Assembly: GCA_038087015.1 (NCBI GenBank)
Contig: JASBNA010000046.1
Location: forward strand, 248,001 to 312,000
Direction of reading: 5' to 3'
Length of the DNA stretch: 64,000 bases
From: Cerrena zonata
Taxonomy: Eukaryota; Basidiomycota; Agaricomycetes; Polyporales; Cerrenaceae
Under the pieces are notes generated by a model. That model ran no database searches and was not told the DNA's origin. It saw only the letters and a list, made by a program, of their open reading frames with translations. The stretch's first letter is position 1; every line of letters starts with the position of its first letter. Shown in pieces: positions 1-64,000 of the stretch. A program made the translations under genes and the position numbers.

Positions 1-855
1 ATGGCAAACGCCGACACGTGGCTTACTACAGCATTCCCGACTCGGCAAGAGACAGCTTTTGCCAGTGTGCCTTTTTGTCAAGACTCCAAAGTTAGTATGT
101 GCCATTCCACTGCATTTGTTATCTCTGTCTTACGTGGGCTGATACACTGACCAATGTAAGACCCTTTCCCCCATTCCAAGGCCAAACCGAGAGGAAAGGG
201 CCGTACTTCATCGTAATTCAACACCAGTCTCCTGGTCTGTCTCAGGTCTCCTACTACAAGCTCATTCCGTCCACTTTGAAAATCTACATATGGTACCAGT
301 GGAATAATGATGTAATAATGTTCATTTACTCCTCACCCATGACTACTTAACGACTGGCACTGGCATAGTCTGCCAGTATGACAAGTCTGATCGTAGTATT
401 CGTGACAGGCAAAGCTTCAAAACAAACCTATCCGAATCGGTTTCCTGGCATTTTTGATATCCAACACGGAATATAACAAGTATTAGCAACTGCTTGAAGT
501 TCATCTCGATTCCGATGGGTTTGTAAAGTGGTGAGTGATCAGAGATACCATGATCGATAAGCAATGCATAGCTTCACCAATGGTAATCTCACAGAGATAC
601 GCCTCAAGGTCTATATCTCGTTTCAGCCGGTTGGCAATGCACATGGATTATTGACACACACTGCTAGTTGATTTTATTAGTAACGACTTCGGTAATCGTT
701 GTTTCTCGCTTACTTCTAACCTTTCAGCTTTGCCAGGTCTGACCGTACTTGGTCCGGACAGGGATGAGATATACCCTCCACACATGGGTTCACCTAACTT
801 ACGACCAGGTATTTAATGAAAGGCACGAGCATGAGTTTCGATATCTCAATCGCTC
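1..855. other. Upstream intergenic region of the P450 gene
   Basis: I see no supported gene here. Short open frames exist on both strands, but none has a recognisable domain or a chain of exons. The stretch just before 856 is presumably the promoter of the P450 gene; I could not pick a convincing TATA box. Confidence 0.4.
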
Positions 856-3240
856 ATGGATACTGCACGTCTACCAGCAACCACGGACCAGTTTTATGAC
901 CTCCTTGCCTTTCTTATATTCCTATGGATATTATGGCAGTTGCAAGCAACTCTCTTGGGGAAGTCGCCTCTAAGCAACGTCAGGGGTCCACCTTCGCCGT
1001 CGCTGATCTTGGGTACGACATCTTTCTGTATTATCCTAACTCTTTGCTCACGCCAAACACATCCTCAGGCCATTTAGAACAACTTTTCCATCGTCATGGA
1101 TGGAAATTTCAAGACATGCTCCATGAACAATATCAAGGCATTGTGAAATTGCGTGGGCTGCTTGGCGTAAGTGTATACCATCCGGTTCGTCCTCCGGCTC
1201 TATCTGACCACGTCATAGCGAGACATGTTGTATGTGGTTGACCCTAAGGCCCTTAACCAAATCGTTTTGAAGGACCAAGAAGTGTGTGATGTTTCTGACT
1301 TTGAACTTGAGTGAGTAAATTAATAAACTCACCTTCTTGGTGACATTGGTTAATTCGACCTCCTCGAAAAGGGTGATACGCTTTTCTTTCGGACCTGGTT
1401 TGCTTGGTGTTACAGGTTCAGTATTACTCTCGCCGCCCTTCCCGCTTCCGCTCCAGTGCTAATGTATATGTTCACAAGGTCAACAACACAAGAAACAGCG
1501 AAAGATGCTCGTTCCAGCATTTTCAGCTGGAACCATCGGGGAGATGACGCCAACCTTCTATGACATTGCTCGTAGGGTATATCTTGTTTCTTTATACTGC
1601 CATATATCTCTCTCACCCGATTGTCGCCACAGCTCCGACACGGTATGGTTGCTGAGCTGAAACGAACGGAGAACAATACATTGGACATGCATAAGTGGCT
1701 TAGCCGCACGACAGTTGAATCTATCAGTCAAGACGGACTCGGAACTCCCCTCGATATCCTAAGGGACGAAGAAGTCGCTCACCCATATGGTGCAGCTATG
1801 AAGGCCTACATGTATGTCAAACCTGTTTTCATTGCCATTTAGTTCGTCCTCATTCGGATCCCGTTCCACAGTCCTTTGTTAAATATTCTTGCGCCGCTCT
1901 TCAACTTCTTGCCTTATATCAAGAAGCTCGGTTCTGCGCGTCTTCGTCGATGGCTAATTCAGTTTATACCATCATCCACGGTTCAAAAGTTCAAAGACAT
2001 CATCGATACTATGGACACTGAATCGCGAAAGGTTTATCGCTCCAAAGTAGGACATGAAAGGGATTTAGCACCCGATATTGCGGGTGGTAACGACGTAGTA
2101 AGCGTCCTTAGTAAGTATTTCTTTTCGGATACATGTATAGGTTCTGATAATTAGTATCTAGTGAGACTCAATGAGGGAGCTGCGGAAGAAGACCGGCTGA
2201 GTGAGAAAGAACTACTCGGACAGATATCGTACGTCTAACAATTTCTTCCATACCTTCGAAGGTTCTCATTTCTATCAGGCTACTCATATTTGCGGCTACG
2301 GACACCTCTGCATCCGCCCTTACAACAATGTTACAGTTACTTGCTCGGAATCAGGATGTTCAAGATCGCCTGCGCAACGAGATCCAGGAAGCCCGTCACC
2401 AACACGGTGAAGAAATACCATACCATAAGCTCATGGTCTTGCCATTACTTGATGCCGTATGCCGTGAGACGTTACGGATGTGAGTTTGTAACTCACCCCA
2501 CCGAAGGAAATTAACACTAAGATTGTTCATGGAGCCAACCACCAGTGCCGTACTTGATTAGACAGTAAGTTTTGCCTCGCTCCATCCGATCACCAACTCA
2601 ATTCCAGATTATGAAGGGCTCGTAAAGACATAGTTCTCCCCCTTTCTAAGCCGATCATAGGCAATGACGGCTCACTTATACACGAGGTTCCTGTCCCTAA
2701 GGGAACTTTTATAACGATGGCGGTACGTGGTGTAAACATCAGTAAGGACATTTGGGGCCATGATGCAGGGACATGGAACCCCAACCGATGGCTATCCCCA
2801 CTGCCGTCCACTGTAACACAAGCCCGCGTTCCTGGCGTCTTTTCTCATCTGTGGGTACATGTTTTTCTGTTTAGGTATGTGTACTAAGCGAAGTTTTTAA
2901 TAGGATGACTTTCAATGGTGGAGCTAGGTCTTGTATGTAAGTGTTATTACCCCTACGACCCCCTGACGCCACTTAATTATGAGAATTAACCGTAACAGTG
3001 GGTACCGGTTTTCCATTCTCGAAATGAGTACGCAATCATTAATTGACTGTGTTACTCCGGGCGCTGACGTTTCATTGTATAGAAATCGTGCTTTCAGTCC
3101 TCCTTGCATCTTTCCAGTTCAATCCATCAGAAGTGGATGATCAAGTAGTGTGGAACCTCGCCATCGTTTGTTACCCTACGATCGGCAAAGAATCTTGCAC
3201 ACCTTCATTGCCCATCAATATAAGTCTCCGGGACGATTGA
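856..3240 (+). CDS. Cytochrome P450 monooxygenase, intact, about 14 exons
   Basis: A membrane-anchored haem monooxygenase, probably in the ER. The start at 856 gives an N-terminal hydrophobic anchor (LLAFLIFLWILW) followed by the Pro-rich hinge RGPPSPS. Helix I reads FAATDTSAS, helix K ETLR, the PERF-type region WNPNRW, and the haem loop FNGGARSCIGYRF contains the Cys ligand. I could join all exons in frame to a TGA at 3238-3240. Two joins need unusual acceptors (ATGGAG after ETLR, ATGAAG after LIRQ), which explains apparent frameshifts near 2.5-2.6 kb. The product of roughly 500 residues is normal for fungal P450s. It resembles the large Agaricomycete P450 expansions, but I do not assign a CYP family. 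Lying next to peptide precursors and UstYa genes, it is a candidate tailoring enzyme; that role is inference. Confidence 0.9.
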
Positions 3241-4347
3241 CCCCGCCCTACTATGTTGGGTACTTAGTGGGCATGAGCATGTCACAGTTTACGTCGCACT
3301 TGGAATACATTTTGTCCCCGGCGGAGCTACTCATGATAGTCGGTGATCCCCAATTCGATGTGACTCATAAGGACACAAGATTTCGAGGACTAGTCGTAAG
3401 CCTTATCACCGAACAGATCCAGTTGCAATAATGACCGTGGTCTCGTGTTGGCCAATAGGCTCATATGAAGACATTTACTTACTAAAACTAAAACTGATGG
3501 AATCTCATTTCCAAGGAATTCTATGGATTCATGGAAGCAATATTCGTGTCTTCTAGCCGTGGCGGAATCAGCTCAAATCAGTCTACTTCACAAAGAACAT
3601 ACTGTGGAGAGCCGGACAAAAGATACTTCTCTGTTACGTTCCCAGATTAACACGATGTTAGCTGGTAAAAAGTTCATAAGTGCGGGAGGGTGTACGCCAT
3701 TGTTCGTTGGGAAAACGAATGGTCAGGCACCTGATAACCCTATTATAGACTTAGTCGAGTACATCCTTGTAGCACTCACTTAACCGGCGGGATATGCCAC
3801 ATCGAAAGTAGACCGCCTAATACCTATCGGAAGGCTCCAGGGCTTCGATTAGTCGTGGCAAGAATTCTAAAGGAATCTTAATACCAGTTGATATGACCGC
3901 CTTTTGCAATAAGCGATATGCCAGGTGCACTCCGGCGCACTGGGTAAAGAGCTGCTAATGGCGATTGTCCTCCTGAGAACGGTTGGAATTGTAAAAATGC
4001 CACTTTATTTCCGAATACTTGACCAGGGTCTGGCACTACGGGTGGCACTCAAGTTGACATAAGATGAAATAGCATTTTGTCGCTGTCAACAGTGCTTATT
4101 CCCCCTTCCGCGGAGAAGAGACGTGGATATATTGGGCACTTGGCTCACAGTACCTTTCGAGCATGGTGGCATGGTGTCGGTAAGAACAAACATGCTGGTG
4201 ATGGAAGACGGGATAATGCATTCTGATCTTACCTCTCCTCCTTCCAAATTTCCGCGTTAATTTGCTACCATGAGGTTTTCTATAAAACCTGGGGTCAACT
4301 CTTGAGTACCTCACCATCGACAAGAACCTCGCATTCCCGTCAACATC
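3241..4347. other. Intergenic region between the P450 and precursor peptide 1
   Basis: No supported gene. An 86-codon open frame at 3523-3783 has no recognisable features. The last 70 bases hold the TATA box and leader of the first secreted peptide gene. Confidence 0.4.
4281..4287 (+). promoter_or_regulatory. TATA box of precursor peptide 1
   Basis: TATAAAA lies 67 bp upstream of the ATG at 4348. The three related peptide genes also carry a TATA box at 48-76 bp, which suggests strong, regulated transcription. It is recognised only by sequence and position. Confidence 0.6.
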
Positions 4348-4617
4348 ATGTTCAGCCGTACCTTCATCGTCCTTGTCTCTCTTGTTGCTTTCGTTGTCGC
4401 GAGCCCCTTGCCCATCGCACACGGTAAGTCTTTGACTAATTCATCCATGGAGTCCTAAGTCTCATGTTTTCACAGATGGCCACGCTGTTAGAAAGTTGAG
4501 TGAGTATAATGCGGATTAAGACCAGTGGCCAGTGCGACGAAGAATTACTTACTAAAACCATCTCCAGCTGCAGAAGAATTGATCGCTGAATCCAAGACCA
4601 ACGTCGTCTTGAGTTAA
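4348..4617 (+). CDS. Small secreted precursor peptide 1 (candidate RiPP precursor)
   Basis: Three exons (4348-4423, 4476-4499, 4568-4617) encode 49 residues. The start MFSR leads into a strong hydrophobic signal peptide ending near VVASPLP. A short pro-region with the basic pair RK follows, then a C-terminal unit LTAEELIAESKTNVVLS. Both introns have consensus ends and phase 1; the last exon opens by completing a split codon whose first base is A. Precursor 2 has the same phases and a last exon of the same 50-nt length, with the stop at the same place. That argues for a real gene rather than chance. No homologue is known to me. Processing by signal peptidase and a Kex2-like protease is inferred. 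The function could be a RiPP precursor or a secreted signalling or effector peptide. Confidence 0.6.
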
Positions 4618-5433
4618 AGGAAGATATTTGTCTCGAGGTCTGCGAGGGAGATTTGCCTAGTGCTCCAAGTAAGTGGTCCATTAGTGTCTACTTGAATTCC
4701 AATTCTAATGTCTATGTATGCGCTTTTCAAGGCAAGCATATAGAAGATGTCTCTGATACTATAGTTAACGGAACGATGCCATGACTGTATACTTTTGAAT
4801 AAATTGATCACGATCTGAAAGCACAACTGTTTACTAGTAAATGCTTACATGCTTGGTTTCTTGAAAGTGGGGTTGGCAAATATACTTTGGAGCAAATGAA
4901 ATTAGCATAATTTGAATATTACGTAGATAAATAACATGATAGTAATACTATTTACCCTTACTCCAAATACTAATCTAGGCTATATATGCTATTTAGTGAT
5001 TATCTTAATTACTTGATTACTTGATGCCGAAAAGCATCGTTGCGAGCGAAGTTTTTCCAAGGACGCACCCTCACACCGCACCCAGGCTTGTCCAATTATT
5101 CGCTTCTAGAAAAGATAATACATCGAAATGAATAAAGTTCCTTAGTGAATTTCTCATCCCAGGGAGGTTGAAGAGTGCGGATCGAAGTTTTCGGTGAGTT
5201 TTCATACAACTACAGCATCTTCTGGCGACAACAAATAATTTAACGACTATATGACAGACCGAACTTAATATGATCCTTTCCTCCGACACAAATATTCACA
5301 GACTAAGTATTATAAAGGGGTCTTTTGGGTAGCCGCTCGTGGGTCGGTTTCTTCTTTTGTGTGAAGTCTGATGAGACATCCCCATGAGATATATACGTCC
5401 CGAGCGGCGTTGGACTAACTCTTTGCCATCATC
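4618..5433. other. Intergenic, AT-rich, promoter of the 5.4-kb gene
   Basis: No supported gene. The stretch 4860-5030 is strongly AT-rich. A TATAAAG at 5311-5317, 117 bp before the ATG at 5434, is the likely core promoter of the downstream membrane protein; a second TATA-like run lies close to 5390. Confidence 0.4.
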
Positions 5434-6399
5434 ATGTCCATCCTCTCACTCTTTAGACAGCGGAAGTACACCTATAACCGTCTGTCCACTGGCAACGACG
5501 ACGGTCAAGAGTCGCCCGCTGTAGAGAAACCACTTCCGCCGAAGAAGGATGAAAGCTCGACGGTCTTTTATCTCACGCTGTTCTGCGTTATTTGTACTCT
5601 CTTAAATCTCATTATTATCCGAGTGGAGGAATACCGTGCTATTCAAGAAGCTCATCCTACTAACTTGCGTCGACCGAGTCAATTTATCGGTCTAGACAGA
5701 GTCAAACGCCCTTCTACACCAGACGATCGCTCTATCGTGAACTTTCCGTTCATTGTTGGGCTTGTGGATGAGAGTCGTCCACACAGCGTCGTCCCCAACA
5801 TTCGTCGTAATTTGAAGACTCATGAGGAGATAAACGCTCCCGAGGCAAGACAGATACAAGTGACCAAATCGGTGAGTGCTCCGAAACTCAAGCCATTGTA
5901 ACATAATTTATTAATGAATTGGTGCTGCAGATCTCCACCGTGGTGCAGTTCCGCGCCCTAGACTGGGGAATGGAGTCATGCGAGCTTACACTTCGTCTTC
6001 CTTCCGACGAAAGTGCCGTCAGAAGCAACTCGACCCTAGTGCTTGGTGGACGGCTCAACGACATCGATATCTATCGTCTCGTCAAGGACAAGGGCTCATC
6101 CCTCGGTACAGTCATCGATCAACGTAGACTTTCATATCAGACTCGTCCTGCCTTCGGTGAGAAGGTAGGCAGTGTATCTGTCGATTATGGCACGGAGTGG
6201 ACGTATAAGTTCGCATGTGCTATGGATTCGCTGCACGCGTTTGCATTGGTAGCAGCTGACGATTCCGCCCGTATTGAATGGTGGCAAGATAAGCAATCAT
6301 TGGAACCAGGTCAGTTGCTTGTCTGATAGTGCTCACATTATTTGCTGATCGATCCTTTGTGGAACAGCACTCTATGTCTCGCAGTATGCGACTAAGTAA
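5434..6399 (+). CDS. Single-pass membrane protein with GLDRV motif, copy 1
   Basis: Three exons encode about 285 residues. A polar N-terminus of about 45 residues precedes one membrane segment (FYLTLFCVICTLLNLIII). The motif RRPSQFIGLDRV follows, then a C-terminal extracytoplasmic domain with GMESCELTL, the segment IDIYRLVKD and an aromatic patch VEWW-like (IEWWQDK). Topology is probably type II. It aligns along its length with the convergent gene at 7720-8717, including intron positions and the C-terminal motif L-Y-x-x-Q-Y. I know this architecture as an uncharacterised Agaricomycete family; no activity is established. Its place among secreted peptides and UstYa-family membrane enzymes suggests a role in the same secretory pathway, which is inference. 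Confidence 0.75.
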
Positions 6400-7719
6400 A
6401 GGATCGTCGGGCTCACATGATTACATTGTATTCAAGTATCCAATCTGAGACATAACTTCTTTGAATCGACTCCTATTCCATATCGTGACGTCTTCGCATT
6501 CATGTCTATGATAACGGATGATAACCAAGTCCGGCCTCGGGTCCAAGTATGATATCCTACACCACTCCGTCTACGGCAACCACTCTAACACGGAGAATTG
6601 TTCAACGGTGAGACAGCCCTGCAAGTCGGATCTTAGGTCTTGTTATTTTAGGATACGGGATTGTCATTTGGGTGATTTCAAACTATCTTCTAGTATGAGT
6701 GCGGGAACCGCATGTTCCATGATATCCGTTTGCAAATATCAACCTTGTTTGCGGAGTGGTCTACGAACAGTAAGTGTTCATTAATCCTCCTACCAAACAT
6801 CGCGAAACCGGGTTCCAGGTACACCGAAAGGTACAGGTACTTTGGTGTCTTTAGTGTATCCGGACCCGATACGCTGCGTTGTGCACTGAACGGAGTCCGC
6901 CCTGGTCCGTTCACCGTTCCAGCTATCTTTTGGGATCTGTCTTCTATAAAGTTCCAATCAGCGCTGAACACGGACATGTCTACAAACGGCAGATCAAATA
7001 TCATTCACCTGTTGGACAGCTTCACCTTCTGGCAGATGTGCGCTGACAACGAGTGATTGTCCACATAAGGATTCGAGATTTACGTCACCGAGTACACAAC
7101 GCCGCACGGATGTGTCTTGGTGTTCGATGGATAGCCTGGAGATAGCTAGACTTGGCCGTGTCACATTTAGATATCGACGATGGAGCACGCTGCTGCTAGA
7201 ACGTCGTGGTATCAGACTTGTGATGCCGGTGATGATGGGGAAGATGATGCCAGGAAGCATTTCCCAACTCGAAGAAGTCCTATAGAGTTTGTTCATCATG
7301 GCTCACGAAACTGCGATCAAGGAGTGACCATGATGTCTTCGAAGCCTGTAAACTTTGCAATTCCCGGCTGGACACGGATATATCTTCTGGTATCCGTATT
7401 CCCAATGTAGAAAGATGTATCGTAAACTGAGGGATGCTCATCAGAACTTCAGGCTCACAAATGATATCCATCCCCGAGTTGAGGTGATCGGCTTTTGAAC
7501 TATGAAAATACCCACCTCCATATGTGCACCGTGCACGGAAATGCGGATATGTCAGGCCTACGTTGGAACTTACTGTGCATAATTCGGTTCCGTTCATCAT
7601 TTTTCTCCCAAAACAGTGGTGAGAGTACTTAGTTTAAGGCACGTCAAATATGATGGGCGGAGGTTAATCGTATAATGTACACCGGGGGTAATCAATGGCA
7701 ATCACTTTACATGTAGTGA
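6400..7719. other. Unresolved region between the two GLDRV genes
   Basis: Several overlapping open frames of 70-115 codons exist on both strands. None has a domain I recognise and no exon chain is convincing. A plus-strand frame near 6693-6770 (FHDIRLQISTLFAEW) with a consensus donor after it, and one ending at about 7290, might be remnants of a lost gene. The last part is the 3' flank of the minus-strand gene ending at 7720. Confidence 0.3.
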
Positions 7720-8717
7720 CTAATCTGTGAAAGAGGGATATTGGTACAAGAAAACAGCTGAATAACGCATTCGGTTAATTAATTGACTTGAGAGTTGGAC
7801 AGGGGTTCGCTCACCTGGACGTGGCTCTCTATGGTCCTGAGTCCATTCTACATACGTCTCATCGTTGGCCGCAGTAAATTCGAAGGAATACACGGTGTCG
7901 GTCGGGCACCTAAACTTGTGTGTCCACTTGGAGCCATACCGCATAGTAAACGTATCGATCTTCTCTGCCCGACGAGGCCGATTCTTCCATGATAGTACAC
8001 GAGAGTCGATAGAACGGGGTGTGTCAAGCCTCCATACATCAATTACGTTGTTTCCCTCACCGAGGGTTGCGTTGAAGTTACTATGTTCGTGAGCGGCGGC
8101 ACCTTTATGAGCCGGGTCAAGGACAAGTTCACAGTTCTCCATCTTGTAGTCAATCGTGAGAAACTCCACAATCGAAGTAAACTACGGACATGGTCAGAAT
8201 CGAAATAGAGTCACCGCATAGAATCTAAGTTGGACGTACTTGAGGAGTAATCTTGAAGGGTCGGTCCTCGGGAGGCGTGAGGCCACGAAGCTTGGCGATA
8301 CGCTCAGGGTCGTCCTTGTAAACGTGATCGGGCTCTGCGCTATTGACTTGAGTTAGCAGATTGGGCCATACGAGGATGGGTTCGACATCCTCCGGAAAGT
8401 GCGTAACGCGGTCCAGTCCCATCCATTGATTCGGACGTCGTAGTTTGGATAGATCATGATAATGTGTTATCTTGGGTTTATAGGAAGACGTGAAGGCATA
8501 TAAATTTATGCCGGTGCAGAGAACGCACACCGCGATAGAAAAAAGGTTAAACTTGAACGAGCTCGCAGTTTTTACTGACATATTTAAAACGTTAAACTCC
8601 TTCATGGAAACTAAGAGATGTTGACATACCCGGGGCCTCGTATAACTGCTCGTCAGAGTCCGAAGCTGCAGGCGACAGTAACGACTTGCGTTCTTCAAGT
8701 GGTGATTCGAACGACAT
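7720..8717 (-). CDS. Single-pass membrane protein with GLDRV motif, copy 2
   Basis: Four exons on the minus strand encode about 280 residues. The true start is at 8717 (MSFESPLEERK), in a short first exon that splices in phase 1 into the membrane exon. One membrane segment (FNLFSIAVCVLCTGINLYAF) is followed by RRPNQWMGLDRV and a segment ending PPEDRPFKITPQ. The C-terminal domain has KMENCELVLD, IDVWRLD and YVEWTQD, ending L-Y-Q-Y-P-like. It is a diverged paralogue of the gene at 5434-6399, arranged tail to tail with it. It is divergent from the UstYa gene at 9433, so the roughly 715-bp gap probably holds a two-way promoter. Family function is unknown. Confidence 0.75.
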
Positions 8718-9432
8718 GGCTGCTATAGTCCAAACCGCTCGGACGAGCCATACAATAGGTTATCTCCCGTTATTGCTTCCCCCATCATGCACATCTAAGT
8801 TGGGAATGCACGTCAGAAACCTGTGCAGCCGCTCGGATGGGAGCGCTGTGAATTCGGACAAGGGGATCGCCGGGGCGTGTCTCATCTCATGATTTGACTT
8901 TCAAGCGAACGGATATTACTCCGACACAGACTGCTTGTTTGCTAAAATAATTTGAAAGCTTTAGTGCAAAACTTTAACCTGTTTCTCGTTATTCGAGTAA
9001 GCGTTTTTACTCCTTGCCCGGGTATTTCACCCGTGTGGAGGAGGCCAAAAGCATATGTGACACTGACAGATGGAATTCGTTCTGATAGAGCTGCCTGGGA
9101 TCCGAGAAATCGCAAGATCTCGGATTGGTGCGATTTGGGTTTGTGAAAGACGTTTCCACTGGTGCTATTGTATCCGTGTGAACGCATGTGCAGGAGCTGA
9201 GACCAAACAGGACAAATCTGTTCGTACAGATTGGTTCTTCGGACTTTGTATCATCCAGATATCAGGTAAGTGCTTACTCCTTCCAGTGGTCTGGAAGATA
9301 CTATTAACGGCCTCCCAGATTCCACCGCCGGCTGCTAGAACACTCTGCTGGGTAAGCTGTTACTTACTGACAATATAGACTCGTGTGCTTAATTATCTCC
9401 TGATTTGCGATTCTTGTACATCTATAGCCAAC
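8718..9432. other. Putative bidirectional promoter
   Basis: This gap separates the divergent starts of the minus-strand GLDRV membrane protein and the plus-strand UstYa-like gene. Open frames here are short and featureless. Shared control is inferred from the head-to-head arrangement only. Confidence 0.35.
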
Positions 9433-10079
9433 ATGTACCAGGAGAAGTCGTTCACTGGACATCCTGCATGGGCGACCGGGTCTTCGCCCTCTCGTAAGGG
9501 TCAATGGCTATCCGTGTCGGTTCTCTTCGCTCTTGTCCTTCTCCTATCCGTCCCCCTTCCTACTTGGCAGAACATTAGGACGTACATTTCCACTCGTAAG
9601 TATTACTTTCGTCTCTTCTCATCACCTTCTCTCAATGTATCTTAGCACGAGATGCATTGACCTTCAACCTACCACCTCCCGAACAAGTCACAATGCGCAT
9701 CGTTCCCGCCTCGCCGCACTACGAGCTAGGCTCTGAATCATGGAGCAAGATCCTACCTCCCGGCGGACATACCGTTCACTTGACTAACCCGGACGGCTCT
9801 ATCTCCACCCATACCGTCGCCATGTTCCATCAAATTCGATGCATCGACATCCTGCACAAAGCCTATTACGACGAAGGGAGTCATCTTACGAATCCCTTGG
9901 CTCAGCATTGCATGAACTACCTTCGGGAGACGTTCCTTTGTCAAATGGACATGAGGAATGAACCCCAAGGATCGGTTGGAACACGCAACGGCTACGAATC
10001 TCTTTGCTACGACTGGGAGGGTATTTACGCAGAGGCTGAGAAGAACCAGGCGGCGTATTCCCAGCGTGTTGGTTTGTGA
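9433..10079 (+). CDS. UstYa/DUF3328-family protein 1 (divergent motif)
   Basis: Two exons encode roughly 199 residues. A polar N-terminus is followed by one membrane segment (WLSVSVLFALVLLLSVPL) and a lumenal domain. The UstYa-family signature is recognisable as HQIRCIDIL, then about 30 residues later QHCMNYLRETFLCQMD, then CYDWEGI. The canonical family has two HxxHC motifs that probably bind metal. Here the second His of the first motif is Arg, and the first His of the second motif is replaced. The family includes UstYa/UstYb, needed for oxidative cyclisation of ustiloxin, and related oxidases or hydroxylases in other clusters. The changed residues could mean altered chemistry or a non-catalytic partner. 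It is convergent with a second family member ending at 10423. Confidence 0.78.
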
Positions 10080-10422
10080 GGTCGGGGTAGAATGAATACG
10101 CTTCGCTTAACGTTCGATTTTGTGGTACCTCATCGTGCCTCAAGCATCATTGTATATATTATCTTGTAAATGATCCGAAAAATAGACTTGAGATGTAGTC
10201 ATGAATGCGGCGAGCTTAGGAGCCTCTGATGCGTGGCGATATGTTTCAAGCCATAATGGATTATTGTTGACTGTGTTAAGCGAGAGCGGGATGCTAATGG
10301 CTTGATACTGAACGCCCGGGTGAAGTCAAAACCAGCTTAGGAAGAAACACAAATGACGAGGGGGAAAATAGTACAATCATTGTGGTGTAATCAGTTAGTA
10401 CAATGACACGCGGTACTCTAAT

Positions 10423-11090
10423 TTAGATGAGATCGTCCAACGAAACACCATTGAACGTCACCCATTCCTTGAAATTGTCGTTAAGCCATTCTCCCAGCCG
10501 TTTCCAGTCCCTACATTGACGTGTAGTGCCCGTCCGATCCACAGTCAGGTTCCGCATCATAAAATCGCCAGGCTCAAGCGTCATATCGGCATTGCACAGC
10601 GCGATTTGCCTGATGTAGGTGAGGCAGTGGATGAAGTGGTGACTGGGTTTAGCGACATGGTCGGGTGTACTGAAGTCGTGTGTCATAGTGTAGACACAGT
10701 GAAGTGCATGATGGGCTCCGCTAATGAAGCGATAGTGGAACGCTCCCAGATGAGCGAACCCAAGACCATAGTGGTTCGTAAAGAGCGTTTCCCAATTGCC
10801 TGGGGCATCTGGATGCTCGAAGTCGTACCGTTTAGACTCCTGGAAAGTCATCTCGACGGTATCAACTGGTCCTGTGGGCATGTACAATGGGTTATCCCTA
10901 TCGCTCCAAGCTATGATGCATCAGTTGAGACTCTTCATTACAATTCAGGTACACAATGCGTACTATAAATGAGTGCCTTTTCGGGACCAAACACCCTGTA
11001 AAGGTTTGCGAGGAGGATCAACGCATTACACAGTGCAGTCGCCGAGAAGAATATAGTGAGCATCGACGGGGCTCCTGAGCCAACCTTCAT
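10423..11090 (-). CDS. UstYa/DUF3328-family protein 2 (canonical HxxHC motifs)
   Basis: Two exons on the minus strand encode about 204 residues. The first exon (start at 11090) holds a hydrophobic membrane segment (LTIFFSATALCNALILLANL); the intron splices in phase 1 to the catalytic exon. Both family motifs are canonical: HALHCVYTM, and HFIHCLTYIRQIALCNADMT, followed by RQCRDW. These match the oxidase family required for dikaritin cyclisation (UstYa, UstYb, PhomYa types) and for other fungal oxidations. It probably acts in the ER/Golgi lumen on secreted substrates. The convergent neighbour at 9433 is a diverged member, so the pair may work together as UstYa and UstYb do; that is inference. 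Confidence 0.85.
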
Positions 11091-12032
11091 TTTCGCTGAT
11101 GGCAGGGAGAAAGGTGTCAGTGAAGGACTTAGAATATGATTTGTGAAGCCTAATTACCATCACAGTCCACAAAGAACCTGATCGCGAGTTTGGCATCGGC
11201 TCATCGAAACGGTAATCCAGGGGAGTGCTGCACTACTACCCGAAATTGAAGCGCCCCACGAACAATCTATTGTCAGAACTTTCGCCGGGCGTCCCACGGA
11301 GCCTCATGTGCGCCATGTCCATCTGAGAACGTATCTCTCCGCAGGTCATAATTGCACTGCCCAGACTTAGGCAAGAATCAACTGAATCTAAAGCCACAGG
11401 AAATAAACGATCCCGAAACTACGGCGGCCACTAAAACCACCGTCCACCCAACTCCTGAGAATGGCTTGTTCTGACCCCCTCAGATAATTGCTTTGTACGT
11501 GTTTCTCACAATTTTGATGTCTTGATCTATGATGCGGGCGACTATGTAACACCTGAGACAAGCTTAAGATAACATGAGCGACGAAGGCTAAAATAAAGGT
11601 GTAATAAATGAGTGACTCACCCGCAACAAGAGATCTCGGTCTAACAGGATAAACTTTTGATGGCGTTAGTTTAATCTTGAACTCCTTGTCCAGCCGTGAT
11701 AGAGGTGAAATTGCCAACCTAAACAGGCATGGCTTCAGATTCACTGAACGTCATGACATCGCCAAAGTAGAGAGTCCCAGGGAAAGAAATGTCATTATGG
11801 TCTGAGACAACAAGTGTGCTTGTGAAGCACAGTGTATTGTTGCCAGAAATACAGCGACGAATGAGGCACGGAGACTTCTAGACGGTGCCACCGAAAAACA
11901 CGCATCTGCATCTTGTCCCACCGCACCTTCCCCGATGAATCGATGCACGAATTGCCTATATAAGCACCCCCAAATGAAGGTGTTAGGTCGTCTCACCTCC
12001 TCCAGGTAGTCTAGTATCACAGCTAAAGCACC
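11091..12032. other. Intergenic region upstream of precursor peptide 2
   Basis: It holds the promoter of the minus-strand UstYa gene on the left and of precursor peptide 2 on the right. A 118-codon minus-strand frame at 11388-11744 has a hydrophobic stretch but no recognisable domain or splice partners, and I do not call it a gene. Confidence 0.35.
11957..11964 (+). promoter_or_regulatory. TATA box of precursor peptide 2
   Basis: TATATAAG lies 76 bp upstream of the ATG at 12033, matching the arrangement in the other three precursor genes. Confidence 0.6.
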
Positions 12033-12333
12033 ATGTTCGGCCGTAACTTGCTCGTCCTCTTCCCCCTCCTCTTCCTCGCAGTGGCTAGCCCCGTGCCCGC
12101 CGAGGACAAGCGCAGTCATGGTCATGGTATGTTCTGCACCTACAAGACCTCTTGACGAACCCTATGCTCACCTTGTTGTACAGGCGCAACCATCCAGATT
12201 ATTGACACTTCTATGTTGACTGGCGGACGTCTCAGTGAGTACGCTGTGGCTGGTCATTCAAATCGTACTAAACATGTGAGTAGCTTTGGACGAGGTGCTC
12301 GGCGAAGCTAGGATCGCTGTCGTTGGGAACTGA
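12033..12333 (+). CDS. Small secreted precursor peptide 2 (candidate RiPP precursor)
   Basis: Three exons (12033-12126, 12184-12234, 12284-12333) encode 64 residues. The start MFGR opens a signal peptide (LLVLFPLLFLAVAS) followed by PVPAEDKR, a clear dibasic Kex2-type site. A His/Gly-rich SHGHG and a spacer follow, ending in the C-terminal unit GRLTLDEVLGEARIAVVGN. Both introns are phase 1, as in precursor 1, and the final exon is again 50 nt with the stop at the same position. The two proteins are therefore paralogues despite low identity. The first intron's acceptor is CAG, the second TAG. Function is not known; precursor of a secreted, possibly modified peptide is the best reading. Confidence 0.6.
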
Positions 12334-14397
12334 GAATCCTGTAAGTGTTACCTGTCGTGCATTCAGTGAGACACAAGCGGCTAAATTAGTAACACAGCAG
12401 TGGAAGGGTTCATTCAATGGTTTAAAGCGGCACCGACCTTGGAACTAGACGTTTTGGTAAGTTGAGCTTATTCAGTGCGACGAATAGAAGTTAACGGAGC
12501 TTATCCTAGACAATAACGAATCTTGACATGAACTCGCGACGTACATCGACTTCGTATTAATTTCTGAGTTTTTCTTTGAATACTCCCGCCCAGTATGGGA
12601 GTTTACAAGAGTTAACTGTAACCTATATTTTACAACAATAGAACCTGAGAAATCATAAGAATGAACGGTTTCATGTGATTCTTCTTAATGAACGAACCTG
12701 AGTGCATTACATCGTCCTCATTTTGTTGGACTTTATCTTTGAGAAGTCCAAATGTATGGTGCTTACGATGTGTAAGCACAATGACACGAATTATAAGTAG
12801 TTGTACCTTGCCCATGAGCACGGAAGCCACCAAGTATGTGTCTGCTGCGTTTGTGCACATGTGGATCGTAGTATTCAGATTCTATAGAGTCCGAGCTGAG
12901 TGCAACGTAAGGTCGACGTTTGAAGCGAAGGAAGGAAAGCAACATTAGCCGTGCCACTCACACGGCATTTGCCGACCACTTTCTTTCTTGAACTTCCAGC
13001 ATATCCAATACCACCGAAACGACTACGAGTCTGGGTAGTCTTTGCGAGAGTAATAGGGTACGAAAAACCGGTAACAATACAATGTAAACTTTTATGGCGA
13101 ACGCCTGGACGTGTATGAAGTCGATGACAGCTGGGGTGAGTCCCTTCAACTCGGTCGAACCCATGATTGGCTATACGTCTCTAAATTCTCATGCACAGGT
13201 TCTGTTTTGTAGTGTAACAGCTACACAGTGCATAATACAGTTGACAAACAAACCTTCTATCCAGTGACTTCCGTGTCTACTCCGGTTATAATTGTCTCGA
13301 CCAGACGCTCTGAGCTGACGTGGTGAACGCACAGTCCTGCGTCAATACAAGGGGTTGTTTCCGCTTTAATTACGGCTCATTCCAGCTCAAATACCAAGGT
13401 CTTCTACCTTGCCGAATGTCCGAAAATAACACTCTGTTGAACAATTGGTTTGATCATTCAGAGAAGCCTGGCCGTTCTCTTGGGCCTTCCTACGGGACAC
13501 TCCCCGTTCCGTAAAATTAAAAAGTTGACACCAGAAGTCGCCCAGCAAATAATGAGGGCACCGGTTTCTGCCCAGCAGCGCATACAGAATCGTTAAGTTC
13601 CGTTGTAACAATTATCTCCTTCATTCTAACGTTCTACACACTCACAAAGCTCCACATAGCACATTATGCGTGAGCATCTACGGAGAACTCTTGACATACT
13701 TCCCCTGAGCCTACCCATTAACGACGAGTCGGGTGGATGCATTTTCTACGCGTCTACGCGCGAAAGGTGCAGCGCTGATTCCTGAACTTTCGCCGCCATG
13801 CTCTCACTCCATGACAGGGAAATTATACCTTCCACGCCATATCAGAATATGAGTCTTCACAACAACGGAATCTATTCCAGTCTCGTTCTGGGGTACGTAT
13901 CCAATAACACTCGATACGTCCGAACATACCCGTGCTCTGTCGAGTACCAACCTTCCAATCGAAATCTTAATCTTCGGGGCCTGTTTTGCATCGAATTTTC
14001 CTGTTGGAATATCTCAAAAACACGACACCATACTGAAACTAGCACGTCGTTCTTTCGGTGGTCTCCGTATCACCATGAACAAGGTGTTGAGATGGTTTAT
14101 TATCGGATGACGGCGGATATTTTCCTTCCACAGGTAGATCTCCGCTTTTGTGACCGTTTATCTCGGCCTCTGATACCAATTTTTAGGTGTCTAAAATGGG
14201 TTGGACTCCCAATTTTCATCTTGGTCCTATCGCCCTCTGCCACAGCTGTGGCGTAACATTTGCAGCTTGACATCCAGCGCGAAATGACTCAGTACGGCTG
14301 CGGACTCTCTCTCCCATGTCTCTCTGTTGCCCGACTGATATCGGATAAGCCTCTTTCTGTGTGTTAAATCGGTCTAAATTCGACAACGACATGGACG
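12334..14397. other. Large gap between precursor peptides 2 and 3
   Basis: No supported gene. A short coding-like run right after precursor 2, near 12400-12475 (EGFIQWFKAAPTLE), opens after an AG and ends at a GTAAG donor; it may be a relict or unused exon. A 152-codon plus-strand frame at 13798-14256 lacks domains, a plausible leader or homology I recognise. Confidence 0.35.
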
Positions 14398-14405
14398 TAT
14401 ATAAG
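14398..14405 (+). promoter_or_regulatory. TATA box of precursor peptide 3
   Basis: TATATAAG lies 48 bp upstream of the ATG at 14446. It is the closest spacing among the four precursor genes. Confidence 0.6.
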
Positions 14406-14445
14406 AGGGCGCCATATGATCAGCAGCAGCATATTCAACTCCATC

Positions 14446-14752
14446 ATGTTGAGTCGCATTATTGTCGCTGTTACATTCCTAATTGGAGCCGCATTTTCTC
14501 TTCCTCTTGCCGAAGTCGGAGCACTTGCAGAGAAGCGCATCCCGGGGTGTGACTTATGTGGGCTTCATGCCCTTGATGGTCTTATACGAGAAGCCCAAAC
14601 TGGAGTAGTCCTAAGCTCCAAGCGTACGAGTAAGCTTTACCATTGCAACAGCTGAGTCGATTTTTTACTTATATACTTGAATAATCCTCAAAGGCATTGA
14701 AGATTTCGTCGAGAAAGAGGCTGGTTTGGGCGTTACCATGGCTAACAAATAA
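14446..14752 (+). CDS. Small secreted precursor peptide 3 with two units separated by Lys-Arg
   Basis: Two exons (14446-14629, 14694-14752) encode 80 residues. The start MLSR opens a signal peptide ending near GAAFSLPL. Two Lys-Arg sites divide the rest: EKR, then a Cys-containing unit (IPGCDLCGLHALDGLI and EAQTGVVLSSKR), then TSIEDFVEKEAGLGVTMANK. The two units look like repeats of one theme: hydrophobic-acidic helix followed by V-V or G-V. The intron is phase 1 after A, so the last exon matches the last exons of precursors 1 and 2. I chose the consensus GTAAGC donor at 14630 over an earlier GTACGA. The KR-separated repeat is the usual layout of Kex2-processed fungal precursors such as UstA. 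Two Cys in CDLC could form a disulphide or be modified. Confidence 0.65.
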
Positions 14753-15321
14753 GCGTTTTTTTTTGGTAACGTTGTATCATTTGGGCTATATGGTGATATA
14801 ACTAACTAGCCTGTCAGTATACCTTTCCGAGGCATTGTATCATTGTACAGAAGATCGATTTGCCTATCCATCTTTGTTATTGAATGACGTGACTGAAAAT
14901 GTCCCCGCTACTGAACTTGGCGTCTCTCCTTAAGTTACATCTTGGCACCAGAATTAGACCAGTCTAGACTACTACGACGATCACCTTGCTTCTGTTTCCC
15001 TATCTCCGCAGACATCTGGGCCCTTCCATCTTGGGGTTCAAGCAAGCTCTTCTACATACTGACGGTCGTTCAATAGACCGAGCCAAACCCCGTAAATCAT
15101 CGGCCCTTGCTTTTAGATCGGGTCAAACCCTCGCCTTCATCCTTCTTTCCAGGTCCTTTGTCTCAGTTCCAATGTTACCCAAATTTCCGTCAACACCGCA
15201 TCACCTACGAAGCTTATCTCGTCTTCTACGAAAGCTCAAACTTAAAGATCTTCTAGCTACGCCGTGGTTGTCGGCGATTCTTATGCAAAAATGTATTGAT
15301 ACAAACCAGTATTTATCTCTC
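14753..15321. other. Intergenic region between precursor peptides 3 and 4
   Basis: No supported gene. A 123-codon frame at 14986-15357 overlaps the TATA box of precursor 4 and has no recognisable features. Confidence 0.35.
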
Positions 15322-15328
15322 TATAAAG
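15322..15328 (+). promoter_or_regulatory. TATA box of precursor peptide 4
   Basis: TATAAAG lies 61 bp upstream of the ATG at 15383. Confidence 0.6.
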
Positions 15329-15382
15329 GGCACCTTGCATGCGCGGGAAGAGGGTAGCCACCGCCAATTTGGACAACTCGCC

Positions 15383-15615
15383 ATGTTCAACCGTGCTCTC
15401 ATGTTTGTGACCGCCGTCTGCAGCGTCACTGCTGCGGTTCCGCTGGCGTTTGCTCCCAACGCCGATGATATTGCTAGGAGACATATGGGTGCGTAACATC
15501 TATGTCAAATATCTGGACGACCCTTCTAACAGAGGTTTGTTTTGAAGCTAACAATCAAACTACAAGAGAAAACATACCGAACAAGGTTGTGTTAGTACCG
15601 GGAGCTAAACGCTAA
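15383..15615 (+). CDS. Small secreted precursor peptide 4 (candidate RiPP precursor)
   Basis: The start MFNR opens a signal peptide (ALMFVTAVCSVTAAVPLA) followed by a pro-region with the dibasic ARR. After a phase-1 intron from 15489 the frame ends in IPNKVVLVPGAKR and a TAA at 15613-15615. The intron acceptor is uncertain: it lies at 15532 or about 36 nt later. Both keep the same frame and give about 62 or 50 residues. The C-terminal VVL matches precursors 1 and 3; a Lys-Arg directly before the stop is unusual and would be trimmed by a carboxypeptidase after Kex2-type processing. Exon phase, TATA spacing and the MFxR start place it in the same family. Function is unknown. Confidence 0.5.
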
Positions 15616-16147
15616 AGTATGCTGGTTTCTTTATATTCCACAGGCTGAATCTCAAACTAAGTTCAGCATCAGAGAGATCATACTATACAAAATTCCGACT
15701 AGCAATCGGATCCCTTCACGATTCGAAACCACATAATACCTGTAATATAGAAGAGAAGAATATCCAGGAAAAAATCTTTTCGTCAGACCGTGAGTTATAA
15801 ATAAGGGCATCATCCTTGCTGTTAAAGATCCTATCCACTGTCACGAGAACTACGTCTGTCGTTAAAATGTCCGGAGTTATGTTATACTAATTAACTACTC
15901 TAACTACACCACGACTAGAGTTTCAAGTCGTCCTGACATGCATTGCCTAGTGTGGCTTCTCTCAAGATCGCGGCTTCTCACGTGCATGTGATTCATTCAT
16001 TGGTCGCGACGACACTTTGTTCGGACGCGGATCTTGAACAACACCTCCGAGACAGGTCCTGAAAACTTCAAATGGTTACTGCAATAATTCTCCATAGATC
16101 GATGTTCTGACCCCTTCACTGTTACCCATCTCCAAGATAACACCCTC
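15616..16147. other. Intergenic region, possible promoter relict
   Basis: A TATA-like run (TTATAAATAAGG, near 15796) is followed about 70 bp later by an ATG with only seven codons. It may be the remains of another precursor copy or chance. Nothing else is supported. Confidence 0.3.
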
Positions 16148-16580
16148 ATGAATTATTTCGTTGTCTGTGCTCCATTCAAGGTAAGCATGACCTCCCATAC
16201 CTATTCTTAGTGCCTTCTATCGACAATCTAAGCACGGACCAGACCATCATATGTCCACGACGTGCTTATTATGGGCTACCACTTATGCTGCATACGACCA
16301 GAGCCGGGGTGTTCGTTTCACATAGGCTTCGCTGAAGATTTTGTGATCAGCCTAACGACCTCTATCTTCAAGGACTTGAGTATGTTCTACATACTAATCA
16401 AAATTCTGCGTTCCCATTTAGGCTAAGCGTTGCGCTTCTGATGTTACTTTTCAAGATCTTAAGGCGCTCCTAGGACTTACTACCGACGTATATGCCAGTG
16501 GGAACCGATACACAGTGGAGCCTGTCAACCTTCAATGGATTAATTACGACAAGGCAATTCGATGGCTACGCACTTTCTGA
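16148..16580 (+). pseudogene. Broken unrecognised gene
   Basis: A chain of coding-like exons can be read but is out of frame at two joins. A short first exon (MNYFVVCAPFK) has a good GTAAGC donor and joins HGPDHHMSTTCLLW and onward in frame until a TAG. After a two-base shift the frame continues as GFAEDFVISLTTSIFKDL to a GTATGT donor. After another mismatch it resumes with KRCASDVTFQDLKALLG and ends at a TGA at 16578-16580. The protein-like composition on one strand suggests a decayed gene of about 130 residues. I do not recognise the family. It could instead be a live gene with splice sites I have misread. Confidence 0.35.
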
Positions 16581-16995
16581 TACGACCTTTATTCCAGAAT
16601 AAGGACTTTGAAAATGCTGGTAAACGAGATGACCTACAACTCTACAAGAAGAGTATTTTAATACCATGTGGTAAATTCCACACCCACCCGAAAGTATTCA
16701 GGCGCTACAACCACCGAATGACTTCGTTTCTCTTTCCTCCTGTTCTTTTTGACCTTCATCTCCCATGGCTGTCATGCAATTTGCACACGCAGCCAAGATC
16801 AACTGCCGGAGAAGCAAAGAAGGTGCTAGTTCGTGGCAGTTTTGAAGGCGTCCGACGACCATCGTCCGGGGAAACATGGGTAGAAGAAGTCCTATAACTT
16901 CCTTCATGGGATCACATAACGTGCTGGACCGCCACTATTACTTACGTTCATCCCCTCCTTGACTGTCACTGTCCCAGAGTGACTGCGCTCTCACC
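16581..16995. other. Intergenic, promoter of the 17-kb membrane gene
   Basis: Open frames on both strands overlap here without recognisable features. The region immediately before 16996 is the likely promoter of the multi-pass membrane gene. Confidence 0.3.
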
Positions 16996-18339
16996 ATGGC
17001 TGACACGAATGGGACGGTTATTGTCGACGGAAAGCCTTACTTTGGACCTATAGGAGAGACGTCAAATCAGATCCTCTTGGAGAAGACGTTCATGGCAAGC
17101 GGCTACCTAACCGGGGTAGGCTTCGGTAAGTTCAATCAACATAGAATGATAGTAACAAAGGTCAACTGACCTTGACCAATGTATATCAGGTATTCAACTG
17201 GTGGTCTATGGTGCTTGCTTGCGAAACCTTTTGAGACGGAATGTCAAGAACACATTTACATACTTCCTCATGGGGTACACTACACTATTATGTCTCATGA
17301 ATGGCGTATGGTCTGCAACATCTGCATTTGGTCTACAATTGACATACATCGACAATCGAAACTTCCCCGGGGGCGGGTCATTCGCGTTTTTGCAAGTCGA
17401 GTTTTCTGATCCTAGTCAGGTCGTTGCAATCACGGCTTACATCGTAGCCAACGTCATGGCGGATGCTTTACTCGTGAGATACATTCTATATAGTACCCGA
17501 TTAGGTTTGTTTTGACTGAATATGCTTTGCGATATAGCTCTGGAGATGTAGAGTCATCTGGTCAGCTTCCCTTGGCCCAAGGGTCGATTTCATCATGGTT
17601 ATACCTGTGCTTATGCTTCTCTGCTCGATTGGTAAGAGGCTTAAACTTTATTTTCATGACATTTATAAATCATTATGTAGCAATGGCCGTTCTCTTTGCC
17701 TTTGAGACATCTTCACCCGCCGGTTTCTTCAGCAAAATAGCGACATCATTCGCATTGCCCTACTTTGCGATATCGCTCTCATTGAACATCCTCTTAACCC
17801 TTATGATCGTCTTACGATTGGCTGCGTACCGTCAAAGAGGGCGGAATATTTTCGGACACGCATATGGACAACACTATGGGTCAATCTCTACCATGTTCAT
17901 CGAATCTGCCTCTCTTTACACGATATGCTCCATATTATTGCTTGCTACATATGCTACTGGTCATCCCATTAACCAAATATGGCTTGGAATAAGTCCCGCG
18001 GTACAGGTAACAGACTTCGTTTATTGCTTATTCTACTTGCTGAAGGGTCATCACTAGGAAATATCAAATTACATGATCATTTATCGCGTGGTGCAAGGGA
18101 GCGCATGGAACACCAATACTCTGGGAACCGGGGTACACTCCGCGATGGTGTTCGATTCGGGGACATTTCAGAATTCACACTCGCATATTACGGGCACAAC
18201 AGCCACGAAAGCCACAACGACAATCGATATACCGCTGCAAGGAATGCATGAAGCAAATATGAGTGGGACTGCTCTTACCGCCACCCCAGACGAAGGTCGA
18301 GAGCCTTCCTTAAAATGGGCGATACATGGGGACGTTTGA
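16996..18339 (+). CDS. Seven-TM-like Agaricomycete membrane protein, copy 1
   Basis: The ATG at 16996 begins an N-terminus with YFGPIGETSNQILLEKTF, followed by about seven hydrophobic segments. Landmarks are YIDNRNFPGGG, the NVMADALLLWRC join across an intron, LSLNILLTLMIVLRL, YGQHYGSISTMFIES and GHPINQIWLGISPAVQ. The tail after the last membrane segment is Ser/Thr-rich. I recognise this as a common uncharacterised Agaricomycete family with seven predicted membrane helices; it is not a Ste3 receptor. The copy at 36346-37499 shares all landmarks and intron sites. A receptor or transporter role is possible but unproven. Adjacent to the peptide genes, it might act in sensing or export; that is speculation. 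Confidence 0.8.
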
Positions 18340-18631
18340 CTTTATTGAACCCTGACATTCTTTTTGTTTGATATTCTCTGTACGGTCTATTCGTCATTTA
18401 GCTTAATTACCTTCTTTTCGAAACATATTACTTGTTTCTTGTATGTACACTAATTGAAACACAGATTATGTTTGTTTGTTCGTATTATTTCCCAATGGCT
18501 TTGGGCAACATGTACAAACAAACTTCCGTTTTTGGTATCGCCTTCAATCATTAAAAACTTTACAAGCACAATTCGAGAACTTGCTTCGATCCCAGACACA
18601 GATAAACCGCGAAATACGTCTTTCTCAAATA
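18340..18631. other. Intergenic between membrane gene and TSR2
   Basis: Short AT-rich gap. The open frame of the next gene extends upstream to 18476, but the ATG at 18632 (MSTSTTT) fits family members better. Confidence 0.4.
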
Positions 18632-19219
18632 ATGTCGACATCTACTACGACACCTCAACCACCCCCACCAGCTTCTGTACTTTTTGCACGAGGAGTAATT
18701 GCCCAACTAGCGACATGGCCCGCACTCCGTATTGCAGTCGATCAATCATGGGGTGGTCCAAACTCAGCAGAGAAACGAACATGGCTTGCTTCCGTTCTTC
18801 TTGATGACTTCGAAGAACAGACGAACCCCCCGCCTGATGTCGATTATGTTGAAGATCGATTACTTCAAGTTCTCGAGGACGAGTTTGAAACTGTCCTGGA
18901 GGATGACAGTGCTCGGGAGATCGCCCAGGAAATAGTCAAATTGTGGCAAATATCACAAGCAGGTGGGCCACAAGCGGTGGAGATAGTGAAGGGACTGGAA
19001 GAGAAGGCGGATAAATTAAAGGGAAAGAAGGTGCAGGCGGAGGAAGGTGCAACAAATGACAGTGATTGGGAAGACGAAAGCGGTTCAGAAAGCGAAGGTG
19101 GAGATAATACTGGGGAGGCACCTGCGCTTCTGGATCACTCCCAACGCAGTAAACCAGAACCAGAGGTAGACGAAGATGGTTTCACAGCAGTGAAGGGAAA
19201 AGGGAAAAGCCATCGGTAA
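18632..19219 (+). CDS. TSR2: Pre-rRNA-processing protein TSR2
   Basis: A single exon of 195 residues. The start at 18632 is followed by a Pro-rich stretch and then the TSR2 core: LFARGVIAQLATWPALRIAVDQSWGG (the WGG signature; residues about 17-42), KRTWLASVLLDDF and YVEDRLLQVLEDEF. The C-terminal half is acidic and low in complexity, ending VDEDGFTAVKGKGKSHR, as is usual for this family. TSR2 binds ribosomal protein eS26 and helps deliver it to the nascent 40S subunit. An in-frame ATG at 18476 would add 52 residues that do not look like the family, so I reject it. Confidence 0.9.
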   Translation: MSTSTTTPQPPPPASVLFARGVIAQLATWPALRIAVDQSWGGPNSAEKRTWLASVLLDDFEEQTNPPPDVDYVEDRLLQVLEDEFETVLEDDSAREIAQEIVKLWQISQAGGPQAVEIVKGLEEKADKLKGKKVQAEEGATNDSDWEDESGSESEGGDNTGEAPALLDHSQRSKPEPEVDEDGFTAVKGKGKSHR

Positions 19220-20023
19220 CACCATTATCATTCGTTGCTTAGTACGTGGTCACCTTCATTCTGATAGTACCTAAGACTTCCCTTCCCCCGCTAATCCATC
19301 CTTGTGGTTTCTAGTATATCATGTGAATTTACCCGGGCTTAGCGGGATAGAATCCTGACTCAGGATCGACTAAGCGAACCACTTCGCTTGGATAGCGAAG
19401 TACTACCGTACGCCCACTTACATGTAGCCATAGACGCCACGCCTATACCTAAAAAGTGCTACCCCACTACAAGGGAATTATCTCCACCGACCAGCCTGCG
19501 ACATCAAAACTCGAATCACCAATGTAAAATAGTGATTGTACCTTCACGGTGCCACGGTGCAATTTTTAGGCACCCCTTCCGGAAAGCCCACTGTATGGAA
19601 TCCATACAGCAGTCGGAATGGCTTATCACCGTTCAATATATTCGTACCTTTCGCTCTCTCAGACAGTCTCCAACGCTGTCGTAAGTTGTGATATTTTTAA
19701 ACGAGAAGATGCAAATGGCATATGCAATGCGACGAGGTGAGTACATGGAGGAAGCAAAAAGAGGAGAGAAATCATGATCATGAGTCACGGCCAGTACTAT
19801 TGATAGTGGTCACGGTGAGAGGGAATGCTATTAAGATGCATTGCGGTGTCGACGATGGGATGTTGATGATTGACGATGAGAAACGAGAGGAAGAAATGAA
19901 AAAGGGGATGAGAAAAAACAAGCGAAATAAACGAAAGCTCGAATTAAAAATAATCCGTATAACATGAGAGCGATTCCAAATTGTTCCAGACCCTTGACAC
20001 AATAAAATTCGGTGTTCTCAAAC
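19220..20023. other. Convergent intergenic region
   Basis: This lies between the 3' ends of TSR2 (plus) and the telobox gene (minus). It contains low-complexity purine-rich sequence near 19880-19950 and no supported gene. Confidence 0.4.
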
Positions 20024-23000
20024 TTAACCTGGACCACCGTCCCAACTCGCTCTCTTTCTCTTGTTGTCGCTTCCCTTTCTCAAAAGTAGGTCCTGTGGTG
20101 AAATGGCAGCGGCACTCTGCCCTCGATGATGCGATTGCATCCGGCTTGATCCAGCCACTGGGGCCCCTCCATGACCCGGCCCACTCATACCAACTGGAGG
20201 TACGAGTTGAATTTGAGACGGTGCGATACACGACAGTTTATTAGGATGATGATGCACTTGGGAGAGCGTCTCCGCGAGATCCAACGCCTGAGCATTATCC
20301 TGAAACTTAGCACCCCAAAAAGAATCGGCAGTGAGGTCGACTTGAGAACTATTGGAGTAATGCAAGTCAAGGAATGGGAGGTGATAAAAGTCCGCAGGGA
20401 CAGGATGTGATAGGTAATCGGGAGGCGGAGGAAGGGGAATTTGGTGGGGTGCAAGAGGTGGTTGAGCCTGTATTTGAGAGGGGGCGATCGTGGTCGGGAG
20501 TTGGAAAGGCTGGAAGTTTACTCTTGTTGGAGGAGGAAGAGGCTTGTATTGCCTTGAAGGATTGGGAGTTTGAGTTTGCGACAATGATGGTTTGGGTGCC
20601 ATGGCACGATGCTCGGAAGGTGGAACAGAGACAGATCGATTGTGACTACTACCATGCCCTTGAGCAGGAGTATGGGCACCAGTAAGTGAATGTCGTCCAG
20701 CAGCTAAAGCCCGACTCCTTCCAAAGACAGGCGTATGAGGAGGAGTAATATGAATATTCATATCCTGGTCCCCTCGTGACTCGTCGTCAGAAGGTGGCAT
20801 CCCAATGATATCATCAAGAGGCAAAGGCTGCATAGCAAACGAATCCTGTTGTTGGCTACTCGATGACCCATTAGGCAACTCATCCTCTGACTTCGGAATA
20901 TTTACTGCATCTTCCAGAGGCATGGGCACATCCACGACTTCATCGCGATCGTCCAGTGTAATACCGGTCAATTCAATCTCATCGATTCCAGGTAACGCTG
21001 GGGTGTGCTGGATGCCACTCTTCTGCGAACCCGATCCCTGTACACCTTCCAAACCAAGCCCACTCCCTGAAGCGCTACCAGGATGCGAACCATAACCACC
21101 GAAGCCGAAACCTGCACCGTAGTCCATGTGCATGTGTCCGCTCGGTTGATGCGTACGTGCACCGAAAATAAGATCCCCAGCGTAGTTCGAATGATGCGTG
21201 AACCCTCCACGCAGACCCATCCCCGCTCCACCCATCCCCATACTGGGGTCAGAGAAGGCTGAATGAGCATCGTTGGTGTCGCTCGCGCCGAAACCTTCAG
21301 AGACGAAATCAATGTCGGAGTCGAGCTCGTGTTGAGAAGACGGGAAGAGATCGTATCGGTCGAAGATGGCTTGTGAATGGGGTTGGAGGTATTGAGAATG
21401 GAAATTGAAGCCGTGAAGATGTTGGTTGTTCTGTACGAATGATCCGAGAGACAGTTGTGAGAGAGATAGAGGGACATGAGGCGCTGAATATTGTGAAGGT
21501 GATGAAGGTGGGAGTGGTGATGGAGAAAAAGTGGGATTACCACCAAGGTAGGAAGATGAACTACTCGTTGAAGCGGCACCTCCGATCCCATTACTGTTTT
21601 CCAGTTTGGGGTTAGGTGACAACCAATCTGGACCCCAGGCAGACTTTCCAATCATAGTATTGGCCATGAGAGGGGGTGACTGAGGTCGAGGTAGGAAATA
21701 ATCGTTCGTCGGTGAATTAGCAAGGCTGGCTTCCACGGTAGAAGCAGTAGGCCATGTCAAGGGAGTGTCCAGGTTAGACCATGTCGTATTGGAGTCGTTA
21801 ATGTCGGTCATATCAGCTATGAGTTCGGACATAGATTGGCCCATTGAATCAAGCTGAACATCCATGTCGACCGCTGAATCAAAACTATCCTCAGGAGTGG
21901 CTAGAGGTCCAGTGGTATTGCTAGCAGTTGAGCCAGACATGTTGGCAGAAGATACAGGCGACTTGTCCTTGTCTTCGCCATCTGAGCCACTGTCCTCGTC
22001 TTCAGAATTAGCGGTACTTTCTGGCACACTTTTCGTTCCACCTCGAAACAGACCCTGCGTGGTATGTCTCCTCTTCCTCCTGACAGGACCTAAGCCACCC
22101 TTCGACCCCAACGCAAGTTGGTCGTCCGTGGCAGCACGTACGGGTCGTGAACGTTCACCCGATGCACATGCACTAGCGGCTTCTGTCGTCGGTGTTGAGC
22201 AATCGCCCAACTTCTTCTTCTTTGCGGCGCTAGCACGGGGCTTGTATCCTGCAGCCAAGTACAAGTCAGGGAAGGCGTTTCTGAAACGATCCCTGAGGTC
22301 AGTTGACCGCCGGCCCTGTTCTAGGAATATAGGGTTTTCTTTGACTATAGTCGCCCAGACAGTACCGTGCTTGTCGTAGCCTTCCTTCAGCGCACGGTCC
22401 TCCTCTTCAGTAAACGGACGCCGCTTCTTCGAACGGGTCTTTTCAAAGATGGAGCTACCGTCCGGAAGGGAGGAGCGTATTTTGGAAGAAAGATGGGTCT
22501 TGGCATTAGGGTAATGGAGACGGTATGCGTCAGGGAAATATGTACGGAATCTAGGGAGATGTTAGTCACAGCAAGAGTATTATGTTAGTGATAGACATAC
22601 CTGTCTTTGAGGTCGACGGGGGAACGGTTATCAAATATGAGTTCAGAGTCGTTAAGGATAGCTTTCCAGTTCCCCACACCCCACTTTAAAGCACCATTAG
22701 CGATTACATTCCTTGATAATATCGTTGTGCATACCTTGTTGCAGCCTCTTACTAGCATCTGAGTCTCCTCTTCAGACCATTTCTTACGTTGCTTCTTCTC
22801 CGGTTGCGGCTGTGTTTGGATTATGGTCGAAGTAGAAGCAATCTGGGCGGACGACTGGCCGTCTTCGCTCTCGACTCTCCTCATCTTCCCCCGCTTCTCT
22901 TGCTCAGATGAGCCATTGGCGGCATTGACACCGACGCTAGTGTCGTCTCGAAAGCTCCATGCAGGGAATAACCGAGGAGATGAGGGAAGGGCTAAAGAGA

Positions 23001-23118
23001 CGCGCCGTTGTTGCTTCGAAGACTGAGGATTCGTTAGAGGGGGCGGTGGTGGAAACGGTGCCGTAAATGAGAAAGCAGAGGTTGGCGGTAGCTTGGGGTT
23101 GGCAGCCTGGCTCGCCAT
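20024..23118 (-). CDS. Double-Myb telobox DNA-binding protein (Tay1/Teb1-like)
   Basis: Three exons on the minus strand encode about 980 residues. Two Myb repeats lie in the N-terminal third. The first starts KKWSEEETQMLVRGCNK and, after an intron, continues GVGNWKAIL and PVDLKDRFR; the second runs RPFTEEEDRALKEGYDKHG to TDLRDRFRNAFPDLY. VDLKDRFR is the telobox form of helix 3 found in telomeric TTAGGG-binding proteins, and two tandem teloboxes are typical of yeast and basidiomycete Tay1 and fission-yeast Teb1. The remaining 650 residues are Ser/Pro/Gln-rich and disordered, with a short basic end. It probably binds telomeric-type repeats at chromosome ends and/or promoters; which of these roles applies cannot be told from sequence. 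Confidence 0.82.
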
Positions 23119-23922
23119 TACTGTAGTCCAAGAACAAGACGGGTTTGGCGCAAGTGTACTAGAGTTGGTGGGCGTTCTATAGCTAGGTCGAGTTCAGAAT
23201 GTACTCGTCGTCACTACTAGTAGTTATGACCGAATGCGGGGAGGCGTTCCACAGTGAAGAAAGGTGACGAGAGTAAGAGAGATCGGATATGAAGACCAGA
23301 ATGGACCTTCAGGCTAACACGTTGGTTGCGTGCTGCAAGCCGTATTGGTATCAAAATCAGATTTATATCACGGCACTTGAAAGGCTCCTCGGAAACAGTA
23401 AACTCCTCGTGTGGACTACGAAGAGGGTCCAAATTCCGGAGGATCAGCGAGCATGAATTGTGGTAAGATGGCTTGAGGCAGAATGCGATGATACAAGCTG
23501 TGTGTGCAGCGTCTGCCTATTTCGTATGTCTTCCGCGGCGTTGAAGTCGGAAAGAAATACAAATGATATTGAAATGACCAGCACAGAGGTAGCAGGAATT
23601 GAGATGATAGAGGGCGGAGGCAAAGAGTGCTATGTTCTAGCTAGAGTACTTATTTGGAAATCCTCCGTAATATTAACAGACCAATTAAGGATCTTGCAAT
23701 CACTATGCATATAATAATAATGATACTCATTAAACTTCGTCAAAACATTCCAATACGTAGTTATGTCAATGGATGAAGGTAAAGCAATGTCAATATAGAA
23801 TTTGCTGAGACAACTAGTACCGAGCCCTAGTACCGTACACTATGACCCTCCAAATATTATACCAAGTTGTAGTCATTACTCTATAAACAAAGATGGGGCA
23901 GTAAGTTAACAGATAGTCGATT
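23119..23922. other. Intergenic between telobox gene and SNF2 gene
   Basis: Promoter region of the minus-strand telobox gene and 3' flank of the SNF2 gene. An 84-codon plus-strand frame at 23460-23714 has no recognisable content. Confidence 0.4.
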
Positions 23923-26900
23923 TCAGAGTCGCCGAGAAGAAGGACCAGCCACAGCATTCTCAAAGCGAGTATTCCGGCTTGACCGTGGAACGCCGTCAGT
24001 TACTTCTTCATCAGGGGGTAACAAGAACTCAACGTCCTCGAACAAATGGGGGAAGAAGATGGCCAGCATGTCATCAGTCCTAGATTAGTAGATTTAGTCG
24101 AGCGGTCCAGTCGAGCGACGATCATGACATACTTGAATACAAAGTCTCCTTTCTGAACCTTCTTCGTTGGTGCGTCTACCTCATTTTTGTCTGTCGGCCT
24201 CAAAGCTGCTTTAAGGGGCTCGACGTTAAGCGTCCCTGAAGAGTTGTCTTTCGTGTACAACGACAGGCCCTGTTTAGCTGCAAGGTCAAGGATGTTCCGC
24301 TCGACCGTGTCTTCAGCGTAATAGCAATAAACTATGAGATGAATGAGTTGCTTGTTCACCACGAACGTGATAGCATGATGACGCAATGCAAACCTTCTGT
24401 GGGTCGTGTTTGACCCATACGGTCAATACGAGCGATAGCCTGAAGCTCGAATGCGTGATTCACTACACTTTCCACCAGGATCACCCTCGCCGCACAGGTA
24501 ACGTTCAACCCGGCATTTTCCCTTTCACTACAGACGTACAATAGCTTTGTCGTTAGTTACCGATTGAGTAACCGATATTTATTAATGACATACCCATGGA
24601 GCAGCAGAACTTGGATAGTGGGATCCGTTCGGAACCTCTTTGCGGCATTCTGCTTTCCTGCATTCTGGTCGATTCGAAGGCACGATATGGCTGTACACGC
24701 GACTAGGTCAGATCCAGATCTATAATAACACGCTGACGTACTCACAGTTCGCTTTCAAGGCATGTTGGATTACTGTTTCCCAAACAGTTCAAAGTTTCGT
24801 CAGTTCCTGGCAACAGAATCGAGATCCACAAGCTCTACGACGTACTATGCAGGGAATCCGCCCATGCGGAAAACACGATCGTCTTACTGCCTGGGTCCGC
24901 AGTTTGAACGTACAGCAAATGTCTGACCAACGTCTGGATCTTGCTTCCATAGCTTCCGTGACTTTCCATCATCTGAATACTTTCAAACAAATCGGATTCA
25001 ATCAGATTGTACTGAATCTCACGCCTAGACTTGGGGGCGGGCTCATTGTTGAATATCCGTGTAGGCACAGCAACGGGGACTTGAGTCTTGTTGTCGGCAA
25101 CAACAAATCTCTGGAGTTCGTCCGGTTGTATGGCAACTCGACAGACGGGGCAAGCTTTGCCTTCCTTGCGCTCCAGCCAAGCTTTCATACAACTCTCACA
25201 AAACACATGAGCACTGAACAGGGGTCATCAGTCCACATGCGACGGGGAGGCTCAAATACGACTCACCAGCCAGTGATGTATCCGCGAGAGAATTCGCACT
25301 TGCACAGGATACAACAGTCATCATCCTCGGATGTATCACCCTCCTCCTGATTCTTTGCCAAGTTGTCAAGATATCGCTGCCTGGCACGGCCCTTGACGAT
25401 CTTGATCTCAAGCTCCGCGCGTTCTGTCTGAACTTTAGTTAAGGCCTCGGCCAAGGAACCTTCCCATTCAGCCTCAGCGACGGTATCGGAGAGTTCCTGC
25501 AACTGACGGAAGTAGCTGCGGTAACGTCAGAGAAAGTTCATAGAATGTGAGATACACGACGCACGAAATACGCTCATTGAAAGCTTTCCTCAACAGTGCC
25601 AAATCGGCCGATAGTTTTTCCATGAACTTGGCTAGAGAAAGAGTTTAATACAGGTGAAAGGGGTGATGTTTGTCGAGCCGAACCTTGTTCTGTGAGTAGC
25701 TTTCGCAAACGACTAGCTCCTTCCTTTGCAGTGATTTTGTCAGCATTTTTGTCGTCTGAGATACGAGCCGCAACGTTATTCAAATCGACCATGACAGAAC
25801 GAAGAGCCCTTCCATTATTGAAGTCCTCCAAGAGAGTTTTACGTTCATCGTTCAACTGTTGTTGAAGCACTTGGTGCTCCGGTTGAGGATCTATATCGCC
25901 AATTTGCAACAGAACTTCCTCTTCCAAAGCAGCTTCAGCGGCTTTCTTAGCAGCCTTCGTCTTTCGAGTCTTCTTCTCCCTGTCGTCGTGGGCGGCCAAA
26001 AGCGTTCGTTCGGACGTCAATGCTTCCCGACGATCAGCCAAAAGCGCGGCATATGCCTGCAAGTACGTCTCCGCCTCTCCCTGTGTGTCCAAGCTCCGTG
26101 TGTACTCCTGACCGTCTGCGTCGTCCCCGTCAGAGGTAAGCGACTGAGTCAGCAGGCCAATCAAACGTGTTCGCCACTCCCACAGCAGGGCGGATTGTTC
26201 GTTAAGTAGTTCATCGATCATTTCATTAGCCTCTTCCATCTGTAGTGAGAACATAGAGTTAGATGAATGCCATAGATTGAACGAAACGTAAGAAGGACGG
26301 CTGAAGGGAGACTAACCAGTTCCTTAGACTTGGACTTGGGTGGTACTTTGCCGAAGAACGGAACGTCAATGTACAACTTGTCTTCTTCAATACCTTCCTT
26401 GGATGCATCATGCACGAGTTGTGCCATCGCCCGTTTTGCAGCACTCTCGGTACCTGTGAGAAAGGTGTGAATTCCCTCGCTCTTGAGTTCACTAAAACAT
26501 CTGCTCACTCTTCAATAGGAGTCGCCGAAGCTCCTCAGCGGCGGCATAAGCTTCATTTTCGGAGTCCGAGTGCGTGGCTCCTAGGATATGATAGACCTGT
26601 CGAGAACAGCGTCAATACGTTAATACCAACGCCACCTACGTATAGAAATCACGTACGTCTCCCTTCAGGAAGTGCACTTTATGGAGTATGATTTGAGCTT
26701 CCCTCAAACGTTGCTGCAACGCCATTCTCTTATGAAGATGCTCTTCCCCAGCAGCATTTTTGGGGACATCAGTGTCTTCAGAACCAACACTAGCACCTGA
26801 AGGTGAGGGATCTCTGGCTCTCCCTTTTCCCTTTCCTTTGTCTTTGTCTCCCGCGTCTGTATCTGGAGGAACCTCTTGCGAGTCAGTCGTGTTAGTAACA

Positions 26901-29858
26901 TCCCGTCCAAACGAGGCCTGGTCCTCCTTTGCTTGTGCCTTGAGGATTTCGCCTTTGGCTGCATGTTCATCTAGTGCCGCCTGGATGTCGGCAATCAAAG
27001 CCAGTGCCTCCTTCTCCGCAACAAGGAGAACGTCCAAAGAACTTCGAGATCGGTTGAGGTCTGCTTGGTCGTGTTGCTTCAATTGTACCAACCGCGTGTG
27101 CGTTTCCACCTAAATCCACAGACATGAGATATAGAGATATGAAATAAACGTAAGAGATACCGACTCGATTACGTCGATCCTCCATATAGTTTCGCCAATT
27201 CTGCTCCTTCATACCCTACGAAAAATTGTTGACCTTTCCGAATAGATACCGAAAGAAAGGGGGACATACCTCAAGCACTTCACCGATTGTTTTCAACACG
27301 CCAGGTTTGCTGATCTTATCAGTTTGATTTGAGAGCTGACCAACTTGAGGGTGAGTACAGATACCACGAAGTTTACGCAACCACGTCCGGAGTACTGCGG
27401 TGTCTGCTTCCCAATCATCAGTAACTGCAACTCCTCTTGCGTCTAAACCGAGATCTAGTAATGCTTTCTCGAAATGTTGGAAGTATACCTACGGAGAGTG
27501 AATTGTTGTCGGCTTTCCGAATATATACTTCAACAGGGAGGACTTACGTGACGTTCTACCTTGCCAAGTTCTACCGGCACGAGATACCGAGTTTGCTTAG
27601 GAATCGTCAACTCATCTTTGACCGTGCTCTTCATCGTTCTGAATATAAAATTTATATTGACGAGAAAATAATGATCATAAATCAGAACACACCTAATGGT
27701 ATACGTATTGAACAATTGGGCAAATTCGCGAACATATCCTGGTTTCATCAAATGGGCCCAAACACGCCACTCTTCTGTTACATCTGCTACTCGGAGGAAT
27801 CTGAAGGGTATCATTGAGATGCTGAAAACAGTACTGATATGAAAAGCTTACTTCAAAACATGAATCATATCGGAAATCTGAGCACGAGCGGGCGTTCCTG
27901 AGACTGCGAAAGAAGACAACCTGGGGATGAGCGAGACCATTTCCCTAAAACAAAGTTTAGTACATCATTTTTGACACCGAAATATTGAACGCACTCTGTC
28001 TTTCCACCACCGGCCATCTGCACCTCATCCATTATGACACGATACCATTCACACATGATAAGCGGACTTCTGGATCTTTCTAGGTTGCTGTATTGAACGT
28101 TATTTCTGCGAGGGCGGACAGGAGGCGGTCGTGCAACGCCCAAATCTTGCTGCAATACATTGTACGTCGTTATCACCACATCAAAATCGCTCACGTAGGT
28201 GCACCAGTCGACTAAACCGTCTTGCGGGTCAGAATTGCTTGTAGCGGGGGAGTCAACCATTTCTATATCGGAATCGTCATCGACGATCTGTTTCGCCTTG
28301 GCCCTGCCTCTGCCTTTAGCAGGGCGTTTGATGAGTTTTCCTTTGGCAGCCTGCAGTATCCCGAGCTGCCTTAGCTCCAGCCTTCCTCTGTATCGTTGCT
28401 CGTTCTTTTCGAACTGCCTCAAGTTCAGCCTCCGAGATGGGAACCTTGACCTTAGACCAGCCCTCGTAAATAAGAACTTTCAGCGTGGGCGCGTGTTTTG
28501 CAAGTTCGTCAGCCCATTGAGGAGCCAGGGACGCGGGAGTAACGATCAAAGTAGTCTGGCATCACGCGTAAGTCTTCGAGGGTGGCATCCAATGAGGGAA
28601 AACATAAACATACTGGTACTTCTCTCACATCGATTTTGGCAATAGGGTCCCATGTTCTGGTAGTCGGGTTGCGACCAATAGCGGGATTCAACAGAATGAG
28701 TGCGATACATTCTAGCGTCTTTCCGAGACCAGGCTCCTCAGCGAGAATGCCACCCAAAGGTGCGTCATCTGCAGGTTTCGTAACAGAGACACAACCAGTG
28801 AGGCGGTTGAAATAGAACTTATGGTTATCCCAAGTGACTGCCTCCCAAAACAACGGCACATGATCGTCGCCAGACGTGTCGAGAGGAGTAATCTCCCCTT
28901 TAGGTGAGATCTGCTTGCCCTCGCGAGACAGCAACCACAGAACACTCCGTCTCTGAAAAGGGCGAAGCTTTGGGACCAACGCCTTGGGCTGAGCAGCCAT
29001 ATCCACGGAGCGCGATGCAAGCGAGGGTGCCGGCCCGAGAATGGAAAATAATAAACGAATGTCTATGGACCCGTTGAAAGAATCTGGTACAGGGCTCTCA
29101 TGAGGAACCAGGAAATTGAGGATACGTCGCACATACTCCCCTTCATCCCCTGAGCTACGTGAGCTGATGGAGAAGGGTTGACAAATGTTGGGAAAGAGGG
29201 CTGAGACATTGACCTCTGCGCGTAAGCGAAATGGCAACATTCCGTGCCTCATCTCAGTGGATGGAACAGTTTCGAGCATTAACGTTGTATCGAGGTTGAA
29301 TCTATTCCCCGACGAATAGGCAAGGCAAACGATATCGGCAAGGTCTTTCGAGCGAAAATCGTAGTCGTCGAGCTCTATTTCCGATTCCAATAACGGTAGC
29401 ACTGCAAGTGCCTCGTTGGGAGACAAGCAGTAGAGGGCCAACTTCTGATGACCATGGTGGTAATCAGCGCGTGAGATCTCAATGTCTCCCAAGTCAAGTG
29501 GCAAGAGGCCTCGTTTTTCCTCTACAAGCCTTACTAGCTCCTGCAACCTTTCGGGTAAATCTGCATTTCCCTCGTACTCCAACACGTAGATATGCGAATA
29601 AACGGGCACGGTCAAGTCCTCGCTGTCAGAATCGACGTCATTCTTGGTAGTTGAAACGTCTGAATTAGTTGTAGTTCGAGCCCGCTTCTGTCTTTGAGAT
29701 GTTTGTGCCGAGGAACGCGACCGTTTCTTCCCATTGATCTTTTCGGAGCGAGCTTTTTCGTCGAACTTGATGTCGACGCAATCTTGTAGCGCGGCAATGT
29801 AGAGATTATGTTTCCAGCTTTCCCATTCCAGCCGGTGGTGGGTCGTTGCAGACTTCAT
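23923..29858 (-). CDS. SNF2-family ATPase with RING finger (SHPRH/Irc20-type E3 ligase)
   Basis: A long multi-exon gene on the minus strand; the start at 29858 (MKSATTHHRLEWESW) replaces an upstream GTG. The Walker A region reads GGILAEEPGLGKTLECIAL, followed by TLIVTPASLAPQW, FDVVITTYNVL and a Walker B-type DEVQM. A long helical insert with charged repeats precedes a C3HC4 RING (CCILCKCEF ... HVFCESCMKAWL ... CPVC). The second RecA lobe follows: KTIVFSAWADSLH, AGLNVTCAARVILVE and IARIDRMGQTRPTEVY. The RING inside the helicase-C half and the long insert match SHPRH and yeast Irc20. These use ATP to act on chromatin and ubiquitinate targets such as PCNA (SHPRH). The acidic residue of canonical DEMGLGKT is Glu here. 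The stop is at 23923-23925. Confidence 0.87.
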
Positions 29859-30885
29859 GGCAGCGAGGACCACCGAGGGAGCCAGAGAACTGGTTGTGGT
29901 GGTAAGAAGTCAAGAGTCGGTGCCGCGTATCCAGGCGCCAACGCGTGGGGTTACACACGCGCTTCATCATGGTGTCGCGTCCTGAGTCAAATTACCAGAA
30001 AAGTCACACCGGATAGATAAATAATGAGCAATAACTTGAAAGCGAACGCTGCCTTCAAGAGTCGAGTCAACCCTGAAGCCGTGATTCCCATTGTAGGGTG
30101 GTTATATGATGCATACCTTTATCGACGGGAAATCGCGGTTACTGGCCTACGAAAATGTGACTGCGACGCTCCACCAGAAGAAACGGAAACGCACTTGAGC
30201 CTTCCAAGCCCGACAGCTACAGTTGAAACTACATTTTGAAGTACAGACATTGAGCTGTCATATTGTACCGCCAGCTTCCTGTATGTAATAAATATCAGCG
30301 TGTTCCGTAAGTGGGATAGAAGGGAACTCATCCAGACGAACGTCGCACTAGGAAGACTACGGGTTTCCCGGGACAAGCAAAGGAAGAAAGTCTGTCGAGC
30401 CTCAAAACCCCACCATTTACTCTTCCGAAATCTGGTGAAATATTTTCGCCCTACGAAAACGAAGGAAGAGACTGCTCAGAATGAAAGCATCGGCATCTAT
30501 TGGTTGAGACCCGCAAGGGAGGGTGAGAGAGAAAGAATTATTAAGCAGCAAGCTGCGACAATCAACGAGCACAGAGTCCGAGTGAGTAAGTTAATGGGGA
30601 CGAAGTTGCATTGAAGCATCAGCGACGCGTTGCAGATCGAACATTGCCCAAAGACCATCCGTGTCCAGGATGAATCACGCATATATGCATATAATCAGGT
30701 AAACCGTGTCTTATCCATACAGAACTTGCAACGGGATGATGGTGAAAGCAAAGAAGGTGAATGCAATAATTCAGAAGTGCGTAATAGGCAGTTTAGTCCC
30801 CGATTGAAACTCCGATATGGCGCGGATTTTGATTTAAACTATTCACTGGAACCTACATCCACACCATAACACTCTCGTATTAAAT
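29859..30885. other. Divergent intergenic region
   Basis: Head-to-head gap between the SNF2 gene (minus) and prefoldin subunit 3 (plus). Open frames at 30024-30239 and 30300-30614 have neither recognisable domains nor clear splice partners, so I leave them uncalled. Confidence 0.35.
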
Positions 30886-31733
30886 ATGTCTTCAGAGGTT
30901 GCTGATAATAAGGAAAAGAATGCGAGAGGTATCCCTCGAGCACCTTTTATTGTACGTGAAGCGCATACATCGTCGTATCTATACCAAAACTAACATGATA
31001 CATCAGTCTAGTGTAGAGGAATTCTTAGGACCAGAACCTAACGTCGAGGATGCGCTCAAGAACCTCCAGACAGCACTTGCGTTCGTATGTCTTTTCAATA
31101 TTCCTCGCGTTTTCTAACCCATGTTTCATGTAGGAAATATAAATACATGGAAAACAACCTTGCTCAACGGCGGAGGACGCTGGAAGAGAAGATCCCGGAC
31201 ATCAAAAAGTCGCTGAGTATGGTGGAATTTCTACATGAAAGACGCGTAAGAGTTACTTCTCTAGCTGAAATGTCTCTGTTATTGACATTTAGACTAGGAG
31301 GGGAAAAGCAAAACAGATGACGATGACCTCGAAGATGATCTAGATGACGAGGAAGATGGAGCCCAGAAACCTATCAAAACGACTTTCGAGCTCAATGATA
31401 CTCTGTTTGCTGAAGCAGAGCTAGAAGACACTGACACAGTATATCTATGGCTCGGTGTAAGTCCTCGCTCCGTTCTCTTGCAGTGCATTTGATTAAGCCA
31501 TAAAACAGGCAAATGTCATGCTTTCCTACAAAATACCTGCCGCAGTGTCGCTTCTTCGATCAAAACTAGACGGTGCACAAGGCAGCCTCAACGCCGTAAT
31601 CGAAGACCTAGAGTTCCTAAGAGAACAGATCACTGTTATGGAGGTCAACACCGCTCGAGTGTTCAACTGGGATGTGAAACGCCGAAGGGACATCAGAGAA
31701 AAGGAGGCAGAATCGCAGAAAGATGCGAGCTGA
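30886..31733 (+). CDS. PAC10: Prefoldin subunit 3 (PAC10/VBP1 homologue)
   Basis: Five exons encode about 200 residues. The start at 30886 (MSSEVADNKEK) leads through GIPRAPFI, the conserved opening of prefoldin alpha-type subunit 3. The first coiled coil (KYKYMENNLAQRRRTLEEK and IKKSLSMVEFL) is followed by an acidic linker, the beta-hairpin region (TTFELNDTLFAEAEL and TVYLWLGANVMLSY) and the second coiled coil (LEFLREQITVMEVNTARVFNWDVKRRR). Prefoldin binds unfolded actin and tubulin and hands them to the CCT chaperonin in the cytosol. The length matches the family. Confidence 0.92.
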
Positions 31734-32547
31734 TCTTATTGTGATGGTATAATGAATCTTTGCTGTATTTGTACCCGGAAATATCATTGCACTTTGCTTA
31801 TTTGTTTGTCTTGCGTTTCAGAAAAGTGTGTCTTTGAGGAACAACGCCTTCCGTTTGACCAACAGGTTCATCATCCCGCCCTTAATCTTCCATCCGGAGT
31901 GTCTACTGCACCGAAGTCAGAACTTCCCTCATACACATTCTTAGCTTCCACTATTCATTCAACCCTGCCCATGAACGCACATTCTGGCGCCACCGGCGCT
32001 GATGATTTGATGGAACTACTCTTCACTTGCTCAGATGGTAGTCCTTGCGGAACTACGTGCAACGCAATATAATATGGCATACCTCCGTATATCCTGACTG
32101 CAGTATACTGATTAAAGAGAGATGTTCACGTCGCTATGGTGGATCAAAATCTATGACTCCCACAAAGGCACAGGAGGAAGAATATTAGTTTGCGTTATGA
32201 CAAAGTTGTAACTTGTACGACAATTCTAGACGGTCTCGAAACGTCAACCTTGTTGGGATTTCAACTGTCACCGCTGGCGGTTGTTGTGATGCCTACTATT
32301 TAGGACATACGGAGATAGCATCGCGTATTCTTTGCACCCCGAGCTGGAGTCTCCGACCTTGACATCAGGCATCACTCCCCGGTGAACCACAAACGACGGA
32401 TCTCCTGACCTATATAACAATAGCTCACTTCAGACACAGCTTTTCTCCATTTCCTTTCCCTAGGGCTACTGGGTAGCCTCATTCCTTCCTGCGGATCGGT
32501 TCTGTCTTGGCTTGTTGCAACCTCGAATATTGACCCACTCTACCATC
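31734..32547. other. Intergenic region
   Basis: No supported gene. A 106-codon frame at 31752-32072 is featureless. The sequence just before 32548 is the promoter of the next gene; a TATATAA run at about 32411 may be its TATA box. Confidence 0.4.
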
Positions 32548-34098
32548 ATGTCGATCACGGATCCCACCGCTCAAATACTCGACGGCATAACCTACCCTAC
32601 AAATAGTTGTATCACGAATCTGGTCTGGTGTATATCCATATCGAATGACAGTGTCTGCCCTCCTTGCGATGGAGTTACACCCACGATGCTTGACTTTTTG
32701 AACCTCACGTCGAGTGTCGATAATTACGTTCAAGCGTATTGTCTCAACCCACCCGACGATGACTCTTGTTTGTTTGGGCTTTGTCCCAATAGCGATGTAG
32801 CAGGTATGATCGAGTTGTTATTGTCTATATTCTACCAGTATTCACTGATCCTTTAGTCAGGACCACTTATCCGAATCTCAGGTGTGTTTCTTCTTCATGC
32901 TGTCACACAAGTCGATTCTGAGTGATTACCTTTCAGCATATGCCGCAAACATTTGTACCGGTAAGTTTCACTCAAAAAACCCTCCATTCCGTACAGAGAC
33001 TGATCTACCATCAGCGTTGCTTGTCTTTCTACTCTCCAGACGACGCGGTAACATCATTTTGGTCTCAAGTATTGTCAGGATTCTCCCTTCTAGGTCGCAT
33101 GTGCCATCTCCAGTGCCAAAGGGAATCTAACCCGATTCCACGCTTCCATCGTCGTCATCCTCACCGGGTCTCCACTCTTCTTCTACCTCTTCCTCTACTC
33201 CCTCATTTCCCTCAAATGGAGAAAACACAGAATGAATGGTCTCGTAGGAGATGGCCAATGGTTCCGGCGTTCGGTCATGCTGATCGCAGGGTTTTTCTGG
33301 ATTGCCATGTTCACTTATATCCTTCTACCCGACAAATTCGCCCATTTCTCTCAAGCTTCCTGCGTCATCAACAGTCAGATATCGAACTATTTGTACATTC
33401 TACCCTTTGTGTTTGTCGAAGTGGGCTATGATGTGCTACCGGGGGCTGTTCTGTTCGCTGGTATATTCGTCGGACTCACTATCGTTGGCTGGTTTGTCGG
33501 TATATGGTTGCAGAGAAAGAAGATATGGTCTCCTGATAGAGGGTGGACCCCGCGTCCCGGGAAAGTCTGGTAGGCTCAATCCTTCTATACCATCGCTCCG
33601 GCCTCATTCTGATCGACGGAACAGGGCGGTCACAGGGCGTGAATACCCATTCATTCATCTGGTTTCTGTAGTCGTTATCCCCAACCTCTACTGGATAGCT
33701 GTCATTGAGACTGCAGTAGTTTTGTCTGGAGATGGTAGTTCTAATCTTGCTACCTATGGCCAGGTCGGTAGACTTTCTACGATCGCTATTTTTTCTCCGA
33801 TGCTGATAACATTCTCCAGATCCTTTCGGTATTCGTCGCTGTCCCCTCGTTGACATCGACACTATTGCTTTATCCGAAACTTGTATATTGGTTTTTCGAC
33901 TTGACTTGGGTCCGCCGGGTGCCATACCTTAGGATGATGGGTGCAAGGTGGAGGGAAAGCACAAGAAGTGAAGTGGTATCATCTAACAATGATTCAAAAC
34001 ATGCGAGTAATGAGGATGTTAATGAGTATGGACTGGCTAATATCAGTACCTCTCAAGTGGACTTGAAGGAAAACTTGGTGATTAACGTTGGGCGTTGA
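32548..34098 (+). CDS. Uncharacterised multi-pass membrane protein
   Basis: Several exons encode a protein with an extracellular Cys-containing N-terminal segment (SCITNLVW, SVCPPCDG, YCLNPPDDDSCLFGLCPN). Around seven hydrophobic segments follow, among them GSPLFFYLFLYSLISLKW, SVMLIAGFFWIAMFTYILLP, LYILPFVFVEVGYDVL, LFAGIFVGLTIVGWFVGIWL and SLTSTLLLYPKLVYW. The tail is polar and Ser/Asn-rich and ends at 34098. The start at 32548 (MSITDPTAQ) has a good A at -3. It resembles uncharacterised Agaricomycete proteins. I cannot name a substrate or ligand. Two early exon joins near 32.8-33.1 kb are less certain. Confidence 0.65.
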
Positions 34099-34400
34099 TC
34101 GCTTTTTCGTGTTTTGTATCCTATGGGAAATAAATACTAGTATACTGATAATACATACGAACTTGATTGCATCGCGCGAATGCATCTAAGAATGGCTGTG
34201 ATACTGTGATCTCAACGTTGGGTACTGCCGATCAAGCGTTCGGCGTGTCTGAATCAGGCATGATGTCAGAAGCTGTTAGCAAACAAGGACAAATAACGCC
34301 TAAACTTGCGTACGCGTCCTGTATTGATACTTACACTTACTCCTCCACACTTGGTTCACTACAACGGGTTCTATCTTTTCAATACCTTGAATCGCAAGAA

Positions 34401-35903
34401 ATGTCAGCTCAGATGTCGGTTGACCAAACAACACCTAAACTAGATGTGGAGGCGTACTTCACTGCTGCCCTTTCAGCAACACCTGCCGAGCTACACCCAT
34501 TCTTCCAGAAATTCCAAGATCTACACAAACGAAAGTGAGTTTGAATGTAAAACGTATGCATATAGATGCTGATGAAAGCTAGGCTATGGCATCAGCTTAC
34601 ACTGAAACTCTTTGAATTCTTCGATCACCCGTTGTCGAAGCCATACCGCGTGGATGTATACGCTAAATTCGTCCGGGATTTCGAGACGAAGCTTAACCAG
34701 CTCAGACTAGTAGAGATGGGAGTCAAAGTTTCGAAGGAAATTGACAGTATGTCTTGCTTACAACGTATTTTGGGATATTGGTAACTTATATCTTATATTG
34801 CACTTTCAGACCCATCTCAGCTACTAGAATTCTTCACTTCGCTTTTGTCAAGACTGCCAATAGACAAAGCACCCGATGCCCATGTTATGCTTCTTGCAAC
34901 TCTCGCTCATGCGAAACTGCTCTATGGGGATCTTGAGGGAACGAAGAAGGATATGGACGAGGCCTGGAAAGTGTTGGACGAACTAGCGAGTGTGGACAAC
35001 AAAGTTCGAGCTGCGTACTATAAAGTGGCTGCAGATTACTACAAGGTATGTTCTTGCCACTTTGTGCTTGGATGGTGAGATGTTAACGTGAAATGTGTAG
35101 TCGAAGGCCGAATACGTTCCCTATTACCGAAACTCCCTCCTATATCTTGCTTGTATCGAACTATCCGATATTGAGACCGATGAACGTATTCTTCGAGCAC
35201 ACGATCTTAGTGTTGCGGCTCTTCTTGGCGATGCTATTTACAACTTTGGTGAACTGGTATGTCCCAGTCTTATGTATTCGATCACGAAAACTGACGTGAT
35301 ATTTGTAGCTCATGCACCCAATATTGGACGCACTGGATGGAACGCCACACGAATGGATCAAGAAACTTCTTTTCAACTTCAACGAGGGTAACATTGGAAA
35401 GTTCGAGGGTCTTGCACCTCTCTTTCCTCGAGAGGTCGGTTTTATTCGATGCCTATTATTTGTGGATATAGTCTAATCTGTTTTATAGCCTATCCTACAT
35501 GAGAACTTTGCGTTCCTCAGACAAAAGATCTGTCTTATGGCACTTATTGAATCAGTATTCAAGCGTAATGCCTATGACCGAACGATGACCTTCCAAACCA
35601 TCGCTGAAGAGACACGGCTACCCGCAGATGAAGTGGAGCACCTTGTCATGAAAGCTCTCAGGTATGTACCGTTTTCCATACCTCCATAAAAGTAGAACCC
35701 TGACCCATGTTTCTTCCGTTAGCTTGAAGCTCATCAAGGGTTCCCTCGACCAAGTAGAAGAAAAGGCTCAGATTACATGGGTACAGCCCCGAGTACTCTC
35801 ACCAGAACAGATTGGTCAGCTCTCGCAGAGACTGACAGCATGGGGCGAGCGGTTGCATAAAGTGGAAGAGAGGATTGCACCTGAAGTGCTTACCACTGCG
35901 TAG
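34401..35903 (+). CDS. RPN9: 26S proteasome regulatory subunit RPN9 (PSMD13)
   Basis: About eight exons encode roughly 390 residues. Family landmarks appear in order: LWHQLTLKLFEFFDHP, LVEMGVKVSKEIDNPSQ, VMLLATLAHAKLLYGD, AAYYKVAADYYKSKAEYV, LAALLGD-type segment (SVAALLGDAIYNFGELLMHP), and the PCI domain (ILHENFAFLRQKICLMALIE, FQTIAEETRLPADEVEHLVMKAL, KLIKGSLDQVEEKAQITWVQPRVL). It is part of the lid of the 19S regulatory particle. The start at 34401 (MSAQMSVDQ) was chosen over upstream ATGs because the preceding frame carries no family residues. Confidence 0.93.
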
Positions 35904-36345
35904 ATTATACATTGCATTTGTAACTGTACACGGACTTGTCTTTCAGCCACTTTCTCATTGCTACGGTCACTGTTTGAATGGAGGGAAGGGAAGGACAGAT
36001 GATTGAAAGATTACATGTATTGGTGATTCTACAAAACTATACTCGCACATCTAAGGAATGAAAAAAGCAGATGAACAATTGTACTACGGTAGCCATAATG
36101 GTATAACTCAAACTGAAGTCGTTAAACGTAGCTGTCATGAATGTGCCCCAACGCGATCTTGCAATATCAATATCATATCGCCAAGCCCCTCTCCTCATCT
36201 TCATGAACGTCAACGGTCCTGATAACCTCGATGCCGTCCTCCATATCGCTTTTCGAAGCAAACGACCGAAGTGGTACGTCAACCGTCCTCGACTCGTCGG
36301 TCTGACCTCTACTTCGGACAGCCGTCGGCTCGTCTCTCGAGAAGA
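35904..36345. other. Convergent intergenic region
   Basis: 3' ends of RPN9 (plus) and the second membrane-family copy (minus) face each other here. Nothing else is supported. Confidence 0.4.
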
Positions 36346-37499
36346 CTATCGATGTGAGGACCGGTTTTGAGTTTGCAAACGTATCGGCTCTCCACGCGCG
36401 GCCTCGATGACCCTATAGATGATCAGATAGTTGCAGATATTCTACACAAGAAGCACGATCCTCCGTCAATCATGACCGGTACTCCACAAGGTAAGAAGGA
36501 CCTCACCTGTACCGCCGGCCCAATAGCCAACCAAATCTGATTAATAGGATGATCCATAGCATACGTGATCAACAGGATCGTCGAGCAAAGACAATAAATA
36601 GCAGCACTCTCCACAAAGATGGATGAGATAGAACCATAATGATCGCCGTAGGCACTTCCGAACACAGCTTGTCCGCGTCTTCGACAACGTATCATCTGGG
36701 CTACGATCATCATGGTGAGGATGATGTTGAGGGAGAGGGAGATGCTGAACCAGGGGATGACGAAGTTGACGGTTTGGGAGGAGAAGAAACCGGCGTTTGG
36801 GTTGGCTGTTTCGAAGACGAAGAGGATCTGCATTGCTGTGTAGTAGTTTGGCGTGAGTATACTGGATTTGGTTGGAGTGGGATGGAGTGTGGGGACGTAC
36901 CTAGAGAGGCAAGGAGCATGAGACCCGGGAATATCATGTAGTAAATTCCACTTGGGCCCATGGACGCCTTCCAGATTACCGAACAACGCCATAACTGAAA
37001 GAAAATGTAAATATCAATATATATAATCATTAATCAAACGAGGACTCACAAGAAGTGCGTCTGCCATGATATTCCCAATTGTATACCCAACATTCGAGAG
37101 GACATTAGTTGGCAGCGGCGATTCCACCATAAGGAACGCAAAAGGCCCTCCCGGATAATTTCGATTATCAACATAAGTGATTTGAACGCCATAAGCAGAT
37201 GTCCCCGTCCAAATCGCGTTCATTGCACAAAGCATAGTAGTATGAAACATCAGAAACTTGATAAATCGCGTCAGGGGCCGACGTTGCCATAGTCCACGCA
37301 TGCACATCAGGTAGAGAACCAACTGAACACCTATGTCACACGACTTATGTTTTGGTTATAGAGTAGTCGACGAAGGAACGGGATTCGCACCAAAACCAAA
37401 GCCGGTCAGGTAGCCAGCTGCCACGAATGTTTTCTCCAAGAGGATTTCGTCTGGAGTTTCGCCTACTGGGCCATAATATGGTTTAGTGTTATTCGACAT
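36346..37499 (-). CDS. Seven-TM-like Agaricomycete membrane protein, copy 2
   Basis: Minus-strand paralogue of the gene at 16996-18339. The start at 37499 (MSNNTKPYYGPVGETPDE) and all family landmarks are present: YVDNRNYPGGPFAFL, NIMADALLLWRCSVIW, LSLNIILTMMIVAQM, YGDHYGSISSIFVES and DHPINQIWLAIGPAVQ. After the last intron the final exon reads NICNYLIIYRVIEA and ends early at a TAG at 36346-36348. The cytoplasmic tail is therefore much shorter than in copy 1 and lacks its Ser/Thr-rich stretch. Introns sit at the same places as in copy 1. No function is known. Confidence 0.8.
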
Positions 37500-39356
37500 G
37501 ATGATGCAGCGTCGCAAGCAGGGGTCTGGGTAGCAATTTGTTGCACAATTAAGGATACAGCTTGGCCGATCGTACGAGAGGGAATGAGAGCATATGCCAG
37601 ACGAGGGATGAGGTGATGAGGATGTGTGGTTGGACAGCGCTGAGCCGAGGATGGTTTCTGTTATCTGCGACTGCGAGGCTCTTACCACCCCGTGGCGGCA
37701 AATAGAGGGGATAAGGAAGCCGAGTAGAGTTACCAATAGGTAAAATCATGCAAGAAGAACGACCCATCGTACGCCCGAGCTGCTGGCGGGGGAACTGGGT
37801 TTCTAGAAGGTCCGTAATGGCCGGGAAAAACGCTCGTGGATTGCAACCGCGTACGCACACCTCTTGAGTAAGGGCATGAGCTTTGACATATAAAACGCTG
37901 GGAGATGTATAGGAATGAAAAGTCCAAGGATCGACGGCCCAAGACAATCCGACATCTTAGAAGGAGTTTTGTCGATCTATGATGAAGCTTGAACAGGAAC
38001 TGTGATGCCTTCATTCAACCATTAATTGGTACGAAAATAGTGATCATTCTGAGAGGTTGGTGAGATGTCGCAAGTGTGTGAGAAGAAACGGACATAAAAA
38101 TAGACTTACTTCTGAATCGCGTGTGAGGAGTTCCCGAAGCTATGCCTATTATACCGTCCTTCTCAAGCCTGCTAGCCACAAAGTCACAGCGTGACGCTTT
38201 TGGTGAGCTCATGGCATTGGAAGAGAAAAACAGATATCACGGGCCACTGCATTACAGGTAGCCCGGAACTTGAATTTGTCAACTTGAAAAACAGGATTGA
38301 ATAATCGATCCGACCAAATACTACTATAGAGTGTCCCTCTATTCCTAGAAGTACTAGTAATATTCCAATTAGATTCGACTAAACAGTCTACATACTAACA
38401 GGTTGAAGTTGGTTCTCTTTTGACGACACTATTGTTCGTTCCCAAATATTACTATATACCGGTGGCACCGGCACGCTGTCACGGTGTGAGCTGGTTCCGA
38501 TCTACTGCAGTACATGCGGGCTTCATTGTAGGGGGCGTTGAACGAAGTGACATAAATTCTTGATGATTTTTAGAAGTAGGACGTTCAAGCTTTCAAAGGG
38601 TAGTCGGTGCTTGAAAGCACCTAACGCCTAGCGCCCAATCAACGACTTACTTACTGTATGTAGCTTACTAGTCTATGTTAATGAGGATATATATCAGCTT
38701 AATATTACATTACTGCTAAGTAATAATATTTGTTAACCGTGTTATTATAAATAATCAATAATAATATTAGACCTCATAAATATCAAATTCCTCACTCAAA
38801 CTCCACCACTCAGAGTCAAGTCAACCAATGATGAGACGGTGCAGGGACTCATAACGAAGATCACTTGCATGGTGAATTATTCTGGCTACAGCTAGTGGTT
38901 ATGAGTCAAACTTTGAATCTGACAGGAGAATGATCACAACGTGCCGTTTGGCTCAGCTCTCACAGTATTTTTAGACATGTTCTTTACTGTCTCTCTACTA
39001 CTAACAGAGTCTGTTGTACGCACGCTAACACAGAGCTTGAATAACGAGCTCATCATGTATGAGTCCTTATTAGCGGTGTAACAAAATACGTTGTGTCGGC
39101 GCAGACTTTCCATCTAGGTCACCGTGACGGTTGGTCGGGATGTATTCATCACCTGGGAGCTTCTCCATCAGAGTTCCTTCTGCGCATGCGAATAATTATG
39201 ACAGGGCCTCTCAATAGACTGTTGCATCAAGAGCTACTCGTAAGCGAGGCGTTGTCATCGCGAGGTACATAAATCTATACTAGGTACGTCAACAGTCGTC
39301 AGTTGCTACGTTGTCCAGTACAGACAACAATTCGAACTCACCAGACAGGTTTTACA
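37500..39356. other. Large intergenic region, partly AT-rich
   Basis: Overlapping minus-strand frames at 37549-38014 have a coding-like look (SWAVDPWTFHSY, GRTMGRSSCMILPIGN), and a 65-codon frame starts at 38212. I could not build an agreed exon chain or recognise a family. From 38250 to 38800 the sequence is AT-rich with repeated AATAAT-type runs and no gene. The last part is the promoter of the peptidase gene. Confidence 0.35.
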
Positions 39357-41779
39357 ATGGGCTCACAAACCAGTCGTCTACGTAGCGCTCCTTTCGGCAC
39401 ATGGCAGTCCGAAATAAGTGCTGACGCTGCGGCGGAACAGGTTAGTCGGATTCCCGTGGATGGGTTTGGGTTTACTGACCATATTATTTAGGGACTTGCT
39501 GCTGGGATTGAGGGCGTGATACTAGACCCTGCGACTTCCAAGGTTTACTATGCGCAGAAACGTCCTGAGGAAGGTTCGATTTCCATCTGTCATTGTCAAG
39601 CATGGGCTCCAGACTCACATCTAAATTTCAATCATAGGCGGCAGATCTGCCATTATGGACGCCTCGGACGGGAATGAGTTCCTAGATGGTGGCTGGGACG
39701 CTCGCACTGGTGTTCATGAATACGGTGGTGCTGCCGCGACCGTCTTCAATGGTGTTCTCTACTTTTCCAACATCAAGGACAACCGTGTGTATAAGGCTAC
39801 CAAAGGTTCAAAACCAGAACCGATCACACCCGGTATGTATCTCTGAATTATGCAACATCGCACGATCTATCCCGCTGACGCTTGTATGTAATGACATAGT
39901 CAATCCTGTCCAACGCTTTGCCGATTTTACAGTACACCCTGGGCAACCTGACCTCCTTGTTGCTATCCTTGAGGATCACACTGATCCTCATCCCTCTCGT
40001 GTCAAAACATTTCTAGCACTTATTGATGCCAAAACCTCGACCGTGTCTACCATCGTCGAAGGAGCAGACTATTATTCGTGTGCTAGGTTCAGTCCTGATG
40101 GCAAGTTTATGTCATGGCAGCAATGGTAAGTCAATTTCAAGACGTGTTTTCACTCCAGATGATGCAGAGTTATAATCGTGAATCACAACATAGGAACTTC
40201 CCAGAACTCCCTTGGCAGAGTGCGGAAATTTACGTTGCTCCTGTCAACTTCTCATCTTCAGGACAACTTCAACTCGGCGCCCCGGTGTATGTTGCTGGAA
40301 AACATGAAACTATCTCCGCTGTCGATCCCAGTTGGACCACGTCCAACAGTATACATTTCATAAGTGACATCAGCGGATTCCAAAACCCATGGCAGTTCAC
40401 CTTCGACCCATCAGATCTTGCTGGTACTGGGAAAGCTTCACCCATCCTTCCGGAACCTATCGAGTCTGAGTTCGGAATGCCTCAATGGTTCCTTAGCCGT
40501 CACAGTTCTGGTGCTTTGACAGATACGAAGATCGCATTCATGGCGTACACAGGCACTCCACATTCCAAACTATTCATAGCCGATGTAACAGATGGATCAC
40601 TGACAGAAGTACCAACACCTTACGCCCTCATACAATACGTATACGGGAATGGAAAGGGTAAAGTCGTTGGTCTCGGAGAACCCGCTACGGCAGATGAACA
40701 ACTCTTCGAACTTGTATTGGACGAAACGGGCAAACCCACCATCAATGTCCTCGAAACGAGACATTCGGGTACAATGCCTGCCCCAGAAAAACTATCGACT
40801 CCAAAGTACCATGTTCTTACTTTGGCTCCGGACAACCGCAAGTGCTACGTTACTTATTATCCTCCAAAGAATCCTAACTATGACACGGGACTACCTGATG
40901 AGAAACCTCCCGTCGTGGTCCTTGTGCATGGAGGTCCGTTCTCTATGGAAGCTCCCGTCTTGGACCTCTCGAAACAATTTTGGACTTCCCGTGGTTGGGC
41001 GCAGTATGTGCTTTTTGCATCCTTTTATTGGTTTATTTATGAATACGATTTCTTACAGCGTTGATGTTAATTATGGAGGTTCTACTGGTTTCGGCCGTGC
41101 ATTCAGGTATACTCATTTACCCTTCTCGCTATCGCGTCTGCTGATTTTTCAAATTTTAGGGAGAGCTTACACGGAAAATGGGGGGTTCTCGACGTCGAAG
41201 ACACCTATCAAACCGTTGTTGAACTCGGGAAAATGGGTCTGGTCGATCCGAAACGCGCTGTTGTCAGAGGTGGTTCAGCTGGTGGTTACACCACGCTTCA
41301 AATAGCAACCACTCTGGGTAATGCGTTCGCTGCTGGCGCCCCTCAATACGGAATCTCAGAAATGAGATTACTGGATGAGATTCTGCACAAATTCGAATAT
41401 TATCTCTGCGATAGGCTGATGGGTGGACCTTACGAAGACGACCCGGAGGCTTGGAAAGAGAGGTCGCCAATTTATCATGTGGACAAGATTAAAATGCCTC
41501 TGTTGGTGAGTATTCTTATTGTGACGTTTTTGAGGGTGTGGTTCCTCATGGTTCTTTTTTGTCTTTTTGTAGATTTTGCAAGGGGACGCAGACACGGTCA
41601 TCCCAGCGCAGCAAATGATTGATATGGTGGAAGCAATAAAGAAACAGGGTGGTAAAGCCGAATTAGTTATGTTCCCAGGAGAAGGACATGGTTGGAGAAA
41701 AGCCTCGACTATGAAAGCGGCTCTGGAGAAACAATTGGAATATTTCGACGAGGCTTTCGGATTGGATAACAAACCCTGA
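39357..41779 (+). CDS. S9-family serine peptidase (acylaminoacyl/dipeptidyl-peptidase-like)
   Basis: About eight exons encode an N-terminal beta-propeller and a C-terminal alpha/beta-hydrolase domain, near 650 residues in total. The catalytic domain shows the oxyanion region VLVHGGPFS, VDVNYGGSTGFGRAF, the nucleophile loop RGGSAGGYT, the acid loop GDADTVIP and the His loop GEGHGW. This order and the GGSAGGY box fit the S9C branch (acylaminoacyl-peptidase / dipeptidyl aminopeptidase type), a cytosolic oligopeptidase. There is no signal peptide. The macrocyclising POPB of amatoxin producers belongs to S9A, so I do not assign a RiPP role although a peptide cluster lies 20 kb away. Confidence 0.87.
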
Positions 41780-42270
41780 TTTTGGCTTATTGTATACTGT
41801 TCCATCTCCCCTGGTAACGCTCAATACACATCGGACTTTAGTGTGCGTTTCGTATCAAGACGTGTGTTTCCAGAAAGTACAGCAACAATAGCGGATGCAT
41901 AAGAATACAGTGTAAGTTATCATCTCTCTTCTTCTCGTCCTATCCCACACCCAATACCATATACCAATATCCTACACCACCTCTATTCCTGCCGTAGAAT
42001 CCGAATGAATGCAGTCGTGAGTAGTAGAATGAATGAACTATGCCGGCGATAAGTTATTGCGAGGTTGAATCACATGCACCATGAATACATGATCGAAATA
42101 GCGACACCCGAAAGAAAGTCGAAGGGTTCTGGTGTCAAAGTCGTAATCAAATGATAAGTCGTGAGTTAGGTAGTGGTAGTAGCCATTCGTAACATTATGT
42201 TCTGTTCAAAAAGAACAATATCAGTAAACTGAGTAGTTAGAGGATTTTGTGTACGACGTACCGAAGGCAT
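41780..42270. other. Convergent 3' region
   Basis: Gap between the peptidase (plus) and the pheromone precursor (minus). No gene seen. Confidence 0.4.
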
Positions 42271-42384
42271 TTATGCAATAGTGCAGGTAGTACCCTTGTT
42301 GCTGCCGCCCTCGTGGTCAATTGGGACCTCGGATTCGGGCTGCTCGGCGGGGATGATGGAGGCGATGGTGAAGAAGGAGTCCAT
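42271..42384 (-). CDS. Mating pheromone precursor 1 (CaaX, CTIA)
   Basis: A 37-residue open frame on the minus strand from the ATG at 42384. It begins MDSFFTIASIIP, the usual opening of basidiomycete pheromone precursors, is rich in acidic residues and Pro in the middle, and ends GTTCTIA followed by TAA. The terminal C-T-I-A is a CaaX box for farnesylation, removal of the last three residues and carboxymethylation. A processing point near PIDHEGG would give a mature peptide of about 12 residues; that position is inferred from other species. An upstream in-frame extension exists but starts without an ATG in good context. The mature peptide is the ligand for Ste3-type receptors such as that at 49970-51511. 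Confidence 0.88.
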   Translation of the reverse strand: MDSFFTIASIIPAEQPESEVPIDHEGGSNKGTTCTIA

Positions 42385-42488
42385 TGGAGCAAGAGTTACA
42401 AAAATGTAAGAATAGAACGAAGGGCTGGAGGTGAAAGCCTGAACTTGCGAAAGGATCCTGAGGAACTTTGAGGATAAAATATCCTCGA

Positions 42489-42496
42489 TATTTATA
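42489..42496 (-). promoter_or_regulatory. TATA box of pheromone precursor 1
   Basis: TATAAATA on the minus strand lies 105 bp upstream of the pheromone ATG. The second pheromone gene has a TATA box at a nearly equal distance. Confidence 0.55.
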
Positions 42497-44365
42497 CTTC
42501 TCAATGTCTTCGCTGGACCCACCTTGAGGTGCTCCGCGTGCCTGGCGAAAACAATAATGAAGGAAAAAGGTGATCAATTTTACAGGCTCTTGGACAATTC
42601 CTAAGCCAATCGATAGAACACAAATTGGGAATACTGATAATGATCCGTCGGGCAAGGGCAAAAGACGGAAGTATCGTATCGAACGGTTCCTGAGGTCAAT
42701 CTAAGACAACGAGCTATGTTCCTGGATCCTGATACCCCGCGTCTCTGAGACTGGCAGGTCGTTGCAAGCCTTCTGAGACAGAGGTAAAACTCGATTCTTG
42801 GATATCTAGACCAGTTCTACAGTGCTCTATGAGTAGAACAAGGTCAGCATTTTAAAGAGAACTTGGACTGCGTATCTTTGACGGCCCATCTAGAAGCCCA
42901 GCCGTCAATGCAAAACAATAAGAGTCGGGCGTACCTTGCGTCGCCGAGAGCGGCTCATGACATCGTAGCATTGACGCAGGGTAGACTACTTTTTGTCTCA
43001 GATCAGCTGAGATCGAGAGCTCGGAAGGACCACGTTACCCTTTCCCTTATTGTCTCATAATTTCCTCCCTCACACGCATTGAGGGGTGTGGAGGTAAGAC
43101 AAAAGGCCGGAAAAGGTAATTAATTCAGCGGGTACTTCAGTAAAATCCTTTCCAGGGATATGACAAACAACAGTCAACCAATCCTTTCGGGATAACCGCC
43201 AACTTCAAGCCATAACGGGTCTTGTCATGTTTTTTGCCCTCCTGAATAGGGTTTGAACAACAAAGGTCCAGAGTCGACCGGAATCCATACTGCTAAGTAT
43301 TTCAATTGATCCATTCCGTAATTTGGCCATATTTATTCTGTATATGAAATGTGTTGCCAGAGTACACAGGCTAGTAAACCTTTTTCAACATTGACTTCGG
43401 GTCTTAGTGGATAATTCAACGTACCGGATCGATAATTCAGTTGTATTGTTAGATTCTGAGTCGTCTCCGTAGATTTCTAGAGATTCCGTGGACCAAATGC
43501 ATAGAAGATGTTGTCAGAAGTTTCCAAGTATCGCTACGAGTTTTCTGTTACGCACACTCAGTGATGTCATTGCTTGTTCTTGTTAGGATCAAAAGCTGTT
43601 ACCAAATATAGAAAGGGGTAAAATTTGATGGACCTCTCCCATGCGATTTTCGTCTAACCATCTTGCGATATGTGCATGTATCATCTCTCTTCACTTTTCA
43701 CTTGATCCTGGAGTCGCACCTTCTCCTGGGGCAGATGTATGAGTAACCAGAAGCAATATCATCTACTTTCCCGAGTTCCCCAGGTAGTCGGACTCTGAAC
43801 CCGATGGGTACTATCTCCACACGGAGTTGTACAGAGACCCCTCATGCTCAACTCCTATGATACGCAAAACAATAAATGAAGCCGCCGCGTGAAGGTACGG
43901 CTTACGTGCTCGCCTTTCCCACTTATTGTTATATCCGAAGGTGCATGGCTGCTGTCTTATTGTCTTCTACCTCGCTGTCGCCTGATCCCAGAAACCGTGC
44001 CGCCCATCTCCCCCTCGCATCTATATCGGTTACTCTAATTTACTAAACCCTGCAATTGTATGCCAAGCTCCGCAGTGGTTCTATCTTTGAGATCTGGTAT
44101 TGCCTGTCTACCCGTCACACCAACGTCCGAAGAGACAATTGAAGTTATGGCAATGTCCCTCCTCTGGGTGCTGCTCTTCCCTATTTCAGATTAGAGTTGC
44201 AACATGCTTTCGCGAAGTGGATACGACGGATCTAATGGACATAAACGCTGTCTTCACTACCTGCCGAGGGCTCCTTCCTGCGGCGCACGAGTCATGGCAA
44301 CACGCACTAAGAACTCGTGTTGTTTGTTTACTTGAACTCTAGCATTGCCTCTTTACAACATTCCA
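42497..44365. other. Intergenic region between the pheromone genes
   Basis: The two pheromone genes are divergent across about 2.1 kb. I searched for short frames ending in C-a-a-X on both strands and saw no third pheromone, but very short or spliced ones could be missed. Open frames at 42863 and 44100 are featureless. Confidence 0.35.
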
Positions 44366-44371
44366 TATAAG
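44366..44371 (+). promoter_or_regulatory. TATA box of pheromone precursor 2
   Basis: TATAAG lies 110 bp upstream of the ATG at 44476. Confidence 0.5.
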
Positions 44372-44475
44372 AGAACACGGTCTGGCTTCTCTACAACACC
44401 AGCTTTCGTTTCTTTTTTGCCATCTAACCACTACCAAGTACTCTGCGAATTCTACGTCGAACTACACCATCAGAA

Positions 44476-44595
44476 ATGGACACCCTCTTCAATCTCGCTG
44501 CTATCATCCCCTCTCTAGAGCCCGAACCTTCTGACTCTCCACCTACAGATCAGGAGTCAAGCTCAATAAAGAATCATACCTGTATCATAGCATGA
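44476..44595 (+). CDS. Mating pheromone precursor 2 (CaaX, CIIA)
   Basis: A 39-residue open frame starting MDTLFNLAAIIP and ending NHTCIIA then TGA. The start, the acidic Pro-rich middle (LEPEPSDSPPTD) and the C-terminal CaaX box match basidiomycete pheromone precursors. It shares M-D-[ST]-[LF]-F-[TN]-[IL]-A-x-I-I-P with precursor 1, so the two are related, but the predicted mature parts differ (IKNHTC versus NKGTTC). They would therefore be expected to signal to different receptors or with different strength. The mature peptide should be farnesylated on the Cys. Confidence 0.87.
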   Translation: MDTLFNLAAIIPSLEPEPSDSPPTDQESSSIKNHTCIIA

Positions 44596-45437
44596 CACGT
44601 CTCTGCATGGTGAGCCTCCAGACCACCAACTACGTAAAGGATTCGTACTGACGTTTTGTAGAGCATACCACCACCAATCGCTCAGTGTCTACCATCTATC
44701 ACACTAGCGTAACAAACCCATCACCATCCCCTTTTATTCACCCACATGCCATGCAGATATTCGTTCATTACGGCCCTTACGCTCAATCGTCGACCCAATC
44801 ATCCATAACCGACGTTTCACGTTCCTTCGACTCATTTCCATCTCCACGTTTCGACATCGCGACACCCTCTCCCCCATACAATCATCATCGACATGCTCGT
44901 ATCGCAATAACTTATTCGATATCATCTTATCTTCAACAATCACCATAGCACAATCCAGTTTCGCCGCGCGAAAGAGTCCTAGGCGTTTTTCTAGGCTCTC
45001 ATTCACTATGTAGTAGGAGTAGGGAGGAGTGGTGTATTCCATCGGCTTCCTGAATCTGGAGTTTAGGCAGGTGAAGCCGTCTTGCTATGTACAGACTTTT
45101 TTAGGTTTTCTTTCTTTGCTGCTTCTAGCACCACTCTTTCGTAAACATAGTTGTAATCCTTTCTTTCCTTCATTGTGCTATGGACGCCTTTTTTATTCCT
45201 TTTTCTCTCATGTTGTTTTGTTGTAGTCGTTTTGCTATGTAGTACACGTACTTGCACTCGTCTCTTTGTCGATATAGGACTCCTTGTTTACGATACGTAT
45301 TGGTTAAACACATCGTTAGATTCTATTCATTGCGCGAAATGTTCAAGTACATGAGAGGTGATATTACCAATACCAAAGTTATCCAGAAAATAGGGGAAGG
45401 TCCAAACACTTCCTTCCTTCGTAATTCTATATCATAT
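44596..45437. other. Convergent intergenic region
   Basis: 3' flank of pheromone 2 and of the MFS transporter. Frames at 44685-44948 and its antisense are featureless. Confidence 0.35.
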
Positions 45438-47671
45438 CTATATCGAAGCTTTACCCCTAGGTTCGTAGGGCAGCAACAACGCTAGCAGTCCGCTACCGAT
45501 AATCAAAGCACCAGAAACATAAACCGGGACAGCGGTTGCTAAGGTTGGCGTACAATGCGATAACAGGGGCCTACAAACAAAAAAGGGGTTATACATTGTT
45601 GCATGGAAAGAAATTGGAAATAAAATGCGTACAATAATCCCGAAGACACGGGTCGCAGTAGCCGTCAGGCCGTTTCCAGTTCCTCTGTCTTTGGCGGGGA
45701 AGATCTCGGGCGAGATGGCGTACAAGACACCATACATGATCTGTAATGCAAAAGTTCACAATAGTGGGTTCGCCGCGTTTAGCAAAGAACACTCACGTTG
45801 CTATGGAACGCATATCTACAAACGCATAAAAAAACAAATTCGACAATGAGTATATTTGTATTTGCAAATCCGAGGAAAGAAAACAAGAAAAACAAAAGAA
45901 CAACGCTCACCCGCAGTTCCATCCTAACAACGCATTGGAGCTTCTTGCTGTTGTACTCGCGAAGAGAAAGACACCAGTGAGCCCTATCTTCCGCGAGGGG
46001 TCGTTGAATAATGAAACCACATGAGAGGAAAACTACATGACTCGCCCGCGGAGATCGCCAATGTGCCTTTGCGACCAATGTATTGTTGTTCTACTGCCCA
46101 GCCTGCGAGGAATGCACCGGGAACACCGATTACACTCAGGATAACTTGCTGTAGATAGGGGTTATGAGGAGAGCTGAGGGAAGCGATTAACGGAAACTTA
46201 CGTTACGATAGGTGATATAATAGGAGCTATCGCCAAATTGAGCACCTCGACTTGCGAGGAGGAATGGTAGGAAATTGTTATAGAGCGTCGATGCAAGACC
46301 GATGATACCTAGAGAGCGACTGGATTAGCTGTGCACACCTGAATGTAAACGTCCAAAACGTACCCCAAAGCGAGATTAACAATGAAGTCGACCAAGCCAG
46401 CTTCTTCGTTTCGAAGAGAGCTTTCACATGATCCATACTCCAGCTTGAGCTCTGGCTCAATACTTTAGGACCCTTGCCTGAAGTCTTTTCATCTGTTGCC
46501 ATCTTCTGCTTTGCATCCTCTCCAGCCCGAGTGAGTTGTTCAACGCTCAACGAACTCGATCGACCGTTGTATGTTGCAAGTCGATGGATAACAGCAACGG
46601 CTGCTTCATCCTGTCCACGACCAACAAGATAACGAGGAGACTCTTCGAGATTGAAGATGAAGAATCGCAGAGCCCAGAGAAGAAGTGTGAATCCGCCGAG
46701 AGTGAACAGTAAGTAACGCCAACCCATGTTGTCCCGCCGAGCACAAGTACCAGGAGCGGTACTCGGGGAGCAGGAAAAGTTGGCTATGAGCGGCCATGCG
46801 ATCTGTAGTGTCGTTAGGAACATAGAAAAGATGTGTGATGATTTCTGACCATACCAAGTTGACAAAGAGTTGTCCCAAGGACCACCATATGGACAGAATT
46901 GTCAAGAGATATTGATGCGTGCCAGGAACGAAGTCCAAGAATACGGCGGAGTCAACAGGTAAGTTCCCTCCGACACCGACGCCCATAACAGCCAACAAGG
47001 AAGCCAATGTTAGGAAACTATTCGATCCTCCGGCGGCAAGACCAAATACACCAGCTATCAGGAGTGTGATATTGAATGACCATCTAAGATAGTCGCATTA
47101 GCGAGGATCTAATGGTGGAGCAGCTTAGTACAAACCTTCTTCCCCAAATATCACATCCGAGTCCCCAGAAAACGGCGCCGACGAATAAACCAATATTCAA
47201 AGCGAGGGACAGAAAGGACCCTGGAATTGGAATTCCGAAATCACGGGTGCTAGAATCAGACCGCCAAGGAGCTGGTAGCATAACATCATTTTGATCAGTA
47301 TGTGGAACCCTAAGATCGAAACTCAGATTGAAACACACCGGCCAAACGCTATCTCTAGAATCATTCCGTTATGTCAGTGTCCTAAACGACAGAATCCAAA
47401 TATCCCGGAACGTACGCAAACCATCCGAAGCCAGCTATAATAAAGAGATGCCACTGACGACGATATGAGTACTAACTCGAAGCGATACCTTTCTTGACAG
47501 ACGCACCTGATATCGCCCCATCCCAATCTCCTGAATAGCCCTATTTAAAACATGGGCTTTCGCCTGATATATAGGATCTATCGAGCCCTCCTCGAACAAG
47601 TCTTCTTGTTGCTTCGTCTCTATCGATTCTACGGAAGCCTTTGAAGGCACTTTCTCGTTTTCGGAGGACAT
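45438..47671 (-). CDS. Major facilitator superfamily transporter
   Basis: Multi-exon minus-strand gene from the ATG at 47671 (MSSENEKVPSKASVES), about 560 residues. A cytoplasmic N-terminus with AIQEIGMGRYQ precedes twelve predicted helices. MFS landmarks are FWGLGCDIWGRR (loop 2-3 motif), GVGVGGNLPVDSAVFLDFVP, NMGWRYLLFTLGGFTLLLW, LEESPRYLVGRGQ, the central acidic loop, and ISPEIFPAKDRGTGNGLTATATR. These fit the sugar/metabolite-type or SV2-like fungal MFS group; the substrate cannot be told. Its place within the pheromone/receptor region may be coincidental. Confidence 0.85.
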
Positions 47672-48501
47672 TCTAACCAGGTCAGAAAGATACAGTAAAG
47701 GAAAACGGAGCAAGTCACAACTTCTGAGATCACTCAGCCTTATGAATGATGAATCAGCAAAGTCTGCGAGCGCGTGAGGCACTCCCGGGGCATGAGAGTG
47801 GGAGCTAGAGTGGGTCCTCTCCGGTGAGATGACTCTGAGAGCGCTCCGAATCAGATCAAAATCTCTCAGGAGTTAGAACGCCTCAGAGGCTCGCTTCGAA
47901 CTAGACATTGCCGTCTCCATTTTGTGCTCAAAGACTTGCTATGGATTCTTGCAGGTATTCTCTACCATACTGATAACCAACATTGAGTTGGGGAATGTCT
48001 TCAAGACTTAGGAGCCTCAAAAGGTTACATGTTCTACCGATGGACCATATTGCTTGTCATCTATTTCGTATGGATGATACCATTCATCATCAGAAGCTGT
48101 AGACGAAATGTCAAAGTCGCTATAGTTATATACCTTCTAGTGCAGAGGTGATGAGTATGTGATAGTTGGTCCCACTAGTCGCGAAAGTCCCGAACGGAAA
48201 TCCGAGTCCGCCGCGGACTGTCGCTCGAGCCAAAGCCCGGTCGGTCGATACTAAGGGTCGTATTCACAAATACTGGAATAAATGGGGTCTATTAGGGAAT
48301 GTAGAGGAATAAGGCTATGCAAAGGATCCGGAGGGCTTAGTGCTGCTGAGAACGTTAGAAGTAAAGCTGGGAACCTCAGGCTGTCAAAACTTGAGTCAAG
48401 TCTTCGAATATGGCGAATCTAATCTAATCTTCGCTTGAATACCGGCGGCAAATAATCTAATGCCAGGTTCACGTTGCTCATTCTTCAACAATACTGTCAC
48501 A
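47672..48501. other. Divergent intergenic region
   Basis: Head-to-head gap between the MFS transporter (minus) and mitochondrial uS19 (plus). No gene seen. Confidence 0.4.
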
Positions 48502-48953
48502 ATGCTCCCTACAGCTGTGAGGCTAGGTGGCCGTTCAGCATGGAAAGGTATATTCTGTCTGCTGCCTGAAGTATAGCCAGCCGCCTCAATACATATCATT
48601 GCTTGACAGGTCCTTTCTTCGTGGCATTTCCCAATCTCCGTGAAGCATTAGAGAACAACATCCCTGTTGTCACACAGGCTCGCTCCTGTACGATTCTTCC
48701 CAATTTTGTTGGGTGCGTTCTTTCTACCTGTCCTGATCGAGAACTTACTGACAGAATTACGACTGCATCTAGTCTTCGATTCCACATACACAACGGAAAG
48801 GATTATGTGCCTGTGATGGTCACGCAGGATATGGTGGGACATAAGCTTGGAGAGTTCGCGCAGACGAGAAAACGGTTCTCATACAAGTACGTCGTTGCTA
48901 CTCCTCTTAGTAAGCGAGTTGCACTAACCAATCCTCATAGAAAGAGCAAGTAG
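48502..48953 (+). CDS. RSM19: Mitochondrial small-subunit ribosomal protein uS19m
   Basis: Four short exons encode about 92 residues. The first exon ([16 protein letters not shown]) splices into [13 protein letters not shown], then TILPNFVG, then [37 protein letters not shown] and a tiny last exon giving KSK and a TAG. The order and motifs are those of bacterial-type S19, with the SAWKGPF opening and the [11 protein letters not shown] box. It belongs in the head of the mitochondrial 37S subunit. The three-residue last exon and the small first exon make it easy to miss. It sits inside the mating-locus region. Confidence 0.9.
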
Positions 48954-49150
48954 CTTGTTCGGAGAGTTATTTCCTCGTGCACCTATATATTGTATAATTA
49001 TAATATTCCAATTCTCCCCATTGCCCACTTGAAGTCTTTGAAGCATTGCAATCATTACCCACACGCAATACTCGTTGTCAAATCTCCAAGAATCGGCTGC
49101 TCTGCCCTTAAGTACTTCATATCCTTCCCCATAAATCAAGTCGTCAACAA

Positions 49151-49432
49151 ATGACTGCTACCTCCTCACGCAACAACCAACCTCACAGGCAATCACTGTC
49201 TAACTACTCAGACGTTATACCCACAGCTTTTCGTCGGTCTGCGACAAACACACAATACAATAAACCTTATACTGTGGTATTTATCTGTGCAGTCATCTGT
49301 ACTCTTTTACTCCGCTGTCTCGCAGGCTCAATAGAGCTCTTGGACCCTTCTTTCGGCTTCAATGATGCACTCAGGACTTACACGGGACGGATAATACGAC
49401 GTTGCTGGACTAGTAGCCCCGCCAAACTTTGA
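49151..49432 (+). CDS. Small unrecognised protein with one membrane segment
   Basis: A 93-codon open frame starting MTATSSRNNQPHRQ with one hydrophobic segment (YTVVFICAVICTLLLRCL). The polar N-terminus plus a membrane segment containing CVICTLL/AVICTLL resembles the start of the GLDRV protein at 5434, but no GLDRV motif follows within the frame. It may be a truncated relative, a small gene of its own, or chance. There is no clear splice extension. Confidence 0.3.
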   Translation: MTATSSRNNQPHRQSLSNYSDVIPTAFRRSATNTQYNKPYTVVFICAVICTLLLRCLAGSIELLDPSFGFNDALRTYTGRIIRRCWTSSPAKL

Positions 49433-49969
49433 ACATCGTCTAACTCTTGACCTTGACTTCCTACTACGAAGGTAGCTCATTGTTCCGTTCTAAGCACATC
49501 AGTTCGGTTCTGCCAAATTTCAGGCTCACTTAAAGTCTGCTGATAGTATGTGATAGTTTTGGATGCGAACAACGACAAGAATGCGAAGACCAGGTACAAG
49601 CCTACGTGTACTTTACACTCCGTAGTAGGTCGGAAAGCCTAAGACGACCTAGATACGTGAAAGAAACCCCGTTGTGTCTAGAGAGCTCTGTCACACCATG
49701 TTTCGTGTTTCTCAAACTGAGTTGTGGGGTAAATCCATCATATTGAGGAGTGTATCAAATGCTACAGTTCCGAAAAAAAGTCTACGTGAAAAATGGTAAT
49801 CGTATGTTATACATAGAAATATGATTAGTAAATGAATGTGGTAATAGTCTGGGTGTGGTATAGAGCAACAAAAAAACACAGGTGGGGAAATGCTAGGGAT
49901 ACAGTGAAGATAACCTGATGGCAACAACAAAGGACGTAAATCGTAACGAGGGAAACATGAAGGAAAAAA
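49433..49969. other. 3' flank of the receptor gene
   Basis: No supported gene; short frames only. Confidence 0.35.
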
Positions 49970-51511
49970 TTACACCATATCCACAGAATTGCGTACTGCA
50001 CTCGGGACATCTGGAGTATGTCTTTGGACGGTGTCCACATTGTGTATGGGTTCTGGGGCTTTCGGGACTTCCACGACATCGGGGATCTGGTGTTCTTGCC
50101 CTTTCTCCGATGCGGGTGAGCCGAGGTAGGTACTGGAGCCCGCTGAGCTCTCAGTAGGGGAGTATGGGTGCTTCTCGTCATCGTAGTGGAAATCGCCGAC
50201 GGATATTTGGGATAGACGATCGGAGAACATGGAGTCGCGTTTCGTGGTGTGGGGTTGGATGAAGGTCGGGATAGTGGCTCGGCCGAACCCGCTGGAAGTG
50301 ATCTTGGAACCTTTGGATCTGAGAAGACGAAAAAGGATTAGCACTCGAATACGATGATAGTAATGGAATAAGACATACTGTGTGAATCCTGAAGAATCGA
50401 TCTCGCCGGTCGAAAGACCAACGCGCTTGGCAACGGAAGTGTACGCCGCACGATAATGTTTTCTAGCTTCTTCGGCGACACCGAAGATCAAGAAAAAGAC
50501 AAGAGCGCAACCAATGAAGGCCCATTGGTTGAACATGACGGCTGAACGGAATCCGGAACCGTTATCCCAAAGTGCGAGAGGGTATTGACGGACTCGGTCG
50601 AAACCTAGGTGAAGGTCCGCAAAGCCTCTGTATTGATAGTACGCATCTCTGAAGTTGACAACGTTGCCGTAGATAGCGAGAGGGACGGTGCAACAGATCT
50701 CGACGACGGCCATGGCCATGAGACGGAAGTACCGGTTGAAGGTGAGGTTGCTGTTCGATGCGATTAATTCGCTGAACTGCTTGCGGCGCTTCAGGAATGC
50801 GCGAAGTGTGAAACCTAGGATAGCGTTAACGATATCGCAGATGTAAACACAAATAAACCGCTTACCAGAGTAGATGGCGGAGATGACACCGAGGAAGATG
50901 GGCCAACCGAAGAACAGGAAGAATGAGGGGATAGTGAATGGGACGGCTGATGAGCACCCGACACCCTCAAGGATATCGAATCGGTGGCCTTGAATGAAGT
51001 AGTCTAGAAATTTGCGTCAGACTATGGTTAAATCAAGGACAGTAAAGAAGTAGACATACAGATTACGAGAGATGCAAGGGGTGGACTCAGTCCAATTGCA
51101 AGATCAGTCATAATCGCGCGTTGCTTATCCCGAGTGGTGCTGCGGACGGTAGTACCGGTAGCAATCTTGCACAGACGTCGGGCAATGACCAGAGAGGCTG
51201 CGGGGATACCGACGCTGGCCATCTGAGTGATCCTGACGAAAAAGTCACACCAGGCGGGGGCCCGGTTGACAGCGTCGTGGCTCCAAGCGAGACTGTTGAT
51301 GAACTGGAGGAGGCATCCGATAGCAGTCCAGATGATGTAGAGCACACATCCGACATTCCATGCTGTGGAACTCAACGTTAAGACGAATGTCGATCGAGTC
51401 AAGCAAGATTGACGTACCTTCCAAATGCCATACCAGAGGAACACTAACTAACACAAAACCGATGAAGCTGAAGGCGTTGGTGATGCCTTGAAGAACTTGG
51501 AAAGAAACCAT
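49970..51511 (-). CDS. Ste3-type pheromone receptor (B mating-type receptor)
   Basis: Minus-strand gene from the ATG at 51511 (MVSFQVLQGITNAF), about five exons, roughly 440 residues. Seven membrane segments match the fungal Ste3 family: FIGFVLVSVPLVWHLE, AWNVGCVLYIIWTAIGCL, FINSLAW followed by NRAPAWCDFFVRI, SLVIARRLCKIAT, the DYFIQGHRFDILEGVGC loop, PFFLFFGWPIFLGVISAIY-like helix 5, and FNQWAFIGCALVFFLIFGV as helix 7. A long polar cytoplasmic tail follows. The receptor senses farnesylated pheromones of compatible mates through a G protein and MAP kinase cascade. Two pheromone genes lie 5-8 kb to the left, the usual make-up of a B locus. Non-mating Ste3-like receptors also exist in Agaricomycetes, so allelic function is not proven. 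Confidence 0.9.
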
Positions 51512-52958
51512 CTTGTGTGAATCGAAGCGAACAATAGTCTGTTGGGATCCGCCTGATCTCTGACGTGCGTCGAGGGAGGGATCTGCTAGCACAGGGCAGG
51601 ACGGGAGTGGACAATTGAGCTGTTGAGAAGCCAGTCGCAGGACAATTGTGCAAAGACAATAAGAGAGGCACTCCATGGTTTATGAGGGCGAGGAGGGATT
51701 CCCTACCCTTGTCGACTAATCGGGAGCTTGGTTTGTTCGACAAGGGCCAGAGAACATCATTGGACGTATTAGGATTTCCCATTGAGCATCCCGAATTTGG
51801 ACAGACGTTTGTTGATCTCAGCCTAATCCAAGCTGTAAGAAGCAGCAATATTCTATAGAGAGAAAAATTCCACATGTTTGCCGTACCGGCTAACCGTAAA
51901 GGCTGATACGCGCCCTCTGTTCCAAATCGGGCTCAAAGGTGTGTCCAAAAAGGGACACGCTAGCGAAGGTTAGTGAAAAAGTGGGAGAAATTAGAGTTTA
52001 GATGACTCGTCAGGTGGGAATGTACGTACAAGCAAGCGGGATAAGGTGGGATCACAAGCCATGTCCCCAGGCTATTACATGCGAGACCCCGACGGAGAAC
52101 AAGGTGTTCGTCGAGGACACGCAGTTAGCGGCCTTGGACAAAGGACAAGGAAGTTGTAATTGGGGAGTCGGAGAATAGCAAGGAGGTTAAGAAGCTTAGT
52201 CCTTTGTGTAGACTATACAAAGATACTTCAGCAGGAAGAATGCCTGCATGAGGAAGAACAATGTCGTTATTGGGCATTTGTCAATATTCTTGGAAGAGCC
52301 GCCGAGCAGTCGCAACTGCCATTGTGCCACCGTCGCGACTTGGCAGGAGTTTTGGCAGGGGTTGTTGTACACAGAAAAGAGACGACGACGCTTGTAGAGA
52401 TGGAGTTGGTTATAAGGAAACCAGGTAAGACACCTTCCCTTCATATTAGTTCATAAAGCACCCTGCCACTGTTGGGCGTCTATGTTCTTATTGTTCTGGT
52501 CGTTACGGACTCAGTCAGTGACCTTTTAGGAAATTGTTCAAGAACACTCTACTAAGTCCTATATCGCTTAGAAACATAGGCCTTTAGCTATAGCACGACA
52601 AGAGATATCATTTATTATCTATCTAGTAGAAAAGTTGGAAAAAAGAAAAGTTCAAGACTTACCCAGACTCACTCAGGCTGTCCCTCCCTGGTCGCCCGAT
52701 CTGGTGATTCTGTGCATGCTGCAACGTCGCAAATAGTGAATATACTGAGAGGGAGAGGGAAGGGGAGAAGCCTGGCGTGGATGTTGTGTATCGGAATGTC
52801 ATGCTGATGCTACAATTTGAGCGGGTTATTGGTCATACAAATTCCAGATTCATTGAAAGGTATGGAATATAATATGCGTATTCAATTCTTATACAATTAC
52901 CGACCAGCGTAGACAAGAGAAACGATACTTCATGCCAATATTATATAGGAGAATCCTG
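51512..52958. other. Intergenic region upstream of the receptor
   Basis: Receptor promoter and 3' flank of the next gene. Frames at 52160-52456 and its antisense have no recognisable content. No further CaaX pheromone was found. Confidence 0.35.
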
Positions 52959-54538
52959 TTAGAGAAGGATTTTCTGCACCGGTGAGAAGAAAAGCCAGAA
53001 AAGTCGAGCAGTGACATGGTACGGCCAAACCGCAACACTGTATACAAAGCCTCCAATCGATGTTGCGCCTCGACGGAGAGGGCTTATGCTACGACTACGT
53101 TTGAGGGTGGTCTTGAGCTGTCTGGTAGGCGAGGTTTCGACGGGTACCTCTTCTCCTGAGACATATGTCCCATCCGAGTCTGAATCTTCGGCTTCTGGTA
53201 TAGTCTCTAGTCGGGTCGTGAAGAGGACAGGAGATTTGTTGGAGCCATTTCGACATGGTGGGTCCAATGAGACGTCGACGGAGTGTCGGACTAGACCTGA
53301 GGGTGCAGAGGATTTGGGAGAAATATCGAAAGGAACGTAAGGAAGAATGACATTGTAGGCCTTTCTTGACAGTTGTGTTGCGTAGCAGAGAGCGGTCTGG
53401 ATATACCCGCTGACTTGACGACCATGGGGAAGCAAAATCGCGTGGTCCTCAAGGATATCGCGATCCCGACGATGACGCTCTTCAAGCTGCAAGAGGCTTG
53501 ACTCGAGAGTGGAGAGGTGGGTATCGTGTGATACTCTCACCGACTCGATCTTGCGATCATGTCGAAGCAGATTCCTCTCTACATCACCCAACGCTTCACT
53601 CAGGTCATCGCATACCTCACGAAGGGGTCCCATCGAAGACACTTTGCTTTTTAACTCGGAAATAGACAAATCCAAAGTATCTAGACGTTCGAACACACGG
53701 TCAAGCCTCTGGTCAACTTGGCCCTGCTGGTAAACGTGGGAATCCTCGGAAGGATAGTGAATTGCGTCATGTAAATCTTGGGTACGCTTGTTCAAGCGTT
53801 CGATAAGATGCGACCAGGGTCTGATACCTGTTGCAAGCACGAATAGTGCGGTACTGAACCATGAAAGGTTGTCGACACCTTCCAGAGTGGCGAGGATGTA
53901 TCGTACGAGGTATGCACCTCCAAGTGGAGAAGCGACAGTGAGTGTAAGGAAGAACACTTCTCGAGCACGAAGTTCAGACGCAGCAAGCTGCGCTACTCGG
54001 TCTGTGTCGTCCGGTTTATCTGAGCTCTTACGAGAACGGTTCGTGGGTTTTCGTGGGCGAGAAGCGTGGTATAACTTCCAAGGAACTTGGGAGGCATTGG
54101 TAATGTGGAGGAGTAGAGTAAGACCAATGCTTACCTTCGATGAGTTGATGCAAATAAAAAATGAGAAAAGCGATCAGAAATAGGTTCTTGATATGGTCAC
54201 TGCCCTGTCAGCCAATTTCCTATTGGCGATACCAGGGCAACGACCAGAGATAAGTTCAAATCAGACCATGAGCCTGATTTTGACGGTGCATCCTGAGCCC
54301 GAGGACGGCTTGTTTCTGTTTCGGCTCTCGGAGCCACAAAGTTACGGTCGACGCCCTTTCCTTTACTCTCCGCAGACTTCAATTCGGCATACAGCTCTTC
54401 ATACCCCTCGTCTTCCGACTCGACACTACCGCATGAAGAGACATTATCATCATGCACACGACTGCTACTTGAGGCGCCTGGCGAAAGTGGTACAGTGGTT
54501 GGCTCCGACGAGGGTCCTGCACGACTGTTTCCTTCCAT
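52959..54538 (-). CDS. Conserved coiled-coil membrane protein, with apparent 1-base frameshift
   Basis: Minus-strand gene from the ATG at 54538 (MEGNSRAGPSSEPTT). A disordered acidic N-terminus leads to a membrane region (LNLSLVVALVSPIGNWLTG ... HIKNLFLIAFLIFYLHQLIE), then VPWKLYHASRPRK. A second hydrophobic region follows (FFLTLTVASPLGGAYLVRYIL), then a long coiled coil (near 53.4-53.75 kb) and a C-terminal hydrophobic patch. The two halves of the first membrane region are in different frames: a run of three G (54203-54205, read as CCC on plus) makes the frame close with TGA right after NWLTGQ. Removing one base would join the halves in frame. I know similar Agaricomycete proteins without function. 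A very short intron (28-40 nt) is an alternative. Confidence 0.7.
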
Positions 54539-55534
54539 GAACAGGGATGATCTTGAACTTGAATACACGTTCCGAAAGACAGGATGTAGTTAATGGTTAA
54601 GGAGTATATGAACATGCATATGGTTTCCGCATTGAATGCGGGGAAACGTGCATCCCGCGTTTCATGATCGTGATGATGTCATCCAGATTTGGCAATATTG
54701 TATCACTGTGTCATGTATATTGTACCAACTGAACGAACCGTGACCTCAGCCGGCTCAGAAACCTTTTGGTGGAATGGGTGGACATGCTGACCGGTACCGC
54801 CTTTTTCAATAAGAATGCTAATAACATATATGTAGTATAGTTAATCTGTAGGCTTAGTCCTGTAGGCTAGCCCACACGACACGTGTATTGCACGATGTAA
54901 TAGGAGAGGGGACTCAGGCTGCTGCCAACCTGCGCTACCGTTTTCTGACCCTTAGTCTCGACAAAACTTGACCCCAAGTGTGATGTATCTCACTTTTAAG
55001 AATCTTCGTACGTGGTGGCTTGAATACACTTTGTTCTATACCTAACTTTTCATGAGTTAATACATTGTGTCTCTGTTTCCGCCGTCACTGTAAAAGTGAA
55101 GAGTGTACAGGATCAATTTCTAAGAACGATGATGAGAACGGGGAAGAAGGAATGCGAGTAAATTCTCGCCCACAACGTCACTGGCAGGTGATATCCTTAT
55201 TTAGTCAAAATTTCACCTCCCGCTAAAGATGCTGTAGCCTGAGCCTGAGGAAGCTTCGGAATCAAAACCCATTATAAATGTCCTGCCGTCTCCAGTCCTG
55301 CAGAGTGGCCCGGCAAGTTTAGTATTGCACGGTGAAACGACGGTGGATGATCCGCGACCTGCTGCTGCTACTGGAAAATCTACCCCCGTGGTACGTCTTG
55401 TTTGCGCCAAACATAACGACACTACTTATAGTTTATCAATCTTCATAATAGTTTACTTGTTTGGGTCCGGACCAGGTAGGTAGAACAGCTGCCTGCTCTT
55501 GTTGTAATAAACGATGAAACCTCAAAAATGCTAG
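54539..55534. other. Intergenic region, possible first exon of the HET gene
   Basis: Between 55233 and 55390 a plus-strand frame (PEPEEASESKPIINVLPSPV and onward) ends at a consensus GTACGT donor. Its phase 0 fits the first HET exon at 55535, but no ATG could be placed upstream. It may be an early exon of the HET gene. The rest has no supported gene. Confidence 0.35.
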
Positions 55535-56427
55535 TATGACGAGGTACCTTTCCCTGTCCACCGAGCATATCAGATCTCAGTGGTCGAACTTGAGGACGCA
55601 CTTTTCGATACCTCGCCCGTATCCACGCCCAACATGTTCCGCCTTCTGGATTGTGTCCGTTTCACAAAGGAACGCTCTCTGCTCATATATGAAACCCCGG
55701 ATATACCTATGGTTCCTTATATGACCGTGTCATATCCATGGATCGGCGTGGCGTGTAACGAGAGGGTTCCCCCTGAAGGAAAGACTTTTGAACTACACAC
55801 CACAGCTTCTGGAGCCCGAGGAGATCCCATCAGTATATCCATTCTTAAAAGGATATTCTTTCTTGCTAGAGTCGAAAATACGAGATTTCTGTGGATCGAC
55901 CGCTTGTGTATTCAACAGGGAGACCCGGACGACAGGGAATGGCAGATCCAAAGAATGTATACGATTTTCAAACGAAGTCAACTTTGCATAGTAGTCCCGG
56001 GAGGCTTGCAACGTCTGGCAAATGTCTACGAGGAAACTCCGTGGATATCGAGGGCATGGACTCTTTTGGAAGTAATGGCCGCGCCAAAAGCGGACATAGT
56101 AACTAAAATGGCCCCCACATCTCTTGACGAATTCTTACTCAGTTCTACCGACCCGTTATACGGGATGCGGCTTTTCGGACGCCAGCGTCATAGGCCCTTA
56201 CTCGTGGACGCTTTCTCTCTACGTGATGTACAAGCGACAGACAAGCAGCGATACTACCACGATTGATGCAAGACATCTCTGATCCACAAACCGAAAGTGT
56301 CTGTGCATTGGCTTTCAGAGACGCAGTATTCTTGACAGGAGCAGCCATCTCATCCCAGTGGAAAGAACTCATACAAGCAGCTATCACCTTACCGCTATCG
56401 GTCTCATATGCGTGGCAAATATCACAT
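55535..56427 (+). pseudogene. HET-domain unit 1, internally deleted
   Basis: Opens after a TAG acceptor with no in-frame ATG before NMFRLLDC. The HET (heterokaryon incompatibility) signatures are present: SYPWIGV, FLWIDRLCIQQGDPDDREWQ, WISRAWTLLEV. The frame then stops (QRYYHD, TGA at about 56264-56266). In another frame it resumes with QDISDPQTESVCALAFRDAV, SSQWKELI and reaches a GTACGT donor at 56428. Compared with unit 2, roughly 50-60 residues between QRY and the FRDAV box are missing, so a deletion with frameshift best explains the break. HET proteins trigger cell death on fusion of unlike mycelia. This unit is probably defective, though a shorter HET-only product could still be made. 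Confidence 0.6.
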
Positions 56428-56488
56428 GTACGTAATTCATTGCTCACCATTCAATAAATAATCTAACTAAAGTGTGTTTTGTACCTAG

Positions 56489-58113
56489 CCATCCTTGATA
56501 CAAGACGTTGAAGTAAGCATCATACTCACGCACAATCTTGCACAGCCTAAACCTAAGCTTACTCGCAGTACAAGCTTGAAAATTATTCAATCAGCAAAAC
56601 GTATCAGATTCCTTTATGGGAGTTAGAAGACACGGTACACGATATTTCATCCATTTCGACCCCATGTACCTTCCGACTGCTGGACTGCAAGAAGTTCATT
56701 GAGGAACATACACTCGTAATCTACGAATCTAGCGACATCCCTCAAATACCCTACACAGTCATCTCATATCCCTGGGTGGGAGTGCCATGTCACCATTTTG
56801 CTCCTGTGGGGAATGTCTTCCAGGTGAAACAAGATATTGGTCGACTAGGCGACCCTTTATGCATAGATATGATACGATTAGCATGCCTCACTTCTATTCA
56901 GGAAGGTACTAATCTTCTCTGGATTGATAGACTTTGCATTCGACAGATGGATTCCAAGGATAAAGCGTGGCAGATCAATCGCATGTGCGGCGTATATAGG
57001 CTGAGCCAACTGTGTATTGTGTTTCCTGGTGGGCTACAACGCCTAGTGGGTCTGGACGAAGAAACCCCTTGGATTACACGTATGTGGACGCTACAAGAAG
57101 CTGTTACACCCGCGAAATGTGTCGTGTTATATTCCGCCGCAGCGGATCACACTTCTCAAGCCCCCCGCGACTCGGATGCGACATTCCTTCAAGTCCCTTC
57201 TCATGGAAAACCACTGATATCGGTAACATCGGTTTATTATAGTCCACTAACCGATCTATTGCCAAGGACGATGTCGAAAAAGACAGGTGAAATACGCCTA
57301 TTCGGCCACGTTTCTAATGGATATACCCTTCTTTTGCGCGATGCTCTGGATTGTCAAGGACAAGATGCCACCACGTATGAACAAAGGTACCAACGCTATC
57401 TAGCTATGTGGCGAAGCGCAGTATCCAGAAGCTCTGATCGTCCTCAAGATTTGCTACTTAGTACAATGGGACTTTTTGATATCTCACTTGGGGTTGGACA
57501 ACAACGTTCTTCAGAAAGTATTATGACAGCTTTCGTGAATGAATTTCGAAAGCAAGGTATCTTGGACGTTCGTGTCATTGCATTCAGAGATGCTGTTCGC
57601 CGCGCCGAGGCGTTCATTACCGCACAATGGAGAACACTCATCGAAGAGTTTGATCACTCCTTTCCTCTCCTTGAAAACGGCATCACACCCACGTCCGATT
57701 ACGAGCTTCCCCTTTCCCATGCAGGCCCTCCGGTGTTACACGACAGTTTAGGGCGCGAAGTCTTTCTCGGTTCCACGCTACTCATTACAGGGGCGGAACA
57801 CTCTTTGCATCCTAGTAGGATTGTCGCATCAAGCAGTACTTCCTTCTCCTGTATTATGACATATGGCGGTAAAGAGATAGTGCATAACGGACGATGGGAG
57901 CTGAAGCCATTCGATTCAGAAAAGATGGAATGGATATCTACATCTCATGGACGTTCGCCTGAGGGTAGAGTGCCTGTGGATGGAGGCTATGAGAAGGATG
58001 TGCAGTATATGCGTCAACGAAGTCTTTATTACGCCCTCGCCAGCGTCAAGAACCAACAAGGTATAGAGGAGCAATTTATTGGAAAGACCGGTATTCATTT
58101 GGTATATCTTTAA
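56489..58113 (+). CDS. HET-domain protein, unit 2
   Basis: A 24-nt exon (56489-56512) and a long exon (56569-58113) encode about 520 residues. The HET signatures are SYPWVGV, LLWIDRLCIRQMDSKDKAWQ and WITRMWTLQEAV. The C-terminal half has DVRVIAFRDAVRRAEAF and a beta-rich end. There is no in-frame ATG before the first HET signature, and both upstream introns are phase 0 and join directly to the end of unit 1 (QISH). This suggests that the two units belong, or once belonged, to one transcript with tandem HET domains. If unit 1 is dead, the start of unit 2 is unclear. The role is inferred as a non-self recognition and cell-death factor. Confidence 0.72.
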
Positions 58114-60046
58114 AAATCTTAGCAATGATGTCCCACTTATTGACGCAATCTTAAAAGGGTGGATGTTGTTTTGGGAAAGATGGGAAAGAGAATTTTATAC
58201 GCGAAAACTATATGATTTTGTTCGTTCGATTTCCTCCCAAGTTGTTCGTATGGATCCTGATCTGGATTTTACAGGTGTTGGAAAATCGGAAAGAAGAACA
58301 CAGAGTTTACTATGTCCAGCGATGCCAAGCAAGACGATGTCTTGTTTTGGAGTAGACCAAATCTTCCACTAGTGTCAGGGTTGCCAGTAATTACGGCAGA
58401 TCGATAGTTGTTGTTGTTATTATTTCTCATACCAATGAACAAGACAATCATCCTTGATTGCAAGCAGTGTGGCGTGACGACATAGCGACCGGAATAGTGA
58501 AGTCTCGGAATAGTGACGTCTGTTGTAAAACTCTGACTTTTCAAGTCAACTTCGGATAGAGACATTCCAATACTTAGACGTCGAACATCAAATCATTTCC
58601 TTCACTCCGGCATCCCGAATCCAATATCACCCATATCGTAATGTGAACACTGGTACTAAAATACACATCACTTTGCAGCCTGAGATGCCTAGATTTCATA
58701 TGTCAGACAAGAGCATATCCCAAACATCGTATGGAATATGAGACTCACTGATACTTGATACACTCGACAGAACTAATCGATACACACAATTTCAATTCCC
58801 GCGATCCGCAATAATTCGCACCCGAAACTCAAACCATCCCTATTCATCCAACACCTGGTAATAATAAGTATAACGCGCCGACATTTTACAAAGAAAATGT
58901 GCTTACATCGAATGCGAGCATCTAACATCGGTCGCCTATTGGACATCATCCATGTCTAGGGCTATGACACGAGAGTATTGGGGCTCCAGTGGTAGAGGAA
59001 GTAGGGGAAGAGCCGTGGTGATTGCGACACTCAGGCAGACCGTAATGAGAGATGAAACGGAGAGTAGGCGCATCACGGTAGGGCACAAGGTACACAGGAG
59101 GAATAGAGAGTTGACGTCCTAAGAGGCAGGAATCGTCCTGAGTGGGTTTCTTATATGGTCCACGGTGAACGATCCTTCAGTTCCAAGCCCCGACTAACTC
59201 GGAAGCAAGTCGATCCTCAAGGGCATTAGGCCGCCGTAAGGAACATTCGACTTCGGCCATTATTTTGCCTGCAAAAAGCATGTATTCTGCCCTGGTTATC
59301 GGTACAAAAAGGGAGTTGCCGGTATAGCGAAGTCCGGACTAAGGACAACTGAGTGTATGGGATGCCCAGATATGATCCCAAACATCATCAGCGGACCATA
59401 CAAATAGTGGGGATGATCGCGGATGTGATATATATGGTATTTATTGCTCCACTTGGCCTCCGATAGTTAGAAAAAGAGTACTTTAAGCGCCTCTTGTTGG
59501 ACGCCTAAAGTCTTTGCAAAGATATGAGTAAAAATCGGGAGCAAAGATAGTCTGGAATGTGAGATAGAAGGGCATCTCGGAGTAGACCAGGGTGGCAAGT
59601 GTTATCAATCGAAAGTTTTAGGAGAAAATAAGGGATGCGGAAGCCTTGGGAAATAAGTATGCAATGATCTTGAGATTAAAAGTCTAGCTCTTGACCAAGA
59701 CACCATACTTGTCGCAGGCTGCCGGCGAATCGATAGGGGTAGTTGAAACATGTTCTTCGACAATGTCGGGACAAGTGCATAGTATCACACAAGATATAAA
59801 GTGTATTTCTTGGCTCTAGCTATACGATTAAACGCGGCCTCAGCGTATGCGATGTGGTCGTCACATAAATGCTCCAACTCTGGTGGCCACTAAGCACAAA
59901 TTGAAGGCGCTTAATATTCTATATATGGCAAACCCTTTGAATCATAACATACACAAATAACAATAATCACAAGCGACAGAAGCAGGAGACCAGAATACAG
60001 AGACCGGGAGACAGGAGTTAGAGTTCACAGAGTCCACGAATAGAGT
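58114..60046. other. Large intergenic region
   Basis: About 1.9 kb between HET unit 2 and the small helical gene. A 97-codon frame directly after the HET stop (58079-58372) is featureless. I see no exon chain, RNA gene or clear repeat. Confidence 0.4.
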
Positions 60047-60763
60047 TCACGCAAGGCCAGACCAGAAAAGGACAGAGATAGCAAGAGTCGGAGTTCCAGC
60101 ATCTTCCGGATTAGAATTGAGCACCAGGATCGAGGGAGCGGAGGAGTTGGTTGGAGTCTGACAGAGCGTTGTAGGATTCAAAGCGAACAGGGATGCGAAA
60201 CTCATACCTTGTACCGCTTTCTTGACCACTGCCATTCCTTGAACATGGTCCTTTTCTCGTTCTCTATCGGCCTCTTGGATGCCGTTGCTCTTCTTCCTTA
60301 CGAGTTCCTAGGTTCAAGAATAATGTCAATATTGATCCAGTCAAAGTGCTGAGTATCTGACAATGAGTTGCTGTTGGTCCTCGAGTAGAGATACCATAGC
60401 TCTGCGGATGTCATCGCATACGGTCGCGTATTCGAGTAGAAATTGCGCATATATGCTGTCCCTATGTCCTAATCAGAATTGACTAACACGTATCCCGCGA
60501 ATATGAACTCTTACATTTGGCTAGTGATATCTGTAAAATCCTCAACTCGATCTGCGGCCTGAATAGAGCGTAGTTAATACTGATTTGTTGTGATTGGTGA
60601 GTCTCGACAAACCACTTGGCTCAGTTCAGCTTTGGAGACGTCGAGGAACTTTGCTTCATGATCTTTGCGTTTCTTCTCCCAATTGGCTACCGGATGTTAT
60701 TGGGTCAATATTCAAAGCTTATATAAGTAACGTACATTGCAACTGGTGTGTCACCATAGACAT
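60047..60763 (-). CDS. Small helical protein of unknown function, six short exons
   Basis: A minus-strand chain of short exons joined in frame across about five consensus introns, starting at the ATG at 60763 (MSMVTHQLQ). The product is about 155 residues and mostly helical and charged: NWEKKRKDHEAKFLDVSKAE, AADRVEDFTDITSQ, FLLEYATVCDDIRRAMVSLL, DQQQLIELVRKKSNGIQEAD. It then turns into a Ser/Thr/Pro-rich stretch with a hydrophobic end (ALNPTTLCQTP, LAISVLFWSGLA). The many consistent splice junctions support a real gene; I do not recognise a family. The hydrophobic C-terminus could be a tail anchor or GPI signal, but no N-terminal signal peptide is present. Confidence 0.5.
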
Positions 60764-61729
60764 TATCCTGTACGAGCTGATCAGCATTCAATAGACAGTA
60801 AAAGCTTATAAGTAATTGAGACCCTGTATCACCGCTCTGGGAGAAAGCGAACATTAGAGTATAGTACCTCTAGAGTAAATGGATGAGCTCACTTTAGTTC
60901 CTCGGGCAGGAGGCATTCTTGATTCTGCTGTAGATGCTCGTTGTGGTGGTGGACAGAAACCGTACGCGTGCAATGAACCAACTCGACCGCAGGCGCCGAA
61001 ACGTGACGTCACAATTATAGAGCGAAAAAAGCAGGTCTCGCTTTTTTTTATCACAAACTTTAGTAAGAGTGAGTACAACCACTGACTCGGAGCCACTAAG
61101 CACTTGCTGGCAGTACTTATACTTATATTGATACGAATGCTATCAATATTGCTATCGTTATTGCTAACTTGGCTGGATACGAGTTGCGTCAGCAGCAGTT
61201 TTTCACTTATCTGGCATTACTCGTCACTAGCCAAGCGGAAATATATTGCCAACTTGCAGGATTGAGTGGCTATTGACACGGAGAGCCTGCCAGTCACTAT
61301 TGCCGTCCGAGCCATTCCACCAAACCCTCATAAAGCGCTACATGGCCTGGGTAAGTGTTCTCTCTGATGCACTTGCTCGTTCACTAGTGGTATCTCCCAT
61401 TCCGTGTCACTCACAAGCAGTAGTACGGGTGCTGTTTCGCAGAGTGCGAACGGGTCCTGCACATATGTCTCTACGGTGGGAAGCTGCAGGAAGCTGCACC
61501 CTCTTATGTATCAGGTGTTCCAGTTACTCAGCGAAGAAGCGCTGGCCTTATTGTCTTTATTGTCTTTGGCTCATATAATCTTTTGAAACTGGATTGAGAT
61601 TGGCTTAACGGATGACTATATGATGGCAAGGCAATCAGTATCTGACTCTCTCATCTCTCCCCAACCCTCCTCACTGACTCCCGCCTGCTTGCTGCAGCTG
61701 GTACGATTTTTAATCCCACAAATTAGAAG
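60764..61729. other. Intergenic region with possible decayed secreted-protein gene
   Basis: A plus-strand frame near 61390-61585 (TSSSTGAVSQSANGSCTYV, GSCRKLHPLMYQ, then a hydrophobic Leu-rich end) looks like part of a Cys-containing surface protein with a C-terminal anchor. A hydrophobic run near 61200 (FFTYLALLVTSQAE) could be its signal. I could not join them, so I leave it uncalled. Confidence 0.3.
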
Positions 61730-62460
61730 ATGCTACCGTTCGAATTGTGGCTGACAGTTTTCGCTGGTCTGAATGGTAAGTCTGAAGAGCTTTACCATCA
61801 AAATAAAGGAATACTACTTAATGTGTCTTCTATAACCTTAGCTGTCCGGTTCGCAATTGGGAAGCCAACCTTCCATGCTACAGTGGAACTCATGAGATGC
61901 CCATCGACTGGGAATTCCACCACAATAGACCATGTACGTTCTTATTTACTCCGTCAGTTGACTTTGGCTCACAATATCTTTGTTAGTGTGCCACAATATG
62001 CCAACCCATCCAAGTAGCTCGAGATACCTGTGAAGGGACACTCGACTGCACTTGCCTGCATGCACCACCGGAGAGTGTACAAGCTTGCTTGCAGTGTCAC
62101 CTCGAATCCGATCCGGCATCGATATCTCGAAGGGAACTCGATCTCGATATTCCGACCCGAATAGCGAGTATGTTTGTTTGCTCTCCTATCGTGAAGCCAT
62201 CCCTTACCATGATCCATTCAGGATATCTGTTCGTTTGCAATGGTATTCTGCCATCTGTCCCTCAACACAGCTCTGCGCCTTCTATTTCAGGCTCGTGGAG
62301 TTCTGAAAGTGAACAGTGTATCTTCGGTTTGCCAGACATCGTGATGTCGGATATATCCTCTCTATCTGCCGTTAGTAGGTGGCAAAACCCTTGGTTTATG
62401 CTTATCGTAATTGCGGTCATTGTACTGTACATCGCGGACGCTCGGAAGAGGGCTACTTAG
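61730..62460 (+). CDS. Cys-rich surface protein with C-terminal membrane anchor
   Basis: Three exons encode about 190 residues. The start at 61730 (MLPFELWLTVFAGLNAVRF) gives a weak signal peptide. The middle has a Cys pattern typical of fungal extracellular proteins: CATICQPIQVARDTCEG, LDCTCLHAPPESVQACLQC. A spacer with SGSWSSESEQC precedes a C-terminal hydrophobic helix (WFMLIVIAVIVLYIAD) and a basic tail (ARKRAT). The second intron's acceptor at TTAG restores the Cys-rich frame. I do not recognise a named family; a cell-surface protein of the secretory pathway is the most likely reading. Confidence 0.6.
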
Positions 62461-62782
62461 ACCTCATATCCATTCCTTCCTTCTGTCTTCACTCGCACAC
62501 TCTCTTTCTGTAGCACTTAGACTGTATTTTTATTGGCACTAACGATACCCCGACATACGACTATGTTGAGCTGTAATAAAATAATATTGACTATAGGATT
62601 TCGATCGGCAGAAATAAACGAGTCGTTTAGGGAAGTCGGCTACCTCTAACTGCATCTTGACATTCCCCATCATGATCACGTCAACTGGGTACATGGTTGC
62701 ATACATACTTCCCTGCAAAATCCAATAAAGTATATCTGCGCTGCCTGACGCTGGCGTCGTTGTCGCTTACAGAACACCCAAC
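62461..62782. other. Intergenic promoter region
   Basis: Short gap before the GH85 gene. No gene seen. Confidence 0.4.
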
Positions 62783-64000
62783 ATGCCTCTGAGAGGGGAG
62801 AACTTTAGTTCTTCAGTTGTCGACGAGGCTCCGTATTTTGAAACACTAGCGGCCTTGGACGAGTGGGTCGATAAAGGACACTCCAAACTAGACGGAGTAC
62901 TTCCATATCACCCTCGAAAGTCGGTAGATGGGATCACCACCGGGAACAGGGGAAAGTTGTTGGTACGTTTCCAGAGTGTTCATGAGACTCTGAACTCAAC
63001 ATAGGCGATCAATAGGTTTGTCACGATTACAAGGTACCGTCTTCGAAGCTGGAGTTGGCGATGCACGACGATAACACCGGAAAGTTAGGGTGGATACACG
63101 GAGAAACCAGACGCTTTGGCTTATACGTTCAACTTCTGGCCGTATTGCGATTCATTCGTCTAGTACGTCTCACCTCTACTCACGCAGTGGAACAGTTGCT
63201 AACGAATCGCCAGTTTCGCTCATCATCGAGTGACCATACCTCCATCGGGATGGATCACAGCAGCTCACAGGAATGGGGTCAAGATGCTTGGAACCCTGTG
63301 AGTTGCATCACTTAGGCTTTTCGAAGATGGTCTCTCACTCCGAAACTGGCAGGATATTTGAAGGCGTCGGAAACGAGGACTGTCTCCGATTATTGGTAGG
63401 GAAACCGCCAGACGGGACTACTGGAATGAACAATCTTCCGCAAGGCGTTTCCCTTCCACTATCTCCTCATTACGCAAAACTTCTGGCGTCCCTTGCTCGT
63501 CAACGGGGGTTCGATGGATGGTTGTTAAACTTCGAGTCCGACTTGTACGGTGGGGTAGAGCAGGCAAGAGCTGTGGCTGCATGGATTAGTCTTTTCGAAA
63601 AGGAACTGAAACGAGAGGTTGGCGAACATGCAGAAGTGATATGGTAAGACTTATTATAAATGCCATACAACGATGAAACTAATGCTTTCGTAGGTACGAC
63701 AGTGTGATTCTGAACGGTCTGGTCCGCTGGCAGAATCGTCTGAATAATTACAACCTGCCATTCTTCATACCATCCACAGGTTTCTTCAGTAACTACTTTG
63801 TGAGAAGGTTCATCAGATTATTTAAAAGTACCATCTAACGTCAGTTCGATCACAGTCGCGACCGGACTATCCTTCCCTCACGGCACAATATTTCCAGACT
63901 TTAGACCCTATTCACTTCACCGGACCCGGTCCACGATCGATGAATGATATCTACATGGGGATTGACGTATGGGGTCGAGGATCGTATGGTGGTGGCGGCT
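62783..64000 (+). CDS. Endo-beta-N-acetylglucosaminidase, GH85 (partial, runs off the right edge)
   Basis: Starts at 62783 (MPLRGENFSSSVVDEAPYF) and continues through at least seven exons to the window edge. GH85 landmarks appear in order: GKLLVCHDYK, GGYTEKPDALAYTFN, FAHHRVTIPPSGWITAAHRN, VKMLGTLIFEG, DCLRLLVG, GFDGWLLNFES (the Asn and Glu of NFE are the substrate-assisting and acid residues of the family), VIWYDSVI, FIPSTGFFSNY and DIYMGIDVWGRGSYGGGG. The enzyme cleaves the chitobiose core of N-glycans. There is no obvious signal peptide, as in cytosolic fungal ENGases. Frameshift-like gaps near 63.3 and 63.8 kb are resolved by introns. Confidence 0.9.

Follow-up and report, generated by a model that had tools for sequence, protein, structure and literature searches.

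The window, the whole 64,000-nucleotide stretch of Cerrena zonata DNA that was analysed, contains a locus with genes for a cytochrome P450, for two membrane proteins that carry a But2 C-terminal domain, for two proteins of the UstYa family (DUF3328) and for one multi-pass protein, together with four short genes that have signal-peptide-like starts. These genes, and two more distant ones that may belong with them, are as follows.

856..3240, + strand: cytochrome P450 gene (PF00067, p450, E=1e-53); splicing by eye, approximate.
4348..4617, + strand: P1, 49-residue putative precursor; exons 4348-4423, 4476-4499 and 4568-4617; one module, TAEELIAESKTNVVLS, in the last exon.
5434..6399, + strand: But2-like single-pass membrane protein 1, 282 residues (PF09792, E=2.7e-07); one hydrophobic segment.
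7720..8717, - strand: But2-like single-pass membrane protein 2 (PF09792, E=1.1e-11); 3' end uncertain.
9433..10079, + strand: UstYa1, degenerate partner; exons 9433-9595 and 9646-10079 (PF11807, E=1.9e-07).
10423..11090, - strand: UstYa2, complete partner; exons 10964-11090 and 10423-10910 (PF11807, E=1.4e-13, exon 2).
12033..12333, + strand: P2, 64-residue putative precursor; exons 12033-12126, 12184-12234 and 12284-12333; one module, TLDEVLGEARIAVVGN, in the last exon.
14446..14752, + strand: P3, 80-residue putative precursor; exons 14446-14629 and 14694-14752; two modules.
15383..15615, + strand: P4, 57-residue secreted-peptide candidate; exons 15383-15488 and 15548-15615; no module.
16996..18339, + strand: multi-pass membrane protein, from hydrophobic segments; no accepted Pfam family.
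36423..37499, - strand: second multi-pass gene, same family as the first; far end approximate, putative group member.
39357..41779, + strand: S9-type peptidase gene (PF00326, E=6.4e-18); ends approximate, putative group member.

Pfam matches and gene models place every gene that a sequence-only reading had proposed between 856 and 18,339. Its statement that no housekeeping gene interrupts the group also holds, in that none was recognised between the members (6.4-7.7 kb and 12.4-14.4 kb carry no assigned gene) and the housekeeping gene TSR2 (PF10273) comes only afterwards, at 18632.

The models of P1-P4 were built from splice consensus and our own enumeration. All six introns are GT..AG and all are phase 1, a shared phase that is by itself a weak argument, since both UstYa genes also carry phase-1 introns. 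The N-termini resemble signal peptides by a home-made hydrophobicity rule. Signal-peptide-like starts number 25 over 186.4 kb close to UstYa genes and 7 over 107.6 kb farther off, counts that include false positives in membrane proteins, and this roughly twofold higher density is a weak argument for the group. Basic cleavage sites had been proposed for all four genes. P3 (KR at residues 30 and 59) and P4 (RR at 32, KR at 56) have two each, but P2 has a single KR, at residue 26 and distant from its module, and P1 has only an RK at 31. The expectation that the cores lack Tyr is borne out, as P1-P4 contain neither Tyr nor Trp beyond residue 19.

P1, P2 and P3 have in common a Tyr-free module with the consensus TxxELxxEAxxxVV. 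In P3, the exon 1 module, ALDGLIREAQTGVVLSS, is followed by KR, and the exon 2 module is one residue longer. P4 has no module, scoring -5.7 bits against the module profile, so that of the four precursors first proposed three form a family. Whole-protein searches of the genome with P1 and P3 recovered only P1 and P3 themselves. The module is also present at two further UstYa loci of the same genome: two module genes lie at C5:940-941k, and a single gene at C11:428k has four modules, one per exon, and consists of little else, with few dibasic sites between them. When the 71,303 six-frame 14-mers of the window were scored with a profile made from the C11 gene only, the P1 module ranked first and the P3 module second, with the P2 module outside the top 12; a profile from both other loci ranked P1 first, P3 third and P2 fifth. 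The match of P1 and P3 is thus beyond chance, and that of P2 is weaker. A loose DNA pattern for the module was discarded as background (82 places versus 144 in the reversed control). A tight pattern found 5 places (three in the C11 gene, one in P1, one at C58:6147) versus 3 in the reversed control, and so serves to find copies, not as statistical proof. Judged by their sequences, P1-P3 are a real family within this genome, also present at the two other UstYa loci.

At each of the three module loci, a UstYa gene of one and the same branch is about 1 kb or a few kb away, although only UstYa loci were examined for modules, so that module genes elsewhere could be missed. UstYa1 matches PF11807 with 31.6 bits (cut-off 25) and has the motifs HQIRC and LAQHC, whilst UstYa2 has HALHC and HFIHC. 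The two genes are arranged tail-to-tail. In each of the six convergent UstYa pairs, both HxxHC motifs are present in one partner, and in the other the same two of the four histidines are missing. This asymmetry corresponds to one tree branch (support 99/98) even with the motif letters masked. The UstYa2 branch has support 100/99, and module genes track it, three of its four members being at module loci; no module gene was found in 10 kb at the fourth, C8. The trees have 19 rows, from a main group of 20 UstYa frames less the short C11:473248-473511; two separate groups of more distant frames stand outside them, and contig C124, which nearly duplicates a part of C11, is left out of the counts. 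A PDB sequence search with UstYa1 gave no credible match, and structure prediction for a UstYa exon was unusable (mean pLDDT 35).

Only two of the six pairs, those of the window and C5, were found to have module genes, in a search that left aside the outer flanks at C8 and the UstYa loci C1:1887k, C7:221k, C12 and C68. At C11:428k, the third module locus, a complete UstYa gene is present, and no degenerate partner was found in the DNA examined there. UstYa genes without precursors, the situation that the sequence-only reading had named as telling against its proposal, do occur at several loci, including C8 and three C11 pairs, where no module gene was found in the DNA examined.

The best explanation, to which a probability of about 0.5 is given, is that the region is a biosynthetic gene group for small modular peptides, which are secreted and which UstYa proteins oxidise, following a variant of the dikaritin logic. 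Cyclisation and desaturation of secreted peptides by UstYa proteins are described in PMC6514808 and PMC10512285, and the DUF3328 enzyme CctR needs copper (PMC12435403). P1-P3, each with one or two Tyr-free modules, would enter the secretory pathway, where UstYa-family proteins of the secretory membranes may oxidise the module. UstYa2, with the complete motif, would be the catalyst and would probably form a hetero-oligomer with UstYa1, whose site has kept only half of its histidines; the metal would presumably be copper. As neither Tyr nor Trp is available, oxidation would most likely take place at aliphatic C-H bonds, for instance as a desaturation, a hydroxylation or the linking of side chains at the Val-Val pair and neighbouring Asn, Asp or Thr. 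Release of the peptide would fall to kexin-type and other proteases. Possible roles of the But2-like and multi-pass membrane proteins are assembly, transport or reception, and the S9 peptidase, which has no signal peptide, would work in the cytosol. The module family, the one-module-per-exon layout at C11, the asymmetric pair and the recurring neighbours can all be read from the sequence itself. The fully specified scheme, in which exon-encoded Tyr-free modules undergo aliphatic oxidation by a UstYa heterodimer of complete and half-site copper subunits, with the multi-pass protein as transporter or receptor, is doubtful as a whole.

A different choice of core is compatible with this explanation and is the only point on which the two differ. 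The module could be a recognition segment for the enzyme, the core being the variable stretch between KR and module in P2, P3 and a C5 gene. PMC12048977 describes RiPP precursors as retaining recognition sites and varying their cores, and the stretch ahead of the module does vary between genes. However, modules make up nearly the whole of the C11 gene, and P1 has little beyond its module after the signal peptide, which leaves this choice possible but somewhat unlikely. It is rather unlikely that the peptides are secreted linear and unmodified, as signals or in defence, whilst the UstYa proteins act on another substrate. KEP-derived peptides of Coprinopsis, Lentinula and Pleurotus are linear or minimally modified (PMC9769878), P1-P4 offer no aromatic residue to cross-link, and four of the six UstYa pairs have no module gene in the DNA examined; against this, all three module loci, in a search confined to UstYa loci, are near a UstYa gene of one branch. 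That the short genes encode small secreted proteins or effectors lying near UstYa genes by chance would suit the merely twofold enrichment of signal-peptide-like starts and the lack of a family for P4, but is made improbable by the identical type of module at three UstYa loci. That they are artefacts of models drawn from splice consensus and enumeration is scarcely credible, since independent module loci agree in start, module and module-exon border.

The dikaritins include ustiloxin, phomopsin, asperipin-2a, victorin and possibly the epichloecyclins, and the ustiloxin, phomopsin and asperipin types have Tyr in the core. The present locus resembles them in that putative secreted precursors with signal-peptide-like N-termini (by the hydrophobicity rule) adjoin UstYa/DUF3328 genes, often two, that both UstYa proteins beside the precursors exceed the PF11807 cut-off, and that short modules are repeated in P3 and the C11 gene. 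It differs in that the predicted mature parts have neither Tyr nor Trp, and in that cores repeated between dibasic separators are not seen: P1 and P2 have one module each, only P3 has a KR between two modules, and the four modules of C11 sit on separate exons, mostly without dibasic sites. The pair of HxxHC motifs is present in UstYa2 and not in the degenerate UstYa1. The proposal of a dikaritin-like pathway is partly supported: it gains a module family at UstYa loci, but its Kex2 logic is incomplete, as few dibasic sites separate the modules.

KEPs were defined in one survey by at least three tandem repeats of at least eight residues between Kex2 sites, and only 103 of 1680 basidiomycete KEPs lie near DUF3328 genes (PMC7329392). 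P1-P4 are likewise short and putatively secreted with some dibasic sites, and the C11 gene has repeats, but P1-P4 have too few repeats for that definition and the four C11 modules have few dibasic sites. In agaricomycetes, the KEP peptides known from detection to date are linear or minimally modified (PMC9769878). The locus is neither a dikaritin nor a KEP locus in the strict sense. CctR-type enzymes share the single-pass topology and, with UstYa2, both HxxHC motifs; the letters of HxxHC(x)nHxxHC, whose four histidines would bind two coppers, occur in UstYa2 only. CctR is a homodimer (PMC12435403), unlike the conserved pair here, in which UstYa1 lacks two of the four histidines. Processing of cycloamanide and borosin precursors is cytoplasmic (PMC9769878), and the S9-family peptidase gene in the wider surroundings of the present locus recalls them, but P1-P4 have signal-peptide-like starts and the S9 gene is at least 21 kb from the precursors.

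Mushrooms have many UstYa-like genes (Pleurotus has 16; PMC8893723), and the small number of KEPs near DUF3328 genes raises the question of what these oxidases act on. Surveys that require three tandem repeats would miss precursors carrying one or two modules and those whose modules are divided among exons. Both the module and the asymmetric pair are signatures that can be searched for, which makes this question testable. The pair also raises a question about the enzyme: why a partner is retained that has lost, in every copy seen, the same two of its four motif histidines. New here are the module family, the asymmetry of all six pairs and the presence of But2-like and S9 homologues at or near UstYa loci.

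The two But2-like proteins are paralogues (39% identity over one exon), and an exon structure prediction is all-beta (mean pLDDT 55). Their one homologue outside the window, at C11:540.4k, is at or near a UstYa locus, as are three of the four S9 peptidase homologues in the genome, which are at or near UstYa pairs. Relatives of the multi-pass protein occur at several UstYa loci and also in other places; a provisional DUF6534-like label for this protein was dropped, as a Pfam search accepted no family for it. The P450 was rejected as evidence for the group because its large family is spread over the genome, with many closer relatives (nearest at C46:246-247k); one relative, at C32:340-342k, is near a UstYa gene. 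The group may extend past 856..18339 to the second multi-pass gene and the S9 peptidase at 36-42 kb. It may likewise take in S9 and P450 relatives that lie upstream of the window.

On the best-supported reading, the gene group at 856-18339 functions as dikaritin pathways do, making a peptide from a secreted precursor with UstYa oxidases. The gene set that the sequence-only reading had proposed here is present. It comprises four short signal-peptide-like genes (P1-P4) together with genes for a P450, two single-pass membrane proteins with a But2 domain, two members of the UstYa family, and a multi-pass protein that matches no accepted Pfam family. The proposed dikaritin logic is also right in outline, but the related precursors number three (P1-P3) instead of four, and an exon-borne module takes the place of a plain Kex2 core. 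The mature peptide could be either the module or another part of the precursor.

C46:235449-236263 (C46:235k, upstream of the window), S9 peptidase homologue, 60-70%, ~21 kb from the window's UstYa pair
C46:246121-247152 (upstream of the window), P450 relative
4348..4617, P1
9433..10079 (+), UstYa1, degenerate partner
10423..11090 (-), UstYa2, complete partner
12033..12333, P2
14446..14752, P3
15383..15615, P4
18632 (start), TSR2, next gene after the group
39.4-41.8 kb, S9 peptidase, ~29 kb from the UstYa pair and beyond TSR2
C5:933k (54%) and C8:832k (53%), S9 homologues near the UstYa pairs of those loci
C39, distant S9 homologue (33%), on a contig without UstYa matches

The models of P1, P2, P3 and P4, built with GT..AG introns, comprise 49, 64, 80 and 57 residues and have no Tyr or Trp beyond residue 19, in keeping with the claim of cores without Tyr. 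None has an accepted match in Pfam or NCBIfam, and P1 and P3 as whole-protein queries matched only themselves in the genome (55.5 Mb, 171 contigs), of which the window is C46:248001-312000. Common to P1-P3 is a module of ~14 residues (consensus TxxELxxEAxxxVV). P1 and P2 carry it in their final exon, as TAEELIAESKTNVVLS and TLDEVLGEARIAVVGN, respectively; P3 has it twice, as ALDGLIREAQTGVVLSS inside exon 1, where KR follows, and as SIEDFVEKEAGLGVTMANK, longer by one residue, on exon 2. The supposed relatedness of the four precursors is seen in P1-P3; P4 lacks the module and scores -5.7 bits. Between P4 and the multi-pass gene, a small two-exon reading frame (MNYFVVCAPFK...; 16148-16582) was spotted by eye.

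The module recurs among the 24 stretches of DNA (20 + 4) taken at other UstYa matches. On C5, a UstYa pair has two signal-peptide genes nearby, at distances of 0.6 and 1.1 kb; they end in SKDDILKEACGLAVMS and SKDEILKEACGSEVTS, exon 2 of the second being uncertain. At C11:427.9k, with a complete UstYa gene ~1 kb away, a single gene carries four modules, TASDLFLEAKANVVL, TVAELFKEAKADVVV, TIEDILAEAKTNVVQ and TEAELFSEANTDVLQ, one per exon, with the joins read by eye from the splice consensus. When ten module copies are aligned, a single Glu is invariant and the Ala directly after it nearly so; equal intron phase is weak evidence alone, because both UstYa genes, too, have phase-1 introns. The 10 kb examined at C8:828k, with one signal-peptide-like start and no convincing model, yielded no module gene, and neither did the examined flanks of the three C11 UstYa pairs. 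Two other UstYa loci of the same genome have KEP-type (KEX2-processed repeat protein) precursor-like genes, modelled by consensus, with KR-separated repeats containing Trp or Tyr: VEDFFRPSIWAKREDEVEDLFRPPVWAKR at C1:1.967M (L032, C1:1966150-1967790) and DTDLFFAQKYNRALERRDTDLFFAQK at C5:116k (L033, C5:116355-116780).

Since the C5 and C11 genes were discovered through a scan of signal-peptide starts and recognition of the motif, they are not blind finds. Of the window's 71,303 stop-free six-frame 14-mers, a profile from the four C11 modules only gave the highest score to P1 (29.4 bits) and the next to P3 (13.2 bits; then 11.8), with P2 outside the top 12. Conversely, a profile from P1, P2 and the first copy of P3 placed three of the four C11 modules at ranks 1-3 among 256,391 14-mers from the other loci; the third is only narrowly ahead (14.9 vs 14.3). 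When each tested locus was excluded from training and ranks were taken inside it, P1, P3 and P2 ranked 1, 3 and 5 of 71,303, the C11 modules 1, 2, 3 and 5 of 11,018, and the C5 copies 3 and 4 of 21,860; over all 327,694 14-mers the weaker copies fall (P2 to 12th, C5 to 25th and 31st, the fourth C11 module to 135th).

The window's oxidases are an asymmetric pair, convergent with 343 bases between their ends: UstYa2 has both HxxHC motifs (HALHC and HFIHC), UstYa1 degenerate ones (HQIRC and LAQHC). Five more convergent pairs occur among the loci examined (C5, C8 and three at C11), and in all six one partner is complete and the other degenerate, with the second His of motif 1 replaced by Arg (5) or Gln (1), the first His of motif 2 by Leu (5) or Ala (1), and the remaining two His and both Cys kept. 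Across 19 frames, two complete motifs are found in 13/13 non-degenerate frames and 0/6 degenerate partners. In a tree with the motif letters masked, save one motif of C11:537116, the degenerate partners form one side of a branch (support 99/98). Each partner type divides in two, with window, C5 and C8 on one side and C11 on the other; within the C11 group the two types are concordant. How window, C5 and C8 branch relative to one another is supported in the degenerate partners (94/90) and weak or unresolved in the complete ones. Identity over aligned stretches is 29-41% between partners and 31-72% among copies of one partner. By these comparisons, the pair is ancient and its members have stayed side by side, a history that suggests a putative hetero-oligomer.

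That the modules are oxidised by a complete UstYa together with a half-site partner is nevertheless unlikely. Module genes adjoin only two of the six pairs (window and C5), and at the third module locus, C11:428k, a complete UstYa gene is present and a degenerate partner was not found in the 20 kb examined. The UstYa genes of all three module loci fall in one branch of complete genes (window, C5, C8, C11:429k; support 100/99), so the module tracks this UstYa2 branch (three of four members) rather than the pair, which lowers the odds of joint oxidation. In ustiloxin, UstYa and UstYb are both required (PMC6514808). The DUF3328 copper enzyme CctR is described as binding two coppers per chain and active as a homodimer, mutants with motif residues changed to alanine being inactive (PMC12435403); the word heterodimer is absent from the searched text of open-access DUF3328 papers.

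The dikaritins are the nearest known model for the window's gene group, although its genes fall outside the dikaritin and KEP classes in Tyr, repeat number and cleavage sites. UstYa homologues are required for desaturation too in phomopsin (PMC10512285), and Tyr is therefore not required for all UstYa chemistry. Umemura's survey, with a criterion of at least three tandem repeats, counted DUF3328 genes close to 103 of 1680 basidiomycete KEPs (PMC7329392); genes like P1-P3 would escape that criterion. Against modification of the module peptides, the KEP peptides reported as detected in agaricomycetes are linear or minimally modified (PMC9769878).

The gene group's neighbourhood is possibly wider than 856-18339. 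Homologues of the S9 peptidase number four elsewhere in the genome, but given its distance from the pair, beyond TSR2, we only infer its membership; the S9 and P450 relatives upstream suggest that the group may begin before the window. Beyond the window, the But2-like proteins had a single homologue among the matches found, at C11:540.4k, where a UstYa frame lies 2.7 kb away. Multi-pass relatives lie at UstYa loci (C5:936k, C8:830k, C11:424k, 468k, 510k, 529k and 539k, and C46:362k) but also at many places elsewhere, notably on C53. Five related alpha/beta hydrolases (PF00561 accepted; S33 match under its cut-off) are interleaved with the three UstYa pairs of the C11 cluster, at 470k, 501k, 508k, 532k and 542k. 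A single-pass protein adjoining UstYa genes at C11:536398-536847 (L018/L019) has a histidine-rich tail, HSHSHSHSHEHTHD, for which copper delivery is a guess. Part of the UstYa region on C11 has a near copy on contig C124 (54,964 bases), with almost equal scores; C124 may be either a haplotig or a recent duplication. In the window, 55535-58113 holds two tandem reading frames that resemble heterokaryon-incompatibility (HET) proteins.
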